This document shows, piece by piece, positions 1-64,000 of a stretch of 64,000 bases of DNA. The notes under the pieces were generated by a model, which worked only from the letters and a program-made list of their open reading frames with translations, was not told the DNA's origin and did not search any database. The position numbers and the translations under genes were made by a program. How positions within the stretch are numbered: the stretch's first letter is position 1; each line of letters starts with the position of its first letter. The DNA is from Punica granatum (taxonomy: Eukaryota > Streptophyta > Magnoliopsida > Myrtales > Lythraceae), in contig NC_045134.1 of assembly GCF_007655135.1 (NCBI RefSeq), positions 20,236,568-20,300,567 of the forward strand. Direction: 5' to 3'.

Positions 1-1261
1 GTTGGGTATTCTGTATAAAAATACAGTTATCGGACTAATCATTTCACTCGACTTAAACAAATCCTAGAAAATGGTTAGGCGGAACTCTAGGTTCCAAATC
101 TAGAGTCAAAATACAAGTTTGGATCAATTCAGTGGTAATTCAGTGTCACAACACCGAATCACTATAAAAACAATCTACACACATGATATTCGATTCTCTT
201 TTCCAAATTTCCAACAAAGGCAGAATACTAAAACATTGGCACGTGTTTGATTGCTTAGCATATGGCATTTGCTTGCAAAAACACTTTTGGATTAATAAAC
301 TTGTTAATCCACGTACATTCGGTAAATACAAAACACCTTGTCTGTTATTAACATGTTGCGTGTTATCTTTCCGCACTTGTTTGCCATACGGGTCGAGCTT
401 GATCCCTAGGCCGAATAATATTAGGGTTCAACACCCTAATCATCGAGCACAAGGTTCAACGCCCTAATCAACACTCACAGAGTCCAACGCCCTATTCAGT
501 GAGAGCGTCCATTGAATTTCAGTTCTTCGGTCTTTTTCCCTAAACTCACGGTGAGTTAGAGTGGAATAATAACCGAACGCGAGTCGACTGGAATTCGGCC
601 ATTTGTAATTTGTATTTATTGTTTTCGAGAAACATTGTAAGGACTTTTATTTTGTACATTCTTTTCTGTAAGAATTCCAGTCGGTGAGCGAACGGTCCGA
701 GAGTCGAACTAATCGAATCGGTTTAATGCTTGCCCAAAGGAAAGTAAGCCCAAGAACTCACGGTTTTGGTTCACGCAGGGATTCAACCTCCATGGTTAGA
801 TGAACTGTAACGCAAGATTGTGAACCAACTCCCTGACATAAGAGTTTAATTCTCTCTCGGCTTCTCAACCGACCTCGTTTAGTTCACCGAATTTTCGGTG
901 TCAAAACGTGCGAGCCGAGTGCAGCTTAATTCATGCGGTAAATCATAAAACATGTAGGCCTAGCAAACCAGAGTACCGAAAGGGCGTGCGGGATATAGGC
1001 CCGCACGTAACATGAACCCTCGAACACGGATTTTCCGGTTCCGCACAGACCAATGCCTTAACAATCACTAGGTGTTCCATACCCCTAGACCCCGGGTAAC
1101 TTATCCGCCCTCGACCTTTGGGTCGTAAAATGATAAGTGGCGACTCCTTCTCTCACGCGTGTCCGTCACGCGTCCCCACGGGAAGGTGGACACTCCCAAG
1201 CCGCGCGATCCAAAAGCGCACAATGCGGGCCCCGACGAGAGTCCACATTCGGGTCCGTACA
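1..1261 (+). repeat. Ogre/Tat-type LTR, 3' (U5) part (LTR-a), cut by the window start
   Basis: Positions 1-1261 match, in reverse complement and base for base over long stretches, about 13603-12030, which is the LTR part that ends just before the Ogre primer site. Both copies end in GGGTCCGTACA, so this copy ends at 1261 with a canonical CA. The sequence after 1261 is unrelated (Harbinger transposase), so there is no primer site and this is a solo or broken LTR. It lacks the 313-bp MITE found in the other copy and so serves as an empty-site reference. It holds no credible coding sequence. Confidence 0.8.
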
Positions 1262-1570
1262 ATAGTACACCAGCTCTTTAGTGAAGTAGTCCTCACAAGT
1301 TGATTGTGACCTGTAATGCGACTTTTATTTACTTTCTTCTTTTTGGGTTTGGATGAAGTGCTTCCCCTAGACTCCCCCAGTTGTATCATCTTCAGTATTT
1401 CAAGGCATTGCTCTTATGTATCATCGAAGAACTCCTCTTCTATCCAATCCAAGGGATCCATAGAGAAGTTAAATTCATCATAGCAAAACCATCTGAGCTT
1501 TCTGGCCACGTTTGGAGGATGGATATTCGAGAAGTGGTTTCAAAGGACATCAATGAGTAGAAATGAGAAG
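1262..1570 (-). pseudogene. PIF/Harbinger transposase, N-terminal fragment
   Basis: Read on the minus strand, this stretch starts after a leader that matches the end of the facing arm (5040-5115). It encodes pieces typical of the start of plant Harbinger transposases: an acidic stretch, a Ser/Lys-rich linker, then RITGHNQLV, which resembles the RDRxxGHERL region of the family. The reading is interrupted by stops, and the gene is cut at 1262 where LTR-a begins. The DDE catalytic core is absent. Identification rests on short motifs and on the position directly after a Harbinger ORF1 copy. Confidence 0.45.
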
Positions 1571-1819
1571 ATGTAAGTGAGTAAATATGATATGAGATTG
1601 AAAGCATTTTATAGAGAGGAAGTGATAGAAACGGCTAGTTTCGAACAACTAGTTTTTTAGATTTAGATGAATTAGTAATTTTTAATAAGACATGTTATTA
1701 GTGAAATCTAAATGTTATTAAATAGATGAGATTACGATGGTACACCATTCGATTAATTGTCAAATTATAAATACGATTGAAATGGAAATTAGAACTACAT
1801 AATGGGGAACACCTTTCCC

Positions 1820-2951
1820 GTAAGATCTACTATTAATTGTTCATAAATGACAAGTGCTTCCAGAGGAATGAGATATTTGTCTACAGAAATGAGATGCTAC
1901 AACAATGTGATACCCTCCAATTGGGCACGCCTTTTCTTTATAGCAATTTCCTTCCTCATTAGGTTGACTTCCACCTCTCTCATCTCTAACTCCTCTGCCT
2001 TGAGCTTCCTCATATGTTCATACCTAGACGCTATTGAATCACATCGGGATGAGATAACTTTCGCTCCTCATCGGTAGAAAGAACCTACTTACATTTTGTC
2101 TTTCTCTTTGCTGCGTCTCTGCCTTTTGGACTAGGTAGCACATCCTCATTGGAGTTGGATGATGTCGTGTACCCCTTCGCCTCCGAGAGCATTTGTCTTA
2201 GTTCTCTTCGAACTAATAGGTTTGATTTTGTTTTGTGCTTATCTTTATATGGCTGGTGCGCCACCTCCATGGCATCGTCTTCGTTTGCTCCGCTTTGACA
2301 ACGACGCTCAGTAGTTTCGCAGCACCCCTGGAAGCTCCCGTAAAATCGGTTAACCTTATACCACTATTACTTCAAGGCATTATTTATTTTCTTCGAGAAG
2401 ATGAAATTGTTGTGTTGGCAGCAATATTTGTTAATTATGTCCTAGAATTGCTCGGCGGCATGATTGTCGTCGACCACAAAATCTTTCTAATATAATAGCC
2501 AACCAATAATTAGCGGCTCATCTTGTTCTCACTCCCATTTATTCGAAGTGCGACCGTCTGTATGTTCCGCTTCAAGAACCTCAACATCGTCATCGTGGAT
2601 ATCGATAACCTCTAAGCCACCGGTTGGCAATTGAGTGAATGGTGAACCACCCGGTGTCAAATGTGGGGATTAATCGAACGCAACAGCACTTCTAGATGCG
2701 GACCCCGTGCCACCCGCATGTCCATAATACGTAGAAGGGTGTTGATGATGATAATATGGATGATATGGATGCTGATAACTTGGAAGAGGAAATTTTTGAT
2801 TTGGATGTGGACAATTTGGATTTGGAGGAAGATAATTCGGATTTGGATGAAAATTGGGAATTTGATAATATGGATTTTGGGGGAAATTCGAATTGGGTAT
2901 GTAAGACTAGGGAGTATTTGATTTTTGTGGAAATTGATTTGGATCCGCCAT
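1820..2951 (-). pseudogene. PIF/Harbinger ORF1 (Myb/SANT-like, NAM-associated type), inverted broken copy
   Basis: The start codon at 2951-2949 follows the same A-rich context as the facing copy at 3679. The N-terminus is an Asn/Pro/His-rich low-complexity tail, as in the facing copy. The C-terminal part (about 2100-1820) is the antisense of a Glu/Lys-rich segment that aligns with 4590-4870. The middle, where the Myb/SANT-like domain should lie, is poorly preserved, and several frameshifts and stops break the frame. In PIF elements ORF1 is a DNA-binding partner of the transposase, and many plant genomes annotate it as glutathione S-transferase T3-like. Inference: a decayed ORF1. Confidence 0.6.
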
Positions 2952-2971
2952 TTTTTTCTCGTAGAAGAAGG

Positions 2972-3000
2972 AGGACGAGGACGAGGACGAGGACGAGGAG
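2972..3000 (+). repeat. GAGGAC hexanucleotide repeat
   Basis: About four to five tandem copies of a GGACGA hexamer. On the minus strand it lies just upstream of the ORF1 start of the inverted Harbinger copy, and it is absent from the facing arm, so it expanded after the duplication. Confidence 0.8.
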
Positions 3001-3678
3001 GTATAGAGTAATTTGGTTTGAAATTGAAGTGAGGTTTATGCCAGTATTTATAGGAAAAAAAATTACAATAAAATTTTAAAAAATTGTTGAATTTGGCCGT
3101 TGGCTGCAAATAAAAATAAAAATAAAAAGGGGAAATTGGTTGCCGCCTAGGGCTAAGGGCAAAGATAAAAAAAAAACAAGAAATTGGCGCCGAGGGCAAC
3201 TCTATGCAAAGGCGTGAGGAGAGACGCGCCTCGCATTGTAGATGCGCGCTGCATCTTCACCAGTCGCATGCATTTCTGATGTGCTCTCTCCAATGCCAGT
3301 TGGCATGGAAAGACAGGGCGACCGGCCCCATTATAGACATTGGAAAGAATGATGCACGAGCGAGGGGAAGATGATGCTCGCGTTTTTGACGCGAGGGACG
3401 TCCCGCCTCTGCACAGAGATGCCCTTGGTGCCAATCATTAGATGTCGCGTGGCAGCCCTAGCCCCAAGCAACAACTAATTTTTTATTTTTATTTATTTTT
3501 TTAAATCAACTACTCCAAATTTGGCCATTGGTGACCAATGGTCAAATTCAACAATTTTTTTAAAAATTTTCTTATAATTTTTTTCTAAAAAAATTCCTAT
3601 AAATTCTTGCATAAACTCCATTTCAATTTCAACCCAAGTTTCTGTATACCACCTTCTTCTTCTATTACAAGGAAAAAA

Positions 3679-4870
3679 ATGTCGGATCCAAATTCATTTC
3701 CACAAAATCCGAATGCACACGGGGTTTACTTGCCCAATTCAAACTTCCCCAAAAATTCAAATTCTCAAATTCTCAATTCTCATTCAAATCCGAATTATCC
3801 CCCTCCAAGTCTGAATCATCCCCATCCAAATCCGAATTTTCCCCTTCCAAATTATCATCATCCACATCCTTCTTCGTATAATGACATGCGAGTTCACCCT
3901 CCCAATTTATGGGTGCCATGGGGTTCGCTTCAGGAAGGGTTGTTGGGTTCGATTAATCCCCACGTTTGACACGGGAGGGTTCACCATTCACTCAATTGCC
4001 AATCGGTTGCCTAAAGGGTGTCGACGTCCACGATAACGATGTTGAGCTGAAGACACGGTTGGTCGCACTTCGAATAAATGGGAACAGGATGAGCTGTTTA
4101 TAAGTGATTGGTTATCCGATGGGAAAGATTCCGTGGTCGATGATGATCAAACCGCCGGACAATTCTATGACAAAATCAACGAACATTGCCGCCAACACAA
4201 CAACGCCATCTTCTTAAAGAAAACATATGACACATTGAAGCAACGGTGGTATAAGAACAACCGATTTTGTGGGAGCTTCCAAGGATGCTACAAGATTGCT
4301 GTGGAGCGAATGAAGACCATGTCATGGAGGTGGCGCACCAACTATAAAGAGTAGCACAAAACGAAATTAAATTTCAGTGTGTTGTTGCATTGGAAGATAC
4401 TATGGAAGGAGCCGAATGGAGACCAGTTTAGGATCCAACTAATAGTTCGAAGAGAACTAAGACAAATGCTTCCAGGGTTACACAACATCATCCAACCCTG
4501 ATGTGAATGTGGGCCCTTTACCTTGTCCAGAATGTAGAGACACAACAAAGACAAAGACAAAAGGTAAGAAGGTTCTTTCTCCGATAAGGCGGTCGAAGTT
4601 ATCTCATCCCGAAGTGATTTGAGAATGTCTAGGTATGAGCACACGAGAAAGCTTAAGGTAGAGGAGTTCAAGATGAGATAATTGGAAGCCGAGCTAAAGA
4701 AGGAGGAAATTACGGAAAAGAAAAGGCGTGTGCCGCATACCCAATTGGTGGATTTGAAACTGTTGTCGCATTTCATTTCTATAAACAAGTCTTTCATGCC
4801 ACCGGAAGCATGTGTCATTCATGAACAATTCATAGCAGATCTTATAGGAAATGTGTTCCCCTTTATGTAG
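3679..4870 (+). pseudogene. PIF/Harbinger ORF1 (Myb/SANT-like, NAM-associated type), broken
   Basis: The first segment (ATG at 3679, stop at 3969) is an Asn/Pro/His-rich tail. A different frame (about 4085-4354) then encodes a good Myb/SANT-like trihelix segment, with WEQDELFISDWL followed by QTAGQFYDKINEHC and LKQRWYKNNRFCGSF. A last segment (4682-4870) is a Glu/Lys-rich C-terminus. This order matches the plant PIF ORF1 family, which binds element DNA and helps the transposase. At least three frame changes and stops make it a pseudogene. An old host gene of the same family cannot be excluded, but the inverted partner and the transposase leader downstream favour an element. Confidence 0.7.
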
Positions 4871-5330
4871 TTGTAATTTTCATTTCAACCGTATTTATAA
4901 TTTCTAAATTAATCAAATGGTGTACTATTGTAATATCATCCATTTAATAAAATATATATTTCACTAATAGCATGTCTTATTGAAAATTACTAATTAATCT
5001 AAATCTAAAAAAACTACCCGTTGGAAACTAACCTTTCTATCACTTCCTTTCTATAAAATGCGTTCAATCTCATATCAAATTCATTCACTTACATCCTATC
5101 TAATGTTGTTAAAATCGCGATTCTACATCGTGGAATTGGACGATTTTACACCTCCACATGGGTCTGCCGAGCTATCAGTTGATAAAATCGAATGTTTGCT
5201 TAGAAACGGCCTGGAATGCGATTTAACTCCATTCAATCGTTGGAATTGTTCGTTTGTATGCGAGTTTAACGTTTCAGACAAATTATGCAAGTTGGGGCTT
5301 TTTAAAAAAAAAAATTAAAAGGCCAAATTC
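4871..5330 (+). other. Harbinger intergenic and transposase leader remnant
   Basis: After ORF1 comes AT-rich sequence with a TATAAAA at about 5052 and a short leader (5060-5110) that mirrors the one in front of the transposase start in the left arm. Beyond 5115 the homology stops. A short ORF at 5058-5318 has no recognisable domain. The transposase gene itself is missing here. Confidence 0.45.
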
Positions 5331-5339
5331 TGTAATTTG

Positions 5340-5915
5340 GAGCACACAGCCACATACCTCTATCTTCATTCTCTTCCTCCTTTTACACTCGACTCTGCTT
5401 CTCCTTTCACTCTCGACTCCACACTTGACACTCGACAATTGAGAGCTTGACATCAAAGGCGAGGGATTCCACATCGGCTCCGGTCATGATCGTGATAAGT
5501 TACCAATTTTGCGCGCCCTACCCACATTCGATCTCTGCCAATCCGAAGTAATAGAGGTGAGAATTCTCCATTTTAGGGCTTTCAATTTTGCAGGCATCCA
5601 CTGCTGCTCTTCTTAATTGGTGTCAAGCCTCAATAAGGGTGAACAACCCCTCCCCAATTGCTCCCCATTTTCTTCTACTTTACAGTTTCAACATTTGAAT
5701 TGGGCTTCGAAGAAAAGCCTTACCTGGCCCTCTTTATACTGATTTGAGATTGCTGACTTCATTTGGATGGTTTATAGCTTTTGAGTCACTAATTGCTTAT
5801 TACGAATCTGAAATGAACTTGGGCTTATTGTTGATTTCTAGTTCATACTAATGGAATTACGAATTTGGTTGACCTATGCAGCAACTTATTGATCCCTTTT
5901 CATGTATATATATAC

Positions 5916-5953
<38 letters not shown>

Positions 5954-6488
5954 CATATATGCATTAAGTGATGGATTGGCTCTTCTCTCCATTCTTGATG
6001 TAACTTCTAGATTTGCAATTTTCTCAAGGACTTGGTACAATATTTGAGTGGGTTATATGGTTCCTCTAATTTGATAACTAATTGATTGTTTTTTCATACA
6101 AAGAAGAGAAGAGAACAAATGTTAGCTTTAGCTTCCACCAATAAAAGGTCAACTTTTGCTTTTACCACTAAAGAAGTGAGGATAAATGCTACTGGAAGTA
6201 GGACTGATGTTGGATGGCATCATGAGTGTGATGTCGATGGCAACGGGAAGAAAGTGAAATTCAATTATAGTAGTAAGATCTTGACCGATGGAATTTTTCG
6301 TCTCAAGCATCAGTTGACATGCACAAAAAAGGATGTGGAGCCATGTTTATCGGTGCTCGAGAATGTTAAGGTTGAAATGATTGAGCAAACCAAGTTAGTC
6401 ATGCATTGCCTAGAAAACTACAGCGAACGTATGCAGTTGGGCAAATCAGACAATAATATCTCTTTCAGTTTCCCGAGTGACCTCCAAA
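5340..6488 (+). pseudogene. 5' end of a BED zinc-finger (hAT-transposase-like) gene, truncated
   Basis: A pyrimidine-rich leader (5340-5558) is followed by a probable intron (donor at about 5559 GTGAGAA, acceptor near 6100). The second exon opens at the ATG at 6119. Its protein has the plant hAT/BED signature: VGWHHECDVDGNGKKVKFNY, then IFRLKHQLTCTKKDVEPC. In functional relatives the KFNYSS segment reads CxxC; here both zinc-binding cysteines are replaced (Phe and Ser), so the finger is probably dead. The reading frame runs into LTR sequence at about 6489 and the remaining domains (hAT dimerisation and others) are absent. Splice sites are inferred. Confidence 0.6.
5917..5952. repeat. (TA)n microsatellite
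   Basis: A run of TA dinucleotides, almost uninterrupted, lying in the inferred intron of the BED zinc-finger fragment. Confidence 0.95.
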
Positions 6489-7216
6489 GAGCAGAAAAGT
6501 CCGTTTTCAACGGAAATTCATAAACGGAGGTCCTTTTTGTGGAAACTTGACGCCGGATGGTTGGTAAACCCAGTGCTACTCATCTCGACGCTCAACGTGA
6601 AATCCTCAGACGGAATCTCACAATCCATCTAGACCCTCAGAACACCGTTTTAGGGTTTCAGATGCAATTTTTCATTCCTTCGAGCCCAATTCTCAACGAA
6701 CAGAGATTACAGTGATCTCCGGCTCGCCCAAGCAACTCAGAAAGCATTCTGAGAAATTCACCTTCGGACTCTTAGGACGTCTCCGGCTTCACATTGACAA
6801 TACCGACTTATTTGTCAATAATTCAGTCTGATTGAAAATGCATGTCAAAACGACCGATTCGGAATACAGACAAGAGATGCGCATTCCGAAATGGCTAATT
6901 TTGCTCTGAATGCGTAAAATGAACAAAACCGGCTTCTGAGCCAAAAATCACACAAATCTTCCTTTGGGCAAAATGGAGGATTTCGGGCTCGATTAAATCA
7001 TTTTCGCACGCACAATGACAATTCGACGTTCGTTTGATTCACGAACCTCGAACACGCGATCAATCGAGACCCGAACTTTGGCCCGAACTTCCCTTGTGAC
7101 CCGTGGGGCCCACAGCCACACTCACGGCCACCTCATCCATGCCATTGCCGCCCCTCCCATTGTCTTCTTCTTCCATTCAACTTGCCTTATCCTTCTGTGG
7201 AAATATTAAGCCTACC
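6489..7216 (+). repeat. LTR fragment, U3 part (LTR-d)
   Basis: The start matches 21480 onward (the GAGTGACCTCCAA motif, then ACTTGACGC). The second half matches 16123-16496 closely, including the CTCGAACACGCGAT and GTGACCCGTGGGGCCCAC stretches. It is therefore the U3 of the same LTR family, plus orientation. It stops abruptly at about 7216, where minus-strand Ogre gag begins, so the TATA box and R/U5 are missing. The short ORF at 7015-7209 is not credible as a gene. Confidence 0.7.
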
Positions 7217-9711
7217 ATTCCAGTGACTTGCCCATCTGCTCAACGACCTTATACTCGCTTGCTTTGATCACCTTCATGAAAGCTTCGGCTTCCTGCTCGG
7301 TGACCTTCTTTGTAGGGAGTGGTGCGGCTTCTAGAATGGTTGAGAATGAAGCAGCAGGAGCCTTCCCTTTGTCCGCAGGCTCTGGGCCCTGATAAACGCG
7401 ACTTGAGCCCGTGATACCCATCGCGCTCGTTTCCTACCTCGTATTGGCGACCTCGCCCCCGTAATTCCAGGGAACTTGGTGGTCCTGATATGGTTCCTTT
7501 GCAGGAACCTCGATGACGAATGGGGCGGAAGTAGCTACCACTTCTGCTGGAGTACAGTGGATGATGAACGGAACCGGAGTCACCTGAACGTCTTCTTCTT
7601 CTTCTCCGATAGCAGCTATGCTGATCATATTGATGGAAGGTCCTAGACCTGATCCATTGTCAGGGGGAGGGTTCACGTGCACATTCAACTGTTTCACCTC
7701 ATTTAAGGAAATCTGTCTTGTGTCAATCATCTCCTGGATTTTGTCCCGAAGTCTCCAGTAATTATCCAGGGTGTGACCAGGAGCACCCTAATGAAATTCA
7801 CAGCGCAAGTTTTGATACTACACTGTAGGGTCGAAGTTAGGACCGGACACCTCTGTTTTGATCTTATTGCCTGCGAGAAGCTGCCTAAATATTTGGGAGG
7901 GAAGAGCTGGTAGAGTGGTGTACTGCTTGCACGGATGCGATTGAGCAGCATTGCCCTGTTGAGTTCTCGGGGCTGGAGCACGTTGAGCCGGCTGAGGAGA
8001 TCTCGAAGTCGGGGGTCTACCTTGTTGAGCCTGAGCAGGAGCGTACTGTTGCGGCGGTGGCGGCTGAATAACAGTGGGGATAGTTGGGGAGTATGCCTAC
8101 TCCGCTGGATAGAACTGCGTATAATGCATGGGGTGTGCATATCCCTGAGAAGTCTGCGGTGCAGGGGTGTAGTCCACCGAAATTGGCTGCGAAGTCTGGC
8201 GCTCGGAATTAACGGTGCCAATGGTCGTATCTTTGCCTCTCCTGGAGGTTCCAACAGTCTGCTTCTTCGATGTCTCTCTGTCCTTCTTCCTCGATGGGCC
8301 AACAATCCTCCCTAGCTTAACGCCCATGTCAAGCTTCTTTCCTGCTTCGATCAGGTCTGAGAATGAGAAAGTATGAACCAAAAGGTGTGAATAGTATGCA
8401 CCCCTGAGCGTGGAGTGGAACAGCTGGACTTGTTGTCACTCGGTGATCAGGGGAATATGTTTCGCTGCTTTTCCCCTCCACTGGGCTGCATATGCCTCAA
8501 AGGTCTGATCTTCTTTCATTTGTATCAAGCTGAGATCGAGGAGAGTAGGGGGTGTCTCCGCGCAGAATCGATACTGATTAAGGAACTTCTGAGAAAAATA
8601 TGTCCATGTAGAGATGTCACCGGCCTTCAAGGTCATAAACCAATCTAAGGTTGATCCCGTAAGACTATCTTGAAAAGTCTAAATGACAAACTCTTCGTAA
8701 TCCTAGTATGACAGCATTTTGCTCCGATAGTGACGGAGATGATGTCGCGCATTCTTGGTCCCGTCATACCTCTCGAAGTCTGGGATTTTGATCTTAGGGG
8801 GCAGTGGCATGCCCGGGAAGAGAATCCAGTTGTGATCGTCGTAATCAAATTGAGAACTCCCTGCTCGGAGGGCTTTGATTGTCTCTTCCATCTTTTTCGG
8901 TCTTTTGTCCTGCTGTGTCTCCGCTTCGGGGAGAAAGTTTGTCAGTGGAGCTGCATGGGCTGCCTGAGAAGGCGTGCCAGGTTCAAGGGGAGGAATATTT
9001 AGTGGAGGTGGAGCTTGGTAAGAAAGGCCCATGTAGGGTTGTGAAGCTTGGAAAGGAAAATGCTCAGCGGTATGAGCAGGAGCGGGTGCGCTCATCATCG
9101 AAGAAACTGTTGGAGGTAGAATTGTGTAGACAGGGTGTTGAGCCGGCATGGATAATGGCGGCGGTGCATGCACAGCGGAGTCTGCGGATAGAAAGGCTGC
9201 TAGTGGCAATGGAACAGACGTAGAAACAGGGGGTGGCGGCAGAGGATCATTGATCGGATAGACTGCCTGCACGTGCGTCATTGCACACGTCCTCGCTTTC
9301 CGAAACATAAATCGGTGAGACCACTGGGTTCGGATCTACAGTTGTCCTGTGCTTCAGAGGCGGAGTGAAGCTCGAGGAAGCCCGATTCTGATCTCGGAGC
9401 ATGGTCATGATTTCATTCATATTCGTGGCCATATTAGCTGCAAGCTGATTGACCATTCCCTCGAGTGCCGCGATACGCGCGGAATCGTCGGAGTTGGAAG
9501 ATGACTGAACTGTTGGTAGCGGGAGATGCACTGAAGGAGCGCTCGAATACCCCGGTGGAATGCCTGTGGGCGTTGGGGGCGATAAAGCTTGTAATATAGG
9601 CGGTTGAGAATGCATCGGAGTTGGTGGATTATCCTCCTCGGGCCTAGTGTGCTGTATTTCCTCCGCCATTCTAGCTCTCAAGCGAGTGTTGTAACAGTGC
9701 AACGTCGCCAA
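7217..9711 (-). pseudogene. gag: Ogre/Tat gag, interrupted
   Basis: Starts at the ATG at 9711 with MATLHCYNTRLRARMAEEI, then a Pro/Ser-rich region, a short predicted coiled coil (about residues 75-105, RIAALEGMVNQLAANM), another Pro-rich linker and the Tat-type capsid core. The core includes IKIPDFERYDGTKNARHHL (about 8790-8730) and the retrotransposon-gag segment WTYFSQKFLNQYRF to FEAYAAQWRGKAAKH (8636-8436). Further down, frames shift several times (8381-8097, 8305-7727, 7730-7434, 7421-7217). No zinc knuckle or protease is reached before the junction at 7216. Gag would form the cytoplasmic particle for reverse transcription. Confidence 0.7.
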
Positions 9712-9990
9712 TTGCGATTACCTGTACGTATAAATGTATAAGCACGATTGATGTTTGATTGACTCGAGTGTAAAAAAAAATGATGTAAATGAATGAATTG
9801 TATGAAATGCATGAGTTTCAAAACACTAATGCCATTACATCGACTTGATTTAAGTTCCATAATTTACAAAGATAGTACTTTTGAAAAAGAAAAGAACGTA
9901 AACATAAAATCGACATCCTACTACGCTCGACAACCGAGTGAGCGCTGCATAGGTCTGAACGGGGCAAAAAGACGTTGTTGACTAGTGAAC

Positions 9991-11427
9991 TCAAGGATGG
10001 GGAACTTTGCGCTTTTCTGCACGCACTCGGTCCAAAGTAGTTCTAAAACGCACTATTTCCCGGTCTTGGTTCGCAATGTGCGCGCGTGCGTGAGCTAGTT
10101 CCCTTTCGAGCTCTTTGTGCTCTGCAAGCTCTGCGCGAGTGTCAACGAGCTCGCATCGAAGTCGATCTCGTTCTTCCTTGATAGATTGCAGTTCTGTGCG
10201 CGCTGCGGCCTGGGCGGAACTCTCGGCATCGGGAATGGATACTGGGGGAGCTTGTGGAAACGGTGCCGTTCGAGGCTGATGAACAGGTGCTAACCCCTGC
10301 GGGTGGAACTGAGCCATACATGCCGTGATAGTAGAGAAATCTTGCTCCTCGTCAATGGGATGTTCCGGGAAAAAAAGCTGTTGAATAGTCCGCGTACCCC
10401 ACAAGCGTCGAGCTTCTCGAACTCGTAGAAACCTCTCTGGGAGCGAAGCTGAAGTGTCACATGAACCGGTGAGGAGTGCGGTTCGCTTCGGTGGGAATAT
10501 CCTGTAAGCCGCCCAGTTGTCTGATGACTCGGCCTGGGAAAACAAGTGTGCTCCCTAAATGACTGATTAAAGGAAGTCCTACCACTGATGGACATCCGAT
10601 AGCCATGGGACCGCCGGGATTCCAGCGAGCGGCCCACAGAAACTGTGCTGGAGTAAGATCCTCCATGAATTGCCTCCAATCGGTGTAATTACGCTCGAAA
10701 GGTTGAAACACATGAAGCAGACGAGCAAATGAGGGAGCGTTCGTTAGTGATGTAGGAAAATGGGTGGGATACGCTGAACGGTCTGATGTGTGCGAGGAGC
10801 CAAATCTACAGGAGGTGCGGAGACCCTCTCATTCTGCAGCGCCAAACCTCTCGTACATAGTCAAGAGACCGAACAGTCTCAATCAAGACAGTTTCAACAT
10901 AACTATGGCCTCTTACTACTTGGAGGACGACTTGGGTAAGTGCCTCGTCTATGAGGTCGGATGCGTGCGGGAACAGAATAGTCCCGAAGATGAGCAAGAT
11001 GAATCCGTGGCAGGCGTCAAACTGATAAGACTCTCCGGTAGCACAGAGTACACGAAAGCTCGCGACGAATTTCTTTACCACGAAGACCTAAAAGAACAGC
11101 TAGTCTACTCTATATCGTGGCATACTAGTTGGGCACCACGATGTCGCGAGTGGGGACGGGTCTCTGAATGAGTGCCTCGTATTCCTCTATTGTAGGGGCT
11201 AGCTCTGTCCCCTGAAAGTTGAATACAGCGTGCTGAGTGTCCCAGAAGCTTATTGCTATTCTGAGCAAGGTCCAATCAATGGGAGAATCAACAAGCAGTG
11301 TCAAGTCTCCTATGATGAGTCGGAGAAATGCGCGGTCAACAAGGCGGAATGTTCTCCAAAGGCGCATGATGTCCGCTGCTAGTGTGATGATGACATTGAG
11401 CCTAAGACAGGGATGTGAGCGATCCAT
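9991..11427 (-). pseudogene. Ogre extra ORF1 (DUF7745-like), interrupted
   Basis: The first frame (11427-11125) opens MDRSHPCLRLNVII and resembles the N-terminal part of the plant DUF7745/plant-mobile-domain-like ORF placed before gag in Ogre elements. A second frame (10711-10457) holds a conserved-looking block, WNPGGPMAIGCPSVVG then FPGRVIRQLGG. The last frame (10545-9991) is a Gln/Glu/Arg-rich C-terminus that should form a coiled coil. At least two frameshifts and several stops separate these blocks. The function of ORF1 in Ogre is not established. The position between primer site and gag is the main argument. Confidence 0.6.
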
Positions 11428-12009
11428 CCTTACCTAAATGGAGAGAATGTTGGTTCAACGTTTAAAACCAAACCAATGCAATGTCCTAGGTTGTTTTGAA
11501 AACATGCATGCAATGCAGAAAAGTAAAGTATAACTGTATCTGTTACAATGTACATCGCTCATTGTAGAAAAACAACAAAAGACCCGCCCAAAAGAAAACT
11601 AGGGGCCGACTCAAAGACCGGACTTTGGGTCGGTTGACGGCATGAAGGCAATTTTGGTCCAGCATGACGGTCCCTGTTTATGCATGGTTTCAGTGTTCTA
11701 CTGGGAAAACCACTAACTAGGGATGGGGGCTCTCGATTTAAGGGCGTCAATTCTTTAAAATCAAGCGGGGATCTTTGAGGGTCGGTTCGGGGGCAGAGCC
11801 TACTCGATCCATTCCCTTACTCGGAACCTCTAACTAACCTAGCTTCCTATTTCGGCGCCCGTGAGATTTTAGGCGAGGTACTTAGAATTCCACTAGGATT
11901 ATGCAATGCAAGTGAAGAAAGTAAATATGCTTGAAATAAATGTACGGAAAGCGGTAAATAAACATGCAAGCAAAGCAAATGGGATCGAGCCTTAACCCAC
12001 TAAGTAAAT
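11428..12009 (-). other. Ogre untranslated leader
   Basis: About 580 bp between the primer site and ORF1 with no credible reading frame. It corresponds to the 5' leader of the Ogre RNA, where packaging signals are expected. Nothing specific was recognised. Confidence 0.5.
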
Positions 12010-12026
12010 CCCTAGTGGAGTCGCCA
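12010..12026 (-). other. Ogre primer-binding site
   Basis: The minus strand reads TGGCGACTCCACTAGGG two bases after the LTR end. This begins with TGG (pairing with tRNA CCA) and is the GGCGACTCCACT type used by Ogre/Tat elements (tRNA-Arg, from general knowledge). It fixes the 3' border of the LTR at 12030. Confidence 0.8.
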
Positions 12027-12029
12027 AGC

Positions 12030-15000
12030 TGTACGGACCCGAATGTGGAATCTCGTCGGGGCCCGCATGCGCGCTTTTGGATAGCGCAGCTTGGGAGTGT
12101 CCACCTTCCCGTGGGGACGCGTGACGGACACGTGTGAGAAAGAGTCGCCACTTATCATTTTATGACCCGAAGGTCGAGGGTGGATAAGTTACCCGGGACT
12201 AGGGGTATGGAACACCTAGTTGTTATTAAGGCATTTATCTGTGCGGAACCAGAAAGTCCGAGTTCGGGGTTCATGTTACGTGCGGGCCTATATCCCGCAC
12301 GCCCTTTCGTTAATCTGGTTTGCTAGGCTTGCATGTTTTATTATTTACCGCATGAATTAAGAGTGCGTTTAGATTTAGAATTGAGTTGAGTTGAGTTTTA
12401 GTTTTAATTGGTATGTAATGATTGTATTTTTGAATTATGAGAAAAAATGTTAAAAAATAATAAATAATTGAGAGAAAGTAATGATTAAGTAATGATTGTG
12501 TTGTTGAATTGTGAAAAAGTAATGAATAGTTGAGAGAATTTAATATTAAAAATTGAATTGAATGGTTAAAAAAATTTTAAAAATGAAAAAAAGTAATGAT
12601 TGTGATGTTGAATTGAAGATAAGTGGAGTTTAGTTGAGTTGAGTTAAAAAATTTTTAAAAAACAAACACACCCTAAGTTGCACTCGGCTCGCACGTTTTG
12701 ACACCGTAAGTTCGACGAATCAAACAATATCGGTTGAGAAGCCGAGAGAGAAGTAAATCTGTGTGTCAGGGAATTGGTTCACAATCTCGCGTTACAATTC
12801 ATCAAACCATGTAGGTTGAATCCTTACGTGAACCAGAACCGTGAGATCTTGGATTACTTTCCTTTAGGCAAGTATTAGACCGACTCGATTAATTCGACTC
12901 TCGGACCATTCGCTTACCAATTGGAATTCTTACATAATGAATATACAAAATAAAATCCTCACAATGCTCTTGAAAATAATAAATACAAATTACAAAAAAA
13001 GGGTTGAATTCAGTCGATTCGCGTTCAGTTATTATTCCGCTCCAACTCACCGTGAGTTTAGGAAAAAAAACCGAAGAAATGGATCTCGATGCACGCTTTC
13101 ACTGAATAAGGTGTCGGACCCTGTGAGTGATGATTAGGGCGTTGGACCCTGTTGAACGATGATTAGGGCGTTGAGCCCTAATATTATTCGACCTAGGAAT
13201 CAGGCTCGACCCATATGGCAAGCATGTGCAGAAAGGTAACACACAATATGTTAATAACAGACAAAGTGTTTGTTTCTGTCAAGTGTACGTGTTTTAACAA
13301 ATTGTTGATCCGATGTATTTTGGCACGCAAATCCTACCCTAGACAAACAAGCACGTGACAATGTTTTAGCATTCGGCTTTAGTTTGAGAACCTGACATAT
13401 CGGAGTCCGTAATCAAGTTTCCTGTGTTTGGATTGCTTTTACAGTGATTCGGTGTTGTGACACTGAAGTTACACTGAATTCATCCAAACTTGTGTTTTGA
13501 CTCTAGATTTGGAACCTAGAGTTCCACTTAACCATTTTCTAGCATTTGGTTAGATCGAGTGAAATGATTAGTCAAGTAATTGTATTTTGATACAGAATAC
13601 CCGACTTGCACCCTGAACTATGCAGATGATCCTGCGCCTGAACAGGTAGCCCGTTCATATTCCAATACCATCGTGTTTCCATCAAACTAACCCCTGGGGT
13701 ATCGACAAATCACAAAATGATGTTGCTCTTGACTTGAAAATGTATTTTCAGAAAAAGGGAAACGACATAATACGGGCCACCTCGGCCTGTAACCGGTGTT
13801 GACCAATTCCTTGGATCTTTCAGGGTTATGCGAGAACTCCATAAAAGCAAAAGATTTGGTCGATCTATCCGGAAGTGGTCTAAAAGGAGTTTCTGTATTC
13901 CGACCTGAATTACCTGAAGTCAGGTGAAACTCAAGTCAAAACATACAAGTTTCTCCTAGATGTCCATGTTACTTCGTATTGCATGTCTCGGGTTTGGAAG
14001 TATGCGTATTTTGAAAAGGGCATTAACACCGTTTTGTAATTCGTCGGCGCGAGTTACATATTAATGTCCAATTCATGCAAAGTTGTTTAAATTGAATGAA
14101 TTAACCGTGTGAGCGTCTCGATTAACCAGTTCGTGAAATTAATGGTTAAGGGTTGTGCCGAATGCATTAATTATGAAAACGATTCGTGACTTGGCGACCA
14201 AGACGATTCCACAAGGATCGAGGATAATTTGGTCCAATGACCGAAAATATCTTCATAACTGAATGGACCCAAATGAGTCATTGATACTCAAATCCATGCA
14301 TGTTTTGTTTGGAAGACATTTTCATGCGATATTGCGATAATAATATAGATTGCAAATTACACAAAATCCGAGAACGAACTTAAAACGGGGAGAGGAAGCC
14401 TCGTGCAACCCATACGAGTCTAAGAGGCTATCGGCCATTTCTTCTTGGAGAAAACCGAGAAGTCTCATGGCCCACATCAGGTTCCATGAGTTTTTCCCGT
14501 TTCGTTTCGAATCATTTCTCGCATGCTCAAGCAACAAACACGACAAATGACACGATTAAAAGAAAGTCGATATTGCCATTATTTCAATAACACATTCAAA
14601 CATAGAAACATGCACAAACAAGTTATTTAGGAAATCGATAAAATAATACCGACTTCATGGATGTGGGAAAACATAAAAATTCGGGAATCAACTCAAATGG
14701 GGATAAGGAAACCGATTATAACCGGAAAAACCAACAAAGGGGCCACAATTACCTTTTCTCAAAGGAAACCCGTGAGCCCCTTTGGTCGTTCAAGTTTAAA
14801 TCGGTCTCCTCGACTTCGATTTAAACGTTTCCTGACATGCTAGTACATTAAACAATGATAAACATGCATGATATAATAAGGAAATTGCATAATATTAAAA
14901 TTTGGGAGTAAAACTTGCATCAAAACGCCTTATGACTCCGTAAACACAACAAAATGTGAAAGTCCTAGCTCCTCTAAGTCAGGAATTATCATACCTAGTT

Positions 15001-16122
15001 CCGAGATACGGGATGGGACTGCAAAAAGTCGGGTTAGACCTTTGTTGGGTCGGGTTTGGGCTGTTTTGGCCTTGCACAGACAAGAATAGCCTTAACAGAT
15101 CCGGCTGGAAACTGAATAGACCCGACTAACACAAGTCAAGTCGGACGTCGCCACGGAGGCTCTCGATGGAATTTTGAGGCAAGGTCAACGGCTCTGGGTA
15201 GCCAAGGGACCCTTCTAGGTGACCGTGGTGGTTGTTTGCTCCTAAAGTTATCGGGTCAACCCGTATAGAACTGCAAAGATCACGGAAAACAGAGTATGTC
15301 TAGAAAACAGACCCGACTTGGCAGTTTTTGAGTCGGACGTCACTGTGGTGTCTTCCGATGGAATTTTGAGGCAAGGCCAACGGCTCCCGACTCCTAACTC
15401 ACCTCCAGAGGTGGCTATGGTGGTCGTTTTCCGAAAAGAGTCTCGGATCGACCCAATCTACAAGAAAACCGCACAAATAGTCAGAAATTTCGACTCGACT
15501 GGGCAATCGGGTTGTTTCTTCTTCCTGGGGTTAACCCGACGGGTTTTTCTTAGATTTCTTGACTCCTTGACACCCTATGGTTGTGTGGGGAAGGTGATTG
15601 ATGGGTTTTGGTAGCTCAAACCGACTTGGAAGGGCTTGGAATCCGGGTTGGCATTTCTGACCTGTGAAAGGCTAAAACGGGATCCGATTCTGTGGTTGCT
15701 TGTTCCGATAGGTTGGAGGCTCCAAAACTAAAATCTAAGCCCGAAAATGGATAGAGGAGGTCGAAAACATGTGGGATGTGAAGTTTGGTGAAGTTTGGAT
15801 TTAAGCCGGGATGATTCCAACTTAAGTCTTTGATGTTCTTGCTTGATGTTTGCTGAACTAGAACTGCGATTTGTCTGAGCTCTTGAGAGGATTTCAAGAG
15901 TGAGAAAGCTAGAGAGATGATATGTGGTGACTTGGGATTAGCTTAATGACATAAAATGCATATATAAGCTAAGCATAATGACAATTAAGTGAAGAAAAGT
16001 GTAATAAAAGCATGATTAAAGGGGTGGGCGGCTAGCTTAGAGAAAAATCAACCCAATCATCTTCCATTGCATTGATGAGGAAAAGATAAGAGCATTGATG
16101 GGCATTAATGAAGATGGAGTGT
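12030..16122 (-). repeat. long Ogre LTR, 5'-truncated (LTR-b)
   Basis: On the minus strand the LTR has a truncated U3 (from 16122), a TATATAT box at about 15965-15958, R/U5 sequence with the conserved TTCGACCTCC...TCCATTTTCGGG block (about 15765-15725), and the U5 that also forms LTR-a. It ends in ACA at 12030. It spans more than 4 kb, which fits the long LTRs of Ogre elements. A 313-bp MITE sits inside. At 16122 it abuts a plus-strand copy (LTR-c). Short ORFs within it are not credible genes. Confidence 0.7.
12361..12673. mobile_element. MITE (Tourist/Harbinger-like) inside LTR-b
   Basis: This 313-bp AT-rich insert is absent from LTR-a, where the empty site reads GAATTAA directly followed by GCTGCACTCGG (in this orientation). 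It is flanked by TAA on both sides (12358-12360 and 12674-12676). Its ends are imperfect inverted repeats, GAGTGCGTTTAGA and, read inward, GGGTGTGTTTGTT. The 3-bp TAA duplication is typical of Tourist/PIF-derived MITEs. It has no coding capacity. Confidence 0.8.
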
Positions 16123-18188
16123 GATTCGGAATACAGACAAGAGATGCGCATTCTGAAATGGCTAACTTTGCTCTGAATGCCTTAAATGAGTAAAACCGGC
16201 TTCCGAGCCAAAAATCACACAAATCTTCCTTTGGGCAAAATGGAGGATTTCGGGCTCGATTAAATCATTTTCGTGCGCGCAATGACAATTCGATGTTCGT
16301 TTGATCTATGAACCTCGAACACGCGATGAATCGAGACCCGAACTTTGGCCCGAACTTCCCTTGTGACCCGTGGGGCCCACGGCCACACTCATGGCCGCCT
16401 CATCCATGCCATTGCCGCCCCTCTCATTGTCTTCTTCTTCCATTCAACTTGCCTTATCCTTCCATGGAAATATCAAGCCTACCATTTCATTCTTGCACTC
16501 CATCTTCATTAATGCCCATCAATGCTCTTATCTCTTCCCCATCAATGCAATGGAAAAAGGATTGGGTTGATTTTTCTCTAAGCTAGCCGCCCACCCCTTT
16601 AATCATGCTTTCATTGTACTTTTCTTCACTTAATTGTTATTAAGCTTAGCCTATATATGCATTTTATGTCATAAGCTAATCACAAGTCACCACACATCAT
16701 CTCTCTAGCTTTCTCACTCTTGAAATCCTCTCAAGAACTCAGAAAAATCACAGCTCTAGTTCAACAAACACTAAGCAAGAACATCAAAGACTTAAGTCGG
16801 AATCATCCTGGCTTAAAACCAAACTTCACCAAACTTCATATCCCACATCTTTTCGACCTCCTCTATCCATTTTCGGGCTTAGATTTTATTTTTGGAGCCT
16901 CCAACCCATCGGAACAAGCAAACACAGAATCAGATCCCGTTTTGGTCTTTCTTGGGTCAGAAATGCCAACCCAGAATCCAAGCCCTTCCAAGTCGGTTTG
17001 AGCTATCAAAACCAATCAAACACCTCCCCACACAACCCTGGGGTGTCAAGGAGTCAAGAAATCCAAGAAAAACTCGTCAGTTTAACCCCAGGAAGAAAAA
17101 ACAGCCCGACTGCCCAATCGGGTCGAAATATCTGACTATTTGTGCGGTTTTCTTGCAGATCGGGTCGATTCGAAACTCTTTTCGCAAAAGGATCACCACA
17201 ACCACCTCCGGAGGTGAGTTAGGAGTCGGGAGCCGTTGGCCTTGCCTCAAAATTCCATCGGAAGACACCACAGTGATGTCCGACCCGAAACTGCCCAGTC
17301 GGGTCTGTTTTTCCATCGGGAGCCTCCGTGGCGACGTCCGACTCGACTTGTGCCAGTCAGGTCTGTTCAGTTTCCAACCGGGTCTGTTAAGGCTATTCGG
17401 GGCTGTGCAATGCCAACATAGCCCAAACTCGACCTAACAAAGGTCCAACCCGACTTTTTGCAGTCCCATCCCGTATCTCAGGACTAGGTATGACCATTCC
17501 CTACTTAGAGGAGTTAGGACTTTTACATTTTGTTGTGTTTACGGAGTCATAAGGCATTTTTATGCAAGTTTTACTCCCAAATTTTAATATTATGCAATTT
17601 TCTTATTATATCATACTTGTTTATCATCGTTTAATGTGCTAGTATGTCGGGAAACATTTAAATCGAAGTTAAAGAGACCGATTTAATCCCTAACGACCAA
17701 AGAGGCACACGGGTTTCCTTTGAGAAAAGGTAATCGTGGCCCCTTTGTTGGTTTTTCGGGTTATAATCGGTTTTTTTATCCCGATTTGAGTTGATTCCCG
17801 AATTTTTATGTTTTCCCACACCCATGAAGTCGGTATTAATTTATTGATTCCCTCAATAACTTGTTTGTGCTTGTTATGTTTGAATGTGTTATTTAAATCA
17901 TGACAATACTGACTTTCATTTAATCGTGTCATTTATCGTGTTTGTTGCTTGAGCATGTGAGAAATTACTCGAAACGAGACGGGGAAAACTCGTGGAACCC
18001 GATGTAGGCCATGAGACCTCTCGGTTTTCTCCAAGAAGAAACGACCGAGAGTCTCTTAGACTCGTACGGGTTGCATGAGGCTTCCTCTCCCCATTTTAAG
18101 TCCGTTCTCGGTTTTTGTGTAATTTGCAATCTACATTATTGTCGCAATATAGCATGAAAATGTCTTTTCCAAACAAAACATGCATGGA
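14293..18188. repeat. large palindrome of two LTR copies, head-to-head
   Basis: The left arm 14293-16122 and right arm 16497-18188 are inverted copies of the LTR promoter and R/U5 region, with a 374-bp loop (16123-16496) that is U3 sequence present only in plus orientation. The outer ends match through ATGCATG at both sides. The arms are clearly alike by eye over their whole length, with scattered substitutions and small indels. Confidence 0.75.
16123..18188 (+). repeat. LTR, U3 to U5 part (LTR-c), truncated both sides
   Basis: Plus-oriented copy of the LTR family. U3 (16123-16640) matches LTR-d, a TATATATG box lies at about 16651-16658, and R/U5 follows with the TTTTCGACCTCC...CCATTTTCGGG block at about 16850-16880. 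The right end is lost at about 18188, where Harbinger transposase begins. Open stretches such as 16720-17001 are chance ORFs in the R/U5 region: an equivalent frame in the inverted arm differs by ordinary neutral-looking changes. Confidence 0.65.
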
Positions 18189-18960
18189 AAATAGTAAATG
18201 TGTCAAAATACACTCACCACTACACGACGTAAAAAATAATTTCAATGTCGCAATTTCGAAAAATATTCTTGAATCGTGTGCCGAACCCTCTAAACCTCGT
18301 CATGACATATGTAAATATCATATCGTGAGAACAAGCAGCTAATATATTTTGTGATATTTCAGCATTTCGATCACAATAAGGTACTATGTTCGCCTGAGGC
18401 ACACATGCAGCCACATGGGCTTCATCGACAGCTCCGATACAATGCCGCGTGCAAATGCATAATTATATGTAACTTACATAATATAACGAATTGAATTATT
18501 ACAGTATTGAATTATCAGAAAAATACCTTAAAGAAATGCCACTTTTGAACATTTTCAATTTTCGGCTGCACAATAACGTTCATCTGTCTTATAAGAACAG
18601 GTGCTATGACTTGTATTCCTCGAATAATTTTTTTGAATGTTCGAGACACTGTCTCCTTTGAATGTTGGTACCTTTTTGCTATTACTACATATCGCGTACT
18701 ATGTAAAATAACCAATAAGAACATTGCGAACATCTCTTCAACTGTTATACCATTCCTAGTATCATTGATGTCACAGCGCAACCGAAGTGTGTCACAGAGA
18801 TTTCTAAACACATACGGTTCCATTCTAAAACTCTCACAGCATCTAACGTTACTCCCCAAAGGCCTTACTTGGGAAGTAAAGAAATTTTCAATTCTACTTA
18901 ATTTAACTTACTACTAGGCAAAGACAACTAATATTTTGAAGAAGGAGGGACTCACCAGTT
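18189..18960 (-). pseudogene. PIF/Harbinger transposase, partial inverted copy
   Basis: The minus strand encodes MEPYVFRNLCDTLRLRCD and TVEEMFAMFLLVILHSTRYV (18859-18515), the N-terminal part of Harbinger transposases. After a frame change comes VPQANIVPYCDRNAEISQN, which follows the first catalytic Asp region (18414-18220). The copy ends at 18189 against LTR-c, so the second Asp and the Glu are missing. The 5' part is better preserved here than in the facing copy at 19405-20685, which lacks an 11-nt piece. Confidence 0.7.
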
Positions 18961-18978
18961 GCCTTGGTTTGATTTGTG

Positions 18979-19013
<35 letters not shown>

Positions 19014-19404
19014 TTATTTATTTATTTGCTTACGGTCGATGGCAATAAGAGTACCATTGGGTAGGGGTCATCCTACCCAACATAACCCCTCAGAAGCTCC
19101 TCCTTTCTTCATGCTCCATACTATTCTTTAGGGTTCGGTGCGTTCATTGCAAAATTTCGAGTGAAATCGGCACAAGGAAGTTGTAATCCAAGCCGAAAAC
19201 TCGCGATTACTGACTCGAAAGACTCAATTTCACTGATTACTAACCTCCCATGCATTATTTGTAGACCGTCCAGCCATGAGGAGCATTGGGGGCAAAGGAC
19301 GTGCGAAGAATAGTAAAAAGAACGACTTTGTTAGGAGTGATTCGAGGAAATAGTGTGGTCTGTCACCGAAGGACAAAGATTCTCGACTTGGGTCCCTCCA
19401 AATG
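18961..19404. other. loop between the two Harbinger transposase copies
   Basis: This holds a long AT/TTTA microsatellite (18980-19027) and about 370 bp with no recognisable gene. Both transposase copies are transcribed away from it, so it may be a shared upstream region. Confidence 0.5.
18980..19027. repeat. (AT)n-(TTTA)n compound microsatellite
   Basis: A run of AT dinucleotides followed directly by about five TTTA units. Confidence 0.95.
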
Positions 19405-20685
19405 ATGAGTCATTCCCTCTTCAAAATATTAGTTGTCTTTGTCTGGTAGCAAGTTCAATTAAGCAAAGTTGAAAATTTTGTTACTTCCCAATCAGGGCCT
19501 TTTAGGAGTGACATTAGATGCTTCGAGAGCTTCAGAATGGAACCGTACGTGTTTATAAATCTTTGTGACACACTTCGACTGCGCTGTGACATCACTGATA
19601 CTAGGAATCGTATCACCGTTGAAGAAATGCTTATTGGTTATTTCATATAGTACGCAATATGCAGTAGTGACGGAAATGTACCAACATTTGAAGGAGATGG
19701 TGTCCCGAGCATTCAACAAAATTCTTCGAGGAATACAAGCCTTAGCACCAATTTTTATAAGACATATGAACGTTATTATGCAACCGAAAATTGAAAATGA
19801 TCAAAGGTGGCATTTTTTTAAGGTATTTTTTTGATAATTCAATACCATAATAATTCAATTTGCTATATTATGTAAGTTACATATAATTATGCATTTGCAC
19901 GCAGTATTGTATCAGAGCTATCGATGGAACCCATGTGGCTACATGTGTGCCTAAGACGAACATAGTACCTTATCGCGGTTGGAATGTTGAAATATCACAA
20001 AATATACTAGTCGCTTGTTCTCACGATATGATGTTTACATGTCATGACGAGGTTAGGAGGGTTCGACACACGATTCAAGAATATTTTTCAAAGCTGCGAC
20101 ATTTGAATTATTTCTAGAACCGCGTGGTAGTGAGTGTTTGCAGATACATTTACCATTTTCCATAAAGATGCAACTCTAACATGTTTAACTGTAATTTTCC
20201 TTTTGTTCTTTCTAGAACAATATTATGTTGTTAATGGATGGTTTTCAAATATACCGAGATACTTGACTCCGTACAAGGGGGAACGGTATCACTGGAGTGA
20301 TTTTCCCCAATAGAGTCCGTTGACAACAAAGAGGGAGCTGTTAAATCAGCACCACACATCAACGCGTAATGTCATCGAACGTTGTTTCGGTATTTTGAAG
20401 AGGAGATTCACCATACTTAGATTAATGCCAAACTTCAAACCTTATCCACGAGAACAAATTGCCCCTATTTGTTTTGTTTTGTATAATTTTATACGGCGCA
20501 ATAATTATCACGACAGATTATTTCTAGAGTACGGCGATACGTGGACGAATTATGATGAATTTCAAAATTCACCAGAACAACCAGGAATTAGAATTGAAGT
20601 GGATAAGAGTAGCACCGAAATGAATGTTATATGCGATCGTATCGCTGCTCAATTATGGCGCGCAGAGAAAGGATGGAAATAACAT
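19405..20685 (+). pseudogene. PIF/Harbinger DDE transposase, frameshifted
   Basis: Segments in order: MEPYVFINLCDTLRLRCD (19540 on), a helix-turn-helix-like block, IDGTHVATCVPKTN with the first catalytic Asp (about 19925), VVNGWFSN at the place of the usual VDxGY second-Asp motif (about 20230, so Asp appears replaced by Asn), and RNVIERCFGILKRRF with the catalytic Glu (20371 on). The last 363 nt are one open frame ending at 20682. An 11-nt deletion near 19637 relative to the inverted copy, plus other indels and stops, makes it non-functional. The transposase would cut and paste the element in the nucleus. Confidence 0.75.
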
Positions 20686-21470
20686 GCACTGAAGTGTTTC
20701 TATTTGAATTTAGTAACAATACTTGTTCTACTTTGACATTGATTTTGTCAATTTTTATTAAATGAATTTAATTAATGTATACATATGTTAGTAACTCGTT
20801 TTGGTCCCACCGACTCTAGCAAAAGATACAGACAATACTCACCGCTATAACACCTGGACTTCAACAGAAAACGCCTGGCAAACCATCAAGTTACAATTCA
20901 TATCTAGATCAACAGAGATAGTCATATTACCCCGGGGCACGTTAATAGAGAAGCCTCTAAGGCAATCTAAAGTTCCAACAGAGCAAACAGAGAGCCCAAA
21001 CAGACCCCAACCTCGCATCAACAGAATACGACGCCGATAGTGCTATTTTCCACCGGTTCAACGGGCCGCGGAAAGATAATCAATATCGGGCCTCAAAAAT
21101 CCCTCTTAATGCCAAACATATGATAAGTGTTTCCGAATATTTTTCGCAAATCTGTTCTATACGGAGCAATTTCTAACAAATACAGACAACTTTTCAGAAA
21201 AGGTCCTAAAATGCCGATTCATTAGACAAAAGTCAATGCCCGATGTCAGGCTCAGCCAGACTCCGCGGTTCTACGGATCATGAGCCTCACTTATAATAGT
21301 TTCTCAAAAGTCATTCAAGCTTCCAAAATGACTCCCGAGTTATAGAACAAGCCAACCTTTTAGCAAAAACCTGTAACTAGAGAATGACCTAGCAAAACAT
21401 CGACAACCGAAGTTAGCCTAGCATTGCCCCAAAAACTGCAGCGGTCAAACACAATTTGCCAAATCAAACC
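20686..21470. other. no gene seen
   Basis: AT-rich sequence just after the transposase, then DNA that may already belong to the next LTR but matches no second copy in the window that I could find. No coding potential was recognised. Confidence 0.4.
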
Positions 21471-22240
21471 ACACAACTGCTTTCAGTTTCACGAGTGACC
21501 TCCAAGGAATAGAAAACGTCGTTTTCTACTCAAATCCATAGCCGGAGGTCCTTTTCACGAAAACTTGACGCTAGGTGGCTGGCTAATATAGTGCTAGTTA
21601 ACCCAAGGCTTAATGTGGAATTCTCCGATTGAACTGCACAAATCATCTAGACCTCCAAAACAGTGCTTCAAAGGTTTCAAATGGCTATCTACAATCCTTC
21701 AAGATTTGTTTTCGACAAACGAAGATCACAGCGATCTCCGGCTCCCTCGAGATACTCGGAAAGCAGACAGAGACATTTATTCGCATGCTTTTAGGACGTC
21801 TCCGGTTCCACATTTGCAATACCGACTTATTGATCGACAATTCTGTCTGAATGACAAAGCACGTCAAAACGACAAACGCGGAACGCAAATACATGATGCG
21901 CTGTCAGAAACAACTAACTTTGCTCTGATCGCCTGAAACGAGCAAAACCGACTTCCGAGCTCCAAAACCACTCGAGCACTTCCTTATGCCAAACATGGCA
22001 CTCTTTGGCTCGTCTGGATCGTCTCTTCGCGCACATTGTCGATACGTTATTCTTTCGAGTCCCAAAATTCAAACGCGCAACCAATCGACACCCGAGCTTT
22101 CCCGACTCACCTTCAACCCAAGTGGGACCTACCGCATCTTCTTCCCCTTGCCACATCCTAAAAGAGTCGCCCCTCCCTTGTCATCTTCTTCATTAAGCCA
22201 AGAAGCCAACTTGCCTTTGTCGTCCTCTTCAAAATATGTA

Positions 22241-22488
22241 GTGTGTTTGGCTTTAGAGTTAAGTAAAGTTGAGTTTTGATTTTAATTTGATTGTAATGAT
22301 TGTGTTGAGAAAAAGTGTGAAAAATAATAAATAGTTGAGAGAATTTTGTATTAAAAATTAAATAAAATGGTTTTAAAAATTGAAGAAAAAGGAAAAAGTA
22401 ATAATTGTGTTATTGACTTTTGTTATGTCGCGAGTATAGTTAAAGTTAGAATTAAAATTTTAAAATCCGACCCTAAAACCAAACGGGC
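22241..22488. mobile_element. MITE, same family as 12361-12673
   Basis: A 248-bp AT-rich insert with inverted ends GTGTGTTTGGCTTTAGAG and, read inward, GCCCGTTTGGTTTTAGGG. The interior shares TTGTAATGATTGTGTTGA and AATAATAAATAGTTGAGAGAATTT with the MITE at 12361. Flanking bases are GTA and TAA, so only a TA is clearly shared as target duplication. Confidence 0.7.
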
Positions 22489-23379
22489 TAAATCTTCCAC
22501 TTCAATACTCCACTATCACCATCCATCCATTAATGCTTCAATCCATCATCATCCACCCCTAATGATCATCAACCAAATCGCCTCCCTTAAGCCTCCCCAT
22601 TAATTAAGCTTTGCTTTTACTAATTGCACCTAAGCTTTGTATATATATAGCCTAAGCATTATCAAGCAAAACACATACACATTGCCATCAACTCTTGCAA
22701 CTTTTACTAAGCTTTCTCACTCAAGAAAAAGCTCTCAAGCCCCTTAGTTCCAACAAAAATCGCACAACTCTTGCACAACCCAAAAACATGCCAAAATTAC
22801 CGAAAAACTCGATAGTTTTCCAGTAATCGCCCACCCGACTTAACTCGAGCACCAAACAAACTTCACACCCCACAAGTATTCGACCTCCCAAGTCCATTTT
22901 CGGGGTTAGATTGAACATTTGAAGCCTCCGACCCATCGTTCCAGGCCTGTCCAGAATCGGGTCAAAATTACCATTTCCCAATTTTCCAGCACCACCTTTC
23001 CGACTTAACTCGAAAGTCAACCAAACTTCATATATCACCTATTTTGGACCCCCTGAGTCCATTTCCAAGCTTAAATTTTTCATTTGAAACCTCTAAGCCA
23101 TCGTACCAGCTCAAACCAGCTCGTTTTCGACAGAACATAGCATACAGCAATTACCGAGCACGTCAAAATGCTTGGTACTAAGTCAAAAGATTGGCCCCGA
23201 GCACATTTAAGGAATCAATCATAAAACTCGAAAACCCGAAGAAAGTCGAAAACAGTTCAAGTGCAAGTGCTTGACAGACAGAACGAGACTTATTTTGACA
23301 AAAAGAGGGTACGAACATCTCTAGCGTGCCCAAATACCCCCATAACTCCCTACAAGTGCCAACCACAAATCCAAGGGCA

Positions 23380-23750
23380 AAATGGTCATTTGTCCCAAGG
23401 GCAAAATGGTCATTTGGCCTATTTAGCAAGGGCAAAAAGATCATTTTGCATGTTTTAAATACATAAAAAGCCAAATTGAACAGAATAGTGCGCAGATACA
23501 CGAAAAAGTGACGAAAAAGGGGCAAATTGACTTCGGGGCACCAGAATTAGGCAAAATCCACCCTCGACCCCGGGCAGGGGAAAAATGGTCATTTGGTCAT
23601 CTTAAAGCATAGAACACACCAAAATAAGCATAAAATCACATTGATGCACGAATAAGCGATAGAAATGACCATTTGGCTCTGCACGCCCGAATTGCGCAAG
23701 ATTGACCCCCTAATCTCACGGAAGGGGCAAAATGATCATTTCACCCCTCA
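23380..23750 (+). repeat. dispersed GGGCAAAATGGTCATTT motif
   Basis: The motif or a close variant occurs at about 23381, 23399, 23429, 23577 and 23724. The first two copies are in tandem. It lies in the U5 of LTR-e. Function unknown. Confidence 0.6.
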
Positions 23751-23880
23751 CTTACAAACAAAAGGTCCCTGGGTCCACCGTTTTGCACAAATGACAAAAT
23801 ATGTCAAAACGATCGACACGAAGCGTAGATTCGGGATATGCACAGCAGAAATGACCAATTTGATCTCGTTTGCTTGAGGC

Positions 23881-24246
23881 AAGCAAAAATGGCCGTCGAT
23901 TCCCAAAATCAACCGAATATCCCCATGGAAAAATGTGGCATTCTTGGACTCATTAAAGCCGATTTTTCGCGCACATTAATTACACGACACTTACTTGAGC
24001 TACGGGCATCAAATGTACGAATAACCGGGATACGAGCTTTTCAAATTTTCTTCCCGAAGTCACATAAGACCCAAGGTCACCCAAATGCTTCCAAGTGTCC
24101 AAAAATGATAATATTGTGCTCATTTGAATCGATTTTTTTACGAGCATTACCGATTCCGCCATAACTTGAACTACATGACTCGAATTCGCGTCTAACCGAA
24201 ACCCGAACATCGCCAATTCACTTCCAAACTTTGTGGGACCCCTCTA
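23881..24246 (+). repeat. LTR (LTR-f), U3 part left of the pararetrovirus
   Basis: It repeats the U3 pattern of LTR-d/e and its last 70 bp match 37432-37496 in reverse complement. The homology to that paralogue stops at 24246 and resumes at about 35888. This shows that the viral DNA was inserted inside this LTR. Confidence 0.65.
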
Positions 24247-24639
24247 TCACGCGGATTATACAAAAACGAATACTATGGATTAGACGAGGAATTTGCCGGA
24301 CTAGCAGGAGGACTCCTACGAATTCTATCGACAAGAGACTCAGTTATAGCCCTATTAACACAGGCTCGACATTCGACTAATTGACTTCTGTAACCTAGGG
24401 TGGACTGGACGACGCATCCTAGCAAAGAATCAAAATAAAAGAATTTAGAAGCTTTCCTCGGAGATCTCACCATGTGTTAGGAGTATGCTTCACAGAATGT
24501 TTCATAAGCTATGCTTCAATGAATGTGACTGCATTGAGAGGCCTTGCCGGAACATGGACTGTTTGATTCCGAAACTCGGGTAGTTAACCTGAGCTTGTCA
24601 AGCGACTTAGATTCTTCTAGATAGATCCTTAGTAAGAAT

Positions 24640-25628
24640 ACTAAGTTCATTGACTTGACTCTTAAGATCTGCTATGTCTTCCCTATGGGGTAGAACTATG
24701 ACTTCAGGAGCTTTCTCCAAGATTTCATCTTGACTTACAACAGACCCTTTATCAGAATAATCTTTAAGCCTAAGGCTCTCTAGACGATCTAGATTTTCAC
24801 GAATTCTACTGACTGTTAAAGGTTCAGAGATTGTTTCTGGAATTTGACTAGACGAGAAGAACTAGCTTCTTCGATTGCTGGCAAAGGTAGACGAGAAATT
24901 GGCTCTAACCTAGTGGAGGTTCTAGCGAATAATTCATCTATGACTATTTTGTCTTTGTTAATGAATTCTACAGAATGATGACTGTTAGACAAAGCATATG
25001 AGCATGCATAAGTTATGCTAAATGGAATATCAGCATCTTCCATAATATCTTTTCGTTCAAGTTCGAAAAGTAGACCAAGAGAATTGTTGAATTTAGACGA
25101 AGACAACGGAATAGCATAGTTGCAAGTAACATTAAACTTGACAACAGAATAACCAAGATCACCAGAAATTATTCCTATGACCTTTTCAGAATCCTTTGTC
25201 ATACGATTATCTATGACGACTATTTTGACTGGACAATGAATTCCTCTACGGAAAGTAGACTTAATCAAGATTTGTATGGTAGACACATGAATCCAACCTA
25301 TCTTGGATCTATCAGACTCTTTCATCTTCTTGATTCTTTCATTGACTTGTTCGGAATTGACTAAAGTTAGACACCTATCTCCCTTAGCTTCTCTAAGTTT
25401 GATTGGGAATTCTTCTAGGGTTCTTCCTAGACAGACTATGTTTTTACGACTGTGCAACAGACTCCCTAACAGACCTTTCTTAACCCTAGATCTAAAACCA
25501 GATCCATCTTTCAGGGTTATGACTCCATTTCTTTCGACTTCTGTTATCCTAGCATCTTCTATTAGAATATCAGTAGAATAATCTCCAGACTCTTCACGCA
25601 AAGATACTACAGAATATAAATCTTCCAT
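24640..25628 (-). pseudogene. viral movement protein, frameshifted copy
   Basis: Starts at 25628 exactly as the intact copy at 33385 and is identical in sequence for most of its length. One T is missing from a run of four at about 24843-24846, so the frame leaves the family sequence after residue 261 and stops at 24816. The remaining C-terminal third is present downstream in another frame, down to about 24640. The 30K-superfamily core is therefore complete but the C-terminus is replaced by nine unrelated residues. Confidence 0.85.
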
Positions 25629-25644
25629 GAATTCTCAGAATATT

Positions 25645-25803
25645 TCAGACTTCAATCAGATGAATTTCAAAGATTAAACCAGAGAATTCTCTAAGAATAT
25701 AATGAACGAATGCATGAGCATCATTATAAGATTCAAAAGAATAAACATTAAGAGTAGGAATGTTATCAGGACGAACAATCATAAATACTTCAAGAATAAA
25801 CAT
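25645..25803 (-). CDS. 52-codon viral ORF upstream of the movement gene, inverted copy
   Basis: Same 159-nt ORF as at 33210-33368, open in this copy too. It lies 16 nt before the movement protein start. See that entry for the description. Confidence 0.45.
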   Translation of the reverse strand: MFILEVFMIVRPDNIPTLNVYSFESYNDAHAFVHYILREFSGLIFEIHLIEV

Positions 25804-26039
25804 CGTAACACAGAATATGAATGAATTGATGATTCTTATTGATAGAATACTTAAACCTAATTTTGGGTCAAGCCCTGTGCTGGTTAAGCACGGAAACTAA
25901 GATAAGGAGAGGATGGGCTCCAGGGGACTACCTGTGACTCCGGCGGCGGCCTCCTGCCTGTGCCTCTGTCTTTGGTCTCACCCAACCTCTTACTCTCACT
26001 CACTTATTTAGCTCCCTTAAGACCGAGGGGAGCGACTCC

Positions 26040-26046
26040 TTATATA
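26040..26046 (-). promoter_or_regulatory. TATA box of the inverted viral promoter
   Basis: The minus strand reads CCCTATATAAGGAG, the same as 32962-32975. It would drive transcription leftward through the frameshifted movement gene into LTR-f. Confidence 0.65.
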
Positions 26047-26282
26047 GGGATAAAAGACGCATCTCAACCATTGATAAGCAACGGCTGAGATTCAGATCTA
26101 AAAATAAAGGTAAGTGGCCGACAAAAGGCGCACCAACCGAAAAGTAATGGATGACAACGGACAACGTGTCAGAGCCATAAAAGCAAAAGAGCTAGACGAC
26201 AAGGCCCTAGTGGCCGACACATACAGCTGTTACATAGCTGTAAGATTCCTTCAGACGTAAGGGATTACGTCAGTCTTCTATC

Positions 26283-27372
26283 GGTTCCAGCTCATCTTCA
26301 GAGACTCCTATTGGGCTGGACTCCTCCTTGGTTGGGCTTGATGACTCCTTGGGCTAGGACTGCAGCATTGGCATTTATGGTTGCCAACCCATTCGCCCTT
26401 GGCGCCCGAGAGATTATGACAGAGTTCGGCCCTGTTGCGGGGTTTACAGACTTCGAGATCTATAATAGGTCTCTCAAAGATTCTTAAAACCCGCTCCTGG
26501 GCTGCGTTCATCTTGAACTTTGGATTGCTTGGGTGTGAAACCAGAAGAATGGTGGCTGACTTGTAACGGACAGCCGTTTGTGCAGTCATGTTTTGAAGAC
26601 GTCTGCACAGACCAATGTAGTTGACTATATAATATCCGTCTCGGTTATCCTGACGGAGAGCTTCTGACGGACAAGAATCGATTGGTGGGAAGTTCATGTT
26701 GCTCTTCCCGATTGTTACGAGGTGGACTGCATCGATTGGGTCGTTTGAGACTGCTGTAACATCCTCCCCCCTCGGAAAAAATCCTGGATAAGAGGAAAGA
26801 TATTTGACGTAGATATCTTTGCTTTCAACGACTCCATGGCAGAACTTGGAGACTGCTTCCTTGAATCTACCATTGAACATCTTGAACTGTTCGTTGATAG
26901 ACTTGCCATTGGCGTAGATTGTGTCCACTAGACCGCTCATAAAGAACTCATAAACGGTCTCTGATGATGCTTCAGGTAGAATGATAGCCTTGGGGCCATA
27001 AGTATGACGCCAGACTGGATAGAAGCCCATAGACTTATAGGCCTCCTTGTACTCTACGAGCTGAGTGAAACGCCCGCGGTACTGCTCGACAGTTAAGACT
27101 TGCTTCTTTTCAAACTCCTCACGAGTTGGAATGCTTGAGATGGTGGGAACTCCTGCTGAAGAAGACTCACCATGGATTCTTCCAAGACTGCGTAGCTTGT
27201 TGATACCTTCCCTGTGAGGGAAAGGTGGCGTTGCAGCCTTAGCGGCAAAAGTATTGCCAGACTCCTTCAATGCATCCTTAGCAGACTCAAGAGTTTTATA
27301 ACTCTTGTGCACGATGTTTGGCTTCCCTGAGACATGTAGGGAGACTTTGTGCCATTCATCGTAGATGCCACG
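26283..27372 (-). pseudogene. viral transactivator (TAV), 5'-truncated and frameshifted copy
   Basis: The copy begins inside the viroplasmin/RNase H1-like domain (equivalent to codon 179 of the intact gene) because the inversion joint at 27372 removes the N-terminal third. The frame is open from 27312 to 26308. One A is missing from a run of three at about 26352, so the C-terminus ends RSHQAQPRRSPAQ instead of the acidic tail. A few amino-acid changes distinguish it from the intact copy (for example Cys to Tyr and Lys to Arg near the middle). Confidence 0.85.
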
Positions 27373-27407
27373 GTGACTAAGCTAGGCATGCAGTCGACGA
27401 AGATAAG

Positions 27408-28958
27408 ATGTCAGAAGTTTCTATAACTTCAAGCAAGAAGTCGAGTCGAAGAAAGACTAGGACTAGATCTGTCAGTCCAATCCGGTCTAGGTCTAGATCA
27501 AGGTCTAGAAAATCCAAGTCTAGGTCTCCTAGTATTCCGTCTCTTAAAGACAAAGCTTTCAATATGACTGAAGAGCAAGGTGATGTTATGTTTGCCTTCT
27601 CAGATGAAGAAGTCTTTGAACCTAGGTTCAACATAGGTCAAGAACGTAGTTTTCCAGCTACTAAGCGTAGGGATCGTCCTACAAAGAGAGAAGAAACTTT
27701 CATGGAAGAACACCGTGAAGGTAAGGATTCTGAATATAATAGAAATTTTGATAAGGATTTCTATAGTCAAGGTTTCTTTCAAGCAGGTGGAAAATGGAAG
27801 AAAGAAACTCCACAGAAGTATAGACTTCTGCGTACTGGCAATGCGAATTCTTTTGGAACAGTCTTAGATCTCGATTGTGTTGATGACAATGAAAGAGTCT
27901 TGTCTGATTGGGTCATGAAGACCAAATTAGAAGTCTCAATAGGAGAAGAATATTCTAAGTTGTCTAACAGAGAACTCTGGCAACTTTTGTTGCATAAAAC
28001 TCGTGGACAGGTACATCAGTATATGTCTATGATTTCCACTCTTATTAATTATGAAACTACTCCTTTTACTTCTTTCACTCGAAGTGAATTATGGAATCAT
28101 TTTGTCACTAACATTGAACGTGAGTTCATTGGTTCAGTCACAACAGGTGTTGGAGCAATCGAAAAGCAGCAGGAGCTTAAGCATAAGCTCAATAAATTAG
28201 AAATCTGTGATATGTGCTTTTTCAATTCTTTCTACTGTCAGTATAAGGAATATTACTACCAGTTAATAGAAGCCGCGGATATTACCGCTTATAGGAATCT
28301 TTTTATAGACAAACTTCCTTACCCAGTCTCTAGTGTTGTCAAGGAAAGATATGACCACGAAGTCGAGATAGGAGCAGTCTATCCAACTCTAGGTGGTATA
28401 GCGTCAATAGTCAAAAAACATATGGAAGAAGTCTGTCTTAGACGAAAAACAGAGTCTATGATGAAGAAGACTAGAATATGCTGTGGTCCAGAACAAGGAC
28501 TAGATATTCCGCAGCAGTATGGCTGTAGGAGCAAGTCTAGAAAAGTCTCTAGGAAATCTTCTAGAATTCCTAAGAAACGTTATCGTCTTAAGCGATATTC
28601 TGGCAATAGGCCACCATGGAAGAGTCGGTCTAAAAGACAAAACTGGAGAAGTCGAAAATTTTTTCGAAGGGGGGGAGGATTTAGAAAAACAAACCCTAAA
28701 AGAAGTCTAGATAAAAAGAAGTATTGCCCTGAGGGTAAGAAGACATGTCGTTGTTGGATCTGCAACGAAGAAGGTCATTATGCGAATGAATGCAGTCAGA
28801 AAAGGAATCGTAGTAACAATCGTGCCCAAGTATTCTTAGGTGTCATGTCTAGAAACTATGAGCCTATAGAGGATTCTGATTATGATTCTGACGAGTCTTA
28901 TTATGAGTTGATTACAGACTCAGAATATTCTGATTCGGAGTACTCCAGCGATGGCTAA
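27408..28958 (+). CDS. pararetroviral coat protein
   Basis: Intact 516-residue ORF. The N-terminus (residues 1-50) is Arg/Ser-rich with RSRSRSRSRKSKSRS, which resembles SR-protein domains and could serve nuclear import. The central capsid core is followed by a basic region (residues about 365-440) and a zinc knuckle CX2CX4HX4C at Cys449, Cys452, His457 and Cys462, the hallmark of caulimovirid coat proteins. The C-terminal 30 residues are strongly acidic (Asp/Glu/Ser/Tyr). The protein would assemble the particle and bind pregenomic RNA. The stop overlaps the start of the polymerase ORF by 8 nt. No promoter is seen directly upstream; the inversion joint lies 35 bp before the ATG. Confidence 0.85.
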   Translation: MSEVSITSSKKSSRRKTRTRSVSPIRSRSRSRSRKSKSRSPSIPSLKDKAFNMTEEQGDVMFAFSDEEVFEPRFNIGQERSFPATKRRDRPTKREETFMEEHREGKDSEYNRNFDKDFYSQGFFQAGGKWKKETPQKYRLLRTGNANSFGTVLDLDCVDDNERVLSDWVMKTKLEVSIGEEYSKLSNRELWQLLLHKTRGQVHQYMSMISTLINYETTPFTSFTRSELWNHFVTNIEREFIGSVTTGVGAIEKQQELKHKLNKLEICDMCFFNSFYCQYKEYYYQLIEAADITAYRNLFIDKLPYPVSSVVKERYDHEVEIGAVYPTLGGIASIVKKHMEEVCLRRKTESMMKKTRICCGPEQGLDIPQQYGCRSKSRKVSRKSSRIPKKRYRLKRYSGNRPPWKSRSKRQNWRSRKFFRRGGGFRKTNPKRSLDKKKYCPEGKKTCRCWICNEEGHYANECSQKRNRSNNRAQVFLGVMSRNYEPIEDSDYDSDESYYELITDSEYSDSEYSSDG

Positions 28959-31116
28959 GGAGAACCCCAACGCAACATTCATTCAGGTTAGAATTCTTAA
29001 TAAAACAATCATGGCTTACATTGACACAGGTGCGAGCGTGTGTTTCGGCAAGCCCAGTCTGCTTCCAGGTAAATACTGGAAACCTATGGAATATCCTTTA
29101 GAGATAGCAATCGCTGATAAGTCTGTCCTTAGGATAATTCATAGAGCAGAATTCGTCAATTTAGTCATTCAGGAGACTAGGTTTCCAACTCCTAGTATCT
29201 ATCGTCATGATTCTGGCATGGATCTAATCATAGGAAATAATTTCCTTAGGTTATATCAGCCTTTTGTCCAACGGACTAAGTTCGTAGAACTAACGTGTCC
29301 TACTCTAGATAATCAAAAGAAAAGAGTCGTTCAAATTCCAATCTACCATAGTAATAGAGTAAAGCAACTTAGGTTGTTACATTATCTGTCTAGTTCCATT
29401 AAGGAAATAGAAAATGATATAGTCTCGGCTGAAATAGATCAGCTTTTAGATGCAATCACTAGTGAAAACCCACTAGACCAGTCTAAAAATAGAAATAGAA
29501 TGCTCGTAGAAATCAAGCTTAAGGATCCTTTGAAAGAAGTCAAAGTCCCTAATAACATTCCTTACACCATCAAGGATGTAGAAGAATTCAAGGAAGAATG
29601 CAAGCAACTCTTAGAGTTAGGAGTCATTCGTCCTAGTAAAAGTCGCCATAGTGCACCAGCATTCTACGTAGAAAATCATAATGAACTAAAACGCGGTAAA
29701 AGGCGTATGGTCATTAACTATAAACGCATGAACGAAGCTACTTTCGGTGATGCGTACAGTCTTCCTAGAAAGGATTACATTCTAGCTAAGCTAAAAGGAT
29801 GTCAATGGTTTAGCACTCTAGATGCCAAGTCAGGTTATTGGCAAATCCGTCTAGAAGAGTCTACTAAGGAGTTAACAGCTTTTACTTGTCCTCCTCAGAA
29901 GCAGTATGAATTCAATGTCTTACCTTTTGGTCTTAAGCAGGCACCATCAATCTACCAGCGTTTCATGGATGAAAATCTAGCAGGTTTAGATTCTTTCTGT
30001 TTAGCATATATAGATGATATTATCATCTTTTCAAAAGGAAGTCTTGAAAATCATAGAAATCATCTTAAAACAGTTTTAAAACGATGTTTTAACAAAGGAA
30101 TCATTATTTCGAAAAAGAAAGCAATTCTTTGTAAAAAAGAAATCGATTTTCTTGGTTTAACAATCAAGCAAAATGGAGATTTTAGTCTTCAACCACATAT
30201 TCTTGAAAAACTAAATCTCTTTCCTGATAAAATGGAAGATAGAAAGCAGTTGCAACGTTTTCTTGGTAGTCTAAACTACATTTCTGACCAGGGATGGTTG
30301 AAAGACCTATCCAAGGCTAGAAAAAGTCTTCAAGAAAAACTTTCTGAAAAAAGAGTCTGGACTTGGTCTGAAAAGGATTCTGAAAACGTTCGATATTTGA
30401 AATCTATTTGTAAAAATCTTCCACCTCTTTATAATCCATCAAATGAAGATTTGATTATTATTTCTACTGACGCAAGTGGAGACACTTGGTCCGGAACGAT
30501 GACCGCCGTCATCGGTAAAGCATTCGATATCGATTCTAAGGATTTCCTCTCTCTTTTGAGGATGAAATCCTATGACGAGGGTAATCCTCTGTCAGTCTTG
30601 GCTTCGGCCTATCGGACACCGTGCTCCGTTAACACGAGACAATTCCTTGGCTTATTTCCATTAAGGTTAAGCCCTGGTCCCTTGTGTCTAAACAAGGACG
30701 ATAGAAGTCTTCCGTCTTCGGACGCTGAATCTCTGCGGTTGCGGAAACAATCGCGTCCCTTGGGGACTATGCATGCTAACTTAGCTTCTTCCTTGCAGGA
30801 ACGTCTGTGTAAATATGTTTGCGGTTCTTTTTCAAAGACCGAACAGAATTACACTACTCATGAGCGCGAGCTCCTAGCAGTCATTAAAACTCTCAAGAAA
30901 TGGCGTGTTGAACTTCTTCCCAGGAAGTTTATTCTTAGAACTGATAGCAGTTATGTTACTCGGTTCAGGCATCTTAAAGGATTCAAGCAGGGATACAATC
31001 AAGGACGTCTCATTCGATGGCAACTAGAACTTGAGCCATACACTTTCGTGGAACAACACGTAAAAGGAAGCGACAACATTCTTCCCGATACCCTAACTCG
31101 GGAATGGAAGCCTTGA
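28951..31116 (+). CDS. pararetroviral polymerase: aspartic protease, reverse transcriptase, RNase H
   Basis: Intact 721-residue ORF. Protease: IDTGAS with catalytic Asp25. Reverse transcriptase (about residues 190-420) has the DAKSGYWQI block and the catalytic YIDD at 353-356. RNase H starts at STDAS with Asp507 and continues with HERELLAV and RTDSSY. Between Asp507 and the next conserved block lie about 90 extra residues encoded by 30515-30784, which have no counterpart in the family and a different composition. No integrase domain is present, as usual in Caulimoviridae. The product would process the polyprotein and copy pregenomic RNA into DNA in the cytoplasm. The stop overlaps the transactivator start by 13 nt. 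Confidence 0.9.
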   Translation: MAKENPNATFIQVRILNKTIMAYIDTGASVCFGKPSLLPGKYWKPMEYPLEIAIADKSVLRIIHRAEFVNLVIQETRFPTPSIYRHDSGMDLIIGNNFLRLYQPFVQRTKFVELTCPTLDNQKKRVVQIPIYHSNRVKQLRLLHYLSSSIKEIENDIVSAEIDQLLDAITSENPLDQSKNRNRMLVEIKLKDPLKEVKVPNNIPYTIKDVEEFKEECKQLLELGVIRPSKSRHSAPAFYVENHNELKRGKRRMVINYKRMNEATFGDAYSLPRKDYILAKLKGCQWFSTLDAKSGYWQIRLEESTKELTAFTCPPQKQYEFNVLPFGLKQAPSIYQRFMDENLAGLDSFCLAYIDDIIIFSKGSLENHRNHLKTVLKRCFNKGIIISKKKAILCKKEIDFLGLTIKQNGDFSLQPHILEKLNLFPDKMEDRKQLQRFLGSLNYISDQGWLKDLSKARKSLQEKLSEKRVWTWSEKDSENVRYLKSICKNLPPLYNPSNEDLIIISTDASGDTWSGTMTAVIGKAFDIDSKDFLSLLRMKSYDEGNPLSVLASAYRTPCSVNTRQFLGLFPLRLSPGPLCLNKDDRSLPSSDAESLRLRKQSRPLGTMHANLASSLQERLCKYVCGSFSKTEQNYTTHERELLAVIKTLKKWRVELLPRKFILRTDSSYVTRFRHLKGFKQGYNQGRLIRWQLELEPYTFVEQHVKGSDNILPDTLTREWKP
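30515..30784 (+). other. 270-nt in-frame insert in the RNase H region, bounded by GT and AG
   Basis: The segment starts GTAAAG and ends CTAACTTAG, is exactly 90 codons long and open, and is richer in G+C than its surroundings. Without it the spacing of RNase H motifs would be normal. It could be an unusual intron, an inserted foreign piece or a lineage-specific domain. The branch-like CTAAC lies too close to the AG for a standard plant intron. A better-looking acceptor (TTGCAG at 30798) would put the downstream part out of frame. Confidence 0.5.
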
Positions 31117-32741
31117 AGGCTCTCGATGATGTCGTGGCCACTAAAATGGCTACGATTGAAGCACTCATGAAAGAAGTCGAAAGCATCCAGCTTCAAAAGG
31201 AGCAGCTTGCCAAGGTTCTTGGCATCGAAGTCGAAAAGAAGTCTCTCCCAGCTGAGACTTTGAAGGAATCTACAAAGGAAAATATTCAGGAATCAATCCC
31301 TGAATACATCCAGCAGTCTGCTAACCAGCGCAGGAAAGAAGTCGGAGAACAAGGAACATCTTCCTTCATTCCAAAGGAATCTCCTGTCCAACCTAAAAAG
31401 AGATGGGCTGACCAATCTGATGACGAGTCAGAAGTAACTGAGTCCAAGCTCTCAGTTACCCGCAAGGAGTCAGTAGAAGAGTCCAAGCTCTCTTCTACCC
31501 GCTTTGATGAGTCAGTTGCCGGGTCCAAGCTCCCAGCAACCAGCACAGCAGTCTCTGTAGAGACCGTCCTTCCAGATGAATCTCTCTGGCAGCATGCCAA
31601 AGCAAAGAAATTCTACGTCATATTCAATGGTCCAATGCGTGGCATCTACGATGAATGGCACAAAGTCTCCCTACATGTCTCAGGGAAGCCAAACATCGTG
31701 CACAAGAGTTATAAAACTCTTGAGTCTGCTAAGGATGCATTGAAGGAGTCTGGCAATACTTTTGCCGCTAAGGCTGCAACGCCACCTTTCCCTCACAGGG
31801 AAGGTATCAACAAGCTACGCAGTCTTGGAAGAATCCATGGTGAGTCTTCTTCAGCAGGAGTTCCCACCATCTCAAGCATTCCAACTCGTGAGGAGTTTGA
31901 AAAGAAGCAAGTCTTAACTGTCGAGCAGTACCGCGGGCGTTTCACTCAGCTCGTAGAGTACAAGGAGGCCTATAAGTCTATGGGCTTCTATCCAGTCTGG
32001 CGTCATACTTATGGCCCCAAGGCTATCATTCTACCTGAAGCATCATCAGAGACCGTTTATGAGTTCTTTATGAGCGGTCTAGTGGACACAATCTACGCCA
32101 ATGGCAAGTCTATCAACGAACAGTTCAAGATGTTCAATGGTAGATTCAAGGAAGCAGTCTCCAAGTTCTGCCATGGAGTCGTTGAAAGCAAAGATATCTA
32201 CGTCAAATGTCTTTCCTCTTATCCAGGATTTTTTCCGAAGGGGGAGGATGTTACAGCAGTCTCAAACGACCCAATCGATGCAGTCCACCTCGTAACAATC
32301 GGGAAGAGCAACATGAACTTCCCACCAATCGATTCTTGTCCGTCAGAAGCTCTCCGTCAGGATAACCGAGACGGATATTATATAGTCAACTACATTGGTC
32401 TGTGCAGACGTCTTCAAAACATGACTGCACAAACGGCTGTCCGTTACAAGTCAGCCACCATTCTTCTGGTTTCACACCCAAGCAATCCAAAGTTCAAGAT
32501 GAACGCAGCCCAGGAGCGGGTTTTAAGAGTCTTTGAGAGACCTATTATAGATCTCGAAGTCTGTAAACCCCGCAACAGGGCCGAACTCTGTCATAATCTC
32601 TCGGGCGCCAAGGGCGAATGGGTTGGCAACCATAAATGCCAATGCTGCAGTCCTAGCCCAAAGGAGTCATCAAGCCCAACCAAGGAGGAGTCCAGCCCAA
32701 TAGGAGTCTCTGAAGATGAGCTGGAACCGATAGAAGACTGA
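31104..32741 (+). CDS. pararetroviral transactivator / viroplasmin (TAV)
   Basis: Intact 545-residue ORF. Residues 1-60 look helical and charged, then comes a Ser/Thr-rich linker with three repeats of an ESKLS/GSKLP motif (about 110-150). Residues about 165-215 form the caulimovirus viroplasmin domain (RNase H1 N-terminal-like fold), with KKFYVIFNGPMRGIYDEWHK. A long central region follows, then a His/Cys cluster (about 505-515, NHKCQCC) and an acidic tail. In relatives TAV forms inclusion bodies and allows translation of downstream ORFs on the polycistronic RNA. The stop codon overlaps the first TGACG of an as-1-like element. Confidence 0.85.
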   Translation: MEALKALDDVVATKMATIEALMKEVESIQLQKEQLAKVLGIEVEKKSLPAETLKESTKENIQESIPEYIQQSANQRRKEVGEQGTSSFIPKESPVQPKKRWADQSDDESEVTESKLSVTRKESVEESKLSSTRFDESVAGSKLPATSTAVSVETVLPDESLWQHAKAKKFYVIFNGPMRGIYDEWHKVSLHVSGKPNIVHKSYKTLESAKDALKESGNTFAAKAATPPFPHREGINKLRSLGRIHGESSSAGVPTISSIPTREEFEKKQVLTVEQYRGRFTQLVEYKEAYKSMGFYPVWRHTYGPKAIILPEASSETVYEFFMSGLVDTIYANGKSINEQFKMFNGRFKEAVSKFCHGVVESKDIYVKCLSSYPGFFPKGEDVTAVSNDPIDAVHLVTIGKSNMNFPPIDSCPSEALRQDNRDGYYIVNYIGLCRRLQNMTAQTAVRYKSATILLVSHPSNPKFKMNAAQERVLRVFERPIIDLEVCKPRNRAELCHNLSGAKGEWVGNHKCQCCSPSPKESSSPTKEESSPIGVSEDELEPIED

Positions 32742-32760
32742 CGTAATCCCTTACGTCTGA
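32739..32760 (+). promoter_or_regulatory. as-1-like TGACG palindrome
   Basis: TGACGTAA and TTACGTCTGA face each other across four bases. This is the TGACGTAA-type target of plant TGA bZIP factors, known from caulimovirus promoters. It lies about 205 bp upstream of the TATA box, farther than in the classical case. The same element occurs inverted at about 26262-26283. Confidence 0.6.
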
Positions 32761-33209
32761 AGGAATCTTACAGCTATGTAACAGCTGTATGTGTCGGCCA
32801 CTAGGGCCTTGTCGTCTAGCTCTTTTGCTTTTATGGCTCTGACACGTTGTCCGTTGTCATCCATTACTTTTCGGTTGGTGCGCCTTTTGTCGGCCACTTA
32901 CCTTTATTTTTAGATCTGAATCTCAGCCGTTGCTTATCAATGGTTGAGATGCGTCTTTTATCCCTATATAAGGAGTCGCTCCCCGTCGGTCTTAAGGGAG
33001 CTAAATAAGTGAGTGAGAGTAAGAGGTTGGGTGAGACCAAAGACAGAGGCACAGGCAGGAGGCCGCCGCCGGAGTCACAGGTAGTCCCCTGGAGCCCATC
33101 CTCTCCTTATCTTAGTTTCCGTGCTTAACCAGCACAGGGCTTGACCCAAAATTAGGTTTAAGTATTCTATCAATAAGAATCATCAATTTCATTCATATTC
33201 TGTGTTACG
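32742..33209 (+). promoter_or_regulatory. viral intergenic region and leader
   Basis: Holds the promoter elements and a leader of about 200 nt. The leader contains a GC-rich segment (33055-33075) in an AT-rich setting and several A-rich AATAAG-like stretches (33004, 33172) that could act in polyadenylation. No classical AATAAA was found. A full, long stem-loop as in caulimovirus leaders could not be verified by eye. Confidence 0.5.
32965..32971 (+). promoter_or_regulatory. TATA box of the viral promoter
   Basis: TATATAA in the context CCCTATATAAGGAGTCGCTC, in the only long non-coding region of the viral arm (32742-33209). It is the likely TATA box of the pregenomic RNA promoter; transcription should start about 30 bp downstream. 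Confidence 0.7.
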
Positions 33210-33368
33210 ATGTTTATTCTTGAAGTATTTATGATTGTTCGTCCTGATAACATTCCTACTCTTAATGTTTATTCTTTTGAATCTTATAATGATGCTCATG
33301 CATTCGTTCATTATATTCTTAGAGAATTCTCTGGTTTAATCTTTGAAATTCATCTGATTGAAGTCTGA
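33210..33368 (+). CDS. small viral ORF (52 residues) upstream of the movement protein
   Basis: ATG at 33210, TGA at 33366-33368, 16 nt before the movement gene. The product starts MFILEVFMIVRPDNIPTLN and contains FESYNDAHAFVHYILREF; it is rich in Phe, Ile and Glu and has no signal peptide. It sits where some caulimovirids carry a small ORF VII. The same frame is fully open in the inverted copy. No family match recognised; it may act only as an upstream ORF in translation. Confidence 0.5.
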   Translation: MFILEVFMIVRPDNIPTLNVYSFESYNDAHAFVHYILREFSGLIFEIHLIEV

Positions 33369-33384
33369 AATATTCTGAGAATTC

Positions 33385-34407
33385 ATGGAAGATTTATATT
33401 CTGTAGTATCTTTGCGTGAAGAGTCTGGAGATTATTCTACTGATATTCTAATAGAAGATGCCAGGATAACAGAAGTCGAAAGAAATGGAGTCATAACCCT
33501 GAAAGATGGATCTGGTTTTAGATCTAGGGTTAAGAAAGGTCTGTTAGGAAGTCTGTTGCACAGTCGTAAAAACATAGTCTGTCTAGGAAGAACCCTAGAA
33601 GAATTCCCAATCAAACTTAGAGAAGCTAAGGGAGATAGGTGTCTAACTTTAGTCAATTCTGAACAAGTCAATGAAAGAATCAAGAAGATGAAAGAGTCTG
33701 ATAGATCCAAGATAGGTTGGATTCATGTGTCTACCATACAAATCTTGATTAAGTCTACTTTCCGTAGAGGAATTCATTGTCCAGTCAAAATAGTCGTCAT
33801 AGATAATCGTATGACAAAGGATTCTGAAAAGGTCATAGGAATAATTTCTGGTGATCTTGGTTATTCTGTTGTCAAGTTTAATGTTACTTGCAACTATGCT
33901 ATTCCGTTGTCTTCGTCTAAATTCAACAATTCTCTTGGTCTACTTTTCGAACTTGAACGAAAAGATATTATGGAAGATGCTGATATTCCATTTAGCATAA
34001 CTTATGCATGCTCATATGCTTTGTCTAACAGTCATCATTCTGTAGAATTCATTAACAAAGACAAAATAGTCATAGATGAATTATTCGCTAGAACCTCCAC
34101 TAGGTTAGAGCCAATCTCTCGTCTACCTTTGCCAGCAATCGAAGAAGCTAGTTCTTCTCGTCTAGTCAAAATTCCAGAAACAATCTCTGAACCTTTAACA
34201 GTCAGTAGAATTCGTGAAAATCTAGATCGTCTAGAGAGCCTTAGGCTTAAAGATTATTCTGATAAAGGGTCTGTTGTAAGTCAAGATGAAATCTTGGAGA
34301 AAGCTCCTGAAGTCATAGTTCTACCCCATAGGGAAGACATAGCAGATCTTAAGAGTCAAGTCAATGAACTTAGTATTCTTACTAAGGATCTATCTAGAAG
34401 AATCTAA
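33385..34407 (+). CDS. pararetroviral movement protein (30K superfamily)
   Basis: Intact 340-residue ORF. The core (residues about 35-230) has the features of caulimovirus movement proteins: FRSRVKKGLLGSLL, then IGWIHVSTIQILIKSTFRRG, the conserved VVIDNRM Asp motif near residue 150, and a following beta-rich segment. The C-terminal 60 residues are predicted coiled coil (LDRLESLRLKDY, IADLKSQVNELSILTKDLSRRI), which in relatives binds the virion-associated protein. It would modify plasmodesmata for cell-to-cell spread. It is the first large ORF after the promoter, as in Soymovirus and Caulimovirus. Confidence 0.85.
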   Translation: MEDLYSVVSLREESGDYSTDILIEDARITEVERNGVITLKDGSGFRSRVKKGLLGSLLHSRKNIVCLGRTLEEFPIKLREAKGDRCLTLVNSEQVNERIKKMKESDRSKIGWIHVSTIQILIKSTFRRGIHCPVKIVVIDNRMTKDSEKVIGIISGDLGYSVVKFNVTCNYAIPLSSSKFNNSLGLLFELERKDIMEDADIPFSITYACSYALSNSHHSVEFINKDKIVIDELFARTSTRLEPISRLPLPAIEEASSSRLVKIPETISEPLTVSRIRENLDRLESLRLKDYSDKGSVVSQDEILEKAPEVIVLPHREDIADLKSQVNELSILTKDLSRRI

Positions 34408-34596
34408 GTCGCTTGACAAGCTCAGGTTAACTACCCGAGTTTCGGAATCAAACAGTCCATGTTCCGGCAAGGCCTCTCAATGCAGTCACATTCATTGAAG
34501 CATAGCTTATGAAACATTCTGTGAAGCATACTCCTAACACATGGTGAGATCTCCGAGGAAAGCTTCTAAATTCTTTTATTTTGATTCTTTGCTAGG

Positions 34597-34965
34597 ATGC
34601 GTCGTCCAGTCCACCCTAGGTTACAGAAGTCAATAAGATTCGGTCCTCCAAGAATGTCTAGGAAAAGATCCCTTGAAGAAAACAATCTAGAAATCGCAAC
34701 AGCGTCTCAGTCTAGAGCCTATCGGGAAATGGTTCATACCATCCCTCAAGCTAGGAAGATTCAGCTTACAGAAGCAATCTGGAATGGAGAAATGATCCAT
34801 CTGATGAACTATTCTCCAGAAGAGCAACTCTATCTCCTAGAAGCAAATGCGTCTAGAAAGAAAATAGGAGTCAAAGTCGCAGAGTTTTGCTCTGAATGCA
34901 GTCCTTATGTTTTCTTTAATGAGTCTAATGGTTGGAATATTATTCCATCTGAAAGATGCTCTTGA
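34597..34965 (+). CDS. viral ORF of unknown function (122 residues)
   Basis: ATG at 34597 after a 190-bp spacer. The N-terminus is basic (MRRPVHPRLQKSIRFGPPRM); the middle is helical with NYSPEEQLYLLEA; the C-terminus has three Cys, including FCSEC, but no complete zinc motif. It lies between movement gene and primer site, where soymoviruses carry small ORFs (Ib type). It is deleted from the inverted arm apart from its first codons. No homology recognised. Confidence 0.5.
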   Translation: MRRPVHPRLQKSIRFGPPRMSRKRSLEENNLEIATASQSRAYREMVHTIPQARKIQLTEAIWNGEMIHLMNYSPEEQLYLLEANASRKKIGVKVAEFCSECSPYVFFNESNGWNIIPSERCS

Positions 34966-35077
34966 TAATTGCATTCTTGTTTGCAGTAGCATCTATTAAT
35001 TTCTTGCCTTTGCAGATTATTATTCTATGTATCTTTATTTGGATTCATATAATGAAAAGTCTTTCTGATTATTAGTA

Positions 35078-35371
35078 ATGGATCTTTCAGATCGCATACT
35101 TACAGTCAGAGTTTTATCTCATATTCTTCGTCTAACTCGGTTAGATAGGCAAGATCAAGCTGTCGAAGCATTAAAAACCGTAGGATATGAAACCCTAAGG
35201 TATTTTAATGTAATCTTAGAATCAGTCATTAGGCGTTGTGAAGACCCTAGTCTGTTATTGAAATTAGTCGAATGTCGAGCCTGTGTTAATAGGGCTATAA
35301 CTGAGTCTCTTGTCGATAGAATTCGTAGGAGTCCTCCTGCTAGTCCGGCAAATTCCTCGTCTAATCCATAG
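35078..35371 (+). CDS. viral ORF of unknown function (97 residues)
   Basis: ATG at 35078, stop at 35371, ending 32 nt before the primer site. It starts MDLSDRILTVRVLSHILRL and appears mostly alpha-helical and Arg/Leu-rich, with a Pro/Ser/Asn-rich C-terminus. Only its last 35 codons survive in the inverted copy. No domain recognised. Confidence 0.45.
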   Translation: MDLSDRILTVRVLSHILRLTRLDRQDQAVEALKTVGYETLRYFNVILESVIRRCEDPSLLLKLVECRACVNRAITESLVDRIRRSPPASPANSSSNP

Positions 35372-35403
35372 TATTCGTTTTTGTATAATCCGCGTGAGAA
35401 ATT

Positions 35404-35414
35404 TGGTATCAGAG
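35404..35414 (+). other. tRNA-Met primer-binding site of the pararetrovirus
   Basis: TGGTATCAGAG matches the 3' end of plant initiator tRNA-Met (complement) over 11 bases; the following ACATG departs from the usual GCC. It marks where minus-strand DNA synthesis starts and where the viral DNA has a gap. Its place after the movement gene, rather than in the large intergenic region, is a soymovirus-like trait. Confidence 0.75.
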
Positions 35415-35469
35415 ACATGTTTAGCAATCCTAAAAGTATAATTAGCAGTCCAATTAGATAGATTTAATC

Positions 35470-35887
35470 ATGCTAGGATCTGGTAATCTTGAGAAACTTC
35501 TCAAAGAAGTAGGCTATCAAAGAACTCTAGGTGAAGCCTTTAGGCAAAATCCTTATTTCGATGAAAATAGCATTCATGGTCTAGCATTTCCCACTGAGAA
35601 ATTCTTCGACGAAAATAAGTCTTTAGTTGAGTGTACCCAAGGAGATAAGTACCCTCATGTTAGTCATACGTTCCACCCACAGTTGAACGTTATAGTCGAT
35701 CTTTTGATAGTCCTAAACCAGAAAATTAGTCAAAAACAGCATGAAGAAATCTCGAGTCTTAAAGAAGAACTCAATGAAGTCATTAGGAGAATAAAAGAAA
35801 TCTCGTTTAAAGAAACTTTAGACGAAACCACTAAGCTTTTAGATGAAGTCGTTGGAATTAGAGAGTCTGTTTCAAAAGGGGGGAAGG
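35470..35887 (+). pseudogene. viral coiled-coil ORF, 3'-truncated by the integration border
   Basis: ATG at 35470. About 139 viral codons remain; the frame continues by chance into LTR sequence up to 35997. Residues about 75-135 are a clear coiled coil (EEISSLKEELNEVIRRIKEI, then TTKLLDEVVGI). The N-terminal part is globular (GSGNLEKLLKEVGYQRTLGE). Position and coiled coil suggest the ORF II (transmission-factor-like) or virion-associated protein group. The true C-terminus and any following ORF III are missing. Confidence 0.55.
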
Positions 35888-36910
35888 AACCTCATACCCT
35901 AATTGACCTAAAAAAGTGTGGTGCCGACCAAACCAAGTCGGCAGCCACCAAACCAACCACCTCCCTTTCTTATCCGAATTCTTCATATTCAAGTTAACAA
36001 ATTAGACGTTTCATCTTCTTCAAATCCAACTCAAAGCCAATTTGCAAGCCATCATTTTGGACTAATCTCCTTCCCTAATTGGTGCAAAATTCGCCTAGCC
36101 ACCACAATTTACCTTAATTGCACGTAATGTTTACAAAATGGCCTTTTACGTACCTCTATAAATACCTAAGTGTATAGCCATTCAATGACAACTTTTCTTG
36201 CATACATTTCACTCAAAATACTTTCAAAAGAATCCCCTAAAAGCCTCAGCTCGTCCAGCTCCCTAAAAATCCCGAAATCAAGCCAAAATTGCCGAAAAAC
36301 AAATCATTTTCCGGCGACCACCTAACCGACCCATCCCGAGCCTTGAACTAATACATACCCCTCATGTTTTCGACCCCCCAAGTCCATTTTCAGGGTTAGT
36401 TTTAGTAGTTGAGGCCTCCAATTGCCAGTTCCATCCCACTATACAACTGGGTCCTTTACCGGTTCTCGGGTTGCAGCGAACTTGTGCACCATGCCGAATC
36501 TTAAATCGGACCATTCTTGGAGATTTAACTCGTTCATATCCTCATACACTTCCTAAGGGTCCTCTCAGAAGAAGGAAACATCAAACAAACCACTAAACCA
36601 TACTTAAACACAAGACTTTCTAAACCGAATCTAAAAGGACAATTTTTTCACTTACCGGGTTTTCTTGCTATTTCGGGTTAGCACAGGTTCCCGCACATCC
36701 CGAGCCACCCGTAGTCACCTCCTAAACCCTCTTGGAAGGTGTCCCAGGCCGAGCCAGCTCAAGCAACCAACCCGATCCACTGGTGCAAGCAAAGCAAAAT
36801 CGGACCTCTTCTCGGGTGAACAATACCAACCAAGTTCTCTTCCACTTTCAACGTGTTTTCAACAACTTTATCGACTTGTCTTTGACTCTTGAAACCAGGT
36901 ATAACCCCCT
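35888..36910 (+). repeat. LTR-f, part right of the pararetrovirus (U3 end, R, U5)
   Basis: Resumes the LTR at GACCTAAAAAAGTGTGG, which aligns with the uninterrupted paralogue at about 37420-37395 (minus). A CTATAAATAC box lies at about 36152, then the R/U5 block TTCGACCCCCCAAGTCCATTTTCAGGG (36369-36395). No coding sequence; the ORFs at 36665 and 36732 are not credible. Confidence 0.6.
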
Positions 36911-37400
36911 TGCAACTTAAAAGGAGCTATGACCTTTAGATCTTTAAGTTTGTGGGGTGATAAGGTGGTTTTTCATTCGGTTCTATTCCATACTTTCGTT
37001 TATCTCGTTTTATTTCAGTTATTTGCTTGATTTCGGGATTTTCAAGGAGCTGGACGAGCAGAGTCTTTAAGGAGATTCTTTTGAGAGCATTTTGAGTGAA
37101 ATGTATGCAAGAGAAGTTGTCATTGAATGGCTATGCACTTGGGCATTTATAGATATGTTTAAATGGCCATTTTGCAAAAATTAAGTACAATTAAGGCAAA
37201 TGGTGGTGGCTAGTCGAATTTTGCACCAATTAGGGAATGGGGATTAGTCCAAAATGGTGACTTACAAGTTGACTTTGAGCTGGATTTGAAGAAGATGAAG
37301 CAAAGTCTAATTTGTTGGCTTGAAAATGGAGAATTCAACTAAGAGAGGGAGGTGGCTGGTTTGGTGGCTACCGACTTGATTTGGTGGATCTCACACGTTT
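35917..37400. repeat. palindrome of two LTR copies
   Basis: The left arm 35917-36290 and right arm 37035-37400 are inverted copies covering the U3 end, TATA box and start of R. The loop (36291-37034) is the U5 part of the plus copy. TATA boxes at 36152 (+) and about 37153 (-) face each other. Confidence 0.7.
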
Positions 37401-37495
37401 TTAGATCAGTTTGGGCAACTAGGATGTGTCCCACAAAGTTTGGAAGTGAATTGGCGAAGTTCGGGTTTCGATTAGACGCGAATTCGAGTCACCTG
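37035..37495 (-). repeat. LTR fragment, U3/R (LTR-g)
   Basis: Minus-oriented U3 and R of the same family, without the viral insertion. It therefore serves as the empty-site reference for the pararetrovirus insertion. It ends at about 37495 against Harbinger transposase. Confidence 0.65.
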
Positions 37496-37970
37496 TCTTT
37501 GATGATATGCTGCAAGGTCGTGCTCTCAAGGTAAATTTTACTATCAATAGCAACAATGGGCAACATTCGTCAAAACAATTCTCGGACCACAATCAAAGAA
37601 GAGTAAGTTGCTTGCCAAAGCTCAAGAATCAGCACGGAAACATGTGGAACGTGCATTCAGAGGGTTGAAGGCTCGCTTTGCGATTATACATGGCCATGCT
37701 CGATCATGGTCCTAAGAAATCTCAAAGTGATTATGAAAGCTTGCATCATATTGCGTAATATGATCGTTAAAGATGAGCAATAAACTTATGATGTGAACAT
37801 CGATTTGGCAACCTTGTACGATGAGCCCCCTACCACTGCCGAAACTAGAAGAGCAAAATTTTACTCCATTACAGGAATTTTTCGAAAATAACATCATCCA
37901 TCGTCAACTACAAGCGTACTTGGTAGAATATATATGGCAACTATGACAAAACCACAACGGAATGTAATTC
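37496..37970 (+). pseudogene. PIF/Harbinger (ALP1-like) transposase, C-terminal fragment
   Basis: Frame pieces read FDDMLQGRALKVNFTIN, then WATFVKTILGPQSKKSKLLAKAQ, ARKHVERAFRGLKARFAII with the catalytic Glu, and IMKACIILRNMIVKDEQ. This is the well-known C-terminal end of plant Harbinger transposases, from a different subfamily than 18189-20685. An internal deletion, frameshifts and stops are evident. The 5' part is cut by LTR-g. Confidence 0.75.
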
Positions 37971-38965
37971 TTTTTTTCAAAAAAATACAATTCGTCATGT
38001 AATGTTTTTTAACGGGTGTGTTTTTCTTATTATTTTGATAACACTATGCAATATTATTTTATTTGAATGAATATTAATTAATTAATATTTTTTATTATTA
38101 ATTTAAATAATTTTTTTTATTTCTTTTGTATTATTAATTATGTTTGATTAATTAAATTAATTAAAACAGTTAAGAATATATATTAATTATACATATATCA
38201 ATTATATATAACAATAGTTATATTCATTAAATTAATATAAATGTATATGTGGGCCTGATCAGATGAACTAAAATTGTCTCTTTTTCTTCAAAGTTTGTTT
38301 CCATCTGACGTAACATTTATGTGACACTGTAGGGCTCAGTTAAGATATGAGGGCAGCTAGAGATGATCTAATAGGACAAAGGGTGGGAAAGGTAGTTGAA
38401 AAGCATATAGGTTTACTCTTTTACCCTTAATTACCTTCTATTCTAACCGTTCACAGATTTGCTAATTTATTTTTTAATGGATAATTTTGGCATTATGAAA
38501 ATTACACACAGCATTTTCCTTATTCTTTGAAACACTGTACAATTCAATTTTATGATTTGATTTTGTGAGCCCTCTTCCGTTCCTATCTAGAGTAGGACCG
38601 TCATGAAACATCAAATTTAAACATTTTACAAAATATTACAACATTATCGAAACAAAAATAAATCTTATGATTTTGCTAAATCTTACAAAAAGAAACACTA
38701 AGGAAGACAATAATTCTCTTATTAAGAACGAATTCTTTTTAAACAAACCTTTTTTTTTTGTGCGTGGAAAAGTGATGAGCTCAAAGAGTAGATAAAAAAA
38801 CAAATTGTAACATCAGTTGTAAAAGTGAGACAAGACCACTTTCAGCTCGTAATTTTTTCAAACCAAAATGAAAAAACTGTTCCTTCGTAGAATTTTATTT
38901 ATATTTTTTTCAGTAATTTTCACGCAAAGAAGAAATCACAATCTCCCAATTTCACTAAGCGGCCA
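37971..38965. other. AT-rich intergenic DNA, no gene seen
   Basis: Long ATTAATTA-type runs (38060-38230) and no reading frame with coding character. The part next to 37970 may be the end of the Harbinger element. Confidence 0.5.
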
Positions 38966-39156
38966 TTAATTTTTCACAGAGAACAGAGCAAGCATGCAAT
39001 TCATTAACATCAACAGCACAGACGACCGATCCCCAATTCCGCGATTCGGCAGATCAAATTCACTGCTAAAATCTGTACAAAGAGGCAAAGATACGTACTC
39101 TACGTTCTGATTGTCGACTGGATCGATCGAGAAGCCTCCGTTCTGGGCGGATCCGC

Positions 39157-39363
39157 TCACTGACTTGCAGCAGCAGGCGAGGGTTGGCCTGGGGCTGGGA
39201 GTTCGGAGGAGGGGGCTTCCTCGTCGTCAGGGTCGCGGTCCGGGTCGGAGCGATCCATGGCGGCGCGGGCCCTGTCGAGGAACGGCTTGAAGGCCATCTC
39301 GATGGCCAGCCACCCGAAGGCTAGGGCTCCTAAGACCACCGCCGCCTGCTTCCCCTTCCCCAT
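39157..39363 (-). CDS. OEP7: chloroplast outer-envelope protein OEP7-like
   Basis: Intact 68-residue ORF, ATG at 39363-39361. [21 protein letters not shown] gives a short basic N-terminus and one membrane span (about residues 7-26), followed by [16 protein letters not shown], the conserved segment of the OEP7/OEP14 family, and an acidic, Pro-rich tail. These proteins insert into the outer chloroplast membrane without a cleavable transit peptide, the span and the basic residues after it acting as signal. Length and order match the family. The codons are GC-rich compared with the AT-rich flanks. A weak TTTAAAAA lies about 90 bp upstream on the minus strand. It is the only complete host gene recognised here. 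Confidence 0.85.
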
Positions 39364-41250
39364 TTATCTCTTCTTCTTCGCTGCTGTTCTGATGCAAACG
39401 AGAGAGGATGAATATTTGAGCTCGGGAGTTTCGATTGTTTGTCCTTTTCGGCTTTTTAAAGTTGCGGGCCACGCGGCTGCTGTTTACTTACTGACGTCTC
39501 CGGTCAAATGCCGCAAGACCTAATCTGACAGCTGTTATCCATTTCATTTTCTATCTTTCCCCAAGTTAGGGTTTAGCATTTCGACGGCTGTCATTCATTT
39601 CATTATTTTTCACCACTTTTGCCCTTGACGGCCTTATGGACACCGAATGTGCCCTTCTTCAATTTTCATGGAAAAATGGACAGAAAATGCCGATGTGTCA
39701 TTATTTTATTATTTCTTTCTTTTTTTAATTCTTTATTCTCTTTGTCATATCCGTATAATATTTTCTTCCTTACTTTCTATAAGATTAGTGAATCTACACG
39801 TACATTTACACGTAAAAAAAATATTGATTAAGCAACAAGATATAATACTTATAAAATAATAAAAATATATATAAAAATTAAGTTTCATTCAAAAAATATG
39901 TAATTAATTATATAATATCATTAGTAATCTTATTGGTTGGTGATACCAAATCAAATATGAATTACTTAACATCATCAATGTATATTTATAATGTTTTATT
40001 TTAATAAAACATAATTGATAATATCAAAAATTATAAGTAACTAATTCAAATTTTTACTAAAACTAAGTCGATTTACCTTGTAAAGTTACGATTAGTATAA
40101 GAAATGAAGGTATAATCTTTTATATTGCATATTACCAGACTACTATATATTTGTTAGACTTTCGAAGTAATTAATCAAAACAAAAGAAGGGAAAATTTTT
40201 AATTCTAATGTTGAAATTGTAATAAAAATTCATTTTAAGTATATTAGTAATTTAATATTCTTGTTGAATTGCACATATAATAAATGTTAAAATAATATAA
40301 AAAAGCCTTAGTAGAAATCATGGTTTTTTTTATAAATAAGATAATTTTTTAAAAGGTAAAAGGGGATACAATATCTACTGGATTCAGCATAGGATACCCT
40401 TAAAAAATACAGAGAGAATGAATATTTGACTTTGAGCCGAATTGGCACAAGTTGTGGGCAAAGTATTTTCTTCCCTAGGGAAAAGCAACGTGTTACAAAT
40501 CATGGTCGATCATGATAATAAAGAGCGAACGAGTTAACAATGTTAAAAGAAAATGAGAGAAAAGCAAATTACAAAAAGATTATCTAATTATGCTATTATG
40601 ATTGGAAAATAAAAGTAATTGGTGTGCCTTTCTCTCCCAAAAAATACCCTTAATTACATAGTAAAATTAAATAAAAATCCCTAAACTATTGAAAGTTATT
40701 TAAAAGGTGATTTAGTCAATTCATATCTTCATTAACTAATAATTATTTCACTATTCCTATCTCCTCTCTCCTCCCACTTTCTCTTTCCTTTCTCTCTCAT
40801 CTCTCATGTTTCCTTCAAAATGTCCTTTCGTTAATTAGTTTTATGATTTAATAAAAGTATTTGATAATTATGAAATTGTTGGATAACAAACATATGATAC
40901 AACAAAATTTTGAAATTATAAATCAAAATAAAAAAATGATAAACGTACTTGCAATAGGGGCTAACTTGGTTGAAATAAATGTGAGGGGGAAAATGTCAAA
41001 AATCAATCACAATGATGCTTGGGTACTTTTGAAATAATTAATATAAACATTACGAAAGTGTCACGAGCCCAAAGTTTGATGCCCGTGCGATCGCCTAAGG
41101 AACTATGCACCGAGGTTCCCCTGGCCCAGCCCCTCCCCAGGGTTGACAAGCTAACATAAATATTCCATGATAAGGAGCACAAAACTCAGAGTACGTACTT
41201 GTAATATAGCAGCTCATATTAGCTCACGCACAATGAAGGCAACCAGTACA
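39364..41250. other. upstream region of the OEP7-like gene and AT-rich intergenic DNA
   Basis: The first 180 bp may hold the promoter of the minus-strand OEP7-like gene. From 39780 to 41050 the sequence is very AT-rich with no coding character. At 41060-41150 there is a GC-richer stretch of unknown origin. Confidence 0.45.
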
Positions 41251-41254
41251 TGCA

Positions 41255-41445
41255 TGTAATTTACTTGTAATTAATTAATTACTTGAAACCTCCATTGTTC
41301 TAATGTATTTGTTTCACAAGATATTTTATGTATTCCATTCAAGCTTATCAAGAAGGAGAAGATCGTGTCTGCAATCTACCAGAAAAAATAAAAGGATACA
41401 TAGATCGTGTCTTGTTAAGATTAGATTATTATATATACATTTATA
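41255..41445 (+). repeat. direct repeat, copy 1
   Basis: About 180 bp (GTAATTAATTAATTACTTGAA to ATAGATCGTGTCTTGTTA) repeated at 42762-42955. In the second copy it directly follows the PGG pseudogene, so it is probably its 3' flank left over from a duplication. Confidence 0.75.
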
Positions 41446-41544
41446 CGGATTGAATTAGATTGTTGAGCTCTACCCCCAAGCAACCTCGCTTGGGTGGAGT
41501 ATCGCCGGGGTGGGGCTCCCCCTCTACTTCGTCCCACTTTCGAA

Positions 41545-41840
41545 AGAGGGACGAAGCAAAGGGGGAGCTCGGTTGGGGCTTCCCCGGCCGGCGACCTCCC
41601 ACCCTAGAGAGGTCGACGGACGATCCTAACTCTTCCAGCAACTTCACTTGGGGTTATATCGCGGTGGCGAAGGACCCCCCAGCAGAGCTCCCCTTCTGCT
41701 TGCTGAGGGCCATCCCCTTGTCTTGTTCAATTTTTTTCTTTTCTTTTTTTTAAATTTTCTAAAGAGAGAAAATGATCTCATGGTTTAATGGAGTAAGTGA
41801 CAAAGTAAAACGGCTTAATGGACTCCATTGTTTGATGGGT
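41545..41840 (+). repeat. dispersed repeat (also at 59370-59605)
   Basis: A GC-rich part (GAGCTCGGTTGGGGCT, then CCGGCGACCTCCCACCC) is followed by a T-rich stretch and an AAAGTAAAAC...TTTAATGGACTCC tail, shared with 59370-59605. A short inverted version of the GC-rich part lies just upstream (41488-41540). Family unknown. Confidence 0.7.
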
Positions 41841-42082
41841 TTTCTTTTTCAGTGACCGTTTTAATAATTTTCTCTTAAAAAAATAAAAGAGTTGTTTTGG
41901 GGGGTGGGGGATGTTCGGGGGTTTGTTTCAAACCTGGGCTGCCAATATAAGTGCAGTGTCATTCCGGAGTTTCGCATTTTATTTTATTTTATTTTATTAA
42001 ATCATCTCTCCTAGACAGCTCGAGAGGATGACAAGAAAAACTGCGTTGAGAGGCAGCGGAACGTCCTCATTGCCATAGCAAG

Positions 42083-42750
42083 TTTAATTTAACTGCTTAC
42101 CTGATGTTCCAGGCAGGAGGTGCCCTCCCCGGGGGTATCTGGTCAGAATATGGATCAACCTCCCATTCGCGGCACTCTTTTGATTTTGATTTGATTATCT
42201 TTAGTTACGTAATTCCCATAAATAAATTCATCTCTACCAACGTAGGTTGGTTCAAGCGGTTTGACATTTGTTCCGCTTAAGTAAGGTATTTGGTATGAGT
42301 CCTAAATCCACGTTCAAGGAACTTTACCCTTAGTGGACCAACCGGCTCGATATAATTAGCCGGGTCCCAATTGGGCTTCCGAATATTATGGTTCACACCG
42401 AAAAAATCCATTTTATACGTTCTCGGTATCCCCGTCTTTGCAGTCACGACTACCAATTTATTCAACTTCTATAGCACAGTGAAGACTATAGGATTTATCG
42501 TGTCTCTTAGCGTAATAGAACTTATCAGTGGCCTTCTATACGAAGAAGGTTCTTGGTGTGGGTCTGTATGGTGATAATGGGGGTTGTACTGTCCTGTATA
42601 ATGCCATCTTATGCAGTGTCGGTGGCTTTTACATCACTTTGCGGCCGTAATATAACGGTAGCCGTAATCTAGCTGAGTATTGTGGTTTGGGCCAGGGGTA
42701 TAACTCTCCTGATTCTATTGCGCATGGTTTGCTTATTAGCCAGAGCTTGG
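42083..42750 (+). pseudogene. PGG-domain (ankyrin/ACD6-like) protein, C-terminal fragment, copy 1
   Basis: A frame near 42110-42150 reads FQAGGALPGGIWSEYGST, the start of the PGG domain. After a frame change, 42425-42535 reads STVKTIGFIVSLSVIELISG, the first membrane helix, followed by frameshifted remains of the others. In plants the PGG domain forms the membrane part of ankyrin proteins such as ACD6 and ITN1, acting in defence or stress signalling. Ankyrin repeats are absent. Dead fragment; the Trp of the PGGIW motif is kept here but not in copy 2. Confidence 0.65.
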
Positions 42751-42761
42751 CGCTCATGCAT

Positions 42762-42955
42762 GTAACTTACTTCCAATTAATTAATTACTTCAAACCTCCA
42801 TCATTCTAATGTACTTGTTTCACAAGGTATTTTATGTATTCATTTGAAGCTTATTAGGAAGGAGAAGATCGTGTATGCAACCTGGTGACAAATGTAGGAA
42901 GAAATAAAAGGATACATAGATCGTGTCTTGTTGATATTAGATTGTTATATATATT
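42762..42955 (+). repeat. direct repeat, copy 2
   Basis: Second copy of 41255-41445, directly after the PGG pseudogene. Confidence 0.75.
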
Positions 42956-43680
42956 AGAGATGTGCATGGATACCAGATATACCCGAAACTGTTTGGGATC
43001 TAACCGTTAGGGTATGGTCTGGGTAATTCCAATTGAAAATGGGGTAGGGTATGAATAATCATTTAAGAAACCGGTGAAAATAAGTTCCGGTTTCGGTTCC
43101 AACATACATGGTACCCACGGAACCGATACCATATATGTTAGAACCGGTACCATATATGTTAGAACCGGTACCCGGGACCTATATTTTTTTCTAAAAAAAT
43201 TAATTTATATTTATATAATTCGCTATGTGCGATGTAGTCCCTACAGAATTCTAAGGAGAGCTTATTTGATTTGTCTACTAAAAAGAGCTATATCATCCTT
43301 TTTTTGCTAAATAGCTACATAAACTTTTAGTTGCGTACTTGCTTTATCTATTGTATAATCCTGAGGAAAGCTACATAATCTTTTAATTCTGCGGATGGAT
43401 ATAATCTGATTAATTTATGTCGACATTTATTTGTTTTACGTGATTGTGAATGAAATATTTTTATTTATTTATTTCATTTATTGTGCTTGAAGAGAAAAAA
43501 AAATTATAGGTTCTAACAAGTAATCGAAACCTATAATATAATTCAGGTTCCACGTAGGTACCGGTTCCATGTTCCAATGAGATAGGGTTTGGTTCTAAAA
43601 TCTTGAAACATGTCCTCTACAAGATAAGGTCTGAATATCGTGAAAAACAAAGGGTACCTGGACCCGCACATCCTAACATA
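42956..43680. mobile_element. possible non-autonomous hAT-like element
   Basis: The ends GAGATGTGCATGGATACC and, read inward from 43676, GGATGTGCGGGTCCAGGTACC are alike, and the interior is full of GGTTCCGGT/ACCGGTACC-type repeats typical of plant non-autonomous hAT elements. It includes a tandem repeat of GAACCGGTACCATATATGTTA (43131-43170). I could not find a convincing 8-bp target duplication, so this is tentative. Confidence 0.35.
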
Positions 43681-44330
43681 TACAATTGTGAAAGTACTCA
43701 ATTTGGATTAGTGACTCAAATTCCATCTTATGTATTGCAATATATAACCATGTTGAATGTGTTCTTCCTTTTAAATGTTATGATAAAACTTAATAAATGT
43801 TTAATCCACGCCTTTCCCAATTTTTCGGAATTCTTCGGAGGGCAGATTGCCAGCAACAATAGAAAGTCCGGTTCATGGTCAAGGATGGTACCCGTGAACC
43901 CTAGGCTGTCTCGATTTCTCTCCTCAATTTTCAACGTTTCTGCTTGGCGTACTTATGATTCAGTCTCTGTCAACAATTTCTCCAGAAAGCAAAATAATTT
44001 AGTTTAGTTTGGCAGTTGGCAAAAATTCCAGTTGACAAGAACAATGTCGAGATAGCGTCGCAATAGCCAACGAACTGTATCTGCAATCGGAAATGAATCA
44101 CGTTAAACAACAAATTCAAGGTAATTTTAATAGCATGCACCACAGTCAATAGAAAATTACGAATGTGGGTGTACCGAAATATGGGCTGTTGTTATATATT
44201 CATCAAGTGAGAGCTATGACATTTCAAGGAGGAAACACAAAAGAAATACAGGCAGAGAAACAGAGATAGCAGTGACATCACTAACCCATGTCCAAAAACA
44301 CTGACATAATCATGCAGTCCAAAAGTTATG
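43681..44330. other. no gene seen
   Basis: The ORF at 43603-44007 has no recognisable domain and no coding bias that I can see. Nothing else was recognised. Confidence 0.4.
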
Positions 44331-44559
44331 TTGTGTTTGGTTTCAAAATAGAATTTTAAAATCAGATTTTGATTTTGAAAAAGAGTGGTATAAATGAGAC
44401 CCACCATTTGACTTTGTATGAGTTATTTTATTTTGTTGTGGAAAAAAGTGGTATAAATAAGGCTCACTCTTTGACTTTGTATGAGTTATTTTATTTTGTT
44501 GTTGGTAGAATTAGGTTAAAATTGTGATTTTAAAATCACATTTGCAAACCAAACAAGCC
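44331..44559. mobile_element. MITE with an internal tandem duplication
   Basis: The ends TTGTGTTTGGTTTCAAAATA and, read inward, GGCTTGTTTGGTTTGCAAAT, continue into ATTTTAAAATCA on both sides. Inside, a 68-bp unit (GTGGTATAAAT...TTATTTTATTTTGTTG) occurs twice in a row. No coding capacity. Confidence 0.6.
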
Positions 44560-44633
44560 TAAAAATCTCGGTACAGGATTCCTCGGTTGAAGCTCGGTAA
44601 AAAATTCCAAGTTTAAAGCCCCAAACAGAATAC

Positions 44634-45000
44634 TTAACGGCCACGCCCTCGTCCACGACCACGTCCACGGCCCTGACCTCGTCCCAGAGGCTTCCCTGCA
44701 ATTCAGACAAAGTACTACCATAAGTCAACAACGTCAAATAATAGCTGAATTTGGGAAGAAAAGAAATGCCATTAGATTTTGAGAAAGCGAGAAGAATTTG
44801 AATACCAGCAGTGGGCTTCTTGGGCTTGACCCTCGGTGGCTCTTCTACCAGCAAAGTCTTGAGGTTCAAACTGTCGGGGAGGATGTAGTAGCGGATGTTG
44901 TTGCCCTCACACTCAAGTGGTCGAGTGTCACTGGATTCTTCCCCTTCAGAGTAAGTTTAACTGTCTTCAGATGTGTGTTCATGATGATATCAACGCCTGC
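44634..45000 (-). pseudogene. small nuclear ribonucleoprotein SmD1, 3' exons with a frameshift
   Basis: Exon A (about 45000-44806) encodes [20 protein letters not shown] then, after a frame change, [20 protein letters not shown]. Exon B (44695-44634) encodes [19 protein letters not shown] and a stop. GT at 44805-44804 and AG at 44697-44696 bound a 110-bp intron, in phase. This is the C-terminal two thirds of SmD1, a core spliceosomal Sm protein with an Arg/Gly tail. One G is missing from a G run at about 44911, breaking the frame. The first exons were not found upstream. The intron argues for a segmental copy rather than a retrocopy. Confidence 0.75.
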
Positions 45001-45629
45001 ACAACATGCGAACTCCTGCCCATGAGAACACATCAAGTTCCTTCAATGGGCTGCTGCATGGCCATTTAAGAGCCTCAAACAGGAGACTGACACTTAGATC
45101 CTCCACAGGGACTTCAGAATTGTGCTTGTTAGCTCTCCGTGGTGCAGTAAAGAACGAAGAGATATAAAGTTGAATACCAACTCATTCAGCTTTTGCTTTT
45201 ATAGAGATCATATCATTAAGTGTTTGATACAAAATGAAAACAACAAAAAGTGGTCGAAAATAAGTCACTTTCAGAAGTTGATGTAATGTTGAATTCCAGA
45301 TCGAATCGTAACCTCTATCAAAAGAACCCTGAAGACATAATAAAACGAAGGCCATTTTGCCCACATGTTGCAGGTGATTCTGATTATACTCATTCTATTG
45401 AAAGAGAAATAATGACCAATGTCAAGATTCGGGACACATATAATCACCGGGACACGAAGCAGAAAAACTCCCTAGAGTCAATATAATGATCTGAACCGCA
45501 AGTTAAACAACAAAACTTCCAACTTCGAGCTACTCCAATATGCAGATTAACCATCCGTATTCAGAATCAATCCCACGAAATTGCAGGAACGAATTCATCA
45601 TTCCACTAAACCATTAAAAGGACAAACAA
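45001..45629. other. no gene seen
   Basis: Sequence upstream of the SmD1 fragment; expected SmD1 N-terminal exons are not recognisable. No other feature. Confidence 0.4.
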
Positions 45630-46335
45630 AACAAGTTTAACTGCTTACCTGATGTTCCAGGCAGGAGGTGCCTCCTCCGGGGGTATCTGATCAGAATATG
45701 GATCAACCCCACATCCGCGGCTCTCTTTGGATTTTGATTTGATTATCTTTAGCTACGTGATTCCCATAAGTAAATTTATCTCAACCAACGTGGGTCAGTT
45801 CAAGCGGTTTAAAGTTTGTTCCGCTTAAGTAAGGTTTGTGCAAAAAATTCACGCTGAAAGAACTTTACCCCTTAGTGGACTGACCCGGCTCGATATGATT
45901 AGTCGGGTCCCAATTGAACTTCCTAATACTAGGGTTTACACCAAAAAAAAATTCATCTCACGCGTTCCGGGTATCCCTATCTTGGCAGACACAAATGCCA
46001 ATTTATACGACTTCTATAGCACGGTAAATACTATAGGATTTATTGTGTCTCTTAGCGTAATAGTACTTCGTATCAGTGGTCTTCCTACACGAAGAAGGTT
46101 CTTGGTGTGGGTCTTGACGGTGCTAATGTGGGTTGTACTGTCCTGCATTATGCTATCTTATACAGTGTCGGTGGCTTTTAGGTCACTTCGCGGCCGTAAT
46201 ATAACGGTTGCCATAATCTGGCTGAGTATTGTGGTTTGGGCGGGTGGTATAACTCTCCTGATTCTATTGCGCTTGGTTGGCTTTTTAGCTAGAGAAGTGA
46301 TGATTATCAGAGAGAGGTCCCAATGTTTAATTTAA
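45630..46335 (+). pseudogene. PGG-domain (ankyrin/ACD6-like) protein, C-terminal fragment, copy 2
   Basis: The beginning repeats copy 1, but the codon after PGGI is TGA at about 45688, so the domain start is interrupted. The second part (45838-46335) is open and encodes NLYDFYSTVNTIGFIVSLSV, LPTRRRFLVWVLTVLMWVVL and two further hydrophobic helices, the four-helix arrangement of PGG proteins. No ankyrin repeats lie upstream. It is better preserved than copy 1. A copia element is inserted 36 bp downstream. Confidence 0.65.
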
Positions 46336-46371
46336 ATTAGCAAGAGAAGGCAAAGATTCGGATAAGATAGC

Positions 46372-46551
46372 TAATAGAGGAAATAGTGATTTCAAATCCT
46401 AGCTTTCCTAGTATAGTTGTTGTATCATAATTATGTAATTATTCTGCATTTATTTATTTTCTAAAACATGTTATGTACAACTCTATTTAATTCAATACAG
46501 AACACCTTCAACAGTAAGTTGAGGTTTCAGCCCAATTTGTCTAATCTCATA
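46372..46551 (+). repeat. 5' LTR of the copia element
   Basis: 180 bp, starting TAATAGAGG and ending CTCATA: non-canonical TA...TA ends, supported by the target duplication and by the adjacent primer site. Confidence 0.9.
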
Positions 46552-46564
46552 TGGTATCAGAGCC
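46552..46564 (+). other. copia primer-binding site
   Basis: TGGTATCAGAGCC, complementary to the 3' end of initiator tRNA-Met, directly after the LTR. Confidence 0.9.
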
Positions 46565-46646
46565 TACGATCGAGCTATACAGTCGATCTTAACTAGGCTA
46601 ACCTATCTCAATTCTTTCTCCCGATCCTCTTAATCATTCGTTCCCT

Positions 46647-49600
46647 ATGGCTGACCTAACTTCAACCATCAATCTTCCCTCCTCAATCCCCACCATTCAG
46701 GTCAAATTAAATGGCCGAAATTACATGTTTTGGAAGGGTATTATGAGCCCTCTACTCGAAACCTACGGGCTTCTTTCCTATGCCGAAGGACGAGTATCAG
46801 AACCTGACAGAACAATCACAGGACCAGATGGCAGCATTTTACAGAATCCAGAGCACTTGCAGTGGACGTCTAAAGACAAATTTACACTCACCTGCATCAT
46901 GCTAGCGGTGACTGAAGAAATCGGCTTCACCATCCTTTCTGCCAAGACCTCTCACGAGGCCTGGCACTCTTTGGAGACCGCATTTCTCAGTCAGACGGCC
47001 GCCCAAGAAGACCTTCTGGAGCAACAGTGGCGTGACCTGCAAAAACGATCAAAACCAATGCTGGAATTTATCAACGATGTTAAGAAGAAGGCCCTCAGTT
47101 TTGCTCAAATTGGAAAACCCAAAACTCCAACAGAAGTTAATCGACGAATCTATACTGGATTGGGTCCTGAATGGGAGCCACTTATTCTAGCTAAATCAGA
47201 TGCAATGGTGACGATGAGCATTGATGAACTAACCTCATTGCTCATGGGGCATGAAGAACGGCGGTCATACGCTACTACCCGCGAGCAATCGCAGCAGCTG
47301 ACTCCGGCTCCTCTCTCCGGAATTCTTGGACCACCTCCGGCCGAAGTCCACTACACCGACAGTCACGGAAGGACTAATTATCGCGGAAATAACTACGGTG
47401 GAAAAGCAAAAAACATAGGCAAAGGAAAGGGAATCGGACAAGGGATCACTTACGGTGATCACGGGCCTGGCGGTGAACCTCGGAGCTCCAGCTATGGTGG
47501 TCACGGCGGCACGAGAGGGCAAGGAGGACAGGGACGTCCTCTGTCGAACCCTAACCCTAATTTTGCAGGAAGCTATCGAGGAGGTCGGGGGAGTTTTGGC
47601 AGGAACGGTTCGGGTTATAACATCAACCCGGTCCGAGACACGCGGACTATCCGGCCCGGTTTCTTCTCCCAGCCCGGCTCTTTTAATTCAATGGACTCTA
47701 CTCAGACCGGCCCATTTCACATGCCGGGCGGCCCAGCATTTGCCTCCAGCCCAGTGGCTGCCTCTGTTGTATGCCAAAATTGCAACCGGCCCGGCCATAC
47801 TGCTCCGTTCTGTCAATTCAATTATTTTTTTGGTGTTCAGGCTAACATTGCTGAAGCATCTTCTCAGGGACTTCATGACCTTGATTGGTACATGGACTCG
47901 GGTGCTACACATCATGTCACTTCCCATATAGCCAACCTAAACATTCATGATGAGGCACCACACTCCGATCACATCTATGTTGGACATGGTAAATCTCTTC
48001 TTGTATTTGCCTCTGGTTCTTCCACTATCAAAGTCTCATCTCGCCCCCTCCACTTGAATCATATTTTATATGCTCCTAATATCTCCAAAAATCTCATTTC
48101 TATCTCTAAATTTGCTCAAGATAACACTTGTTTTTTTGAACTTCATCCTGACTGCTTTATTGTTAAGGATCAACAGACACGCCAGGAACTTTTGCGAGGC
48201 CCAGTTAAGGATGAACTTTATTGCTTTCCTCTGATAGGCAAGCACGCCAGTCAACCTCAAGCTCATCTCTCTACATCCGTCTCCTGTACTCTATGGCATC
48301 AACGTCTCGATCACACGTCCTTTCCAATTGTTCGTCGTGCTCTTAGTTCTTCCTTCTTATTGAATAATGATCATGTAGGACTCGTTTGTTCTGCGTGTCA
48401 ACAAGGCAAATTAATAAACTGTTCTTTTCCTCTCACCATGCATAAGAGCACTTCTCTCTTTGAACTCATTCATACTGACATTTGGGGACCGGCTCCAATT
48501 CAATCACATACTGGGAACATCTACTATATTCATGAAATCTTTTCCTGGTTTTATGTCATGAAATCTCGATCTGAAGTGTTACATATTTTTCGTGCCTTTC
48601 GTCTTCAAATCGAAAATCTCTATGGCCATAAAATCAAATATTTTCAATCCGATGGTGCCAAAGAATTCCTTTCAGCTACCTTTCAATCTGAATTGCAAAA
48701 TAATGGAATTTTTCATCGTATTTCGTGTCCTCATGTTCCTCAGCAAAATGGATCCGCTGAACGTAAACACCGTCACATAGTGGATATGGGTCTTTCCCTA
48801 ATTTCTCACTATTCTTTACCTTCTAAATACTGGGACTATGCCTTTGAAACAGCTGTCTATCTCATTAATAGGTTACTGACAAAATCCTTACAGTTTAAAT
48901 CTCCTTATGAGATTTTGCTTGGTCACCCTCCTAATTATAGTCATCTCCGGGTTTTTGGTTGTCTCTGCTTTCCATATTTGCGTCCTTATACCCATCACAA
49001 ATTAGATCCTCGTTCACAGCCCTGTGTTTTTCTCGGTTATCCCTTACATTATCAAGGATATCGATGTCTCAATCCCATCAGTGGTCGCATCTTCATATCT
49101 CCTCAAGTTATCTTTGATGAGCAGTCTTTTCCGCTTCGAACTGGCGTGCCTACCTCAGTGGAACTTGACAGGACATCCTCGGGCTCTGCCTCAGCTCCTG
49201 GTACCGTCTTCTCCAATCTCAATACTTCTTTCCCTGCTTCTCTTGACAACACACATATTCCTATTCCACCTGATATTCTCCATCATGTCCCAACCACATC
49301 CACTACTCCGATAGATGTTGCACCCGAGAATATTGACTAATCTACAGGTATTGTTGCTTCTGTTGAGGATACTTCAGTTCCTCCTGACCCAGTGGAAACT
49401 GTCCAGACTACCATTGGTCCACCTGTTCCTCAAAACACACATCGGATGGTGACACGGGCTAAAGATGGCTCCCTTCCTCCTCCACGCTTTATTATCTCAC
49501 GACATCCTGCGGCTTTTTCTGTCTCTACTGCTTTGCAGGAACCACGTTCCTTTGCCCAGGCACACAAGCACTCTCACTGGCGTACTGCCATGCAGGAGGA

Positions 49601-51113
49601 ATATCAGGCCTTTCTTCAGAATGATACTTGGGATTTAGTTCCACCGAATCCCACGCAGAATATTGTTGGCTGTAAGTGGGTATATCGAATCAAACAAAAG
49701 GCAGATGGCACGATCGATCGTTATAAAGCGAGCTTGGTAGCTAAGGGCTTTAATCAGAGAGAAGGTGTTGATTACGAGGAAACTTTCAGCCCGGTCATCA
49801 AACCTGTCACCATTCGCACTATTCTCTCCATTGCAGTCTCCTTGCAGTGGCCTATTCGACAGCTTGATGTGAAGAATGCATTTCTTCACGGGCACCTTTC
49901 TGAAGAAGTTTATATGTCCCAACCTCCTGGTTTCATTGACTCATCACGGCCTCATCACGTATGTCGTCTCAAACGCTCCCTCTATGGCCTTAAGCAAGCT
50001 CCGCGTGCATGGTTTCAACGTCTAAGTAATTTTCTCTTTAAGCTTGGATTTCGTGACTCGAAGGCAGACTCTTCTCTTTTCATCCTCCAACATTTGACTT
50101 ATGCTATTTTTCTCCTGGTTTACGTTGACGACATCATCTTAACTGGGACTCCGGGTGCTCCATTCCAGTCCATCTTAGCGGCACTACACAAAGAATTTGC
50201 CTTGAAGGATCTCGGTCCGCTCCATTTCTTCTTAGGCATGGAAGCTAAATCTGATTCTGCTGGCCTATATTTGACGCAGTCCAAGTATATTCATGATATT
50301 CTTGTCCGGACATCCATGCTTGATTGCAAGCCTATCAGTTCACCTGTTGTTGCCGGCTCTCGACTGTCTCTTCATGATGGTCACCCGTTTGAGGATCCTT
50401 CTCTCTACCGCAGTGTTGTTGGAAGTCTACAGTATCTGTCTCTCACTAGACCAGATATTGCTTATGCCGTTAACCTAGTCTGCCAATTCATGCATAAACC
50501 CTCTGTGACTCACTAGCTTGCAGTAAAGCGCATTTTACGGTATCTCAAAGGTACTATTACTTATGGTCTTCATCTTCGATCGGGCTCCATTTCAGCACTT
50601 CATGGTTACTCCGATGCTGACTGGGCAGGCAATCCTGATGATCGGCGGTCTGTTAGTGGCTTCATCATTTTTCTTGGATCTAATCCAATTTCTTGGAGCT
50701 CGAAGAAACAACGCACGGTCTCTCGTTCTAGCACTGAGTCTGAATACAAAAGTCTTGCTAATGCTACTGCAGAGATAATTTGGCTTCAGTTGCTACTTCA
50801 AGAGTTGAGTTTTCCACAACACCAAGCTCCTACGCTTTGGTGTGATAATATATCCGCCATTTATCTCACGGCGAATCCTGTCTTTCATGCTCGAACAAAA
50901 CATATTGAAATTGATTACCACTTTGTTCGAGAACGTTTTATGCGAGGTCAGCTTCATATTCAATTTATTAATTCTGAAGATCAACTCGCTGACGGTCTTA
51001 CCAAGGGACTATCCTCTATTCGATTCTCTACTCTTAGATCCAAGCTTCACGTGGAAGACTCCCCGTTGCGCTTGCGGGGGAGTAATAGAGGAAATAGTGA
51101 TTTCAAATCCTAG
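46647..51113 (+). pseudogene. copia Gag-Pol polyprotein with two in-frame stops
   Basis: ATG at 46647. Gag (residues 1-about 370), Gly-rich linker, zinc knuckle CQNCNRPGHTAPFC at about 376-389, protease YMDSGATHH at about 415, integrase zinc-binding and core (LWHQRLDH; HTDIWGP; FQSDGAKEF; QQNGSAERKHRH), RT (YKASLVAKGF; YVDDIILT at about 50118) and RNase H ([36 protein letters not shown]). TAA at 49338-49340 and TAG at 50514-50516 interrupt an otherwise open frame. Both are one transition away from a sense codon. The order protease-integrase-RT-RNase H is that of Ty1/copia. Confidence 0.9.
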
Positions 51114-51262
51114 CTTTCCTAGTATAGTTGTTGTATCATAATTATGTAATTATTCTGCATTTATTTATTTCCTAAAACATGTTATGTACAACTCTATTTA
51201 ATTCAATACAGAACACCTCCAACAGTAAGTTGAGGTTTCAGCCCAATTTGTCTAATCTCATA
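51083..51262 (+). repeat. 3' LTR of the copia element
   Basis: Identical to the 5' LTR except for about two transitions (in TTTCCTAAAA and ACCTCCAAC). The purine-rich GCGGGGGAG ends directly before it. Confidence 0.9.
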
Positions 51263-51267
51263 ATAGC

Positions 51268-52015
51268 AAAGCAAGCAAGGTATCTGCTTTGCTTGGAGTT
51301 AGAAAAAGAATGCAACAGATAAATAAACCAATATGGTATCCGTGATTTCTTTTATGCTAGGTTTGAGAGTGGTGAAGACTATTAGAATAGGATAAAGTGG
51401 ATAAGAAGAAATATAGGCCAAAGCGAACGTGTAAGCTATGATCTGGAATCATTCTAATTGCAATTGTAAATAAGAATAACAACACTACGAAACGTAAAGG
51501 GAAAAAGGTGTACTCCCTCAGCATATTAACAAAACAGTTTATTATTTTTTTCTACAGAGCCTCTAGCTGAGCATATGTATTGTCTTCCAATCATTCATGC
51601 CGAGAAGGACCAACACATGGTTAAGCTACTTCTTTCTAAAGCTGCTTTCATAGACAAAAGCTTGCTGAGCTTATTTGCAGCAAACTTGCTTCAATTCCAG
51701 AATAGAGAGAAAGCTTGATTCTTTGCAGGGTGAGGAGTACTTGGATTACCAAGAACTGATGTAACCTGCAACATCTCAATAAGTTCATATATATATATAT
51801 ATATTTGATGGCTGAAGAGATTTTTCCATCTCTGTTTAGGCATTCATTTCTTTTGAGGGTATTATGGTATATCAACTCTACTTTTAGCCTTCAATTTGCT
51901 CGTCCTGAGAAAACGTCTGATTTCGGTTCATCTCATTAGTAAGGAATATTAAAATAGCGATGCAACATAAATGAAATATGGTTGAAGCTAAACAAAAAAA
52001 AAATGCAGTTACAGA
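51268..52015. other. intergenic DNA between two retrotransposons, no gene seen
   Basis: Continuation of the DNA split by the copia insertion. It contains an (AT)n run at 51787-51804. No reading frame of interest. Confidence 0.5.
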
Positions 52016-52020
52016 ATATG

Positions 52021-52351
52021 TGATGCAATCTCACGGTATCGAACGCTCTTGTCGATCAAGAACAAGAAATTACTAGTTTTTTTTTATTTCCCTTCCAATG
52101 ATGTGCTAATCCCCAATATATACTCGAAGGTTTAGCATGGTAACAGAAGATAAGAAAGCACCCAAATCCTTGCAAGATCAAATCTTACCCGCAAGATCAA
52201 CTGTGAATCCTAAATGACAGGAAATTATTACGAAAATAGAAAATAACTAAAAATACGAATAAAACGGATAAGTGCCTAATTGGCATATCGCGGGTTCAGA
52301 CGGGCTCGACATTGACTCCTCCTGACCTCCGATGCTGAGCTGGTCCCATCA
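52021..52351 (-). repeat. 3' LTR of the chromovirus
   Basis: 331 bp. The polyprotein frame continues into it and stops at 52278-52276. Polypurine tract GAGGGGGGAGGAG lies directly upstream (52367-52355 region). Confidence 0.9.
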
Positions 52352-55300
52352 ACTCCTCCCCCCTCAGGTCGAATCTTGTCCTCAAGGTTCAAGGTTGGAA
52401 AGTGTTGCTTCAGGACCTCGACCGGCTCCCATGTTGCGTCCTCGTCTGGTAAGGCATTCCATCAAACCAAAGCTTCTCGGGTGCACCCCCCGTTATGTGC
52501 GACCCATCGGTAGTCCCGAACATCAACAGGTGCCAAGTCGGGAAGGCCGTCACTCGCATAAGGAGGGAGTGTGGGCTGTACGGCTTGCCTCTTGCCTACC
52601 CGTATCCTCAGCAGCGAAACATGGAACACGGGGTGAATTTTTGCATAATCCGATAAGTCTAACTGATAGGCTGCTACCCTGACTCGCGCAATAACCTGAA
52701 ATGGCCCAAAGTACCGGCTAGTGAGCTTTTGATTAGCTCTCTTGAACACTGAGTGTTGCCGGTATGGTTGGAGCTTCAAATACACCCAATCCCCGAATTG
52801 GAACTCCTCATCCCGGCGATGTTTATTGGCGGCGGCCTTCATGCGGTTTTGAGCTGCTGCGAGGTTGGACTTTAATTCCTGCAATATCGCATCCCGAGCA
52901 CGGAGTTACTCCTCTACTTCATTGACAGCCATGGAACCGGGCTCATACCCCACCAACACCGACGCCGGTCTCCCATACACCGCCTCAAAAGGCGTCATGG
53001 AAATTGATCTTTGATAGGTCGTGTTTTGTACCAATATTTTGCCAATGCCAAATAGCGCTCCCACAGCCGCAATTGATGATAGACAAAACAACGCAAATAT
53101 TGCTCGAGACATCGATTAATTACCTCCGTCTACCCGTCGGTTTGCGAGTGATAGGCGGAGCTCATTTTCAGCTTTATGCCATGAAGCTTGAACAACTCCC
53201 ACCAAAACGAACTCATGAAGATGCGGTCACGATCCGTGACAATCGACTCTAGAATGCCATGTAGCCGCACGATCCCCCGAACGAACGCCTCGGCTACTTC
53301 CTTGGCTGAATAGGGATGCCCGAGTGCAATAAAGTGCGCGTACTTTGTTAACCGATCTACCACGACTATAATCGAGTCCCTTCCCTGTGACCTCGGTAGC
53401 CCCTCAATAAAATCCATAGAAATGTCGGACCATACCTTGTCTGGGTTCGGTAGTGGCTCGAGTAACCCCGGCCGGTCTCCGTGAATCGCTCTTATTCCTT
53501 TGGCACGTATCACATTCTTGCACATAACGAACCACATCCGTCTTCATCCCGGGCCACGAGAAAAGCTGCTTGATCCGTTTGTAAGTCCGCAAAATTCCCG
53601 AGTGCCCTCCTGTGACCGAATTGTGGAACTCATGCAATATTGTTCTCCTCAGTTCGAATGTGTCGGGCACCACCACTCGACCGGCCCTTACAAGGAAGCC
53701 TCCTCTCAAATTAAATTCCCCTTCCAGTAGCTCTCCCCGACGAATATTTCGTAAAATCAGTCCCAGGCGTGGATCGCCCTCGGTTGCTTGCGTGATCTTA
53801 GCCCACAGGTTCGAATAGAGGACTGTGACAGCCATAGTAATTGCCGCCTCTGCTCTTTGGGAAAGGGCATCAGCCGCCTTATTCTTTGCTCTCGGCTTGT
53901 ACTCGATCCTATAGTCGAATCCGAGTAATTTGGTAATCCACTTTTGCTGTTCGGGCGTGACGATACGCTGCTCAAGGAGATATCGAAGGCTCCTTTGATC
54001 AGTCTGGATAGTAAATTGGCGCCCGAGCAAGTAAGTCTGCCAATAACGTACCGCTTCTAATATCGCCAACATCTCCTTCTCGTAGGTCAACCACGACTTC
54101 TTCGATTCATTGAGGCCATTGCTTAGAAAAGCGAGCGGTCGACCCTTTTGTGAAAGGACTGCGTCAATGCCAGTGCCGGAAGCGTCCACCTCGATCACGA
54201 ATTCATCCTCAAAGTCGGGCAGTGCAAGGACGGGGGCCGCGGTCATTGCAGTCTTCAACGCATTAAAGGCTCCTTCAGCTTCTATACTCCACTCAAGACG
54301 ACCCTTCTTCAAGAGATTCGTTAGAGGTCGTGCAATCCCACCATAACCCTTCACGAACTTGTGGTAATAGCCCGTTAATCCCATAAACCCTCGTAATTTC
54401 GTGACTGATTTTGGTGGAGGCCATGATCTCATGGCCTCAATTTTCCGATCGTCGACCCGCACGCCTCACCGTGAAATAAAGTGGCCAAGATACTCGACCT
54501 CTTCTTGCCCAAAGAAACATTTCGAAGGTTTAATTACGAATTGATTTTTACTCAGTACCTCAAGGACTTCCCATAGGTGCCTCATATGCTCATCCCTCGC
54601 CGAACTATATATTAGAATGTCGTCAAAGAAGACGAGCACGAACTTCCGCAAGTAGGGCCGAAAAATGTTGTTCATGGTAGCTTGAAACGTGGACGGCACG
54701 TTGCACAACCCAAATGGCATCACCAAATATTCGTAGTGGCCGATGTGAGTTCGGAAAGCCGTTTTAACGACGTCACCGGGATGCACCCGAATCTGATGGT
54801 ACCCAGCCCTCAAGTCTAGTTTTGTGAACCATGACGCCCCATGAAGCTCGTCTAGCATGTCATCGATAGTGGGAATTGGAAATCGGTCCTTAATGGTAGC
54901 TTCATTGAGCGCCCTATAATCCGTGCAAAACCTCCAAGTGTCGTCTTTCTTCTTGACTAGGAGGACCGGAGATGAGAATGGGCTCGTACTCGGCCGGATC
55001 AACCCAGTCTTCAACATCTCTTCGACTTGCCTCTCAATCTCGTCCTTTTGAAAATGAGCATAGCGGTACGGGGCGACATTCACCGGCTTCGACTCATCCA
55101 CCAGTCAAATGCGATGGTCAAATTCACGGGCAGGGGGAAGGCCCTTTGGTTCGGCCACCACCTCAGAAAACTCGGCTAGCAACCGAGCCATGTCCTCGAC
55201 TATCCACTTTCTCGCTCCGCCCTCAGCTACTATATTCACCATTGCTTCGACAACCATGAATAACTGTGCTCCTAACGTCACCTCTCGCACTATTGATTGA

Positions 55301-56680
55301 GCCTCCATTGCCCTCGTCCCCTCCGGAACTGCTCCCCTCAAAACTACCTCTACTCCGATTACCGGCAAAGCATAAAGGGTCACCTTAAACTCAACCTCCT
55401 GGACCCCCAGGATTACTCCTTCGTATCGCCGGTTACACACCAGCCGCTCTTCGTTGGCTACCCGCACCACAAAGGGCTGCTGCTCTATTTCGACTAACCT
55501 TAATCGCTCTGCCACTGGTGGGCCTATGAAATTCAGGCTTGCACAGCTGTCCACAAGCACCTGGACCTTATGTTGCCCGATTCGCCCACCAAACTGCATA
55601 GTCTTGTGGTTTACCTGCCCCGTTAATGTATGAATCGATATGTGCTCGGTTTCCTCCGTTAGTGGCTCCTCGATCGCCTTCCCCTCATCCTCTTCGACAA
55701 CCTCGATTAACATCGCCTTAATTCTACTGCACCTATGTCCAAGAATGAATTTCTCGTCACAATTAAAACATAAATTATGCTCCCTATGCCGCTGCATCTC
55801 TTCCCATGTTAATCGGTGTGTTGGTCCGAGATTAGCTCGTGATGGGGGCTGGACAGCCTGTGCGCCTGCTCCTCCAGTTGCAGTTATGAAGCCGGACCGA
55901 GCTGAACCGCCCCCTGCTCTCCGTGCACGCTGCAGTTGCTCGTCCTTCCTCTTTGGGAGCTTGATAGCGGTTTGCAAATCCTTCGGCCTCCACATCCGCA
56001 GCTCTCCCGCAATCTGCTCTTTTAACCCGGCCATGAATGCACTGAGTAGTGCACTCGGGTGCCAATGAGGGAGAGTGTTCATTAGCATCTCGAACTCCCC
56101 CAAGTACTCCCGAAAGGCCCCCTTCTGCTGTAGCTTGTTCATAGCCTCATTGGCGACTTCATATTCCGAAGATCCGAACCTTACTAGCAATCCCTTCTCG
56201 AATCGTCTCCACAACATCCTCTTTCGGCGGTTCACATGGTTGAACCATTGCCACCATTGATTTGCCTCTCCCTCCAGGTGGAATGTCGCCAGCCTCACGT
56301 GTTCCTCTTTGTCTACATCTTGTGCCGCAAAATACTGCCTTGCGTGGTCCAACCAAACACGCGGGTCCTCCCCCGAAAATCATGGAAACTCCATCCTCGC
56401 GCGCCTTAGCTTCTCCGTCCCGTGCCTCGACCTATAGCTCTGAATCGAGCCCTCAGCCTCAAAATCCGAGTCTCGGTCCTCAGCCTCCGATCCGTGACTC
56501 ATAGCCGTCGTTGATGACGATGAACTGCTCCCTCTACGGCGGTGGCCTCCCAACCTCCCTGACCGACGCCAAGAGTCGGACTGCTATGACGACACGACCG
56601 CGACAAGCTGGTTGAGCCGCCCCCTATCTCCTCCACAGATTGTTCGAGCCTTTCGAATCGTTCCCGATTCGTTGCCATCG
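52276..56680 (-). pseudogene. chromovirus Gag-Pol polyprotein, several stops and frameshifts
   Basis: ATG at 56680 (MATNRERFERLEQSVEEIGG); frameshifts follow before the main gag frame (56384-55105). Gag core: LATFHLEGEANQWWQWF; zinc knuckle CFNCDEKFILGHRC; protease VDSCASLNF, where Cys replaces the usual Gly of [15 protein letters not shown] in the frame 55101-54466. RNase H and the integrase zinc finger HEFHNSVTGGHSG lie at 54462-53404. The integrase core with DISMDFIEGLP is in another frame (53537-53130). The C-terminal chromodomain reads WNALPDEDATWEPVE (about 52460-52410). Stops at 55104, 54465, 53129 and 52461 fall within conserved frames. It integrates preferentially in heterochromatin in active relatives. 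Confidence 0.88.
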
Positions 56681-56742
56681 TCGTTGCCGAGACCTTGATG
56701 CAATCTCCGCCTCGCTTTGAGCTGGGTCCCAATACAATCGTG

Positions 56743-56759
56743 ACCTCGCTTTGATACCA
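56743..56759 (-). other. chromovirus primer-binding site
   Basis: The minus strand reads TGGTATCAAAGCGAGG a few bases after the 5' LTR: tRNA-Met type. Confidence 0.8.
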
Positions 56760-56761
56760 AT

Positions 56762-57093
56762 TGATGCAATCTCACGGTATCGAACGCTCTTGTCGATCAA
56801 GAACAAGAAAGAAATACTAGTTTTTTTATTCCCCTTCCAACGATGTGTTAATCTCCAATATACACTCGAAGGTTTAGTATGGTAACAGAAGATAACAAAG
56901 CACCCAAATCCTTGCGAGATCAAATCTTACCCACAAGATCAACTGTCAATCCTAAATGATAGGAAATTATTACGAAAATAGAAAATAACTAAAAATACAA
57001 ATAAAACGGATAAGTGCCTAATTGGCATATCGCGGGTTCGGACGGGCTCGGCGTTGACTCCTCCTGACCTCTGGTGCTGAGCTGGTCCCATCA
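56762..57093 (-). repeat. 5' LTR of the chromovirus
   Basis: 332 bp with TG...CA ends; differs from the 3' LTR at about 17 positions plus small indels. Confidence 0.9.
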
Positions 57094-57098
57094 ATATG

Positions 57099-59369
57099 CC
57101 CAATAGCTGTGTGGTGCTTGCTATGAGCACTCCAAATTCGAGCTTGATCTTCGAGCAGAACTGTCTTTAAGTGAGTGAGCATCACCCCCCAACGAACTAA
57201 AGTTAATAACTGTCCATAAACCAGAGCATTGTTGCCTTCAGTAAGGAGGCGCCATTTTACTCAAGGAGGGAAAGAAAAAGAGAGTGACAGAAGCAAATTG
57301 GAACCTCATGGGGCCAGGGCACCATCATCTTTAATAGCCATGGCATTGATCTTAGTTTTCAGCTTTGGGCTTAGCGCAAACAGACCAGACCTTATAGATT
57401 TTCGGGTGGACAGCATCACATCATATACCATGACTTGTTGCAGTTAAATGACATATTTATATCTTAAAGCAGTTCACTAGGGAAAAGTAAGGTCATGAGA
57501 GAGCTTGGACATTCGACCAAAATGCAATCTCTGACAGAATGACATCAATTGCTACCCCGGCTGAAACCAGAACAGACAACTGACTCTCTAATCTGATTGT
57601 AACTTTTGCTTCAGTCTGGCATATCTTGACATCTAGCACTCGAATTTGCAACTCTCTTTACTGTAAGGCGGTTGGCGTTTGAACAGTTTTTGAGTTATCA
57701 ATGAAGAGCTCTACTGATTTCACCAAAAAATGAATTTGCAACTTTCTCGGAGTTTCAACAAATGGTTTGATCAGTTAAAGCTAATAACTGCAATCAAGCC
57801 ACCCTGTGAGTCTGAGTAACGTTGGTACCATAAGTGGATTTGTTCTCAATAGATATGTGACCCTTTGGAATGATATATGCTCTCTCAACGCCTGGAAACG
57901 GTGACAGTGACTGTAAGAGGTAGACATGTAAATCGATTAAGAACAATGTCATTATAGATAAGTGACCGCACCCATAGTTTATTCTGTACCAACCACTTCA
58001 AACATGGAAAGATGCTCTGTCACTCACTCCACAACAGTCGGCTTCCCCCAATCAAGATACGCTTGGAAACTTGTTTCATTTAATGTGAATAAATACAGAG
58101 CGCACATTTGCCCAAAATATCTCGTGTTTAAAATGTTTTAATCAAGGAAAATATCTGTCCGGAGAATAGATGGCTGAACTTGGTTTATCCTTAAGCCAAG
58201 AAACAATTGTTTGTGTGTTGCTTGCTATCAGGCACCAAAGATAATGATCTTCATTAATTGCAAACTTCTATTGAAATTCCAACTCTTCCCAAACCGAAAG
58301 GTTTGGGTCTTTCTGGTGGTTTCCTTTAATTAATTCCTGTCAATTTGTACAGTAAAAGATTATTCAACTCTACACTGATATACTCTAGAGGGAGAACATA
58401 AAGCAAAATTCAGCTAAGTATGATGTCATCTCCATTTAGAATGTAAAATTAGAAAAAAGAAGTAGTTGAATTAGATAAAACTAATTGCAATTACCAGCCG
58501 AAGCTATAATGGTAAGGTTGCCACTGAGAATAAAGGTCCGTCGAACTCCAATGAAGAAGAATTTCACCTGCTAAAACTTTAGAAATTGAGATTAACCTGC
58601 AAAGAAAATAATCTTGGAAGGGCAGCTGCAGTTATAAGGCTATTACCAATTCTTAGCTTCATCCATATGGTACTGTTCGGTGTATCTTTCCCTCCCCAAT
58701 GAAGAGCTCATACTCATAAAGAAGAAAGCATCTGGTGACAATGTAAATGGCAATTCACTTTTGGGTTCTCTGCATTACAATTTCCATTTGCAACAAAAAT
58801 CATGTGAACAAGGAAGGTAAGGAGACCTCCAGAGTAACCAATTTAAATAAACAAAAAGTAATACCATACTCTGGACGATAAGAGAAAGTGAGGTTTGTTC
58901 CCTAATTGATAAGTGTTCCAGCGTTAAAGCTCCCTTACTTTTTGTCTCTCCTAGAGCCACAAATAAAACAACAAGACGCATTATTAGACATGATTAAGGA
59001 CTTGGATGGAAGGCTAAGTACGTGAAGAAGAAGTAAGCAATAATACATTATGGTCTGATCTTGAGGAGCTGGCTGGCTCGAAACTTAAAAGTTACAACGG
59101 TACATGAGCCACATCCGCCTTAAGACCATAGCTGTAATTAGACGCAAGTTCTTGGAGAATAGTAAAGATTCTCTTCATTCGCTTACAAGTAATAAGAAGT
59201 CCAAAGATGAGAAAAAGAAAAAAGGGTCCATCCTGCAAGCCTCCATCGACCATCAACTCATTTTCAGCTGATCAGTTTAATGGATGAAAAACAAGATCTA
59301 ATCCAAAACTAAAAGCTAATTAGCTCCTTCCCTGAAAAGAAAACTAAATTAGCAGAAAGTGGGATGAAG
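57099..59369. other. intergenic DNA, no gene recognised
   Basis: Moderately AT-rich, with only short ORFs of no recognisable family (for example 57229-57447 and 58775-58981). It could hold non-coding exons or introns of a host gene, but I see no protein evidence. Confidence 0.45.
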
Positions 59370-59605
59370 TAGAGGGGAGCTCGGTTGGGGCTCCCCCAGC
59401 CGGCGACCTCCCACCCCTGTCCGGCGACCTTGCCTGGGGGTAGATCGCGGTGGCGGAAGGAGGCCCCTTCTGCTCGCTGAGGGGCCATCCCCCTTGTATT
59501 GTTCAATTTTTTTCCTTTTCTTTTTTTAATTTTCTAAAAAGAGAAAATGATATCATGGTTTAATGAAGTAAGTGACAGAGTAAAACTGTTTAATGGACTC
59601 CGTTG
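59370..59605 (+). repeat. dispersed repeat (also at 41545-41840)
   Basis: It shares GGGGAGCTCGGTTGGGGCTCCCC, the CGGCGACCTCCCACCC block, the TGTTCAATTTTTTTC stretch and the TTTAATGGACTCC tail with the earlier copy. No coding capacity. Confidence 0.7.
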
Positions 59606-60528
59606 TTTACTTTGACTCATAAAAATACTAGCAGCACGAGCATTTACATTCGGTTGACCAAGGCGAATCTACTGTCCAAATAAAGGCATTGTTTTTCTCT
59701 GTAACACACAATAAATCCGAAACCAACGGCTCATAACACAGCCTGCGTCAGGAAATAACCGGACCAGTGGGCCTATTCTCTGTTCACTTCTGTCGCAAGA
59801 CATTGTCTTCGTCCAATTCCGCGAACCGCAAGCTTTTTTTTTTGGCTAATCTCTGGGGTTCTGTGAACCCCGGTGACCCACAGAGCGGGTCATCACACCA
59901 AAAGCGCTCCGATAGCTCCAAGGGATTTCAAATCCAGGATCAAGTAGATACTTAAGCTCCGCATTAACCACTAGATCAAATCCCATGGAGTTCACCAAAT
60001 CGCAAGCTGAGACATCAGTTTTGCTGCCACATCTGGTAAGGAGGAAAGCAATGGGATCGCCATGGATGATAGTGCTATTTCTGGGACTCCGTCTTGGTAA
60101 TGCTCCCATCCCTTTGCACCGAACATCAACAGTGGCTTCACTGATTCCTCAGTTATGGATTTGGCCTTGGCCATATTTCAAGAAGTAGGCCCAAATACTA
60201 GTATAATAAAAGAAAAATCTTAAATAACTAATAAAGGGATACGAATAGTCTCACTAGTATTGAACTTGTGATATCTAGATCAACAAACGAGTGTGGTACC
60301 ACCGCGCTACTCTATTTTGATAATCTAATTTTTTTTGTTTGACCCTTTCACTTATAAAAAAAAAAACTTACCCTCTTCTACCAAAAGTTTGACAACAGTT
60401 TCCCGAAATTTGAATTTAGTAGTAAAGAGGAAATTTTGCTAACTCCAATGTAATTCCTTTTTCCTTTTTTGTGATGATTCAGAAAATCAAGTCTTCCAAG
60501 TCTATGCAAATATTGAAAATGTAGAACC
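59606..60528. other. intergenic DNA, no gene recognised
   Basis: A 60-codon minus-strand ORF at 59992-60174 (MAKAKSITEESVKPLLMFGA...) is hydrophobic in its second half but matches no family I know. Two stretches (59930-59980 and 60250-60310) read like the tRNA-related tails of plant SINEs, without a clear full element. Confidence 0.35.
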
Positions 60529-61173
60529 TGTTGGGTATCCCTCCAATTTGGAAGAAGTTGGGCTCAAATCTTGTTAAGCTTTTATCGGGCTTTAAATAGG
60601 CTCAAGAGAACCCACTTTTATTAGGGTTTATTTTTCAACAAGAGGCGGTACAATTAAGATCAGATCACCAGTACAGAGTAGCAAAATACAGAGAGCAGCA
60701 AAGCTGTTTTTCAGTCCGACCAGCTGAAGATCAAACCTAAATCAGGACGTCAAACGAACTCCGGTCGGGACTAAATTTTGATAGCGGCTTCATGACACGT
60801 GGGGCTAAGTTCTAAACGGTCAGAATTCTTATTCAAGCTCTCTAGGTGCTGTTTCAGCTGACTTTGTAAACCACCTGGTGTGGGTGACGAATTTGGTGTT
60901 TGGCTGATCCAAGAGAGTTTTTCTCGAGTTTGGTGATCCAAGGGTTTACCCTTGATGAAAAAAAATTGTATAACCTTCATTGATAGTGGATCGTTGATTC
61001 GGAGTTGGTCCCGTGGATTTTCCCCACATCGGGGTTTTCCACGTAAAATTCTTGATGTTCTTTTTCTTTATTGCTTGTTGGTTGATTTAATTGGTTTCTA
61101 TCTCGATTACACTAGTAGGGGAGGAAGATTAATTGTTGCGTTGTTGTTTAGTTGAGCATACCCCTTCCCAACA
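60529..61173 (+). repeat. 5' LTR of the second copia element
   Basis: 645 bp with inverted ends TGTTGGG and CCCAACA. A TTTAAATAGG at about 60591 may be its TATA box. The primer site follows after two bases. Confidence 0.8.
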
Positions 61174-61175
61174 AG

Positions 61176-61190
61176 TGGTATCAAAGCCTC
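61176..61190 (+). other. primer-binding site of the second copia element
   Basis: TGGTATCAAAGCCTC, tRNA-Met type, two bases after the LTR end. Confidence 0.8.
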
Positions 61191-61226
61191 GGGTTCGAGA
61201 AGTTTGAGTTTTTCAGTGTTTTCGAG

Positions 61227-64000
61227 ATGGAGGAGTCTACAGGATCTATGTTCAAGTTGAATGCAACCAACTACTCTATATGGAAGTCTCGGATGGAGGA
61301 TCTTCTATTTTGCAGGGACTTGTACAATCCAATTGAAGGGGATTTCGCGAAACCAAAAGATAAAGATGACAAAACTTGGGAACTCATAAATCGGAAGACT
61401 ATTGGTTTGATTCGGCAGTGGATAGACAATAGTATTTATCATCATGTTGCTCAGGAGACAAATGCGAAAGCTTTGTGGGATAAATTGACAAATCTCTACG
61501 CGAGGAAGACTCCGCAAAATAAGGCTTTTCTCGTGAAGAAGCTTGTTCATCTTCGTTACCGAGATGGAGGTGATATGGCTGTGCACATGAGTGATTTTCA
61601 AGATATCGTTAACCAGTTGACGAACTTGGAGATAATACTACCCGATGAGTTGCAGGCTTGTCTACTTTTAGGGACTCTGCCGTATAACTGGGACACACTT
61701 GTGGTTGCATTGAGCAATTCTGCACCAGATGGGAAGCTATCGTTGGCCACGGTGACAGACAATTTATTTAATGAGGAGACTAGAAGAAAATGCTCTGGGA
61801 TTTTCATTTGATCTGAAGCTTTGGTTACTGAACAACGATAGAGAAGTCAAAGCAGAAATTCCTCTTCCAAGCATGGTAACTCAAGTGATAAATCGAGGGG
61901 TAGATCAAAGTCGAAGATGAGGAAAGGGGTCACTTGCTATCACTATGGAAAAAAGGGACACTACAAAAGGGAGTGTAGAGCTTTGAAGAGGAATCAGAAT
62001 GGCAACAGTGAGAGCAAGAAGGAAGATGGCACTACAGTAGTGACATCTGATGGAGAGACCTACATTGTTTGTGATGAAGTTTATGTGATTCTCACATGTC
62101 AGGATTCTATTTGGGTTGCAGATACAGGTGCCTCATTTCATGTCACTCCTCATCGGGATTTCTTCTCATCTTACACTTCTGGGGACTATGGTTATGTGAG
62201 AATGGGGAATGGACAGTCATGCAAGATAGTCGGTATTGGTGATGTAGGTCTAGAGATAGAGCTTGGCTGGAAGTTGTTTCTGAAGAACGTGAGGCATGTT
62301 CGAGAAATTTGCCTTAACCTAATTTCGACGGGTCAGCTTGATGATGAAGGCTACAGTAACGAATTTAGTAATGGGAGATGGAAACTCTACAAGGGTTTAT
62401 TGATTGTGGCACGGGGCCAGAAAACTGACACTCTCTACAGCTGCGTGCCAGGCACAACTCCGATCAGGTTAATGTTGCTGAGGATTATCCTATCGAGCTA
62501 TAGCACAAGAGACTTGGGCATATCAGCGAGAAAGGTATTCAAATTCTTGCTAGAAAGCAGTCTTTGCCCGTTAAAGGTGTTCACTTGAGCACTTGTGATC
62601 ACTGTTTAGCTGGTAAGCAGAGGAGAGTTTCTTTTGTTAGAAGTCGTCCCTCTAGATACGATCATATACTTGATCTTGTGTATACTGATGTTTGTTTCAT
62701 GTCGGATAGATCTCTTGGTGGTGCTCTCTATTTTGTGACATTTATAGATGATCACTCCAGGAAGGTTTGGGCTTATCCTATGAGAACTAAAGATCAGGTG
62801 ACTGAGATTTTCAAGAACTTCCATGTAGCAATGGAAAGAGAAACGGGCATGAAGTTAAAATGTGTCAGAGCTGATAATGGCAATGAGTATAGGGGGTCCT
62901 TTTGAGGACCATTATAGGACTCACGGGATCAAACTTGAGAAGACGGTACCGAAGACACCATAGCAGAATGGGCTTGCAGAGAGGATGGACCGCACAATTG
63001 TTGAGAGAGTTCGTTGTATGCTTTCTCAGGAAAAACTGTCTAAGTCTTTTTGGGGCGAGACAATGAGGATAGCGGTTGATCTTATTAATCTTACACCTCA
63101 GTTGCACTTGATGGAGATGTACCTCAGCAGGTATGGATTGGCAAGGAAGTATCGTGTAAGAATCTCAGAGTCTTCGGGTGCAGGGTATCTGTTCACATTC
63201 CTCGAGATGAATGATCAAAGCTCGATACTAAGGCAAAACAATGCATCTTCTTAGGTTATGCACATGAAGAGTTCGGGTACAGGCTTTGAGACCCTGATAG
63301 TAGGAAGATCATCAGGAGCAGGGATGTTGTGTTCTTTGAGGACCAGACAATCGAGGATTTGCAAAAGTTGGAGAAGGCCGAAGTAAGCAGTCCTCACGAG
63401 ATCTCTATTCCCGTACCGATTGATGTAGAGCATCCAGTAGAAGAGGTTCTTGGTGCGTATGAAGACAACACGACTGGGGGTGAGATTCCTCAGGTAGATG
63501 ATGATGTGACTGCGGATGATACAGGCTCGCAATTATAGTTAGAGCCTGCAGATAATTTACCTAGAAGATCTGACAAAATAAGATGACCTTCTACAAGATA
63601 TCCACCTCATGAGTATGTTTTATTGATTGACGGGGGAGAACCTGAGTGCTATGATGAAGCTGTGACACATGAGCACAAAGAGCATTGTTTGAAGGCGATG
63701 AATGAGGAGATGAACTCTTTGTCTGAGAATCACACATATGACTTAGTGAAGCTACCACAAGGTAAGAGAGCACTAAAGAACAAATGGGTCTACAAGTTGA
63801 AAACAGAGAACTCACGGCCTCGATACAAAGCTCGACTAGTAGTGAAAGGCTTCAACTAGAAGAAAGGAGTTGACTTTGAGGAGATCTTCTTGCCCATTGT
63901 CAAGATGTCATCCATCCGAGTTGTTCTCGCAATGGCAGCTAGTATGAATTTGGAGATCGAGCAACTGGATGTTAAAACAGCTTTCCTGCATGGTGACTTG
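61227..64000 (+). pseudogene. copia Gag-Pol polyprotein (TNT1-like), interrupted, 3' end outside the window
   Basis: ATG at 61227: MEESTGSMFKLNATNYSIWK opens a typical copia gag (UBN2-type core to about 61790). The zinc knuckle reads CYHYGKKGHYKREC, where the second Cys is Tyr. Protease: VADTGASFHV (about 62117). Integrase: CDHCLAGKQ, YTDVCFM, VRADNGNEYRG, then in another frame QNGLAERMDRTIVERVR. RT starts at about 63700 (LPQGKRALKNKWVYKLK) and the window ends at FLHGDL. Stops occur at 61809 and 61839, at the ELWHKRLGH position (TAG, about 62501), and before QNG (TAG, about 62963). Frameshifts lie near 62470 and 62895. Confidence 0.85.

Follow-up and report, generated by a model that had tools for sequence, protein, structure and literature searches.

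A locus on a chromosome of pomegranate (Punica granatum) very probably represents an endogenous soymovirus-lineage caulimovirid, formed when host end-joining fused two fragments of near-identical viral genomes head to head and they entered one arm of a host inverted repeat. The window analyzed here comprises 64,000 nt of contig NC_045134.1 (positions 20,236,568 to 20,300,567, forward strand), and all coordinates below refer to it unless stated. The viral block, as measured, extends from 24241 to ~35896, within ~10 nt of the limits originally predicted (24247 to 35887), and is made up of two partial copies of one soymovirus-lineage virus arranged head to head, one of 8.5 kb on the plus strand and one of 3.1 kb on the minus strand (Table 1). 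The original prediction makes no mention that 24247 to 27372 is a second, inverted partial copy with broken movement protein (MP) and transactivator (TAV) frames. This segment corresponds to the inverse of 31638 to 34637 (3,000 bp, 99.6%) followed by 35262 to 35397 (136 bp, 100%), and 8 substitutions plus 4 gap columns in 3,000 separate the minus from the plus copy across the common 3.0 kb. Its outer viral end lies ~6 nt upstream of the primer-binding-site position.

Table 1. Viral and host features at the pomegranate locus, in window coordinates.
Feature	Position	Strand	Remarks
Host left flank	24176..24240		Outer end of left arm of host inverted repeat; 64 nt, 96.9% to inverse of 37428-37491; adjoins 35896+ in empty-site alignment
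Host/virus filler, ~6 nt	24241..24246		By eye, like neither host arm nor virus
Partial viral copy	24247..27372	-	Order: TAV C-part, intergenic region, MP, start of ORF122, ~0.6-kb internal deletion, end of ORF97
MP gene of minus copy, broken	24816..25628	-	270 codons; frame lost near C-end; Pfam MP
TAV C-part of minus copy	26308..27312	-	Frame lost near C-end, by comparison with plus copy
Central junction filler, 19 nt	27373..27391		Reverse complement of viral sequence expected beside plus-copy start; 17/19 nt match L013, counted by eye
Partial viral copy, 8.5 kb	27389..35896	+	Homology limits 27389 and 35894 versus L011
Coat-protein ORF, 516 codons	27408..28958	+	N-terminally truncated; caulimovirus coat domain and CCHC knuckle retained (Pfam)
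Pol, 721 codons, full length	28951..31116	+	Pfam A3 protease, RT, RNase H
TAV, 545 codons, full length	31104..32741	+	Pfam Cauli_VI; both ends like those of Punica P0055
Large intergenic region	32742..33384	+	TATA-type box at 32965; ~244 nt 83% alike in C7 lineage
MP, 340 codons, full length	33385..34407	+	Pfam MP; 340/340 residues align to L026, 95%
ORF122, 122 codons, full length	34597..34965	+	No Pfam family; 116/122 residues align to L026, 74%
ORF97, 97 codons	35078..35371	+	No Pfam family (one match, E 0.19, far under cut-off); 77/97 residues align to L026, 73%
tRNA-Met primer-binding site	35404..35415	+	11/12 nt
175-codon ORF, viral-host chimera	35470..35997	+	N-part of viral ORF II to ~residue 142-144, host sequence after
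Host right flank	35897..36286		Remainder of left host-repeat arm; inverse of 37022-37415, 85%
Right arm of host repeat	37022..37491		Natural copy of empty site

The block is a real insertion into a host repeat arm, because the two host flanks are near-adjacent, within ~10 bp, in the repeat's other arm. Alignment against this sister arm revealed no target-site duplication at the locus and a 10-column gap at the junction, and at most ~10 bp of host sequence was possibly lost. The original identification of an endogenous pararetrovirus is supported.

Much of the viral coding capacity is retained in the plus copy, for which the predicted ORF lengths (516, 721, 545, and 340 codons) were exact and the short overlaps among the first three ORFs measure 8 nt for coat/Pol (28951 to 28958) and 13 nt for Pol/TAV (31104 to 31116). 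The claim that all major ORFs are open holds for Pol, TAV, and MP, which are full length, with Pol keeping the columns invariant among 16 aligned rows, but is misleading for the coat ORF, which is not intact at its 5' end. Its ATG at 27408 is internal, aligning with an internal Leu in the copy at a second pomegranate site (C2) or an Ile in Punica P0055, and the C2 coat ORF has ~287 more N-terminal codons between its first Met (L011:1826) and the position of this ATG; what had been read as an Arg/Ser-rich coat N-terminus belongs to the interior of a longer ORF. The zinc knuckle of the coat ORF scored 19.6 bits, just below the curated Pfam cut-off of 20.8. The plus copy also lacks ~1.04 kb between ORF II and the coat domain (L011:1632-2668), which is present at C2 and occurs in diverged form at a third site (C4). 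The earlier view of the locus as an incomplete unit is correct as regards this missing segment, with both CP and ORF II truncated, but the position of the promoter after the CP-Pol-TAV block reflects ordinary circular gene order and is no sign of incompleteness. No integrase domain was found in the seven plus-strand viral ORFs scanned with Pfam. The locus encodes Pol, TAV, and MP, and neither a complete coat ORF nor a terminally redundant genome, and so is expected to be a fossil unable to yield virus alone.

In a polymerase tree, the window falls inside the Soymovirus clade (33 rows including all seven named species, 100/100), as its predicted soymovirus affinity implied, and the pomegranate copies form a single clade (100/100) on a long stem within the genus; clustering outside the known genera, proposed beforehand as a mark of novelty, was not seen. 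The locus combines the Caulimoviridae features MP, CP with CCHC knuckle (just under cut-off), A3 protease, RT, and RNase H with integration into a plant chromosome, no integrase domain in the ORFs scanned, and no target-site duplication, and this supports its classification as an endogenous caulimovirid. The gene arrangement is also that of the genus, for which the available text of PMC6482551 gives seven to eight ORFs, three of them between MP and CP: the C4 unit has seven (MP, 122, 97, ORF II, CP ORF, Pol, and TAV), likewise with three between MP and CP. The primer site lies downstream of the MP gene and outside the large intergenic region, and in SbCMV and PCSV it is located in ORF Ib and ORF A, respectively (PMC6482551). 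The primer-site motif alone is weak (8 matches with at most 2 mismatches in the window versus 4.2 expected), but C4 copies hold it at the equivalent place, between ORF97 and ORF II. Additional sequence within the RNase H part of Pol was considered as an enzyme-breaking insertion, a reading that was dropped, since the 16-row alignment shows a linker of very variable length there in most soymovirus rows, which is missing in CYLCV and in three rows from Caulimovirus and Ruflodivirus.

Despite these likenesses to the described soymoviruses (SbCMV, PCSV, BRRV, CYLCV, WCSV-1, and the Hibiscus and Malva soymoviruses), the pomegranate lineage differs from them in its long-stemmed clade, in the long N-terminal extension of its coat ORF, and in a unit of ~9.4 to 9.6 kb versus the 8.1 to 8.3 kb of most soymoviruses (7.5 kb in WCSV-1), a range that describes typical size only (PMC6482551). 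The window's Pol is only 47 to 55% identical in amino acids to those of the seven named species and, given a species threshold of at least 80% nucleotide identity in RT-RNase H (PMC13308828), membership in any of them is, judging from amino acid identity, very unlikely. The locus adds a member to a known virus group, not a new kind. Recent, open-frame copies in plant genomes are likewise known from the endogenous soymovirus RT clusters of Arachis, Lactuca, Chenopodium, Brassica, and Medicago (PMC9794742), and neither pomegranate nor Lythraceae appears in the main text of that study, as far as it was available.

The search for further copies in the host genome that had been suggested at the outset identified at least 39 Pol matches of at least 65% identity at 8 sites (39 of the 88 matches listed), a lower bound given that 62 of 3,688 candidates were scored. 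These sites include a 19.2-kb viral palindrome with arms of ~9.56 kb (C2) and a 135-kb viral island whose unit measures 9,385 bp from spacing (C4). Between pomegranate lineages dN/dS is 0.06 to 0.11, a signature of purifying selection from which we infer that they diverged as replicating viruses. A fragment of the C2 coat ORF is 100% identical over 491 aa to Punica P0188, and, as a query for the long N-terminal extension, a 491-aa fragment had two protein matches only, both from Punica. A search of IMG/VR returned three pattern matches and no relative.

Five viral ends, all immediately upstream of the primer site, coincide to within ~4 nt: one in the window, the two that bound the C2 palindrome on the outside, and those at two places in the C4 island. 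Only ends inspected base by base were counted as shared, and the five junctions occupy four places, with one joining virus to virus, not host. Such clustering suggests that the minus-strand start may be where the viral DNA opened; neither the central nor the right-hand viral end of our locus is at a known discontinuity. The same idea was advanced for endogenous rice tungro bacilliform virus-like sequences, whose viral ends are reported to map to the intergenic region and to putative strand discontinuities (PMC526188, in the text available), in another genus and another host, whereas the pomegranate ends, next to the primer site, agree within ~4 nt. When viral chain ends were counted mechanically at two of the eight sites (C2, 3.34 Mb; C4, 9.74 to 9.88 Mb), 13 of 68 fell within 101 nt around the primer site on a 9,543-nt circle, with the fullest 50-nt bins at w35289 (6), w35339 (5), and w35389 (5). 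This count was set aside as evidence, since several of the ends only mark where homology to the window's lineage stops (inspection of 9742664 and 9814846 showed the primer site adjoining them), 9874716 mirrors 9742664, and both C2 and C4 include duplicated stretches.

We propose that two fragments of nearly identical viral genomes would have been joined head to head by host end-joining, that a free end at the minus-strand discontinuity was probably the end that was joined, that the product then entered one of the two host-repeat arms, and that polymerase-theta-type repair may have produced the fillers. The alternative that a single viral fragment entered the chromosome and only afterward underwent inversion and duplication there, making the two copies a host-made inverted repeat, draws on the 99.6% likeness of the arms and on the recurrence of inverted and repeated segments in the C4 island, parts of which are duplicated. 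We consider it improbable, as the minus copy ends at a viral primer-site position common to separate loci and has a deletion absent from the plus copy, and the whole block lies within one host repeat arm with no duplicated flank. Misassembly, invited by the many similar viral copies in the genome and raised as a concern in the original prediction, is extremely improbable: a chimera fails at the outer borders, where the flanks sit side by side in the sister arm, and the window's Pol shares no more than 90.8% identity with any of the other seven lineages compared, so its sequence was not borrowed from them.

A different role for the same structure would be that of a working silencing source, in which the inverted arms would give rise to hairpin RNA and to small RNAs that target related virus, as described for rearranged caulimovirid repeats in tomato (PMC10377300, in the text available). 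Arms of 3.0 kb at 99.6% identity would suit this function, but the TATA box and its mirror image appear, from their strands, to point outward, away from each other, so that hairpin RNA would need read-through from host promoters, and we regard such activity as unlikely.

The divergence of the arms (8 substitutions and 4 gap columns) yields an estimated age below ~0.2 million years, roughly 0.1 to 0.2 with assumed rates and barring gene conversion, in keeping with the recent origin first proposed. Gene conversion could keep the arms alike, in which case the locus would be older than their similarity implies.

More broadly, we tentatively put forward the possibility that pomegranate preserves a natural record of chromosome entry by an integrase-less pararetrovirus, in which the usual substrate for endogenization is open-circular DNA that broke where the minus strand starts and that often took the form of a palindromic dimer. 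The lineage would then be an unnamed branch deep within Soymovirus that was active very recently, its genome measuring ~9.5 kb and its coat ORF enlarged. Under this proposal, the C2 locus would represent two linear molecules of almost full length that had been opened across the primer site and fused head to head. Our literature searches found no soymovirus of pomegranate in print, and this fruit crop carries several lineages of one in its chromosomes, some of them very recent. Integrated copies would confound any PCR- or sequencing-based testing of pomegranate for such viruses, and public Punica protein records already contain viral pieces under host names (P0188 and P0189). The repeated end position, together with a natural empty site, makes the integration of integrase-less viruses testable in one genome.

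The viral block consists of two partial soymovirus-lineage copies arranged head to head, a plus copy (27389..35896) and a minus copy (24247-27372), the latter in opposite orientation and omitted from the original prediction. The segment 24377-27372 matches 31638-34637 in inverse orientation (3000 bp, 99.6%), as 24247-24382 does 35262-35397 (136 bp, 100%), the intervening stretch being deleted in the minus copy, where the movement protein (MP) ends after 270 codons and the transactivator (TAV) end is out of frame. An ORF check returned the four plus-strand ORFs with the lengths and overlaps predicted, and Pfam identified a coat domain, an A3 protease-RT-RNase H region, Cauli_VI and MP, with the zinc knuckle of the coat protein (CP) ORF scoring slightly below cut-off. 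Polymerase (Pol) and MP are full length relative to other pomegranate copies, TAV has both ends as in the Punica protein P0055, and 116 residues of a 122-codon ORF align to another copy. The description of all major ORFs as open thus holds for Pol, TAV and MP, but the CP ORF is incomplete: at C2 it starts about 287 codons farther upstream (counted by hand), and the window ATG lies opposite an internal Leu (C2) or Ile (P0055). The predicted missing segment corresponds to about 1.04 kb absent from the window (L011:1632-2668 of the C2 copy), which is in place at C2 and present in diverged form at C4. The 175-codon ORF matches viral ORF II only up to about residue 142-144, homology of the plus copy stopping at 35894 (vs C2) or 35899 (vs C4), and its remainder is host sequence. 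The promoter downstream of the CP-Pol-TAV block had been read as incompleteness, but a promoter after TAV is the ordinary circular order, and the primer site beyond MP resembles that described for SbCMV and PCSV (PMC6482551).

Features of the window locus and sites of Pol matches of at least 65% identity
Feature	Position	Remark
Host inverted repeat, left arm	24176-24240 + 35897-36286	split by virus
Host inverted repeat, right arm	37022-37491	
TATA-type box	32965	plus copy, after TAV
tRNA-Met primer site	35404-35415	plus copy, past MP
Pol match site, C8		window
Pol match site, C4	9.75-9.87 Mb	
Pol match site, C2	3.34 Mb	
Pol match site, C7	15.75 Mb	
Pol match site, C5	22.23 Mb	
Pol match site, C2	42.03 Mb	
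Pol match site, C1	49.34 Mb	
Pol match site, C4	34.69 Mb	

A 52-row maximum-likelihood tree of Pol (8 of 17 extracted pomegranate copies and 44 database proteins picked by name and spread from 187 listed) recovered a pomegranate clade (support 100/100; stem 0.48 changes per column) within a Soymovirus clade (100/100) containing all seven named species. Its sister is the PCSV, Hibiscus, WCSV-1 and BRRV group, at a support of only 93/87; P0163 and P0056 sit on long branches and their placement is unsure. The genus labels are assumed for some of the reference rows. Only Soymovirus, Caulimovirus and Ruflodivirus were recognised by name among the virus matches listed (best 120 of 158; 120 of 293), so no further genus is represented by name in the tree; within that frame the proposed Soymovirus affinity stood, and clustering outside known genera did not. 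Pol shares 47-55% identity with that of the seven named soymoviruses, which makes membership of any of those species very unlikely.

A Pol search of the 320-Mb genome, in which 62 of 3688 candidates were scored and all copy counts are lower bounds, listed 88 matches, at least 39 of them at 65% identity or more and at no fewer than eight sites; at least 14 of the 39 span residues 1-721 with no stop. The other 49 (34% identity or less) look like Ty3-type retrotransposons. At C4, a 135-kb island (L030-L043; G000:C4:9741086-9876313) is about 95% viral (chained segments summed by hand); its soymovirus-like segments belong to several lineages and run in either direction, and one head-to-tail pair among them has a unit length of 9385 bp. 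At C2, a 19.2-kb palindrome (L044-L046; G000:C2:3334176-3353392) is formed by two nearly full-length copies in head-to-head arrangement, and its arms differ at 1 position in 3392 bp and 1 in 2433 bp; its self-aligned 7567-bp centre shows 9 differences, each between-arm difference being counted twice. A C2 ORF fragment is 100% identical over 491 aa to Punica protein P0188. At C7 (L014-L018, L024; G000:C7:15750806-15773399), four head-to-tail Pol copies are spaced about 6.99 kb apart. The N-terminal part of the coat ORF and a large portion of ORF II are absent from the stretch sampled between two of them (L018), so the array may have arisen by repetition of a deleted, perhaps helper-dependent, form.

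Between eight representative lineages, dN/dS was 0.060-0.113 in the 22 of 28 pairs that gave a ratio (six were saturated), from which it follows that most of their divergence arose during viral replication and that they entered the genome by separate insertions. Few differences are seen within groups, with dN > dS for L016 against L015 and L017, and dN < dS among L007-L009. The closest relatives of the window Pol among the copies compared show 90-91% nucleotide identity. The window arms carry 8 differences in about 3000 sites (7 transitions) and 4 gap columns; at 7e-9 to 1.3e-8 substitutions per site per year, this would place the insertion within about the last 0.1-0.2 million years, unless the arms have been homogenised by gene conversion.

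The two flanks, once joined and aligned with the right arm of the host repeat in inverted orientation, yielded an empty site with no target-site duplication and a 10-column gap at the junction, and therefore 0 to about 10 bp of host sequence lost. The filler at the left end of the viral block is about 6 nt; the reverse complement of the 19-nt central filler agrees with C4 viral sequence at 17/19 nt (counted by eye). The empty site and short fillers fit host end-joining and, at the outer borders, argue against an assembly chimera, the explanation that could have undone the original prediction. Two large host foldback structures (14313-18166 and 18184-20163; arms 82-93% complementary) lie elsewhere in the window, as does a minus-strand Ty3-type element (52021-57094) whose end repeats measure about 330 bp (two matched blocks, 89% and 94% identical). 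The Copia-type element at 46372-51262 appears to be a young retrotransposon, given its 99% identical 180-bp end repeats and a perfect primer-site motif directly after the first.

The minus copy terminates at CCGCGTGA, some 6 nt upstream of the primer site. The C2 palindrome has its two outer ends at CCGCGTGAG or up to three nt beyond (TAA being common to the arms), and these adjoin two different AT-rich host flanks. In C4, viral sequence at 9838205 (duplicated at 9853301) and at 9872812 has CCGCGTGTGA as its last nucleotides, no more than about 4 nt from that point; the 9838205 end is joined to viral MP sequence, not host. Five junctions at four places thus lie at or near this point, through which uninterrupted copies such as the window plus copy continue across the primer site. 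The two C2 copies have their inner ends no more than about 50 nt downstream of the primer site, and each is thus a linear molecule of nearly full length that was opened across the site; the C4 head-to-tail joint (9783957-9783983) likewise is without the primer site, and the tail-to-tail joint (about 9805372) is found a short distance upstream of the site. Minus-strand synthesis begins at the primer site in this family, and ends there are those expected of reverse-transcribed viral DNA; we propose that such free ends at the minus-strand start would be what joined host DNA. This model does not account for the window ends in CP, TAV and ORF II, which are taken as breaks, and the C4 island has many other ends elsewhere than the primer site. 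The same idea of entry was drawn from the ends of rice endogenous viral sequences, as outlined in PMC526188, and section 3.1 of a 2023 review still calls the integration mechanism speculative (PMC10377300).

Judged by titles and abstract openings of the papers retrieved, we found no description of a pomegranate or Punica soymovirus or endogenous pararetrovirus, and neither PMC9794742 nor PMC13308828 names Punica, pomegranate, Lythraceae or Myrtales in its main text. The window locus adds a member to a known kind and offers unusually clean evidence of how integration occurred.
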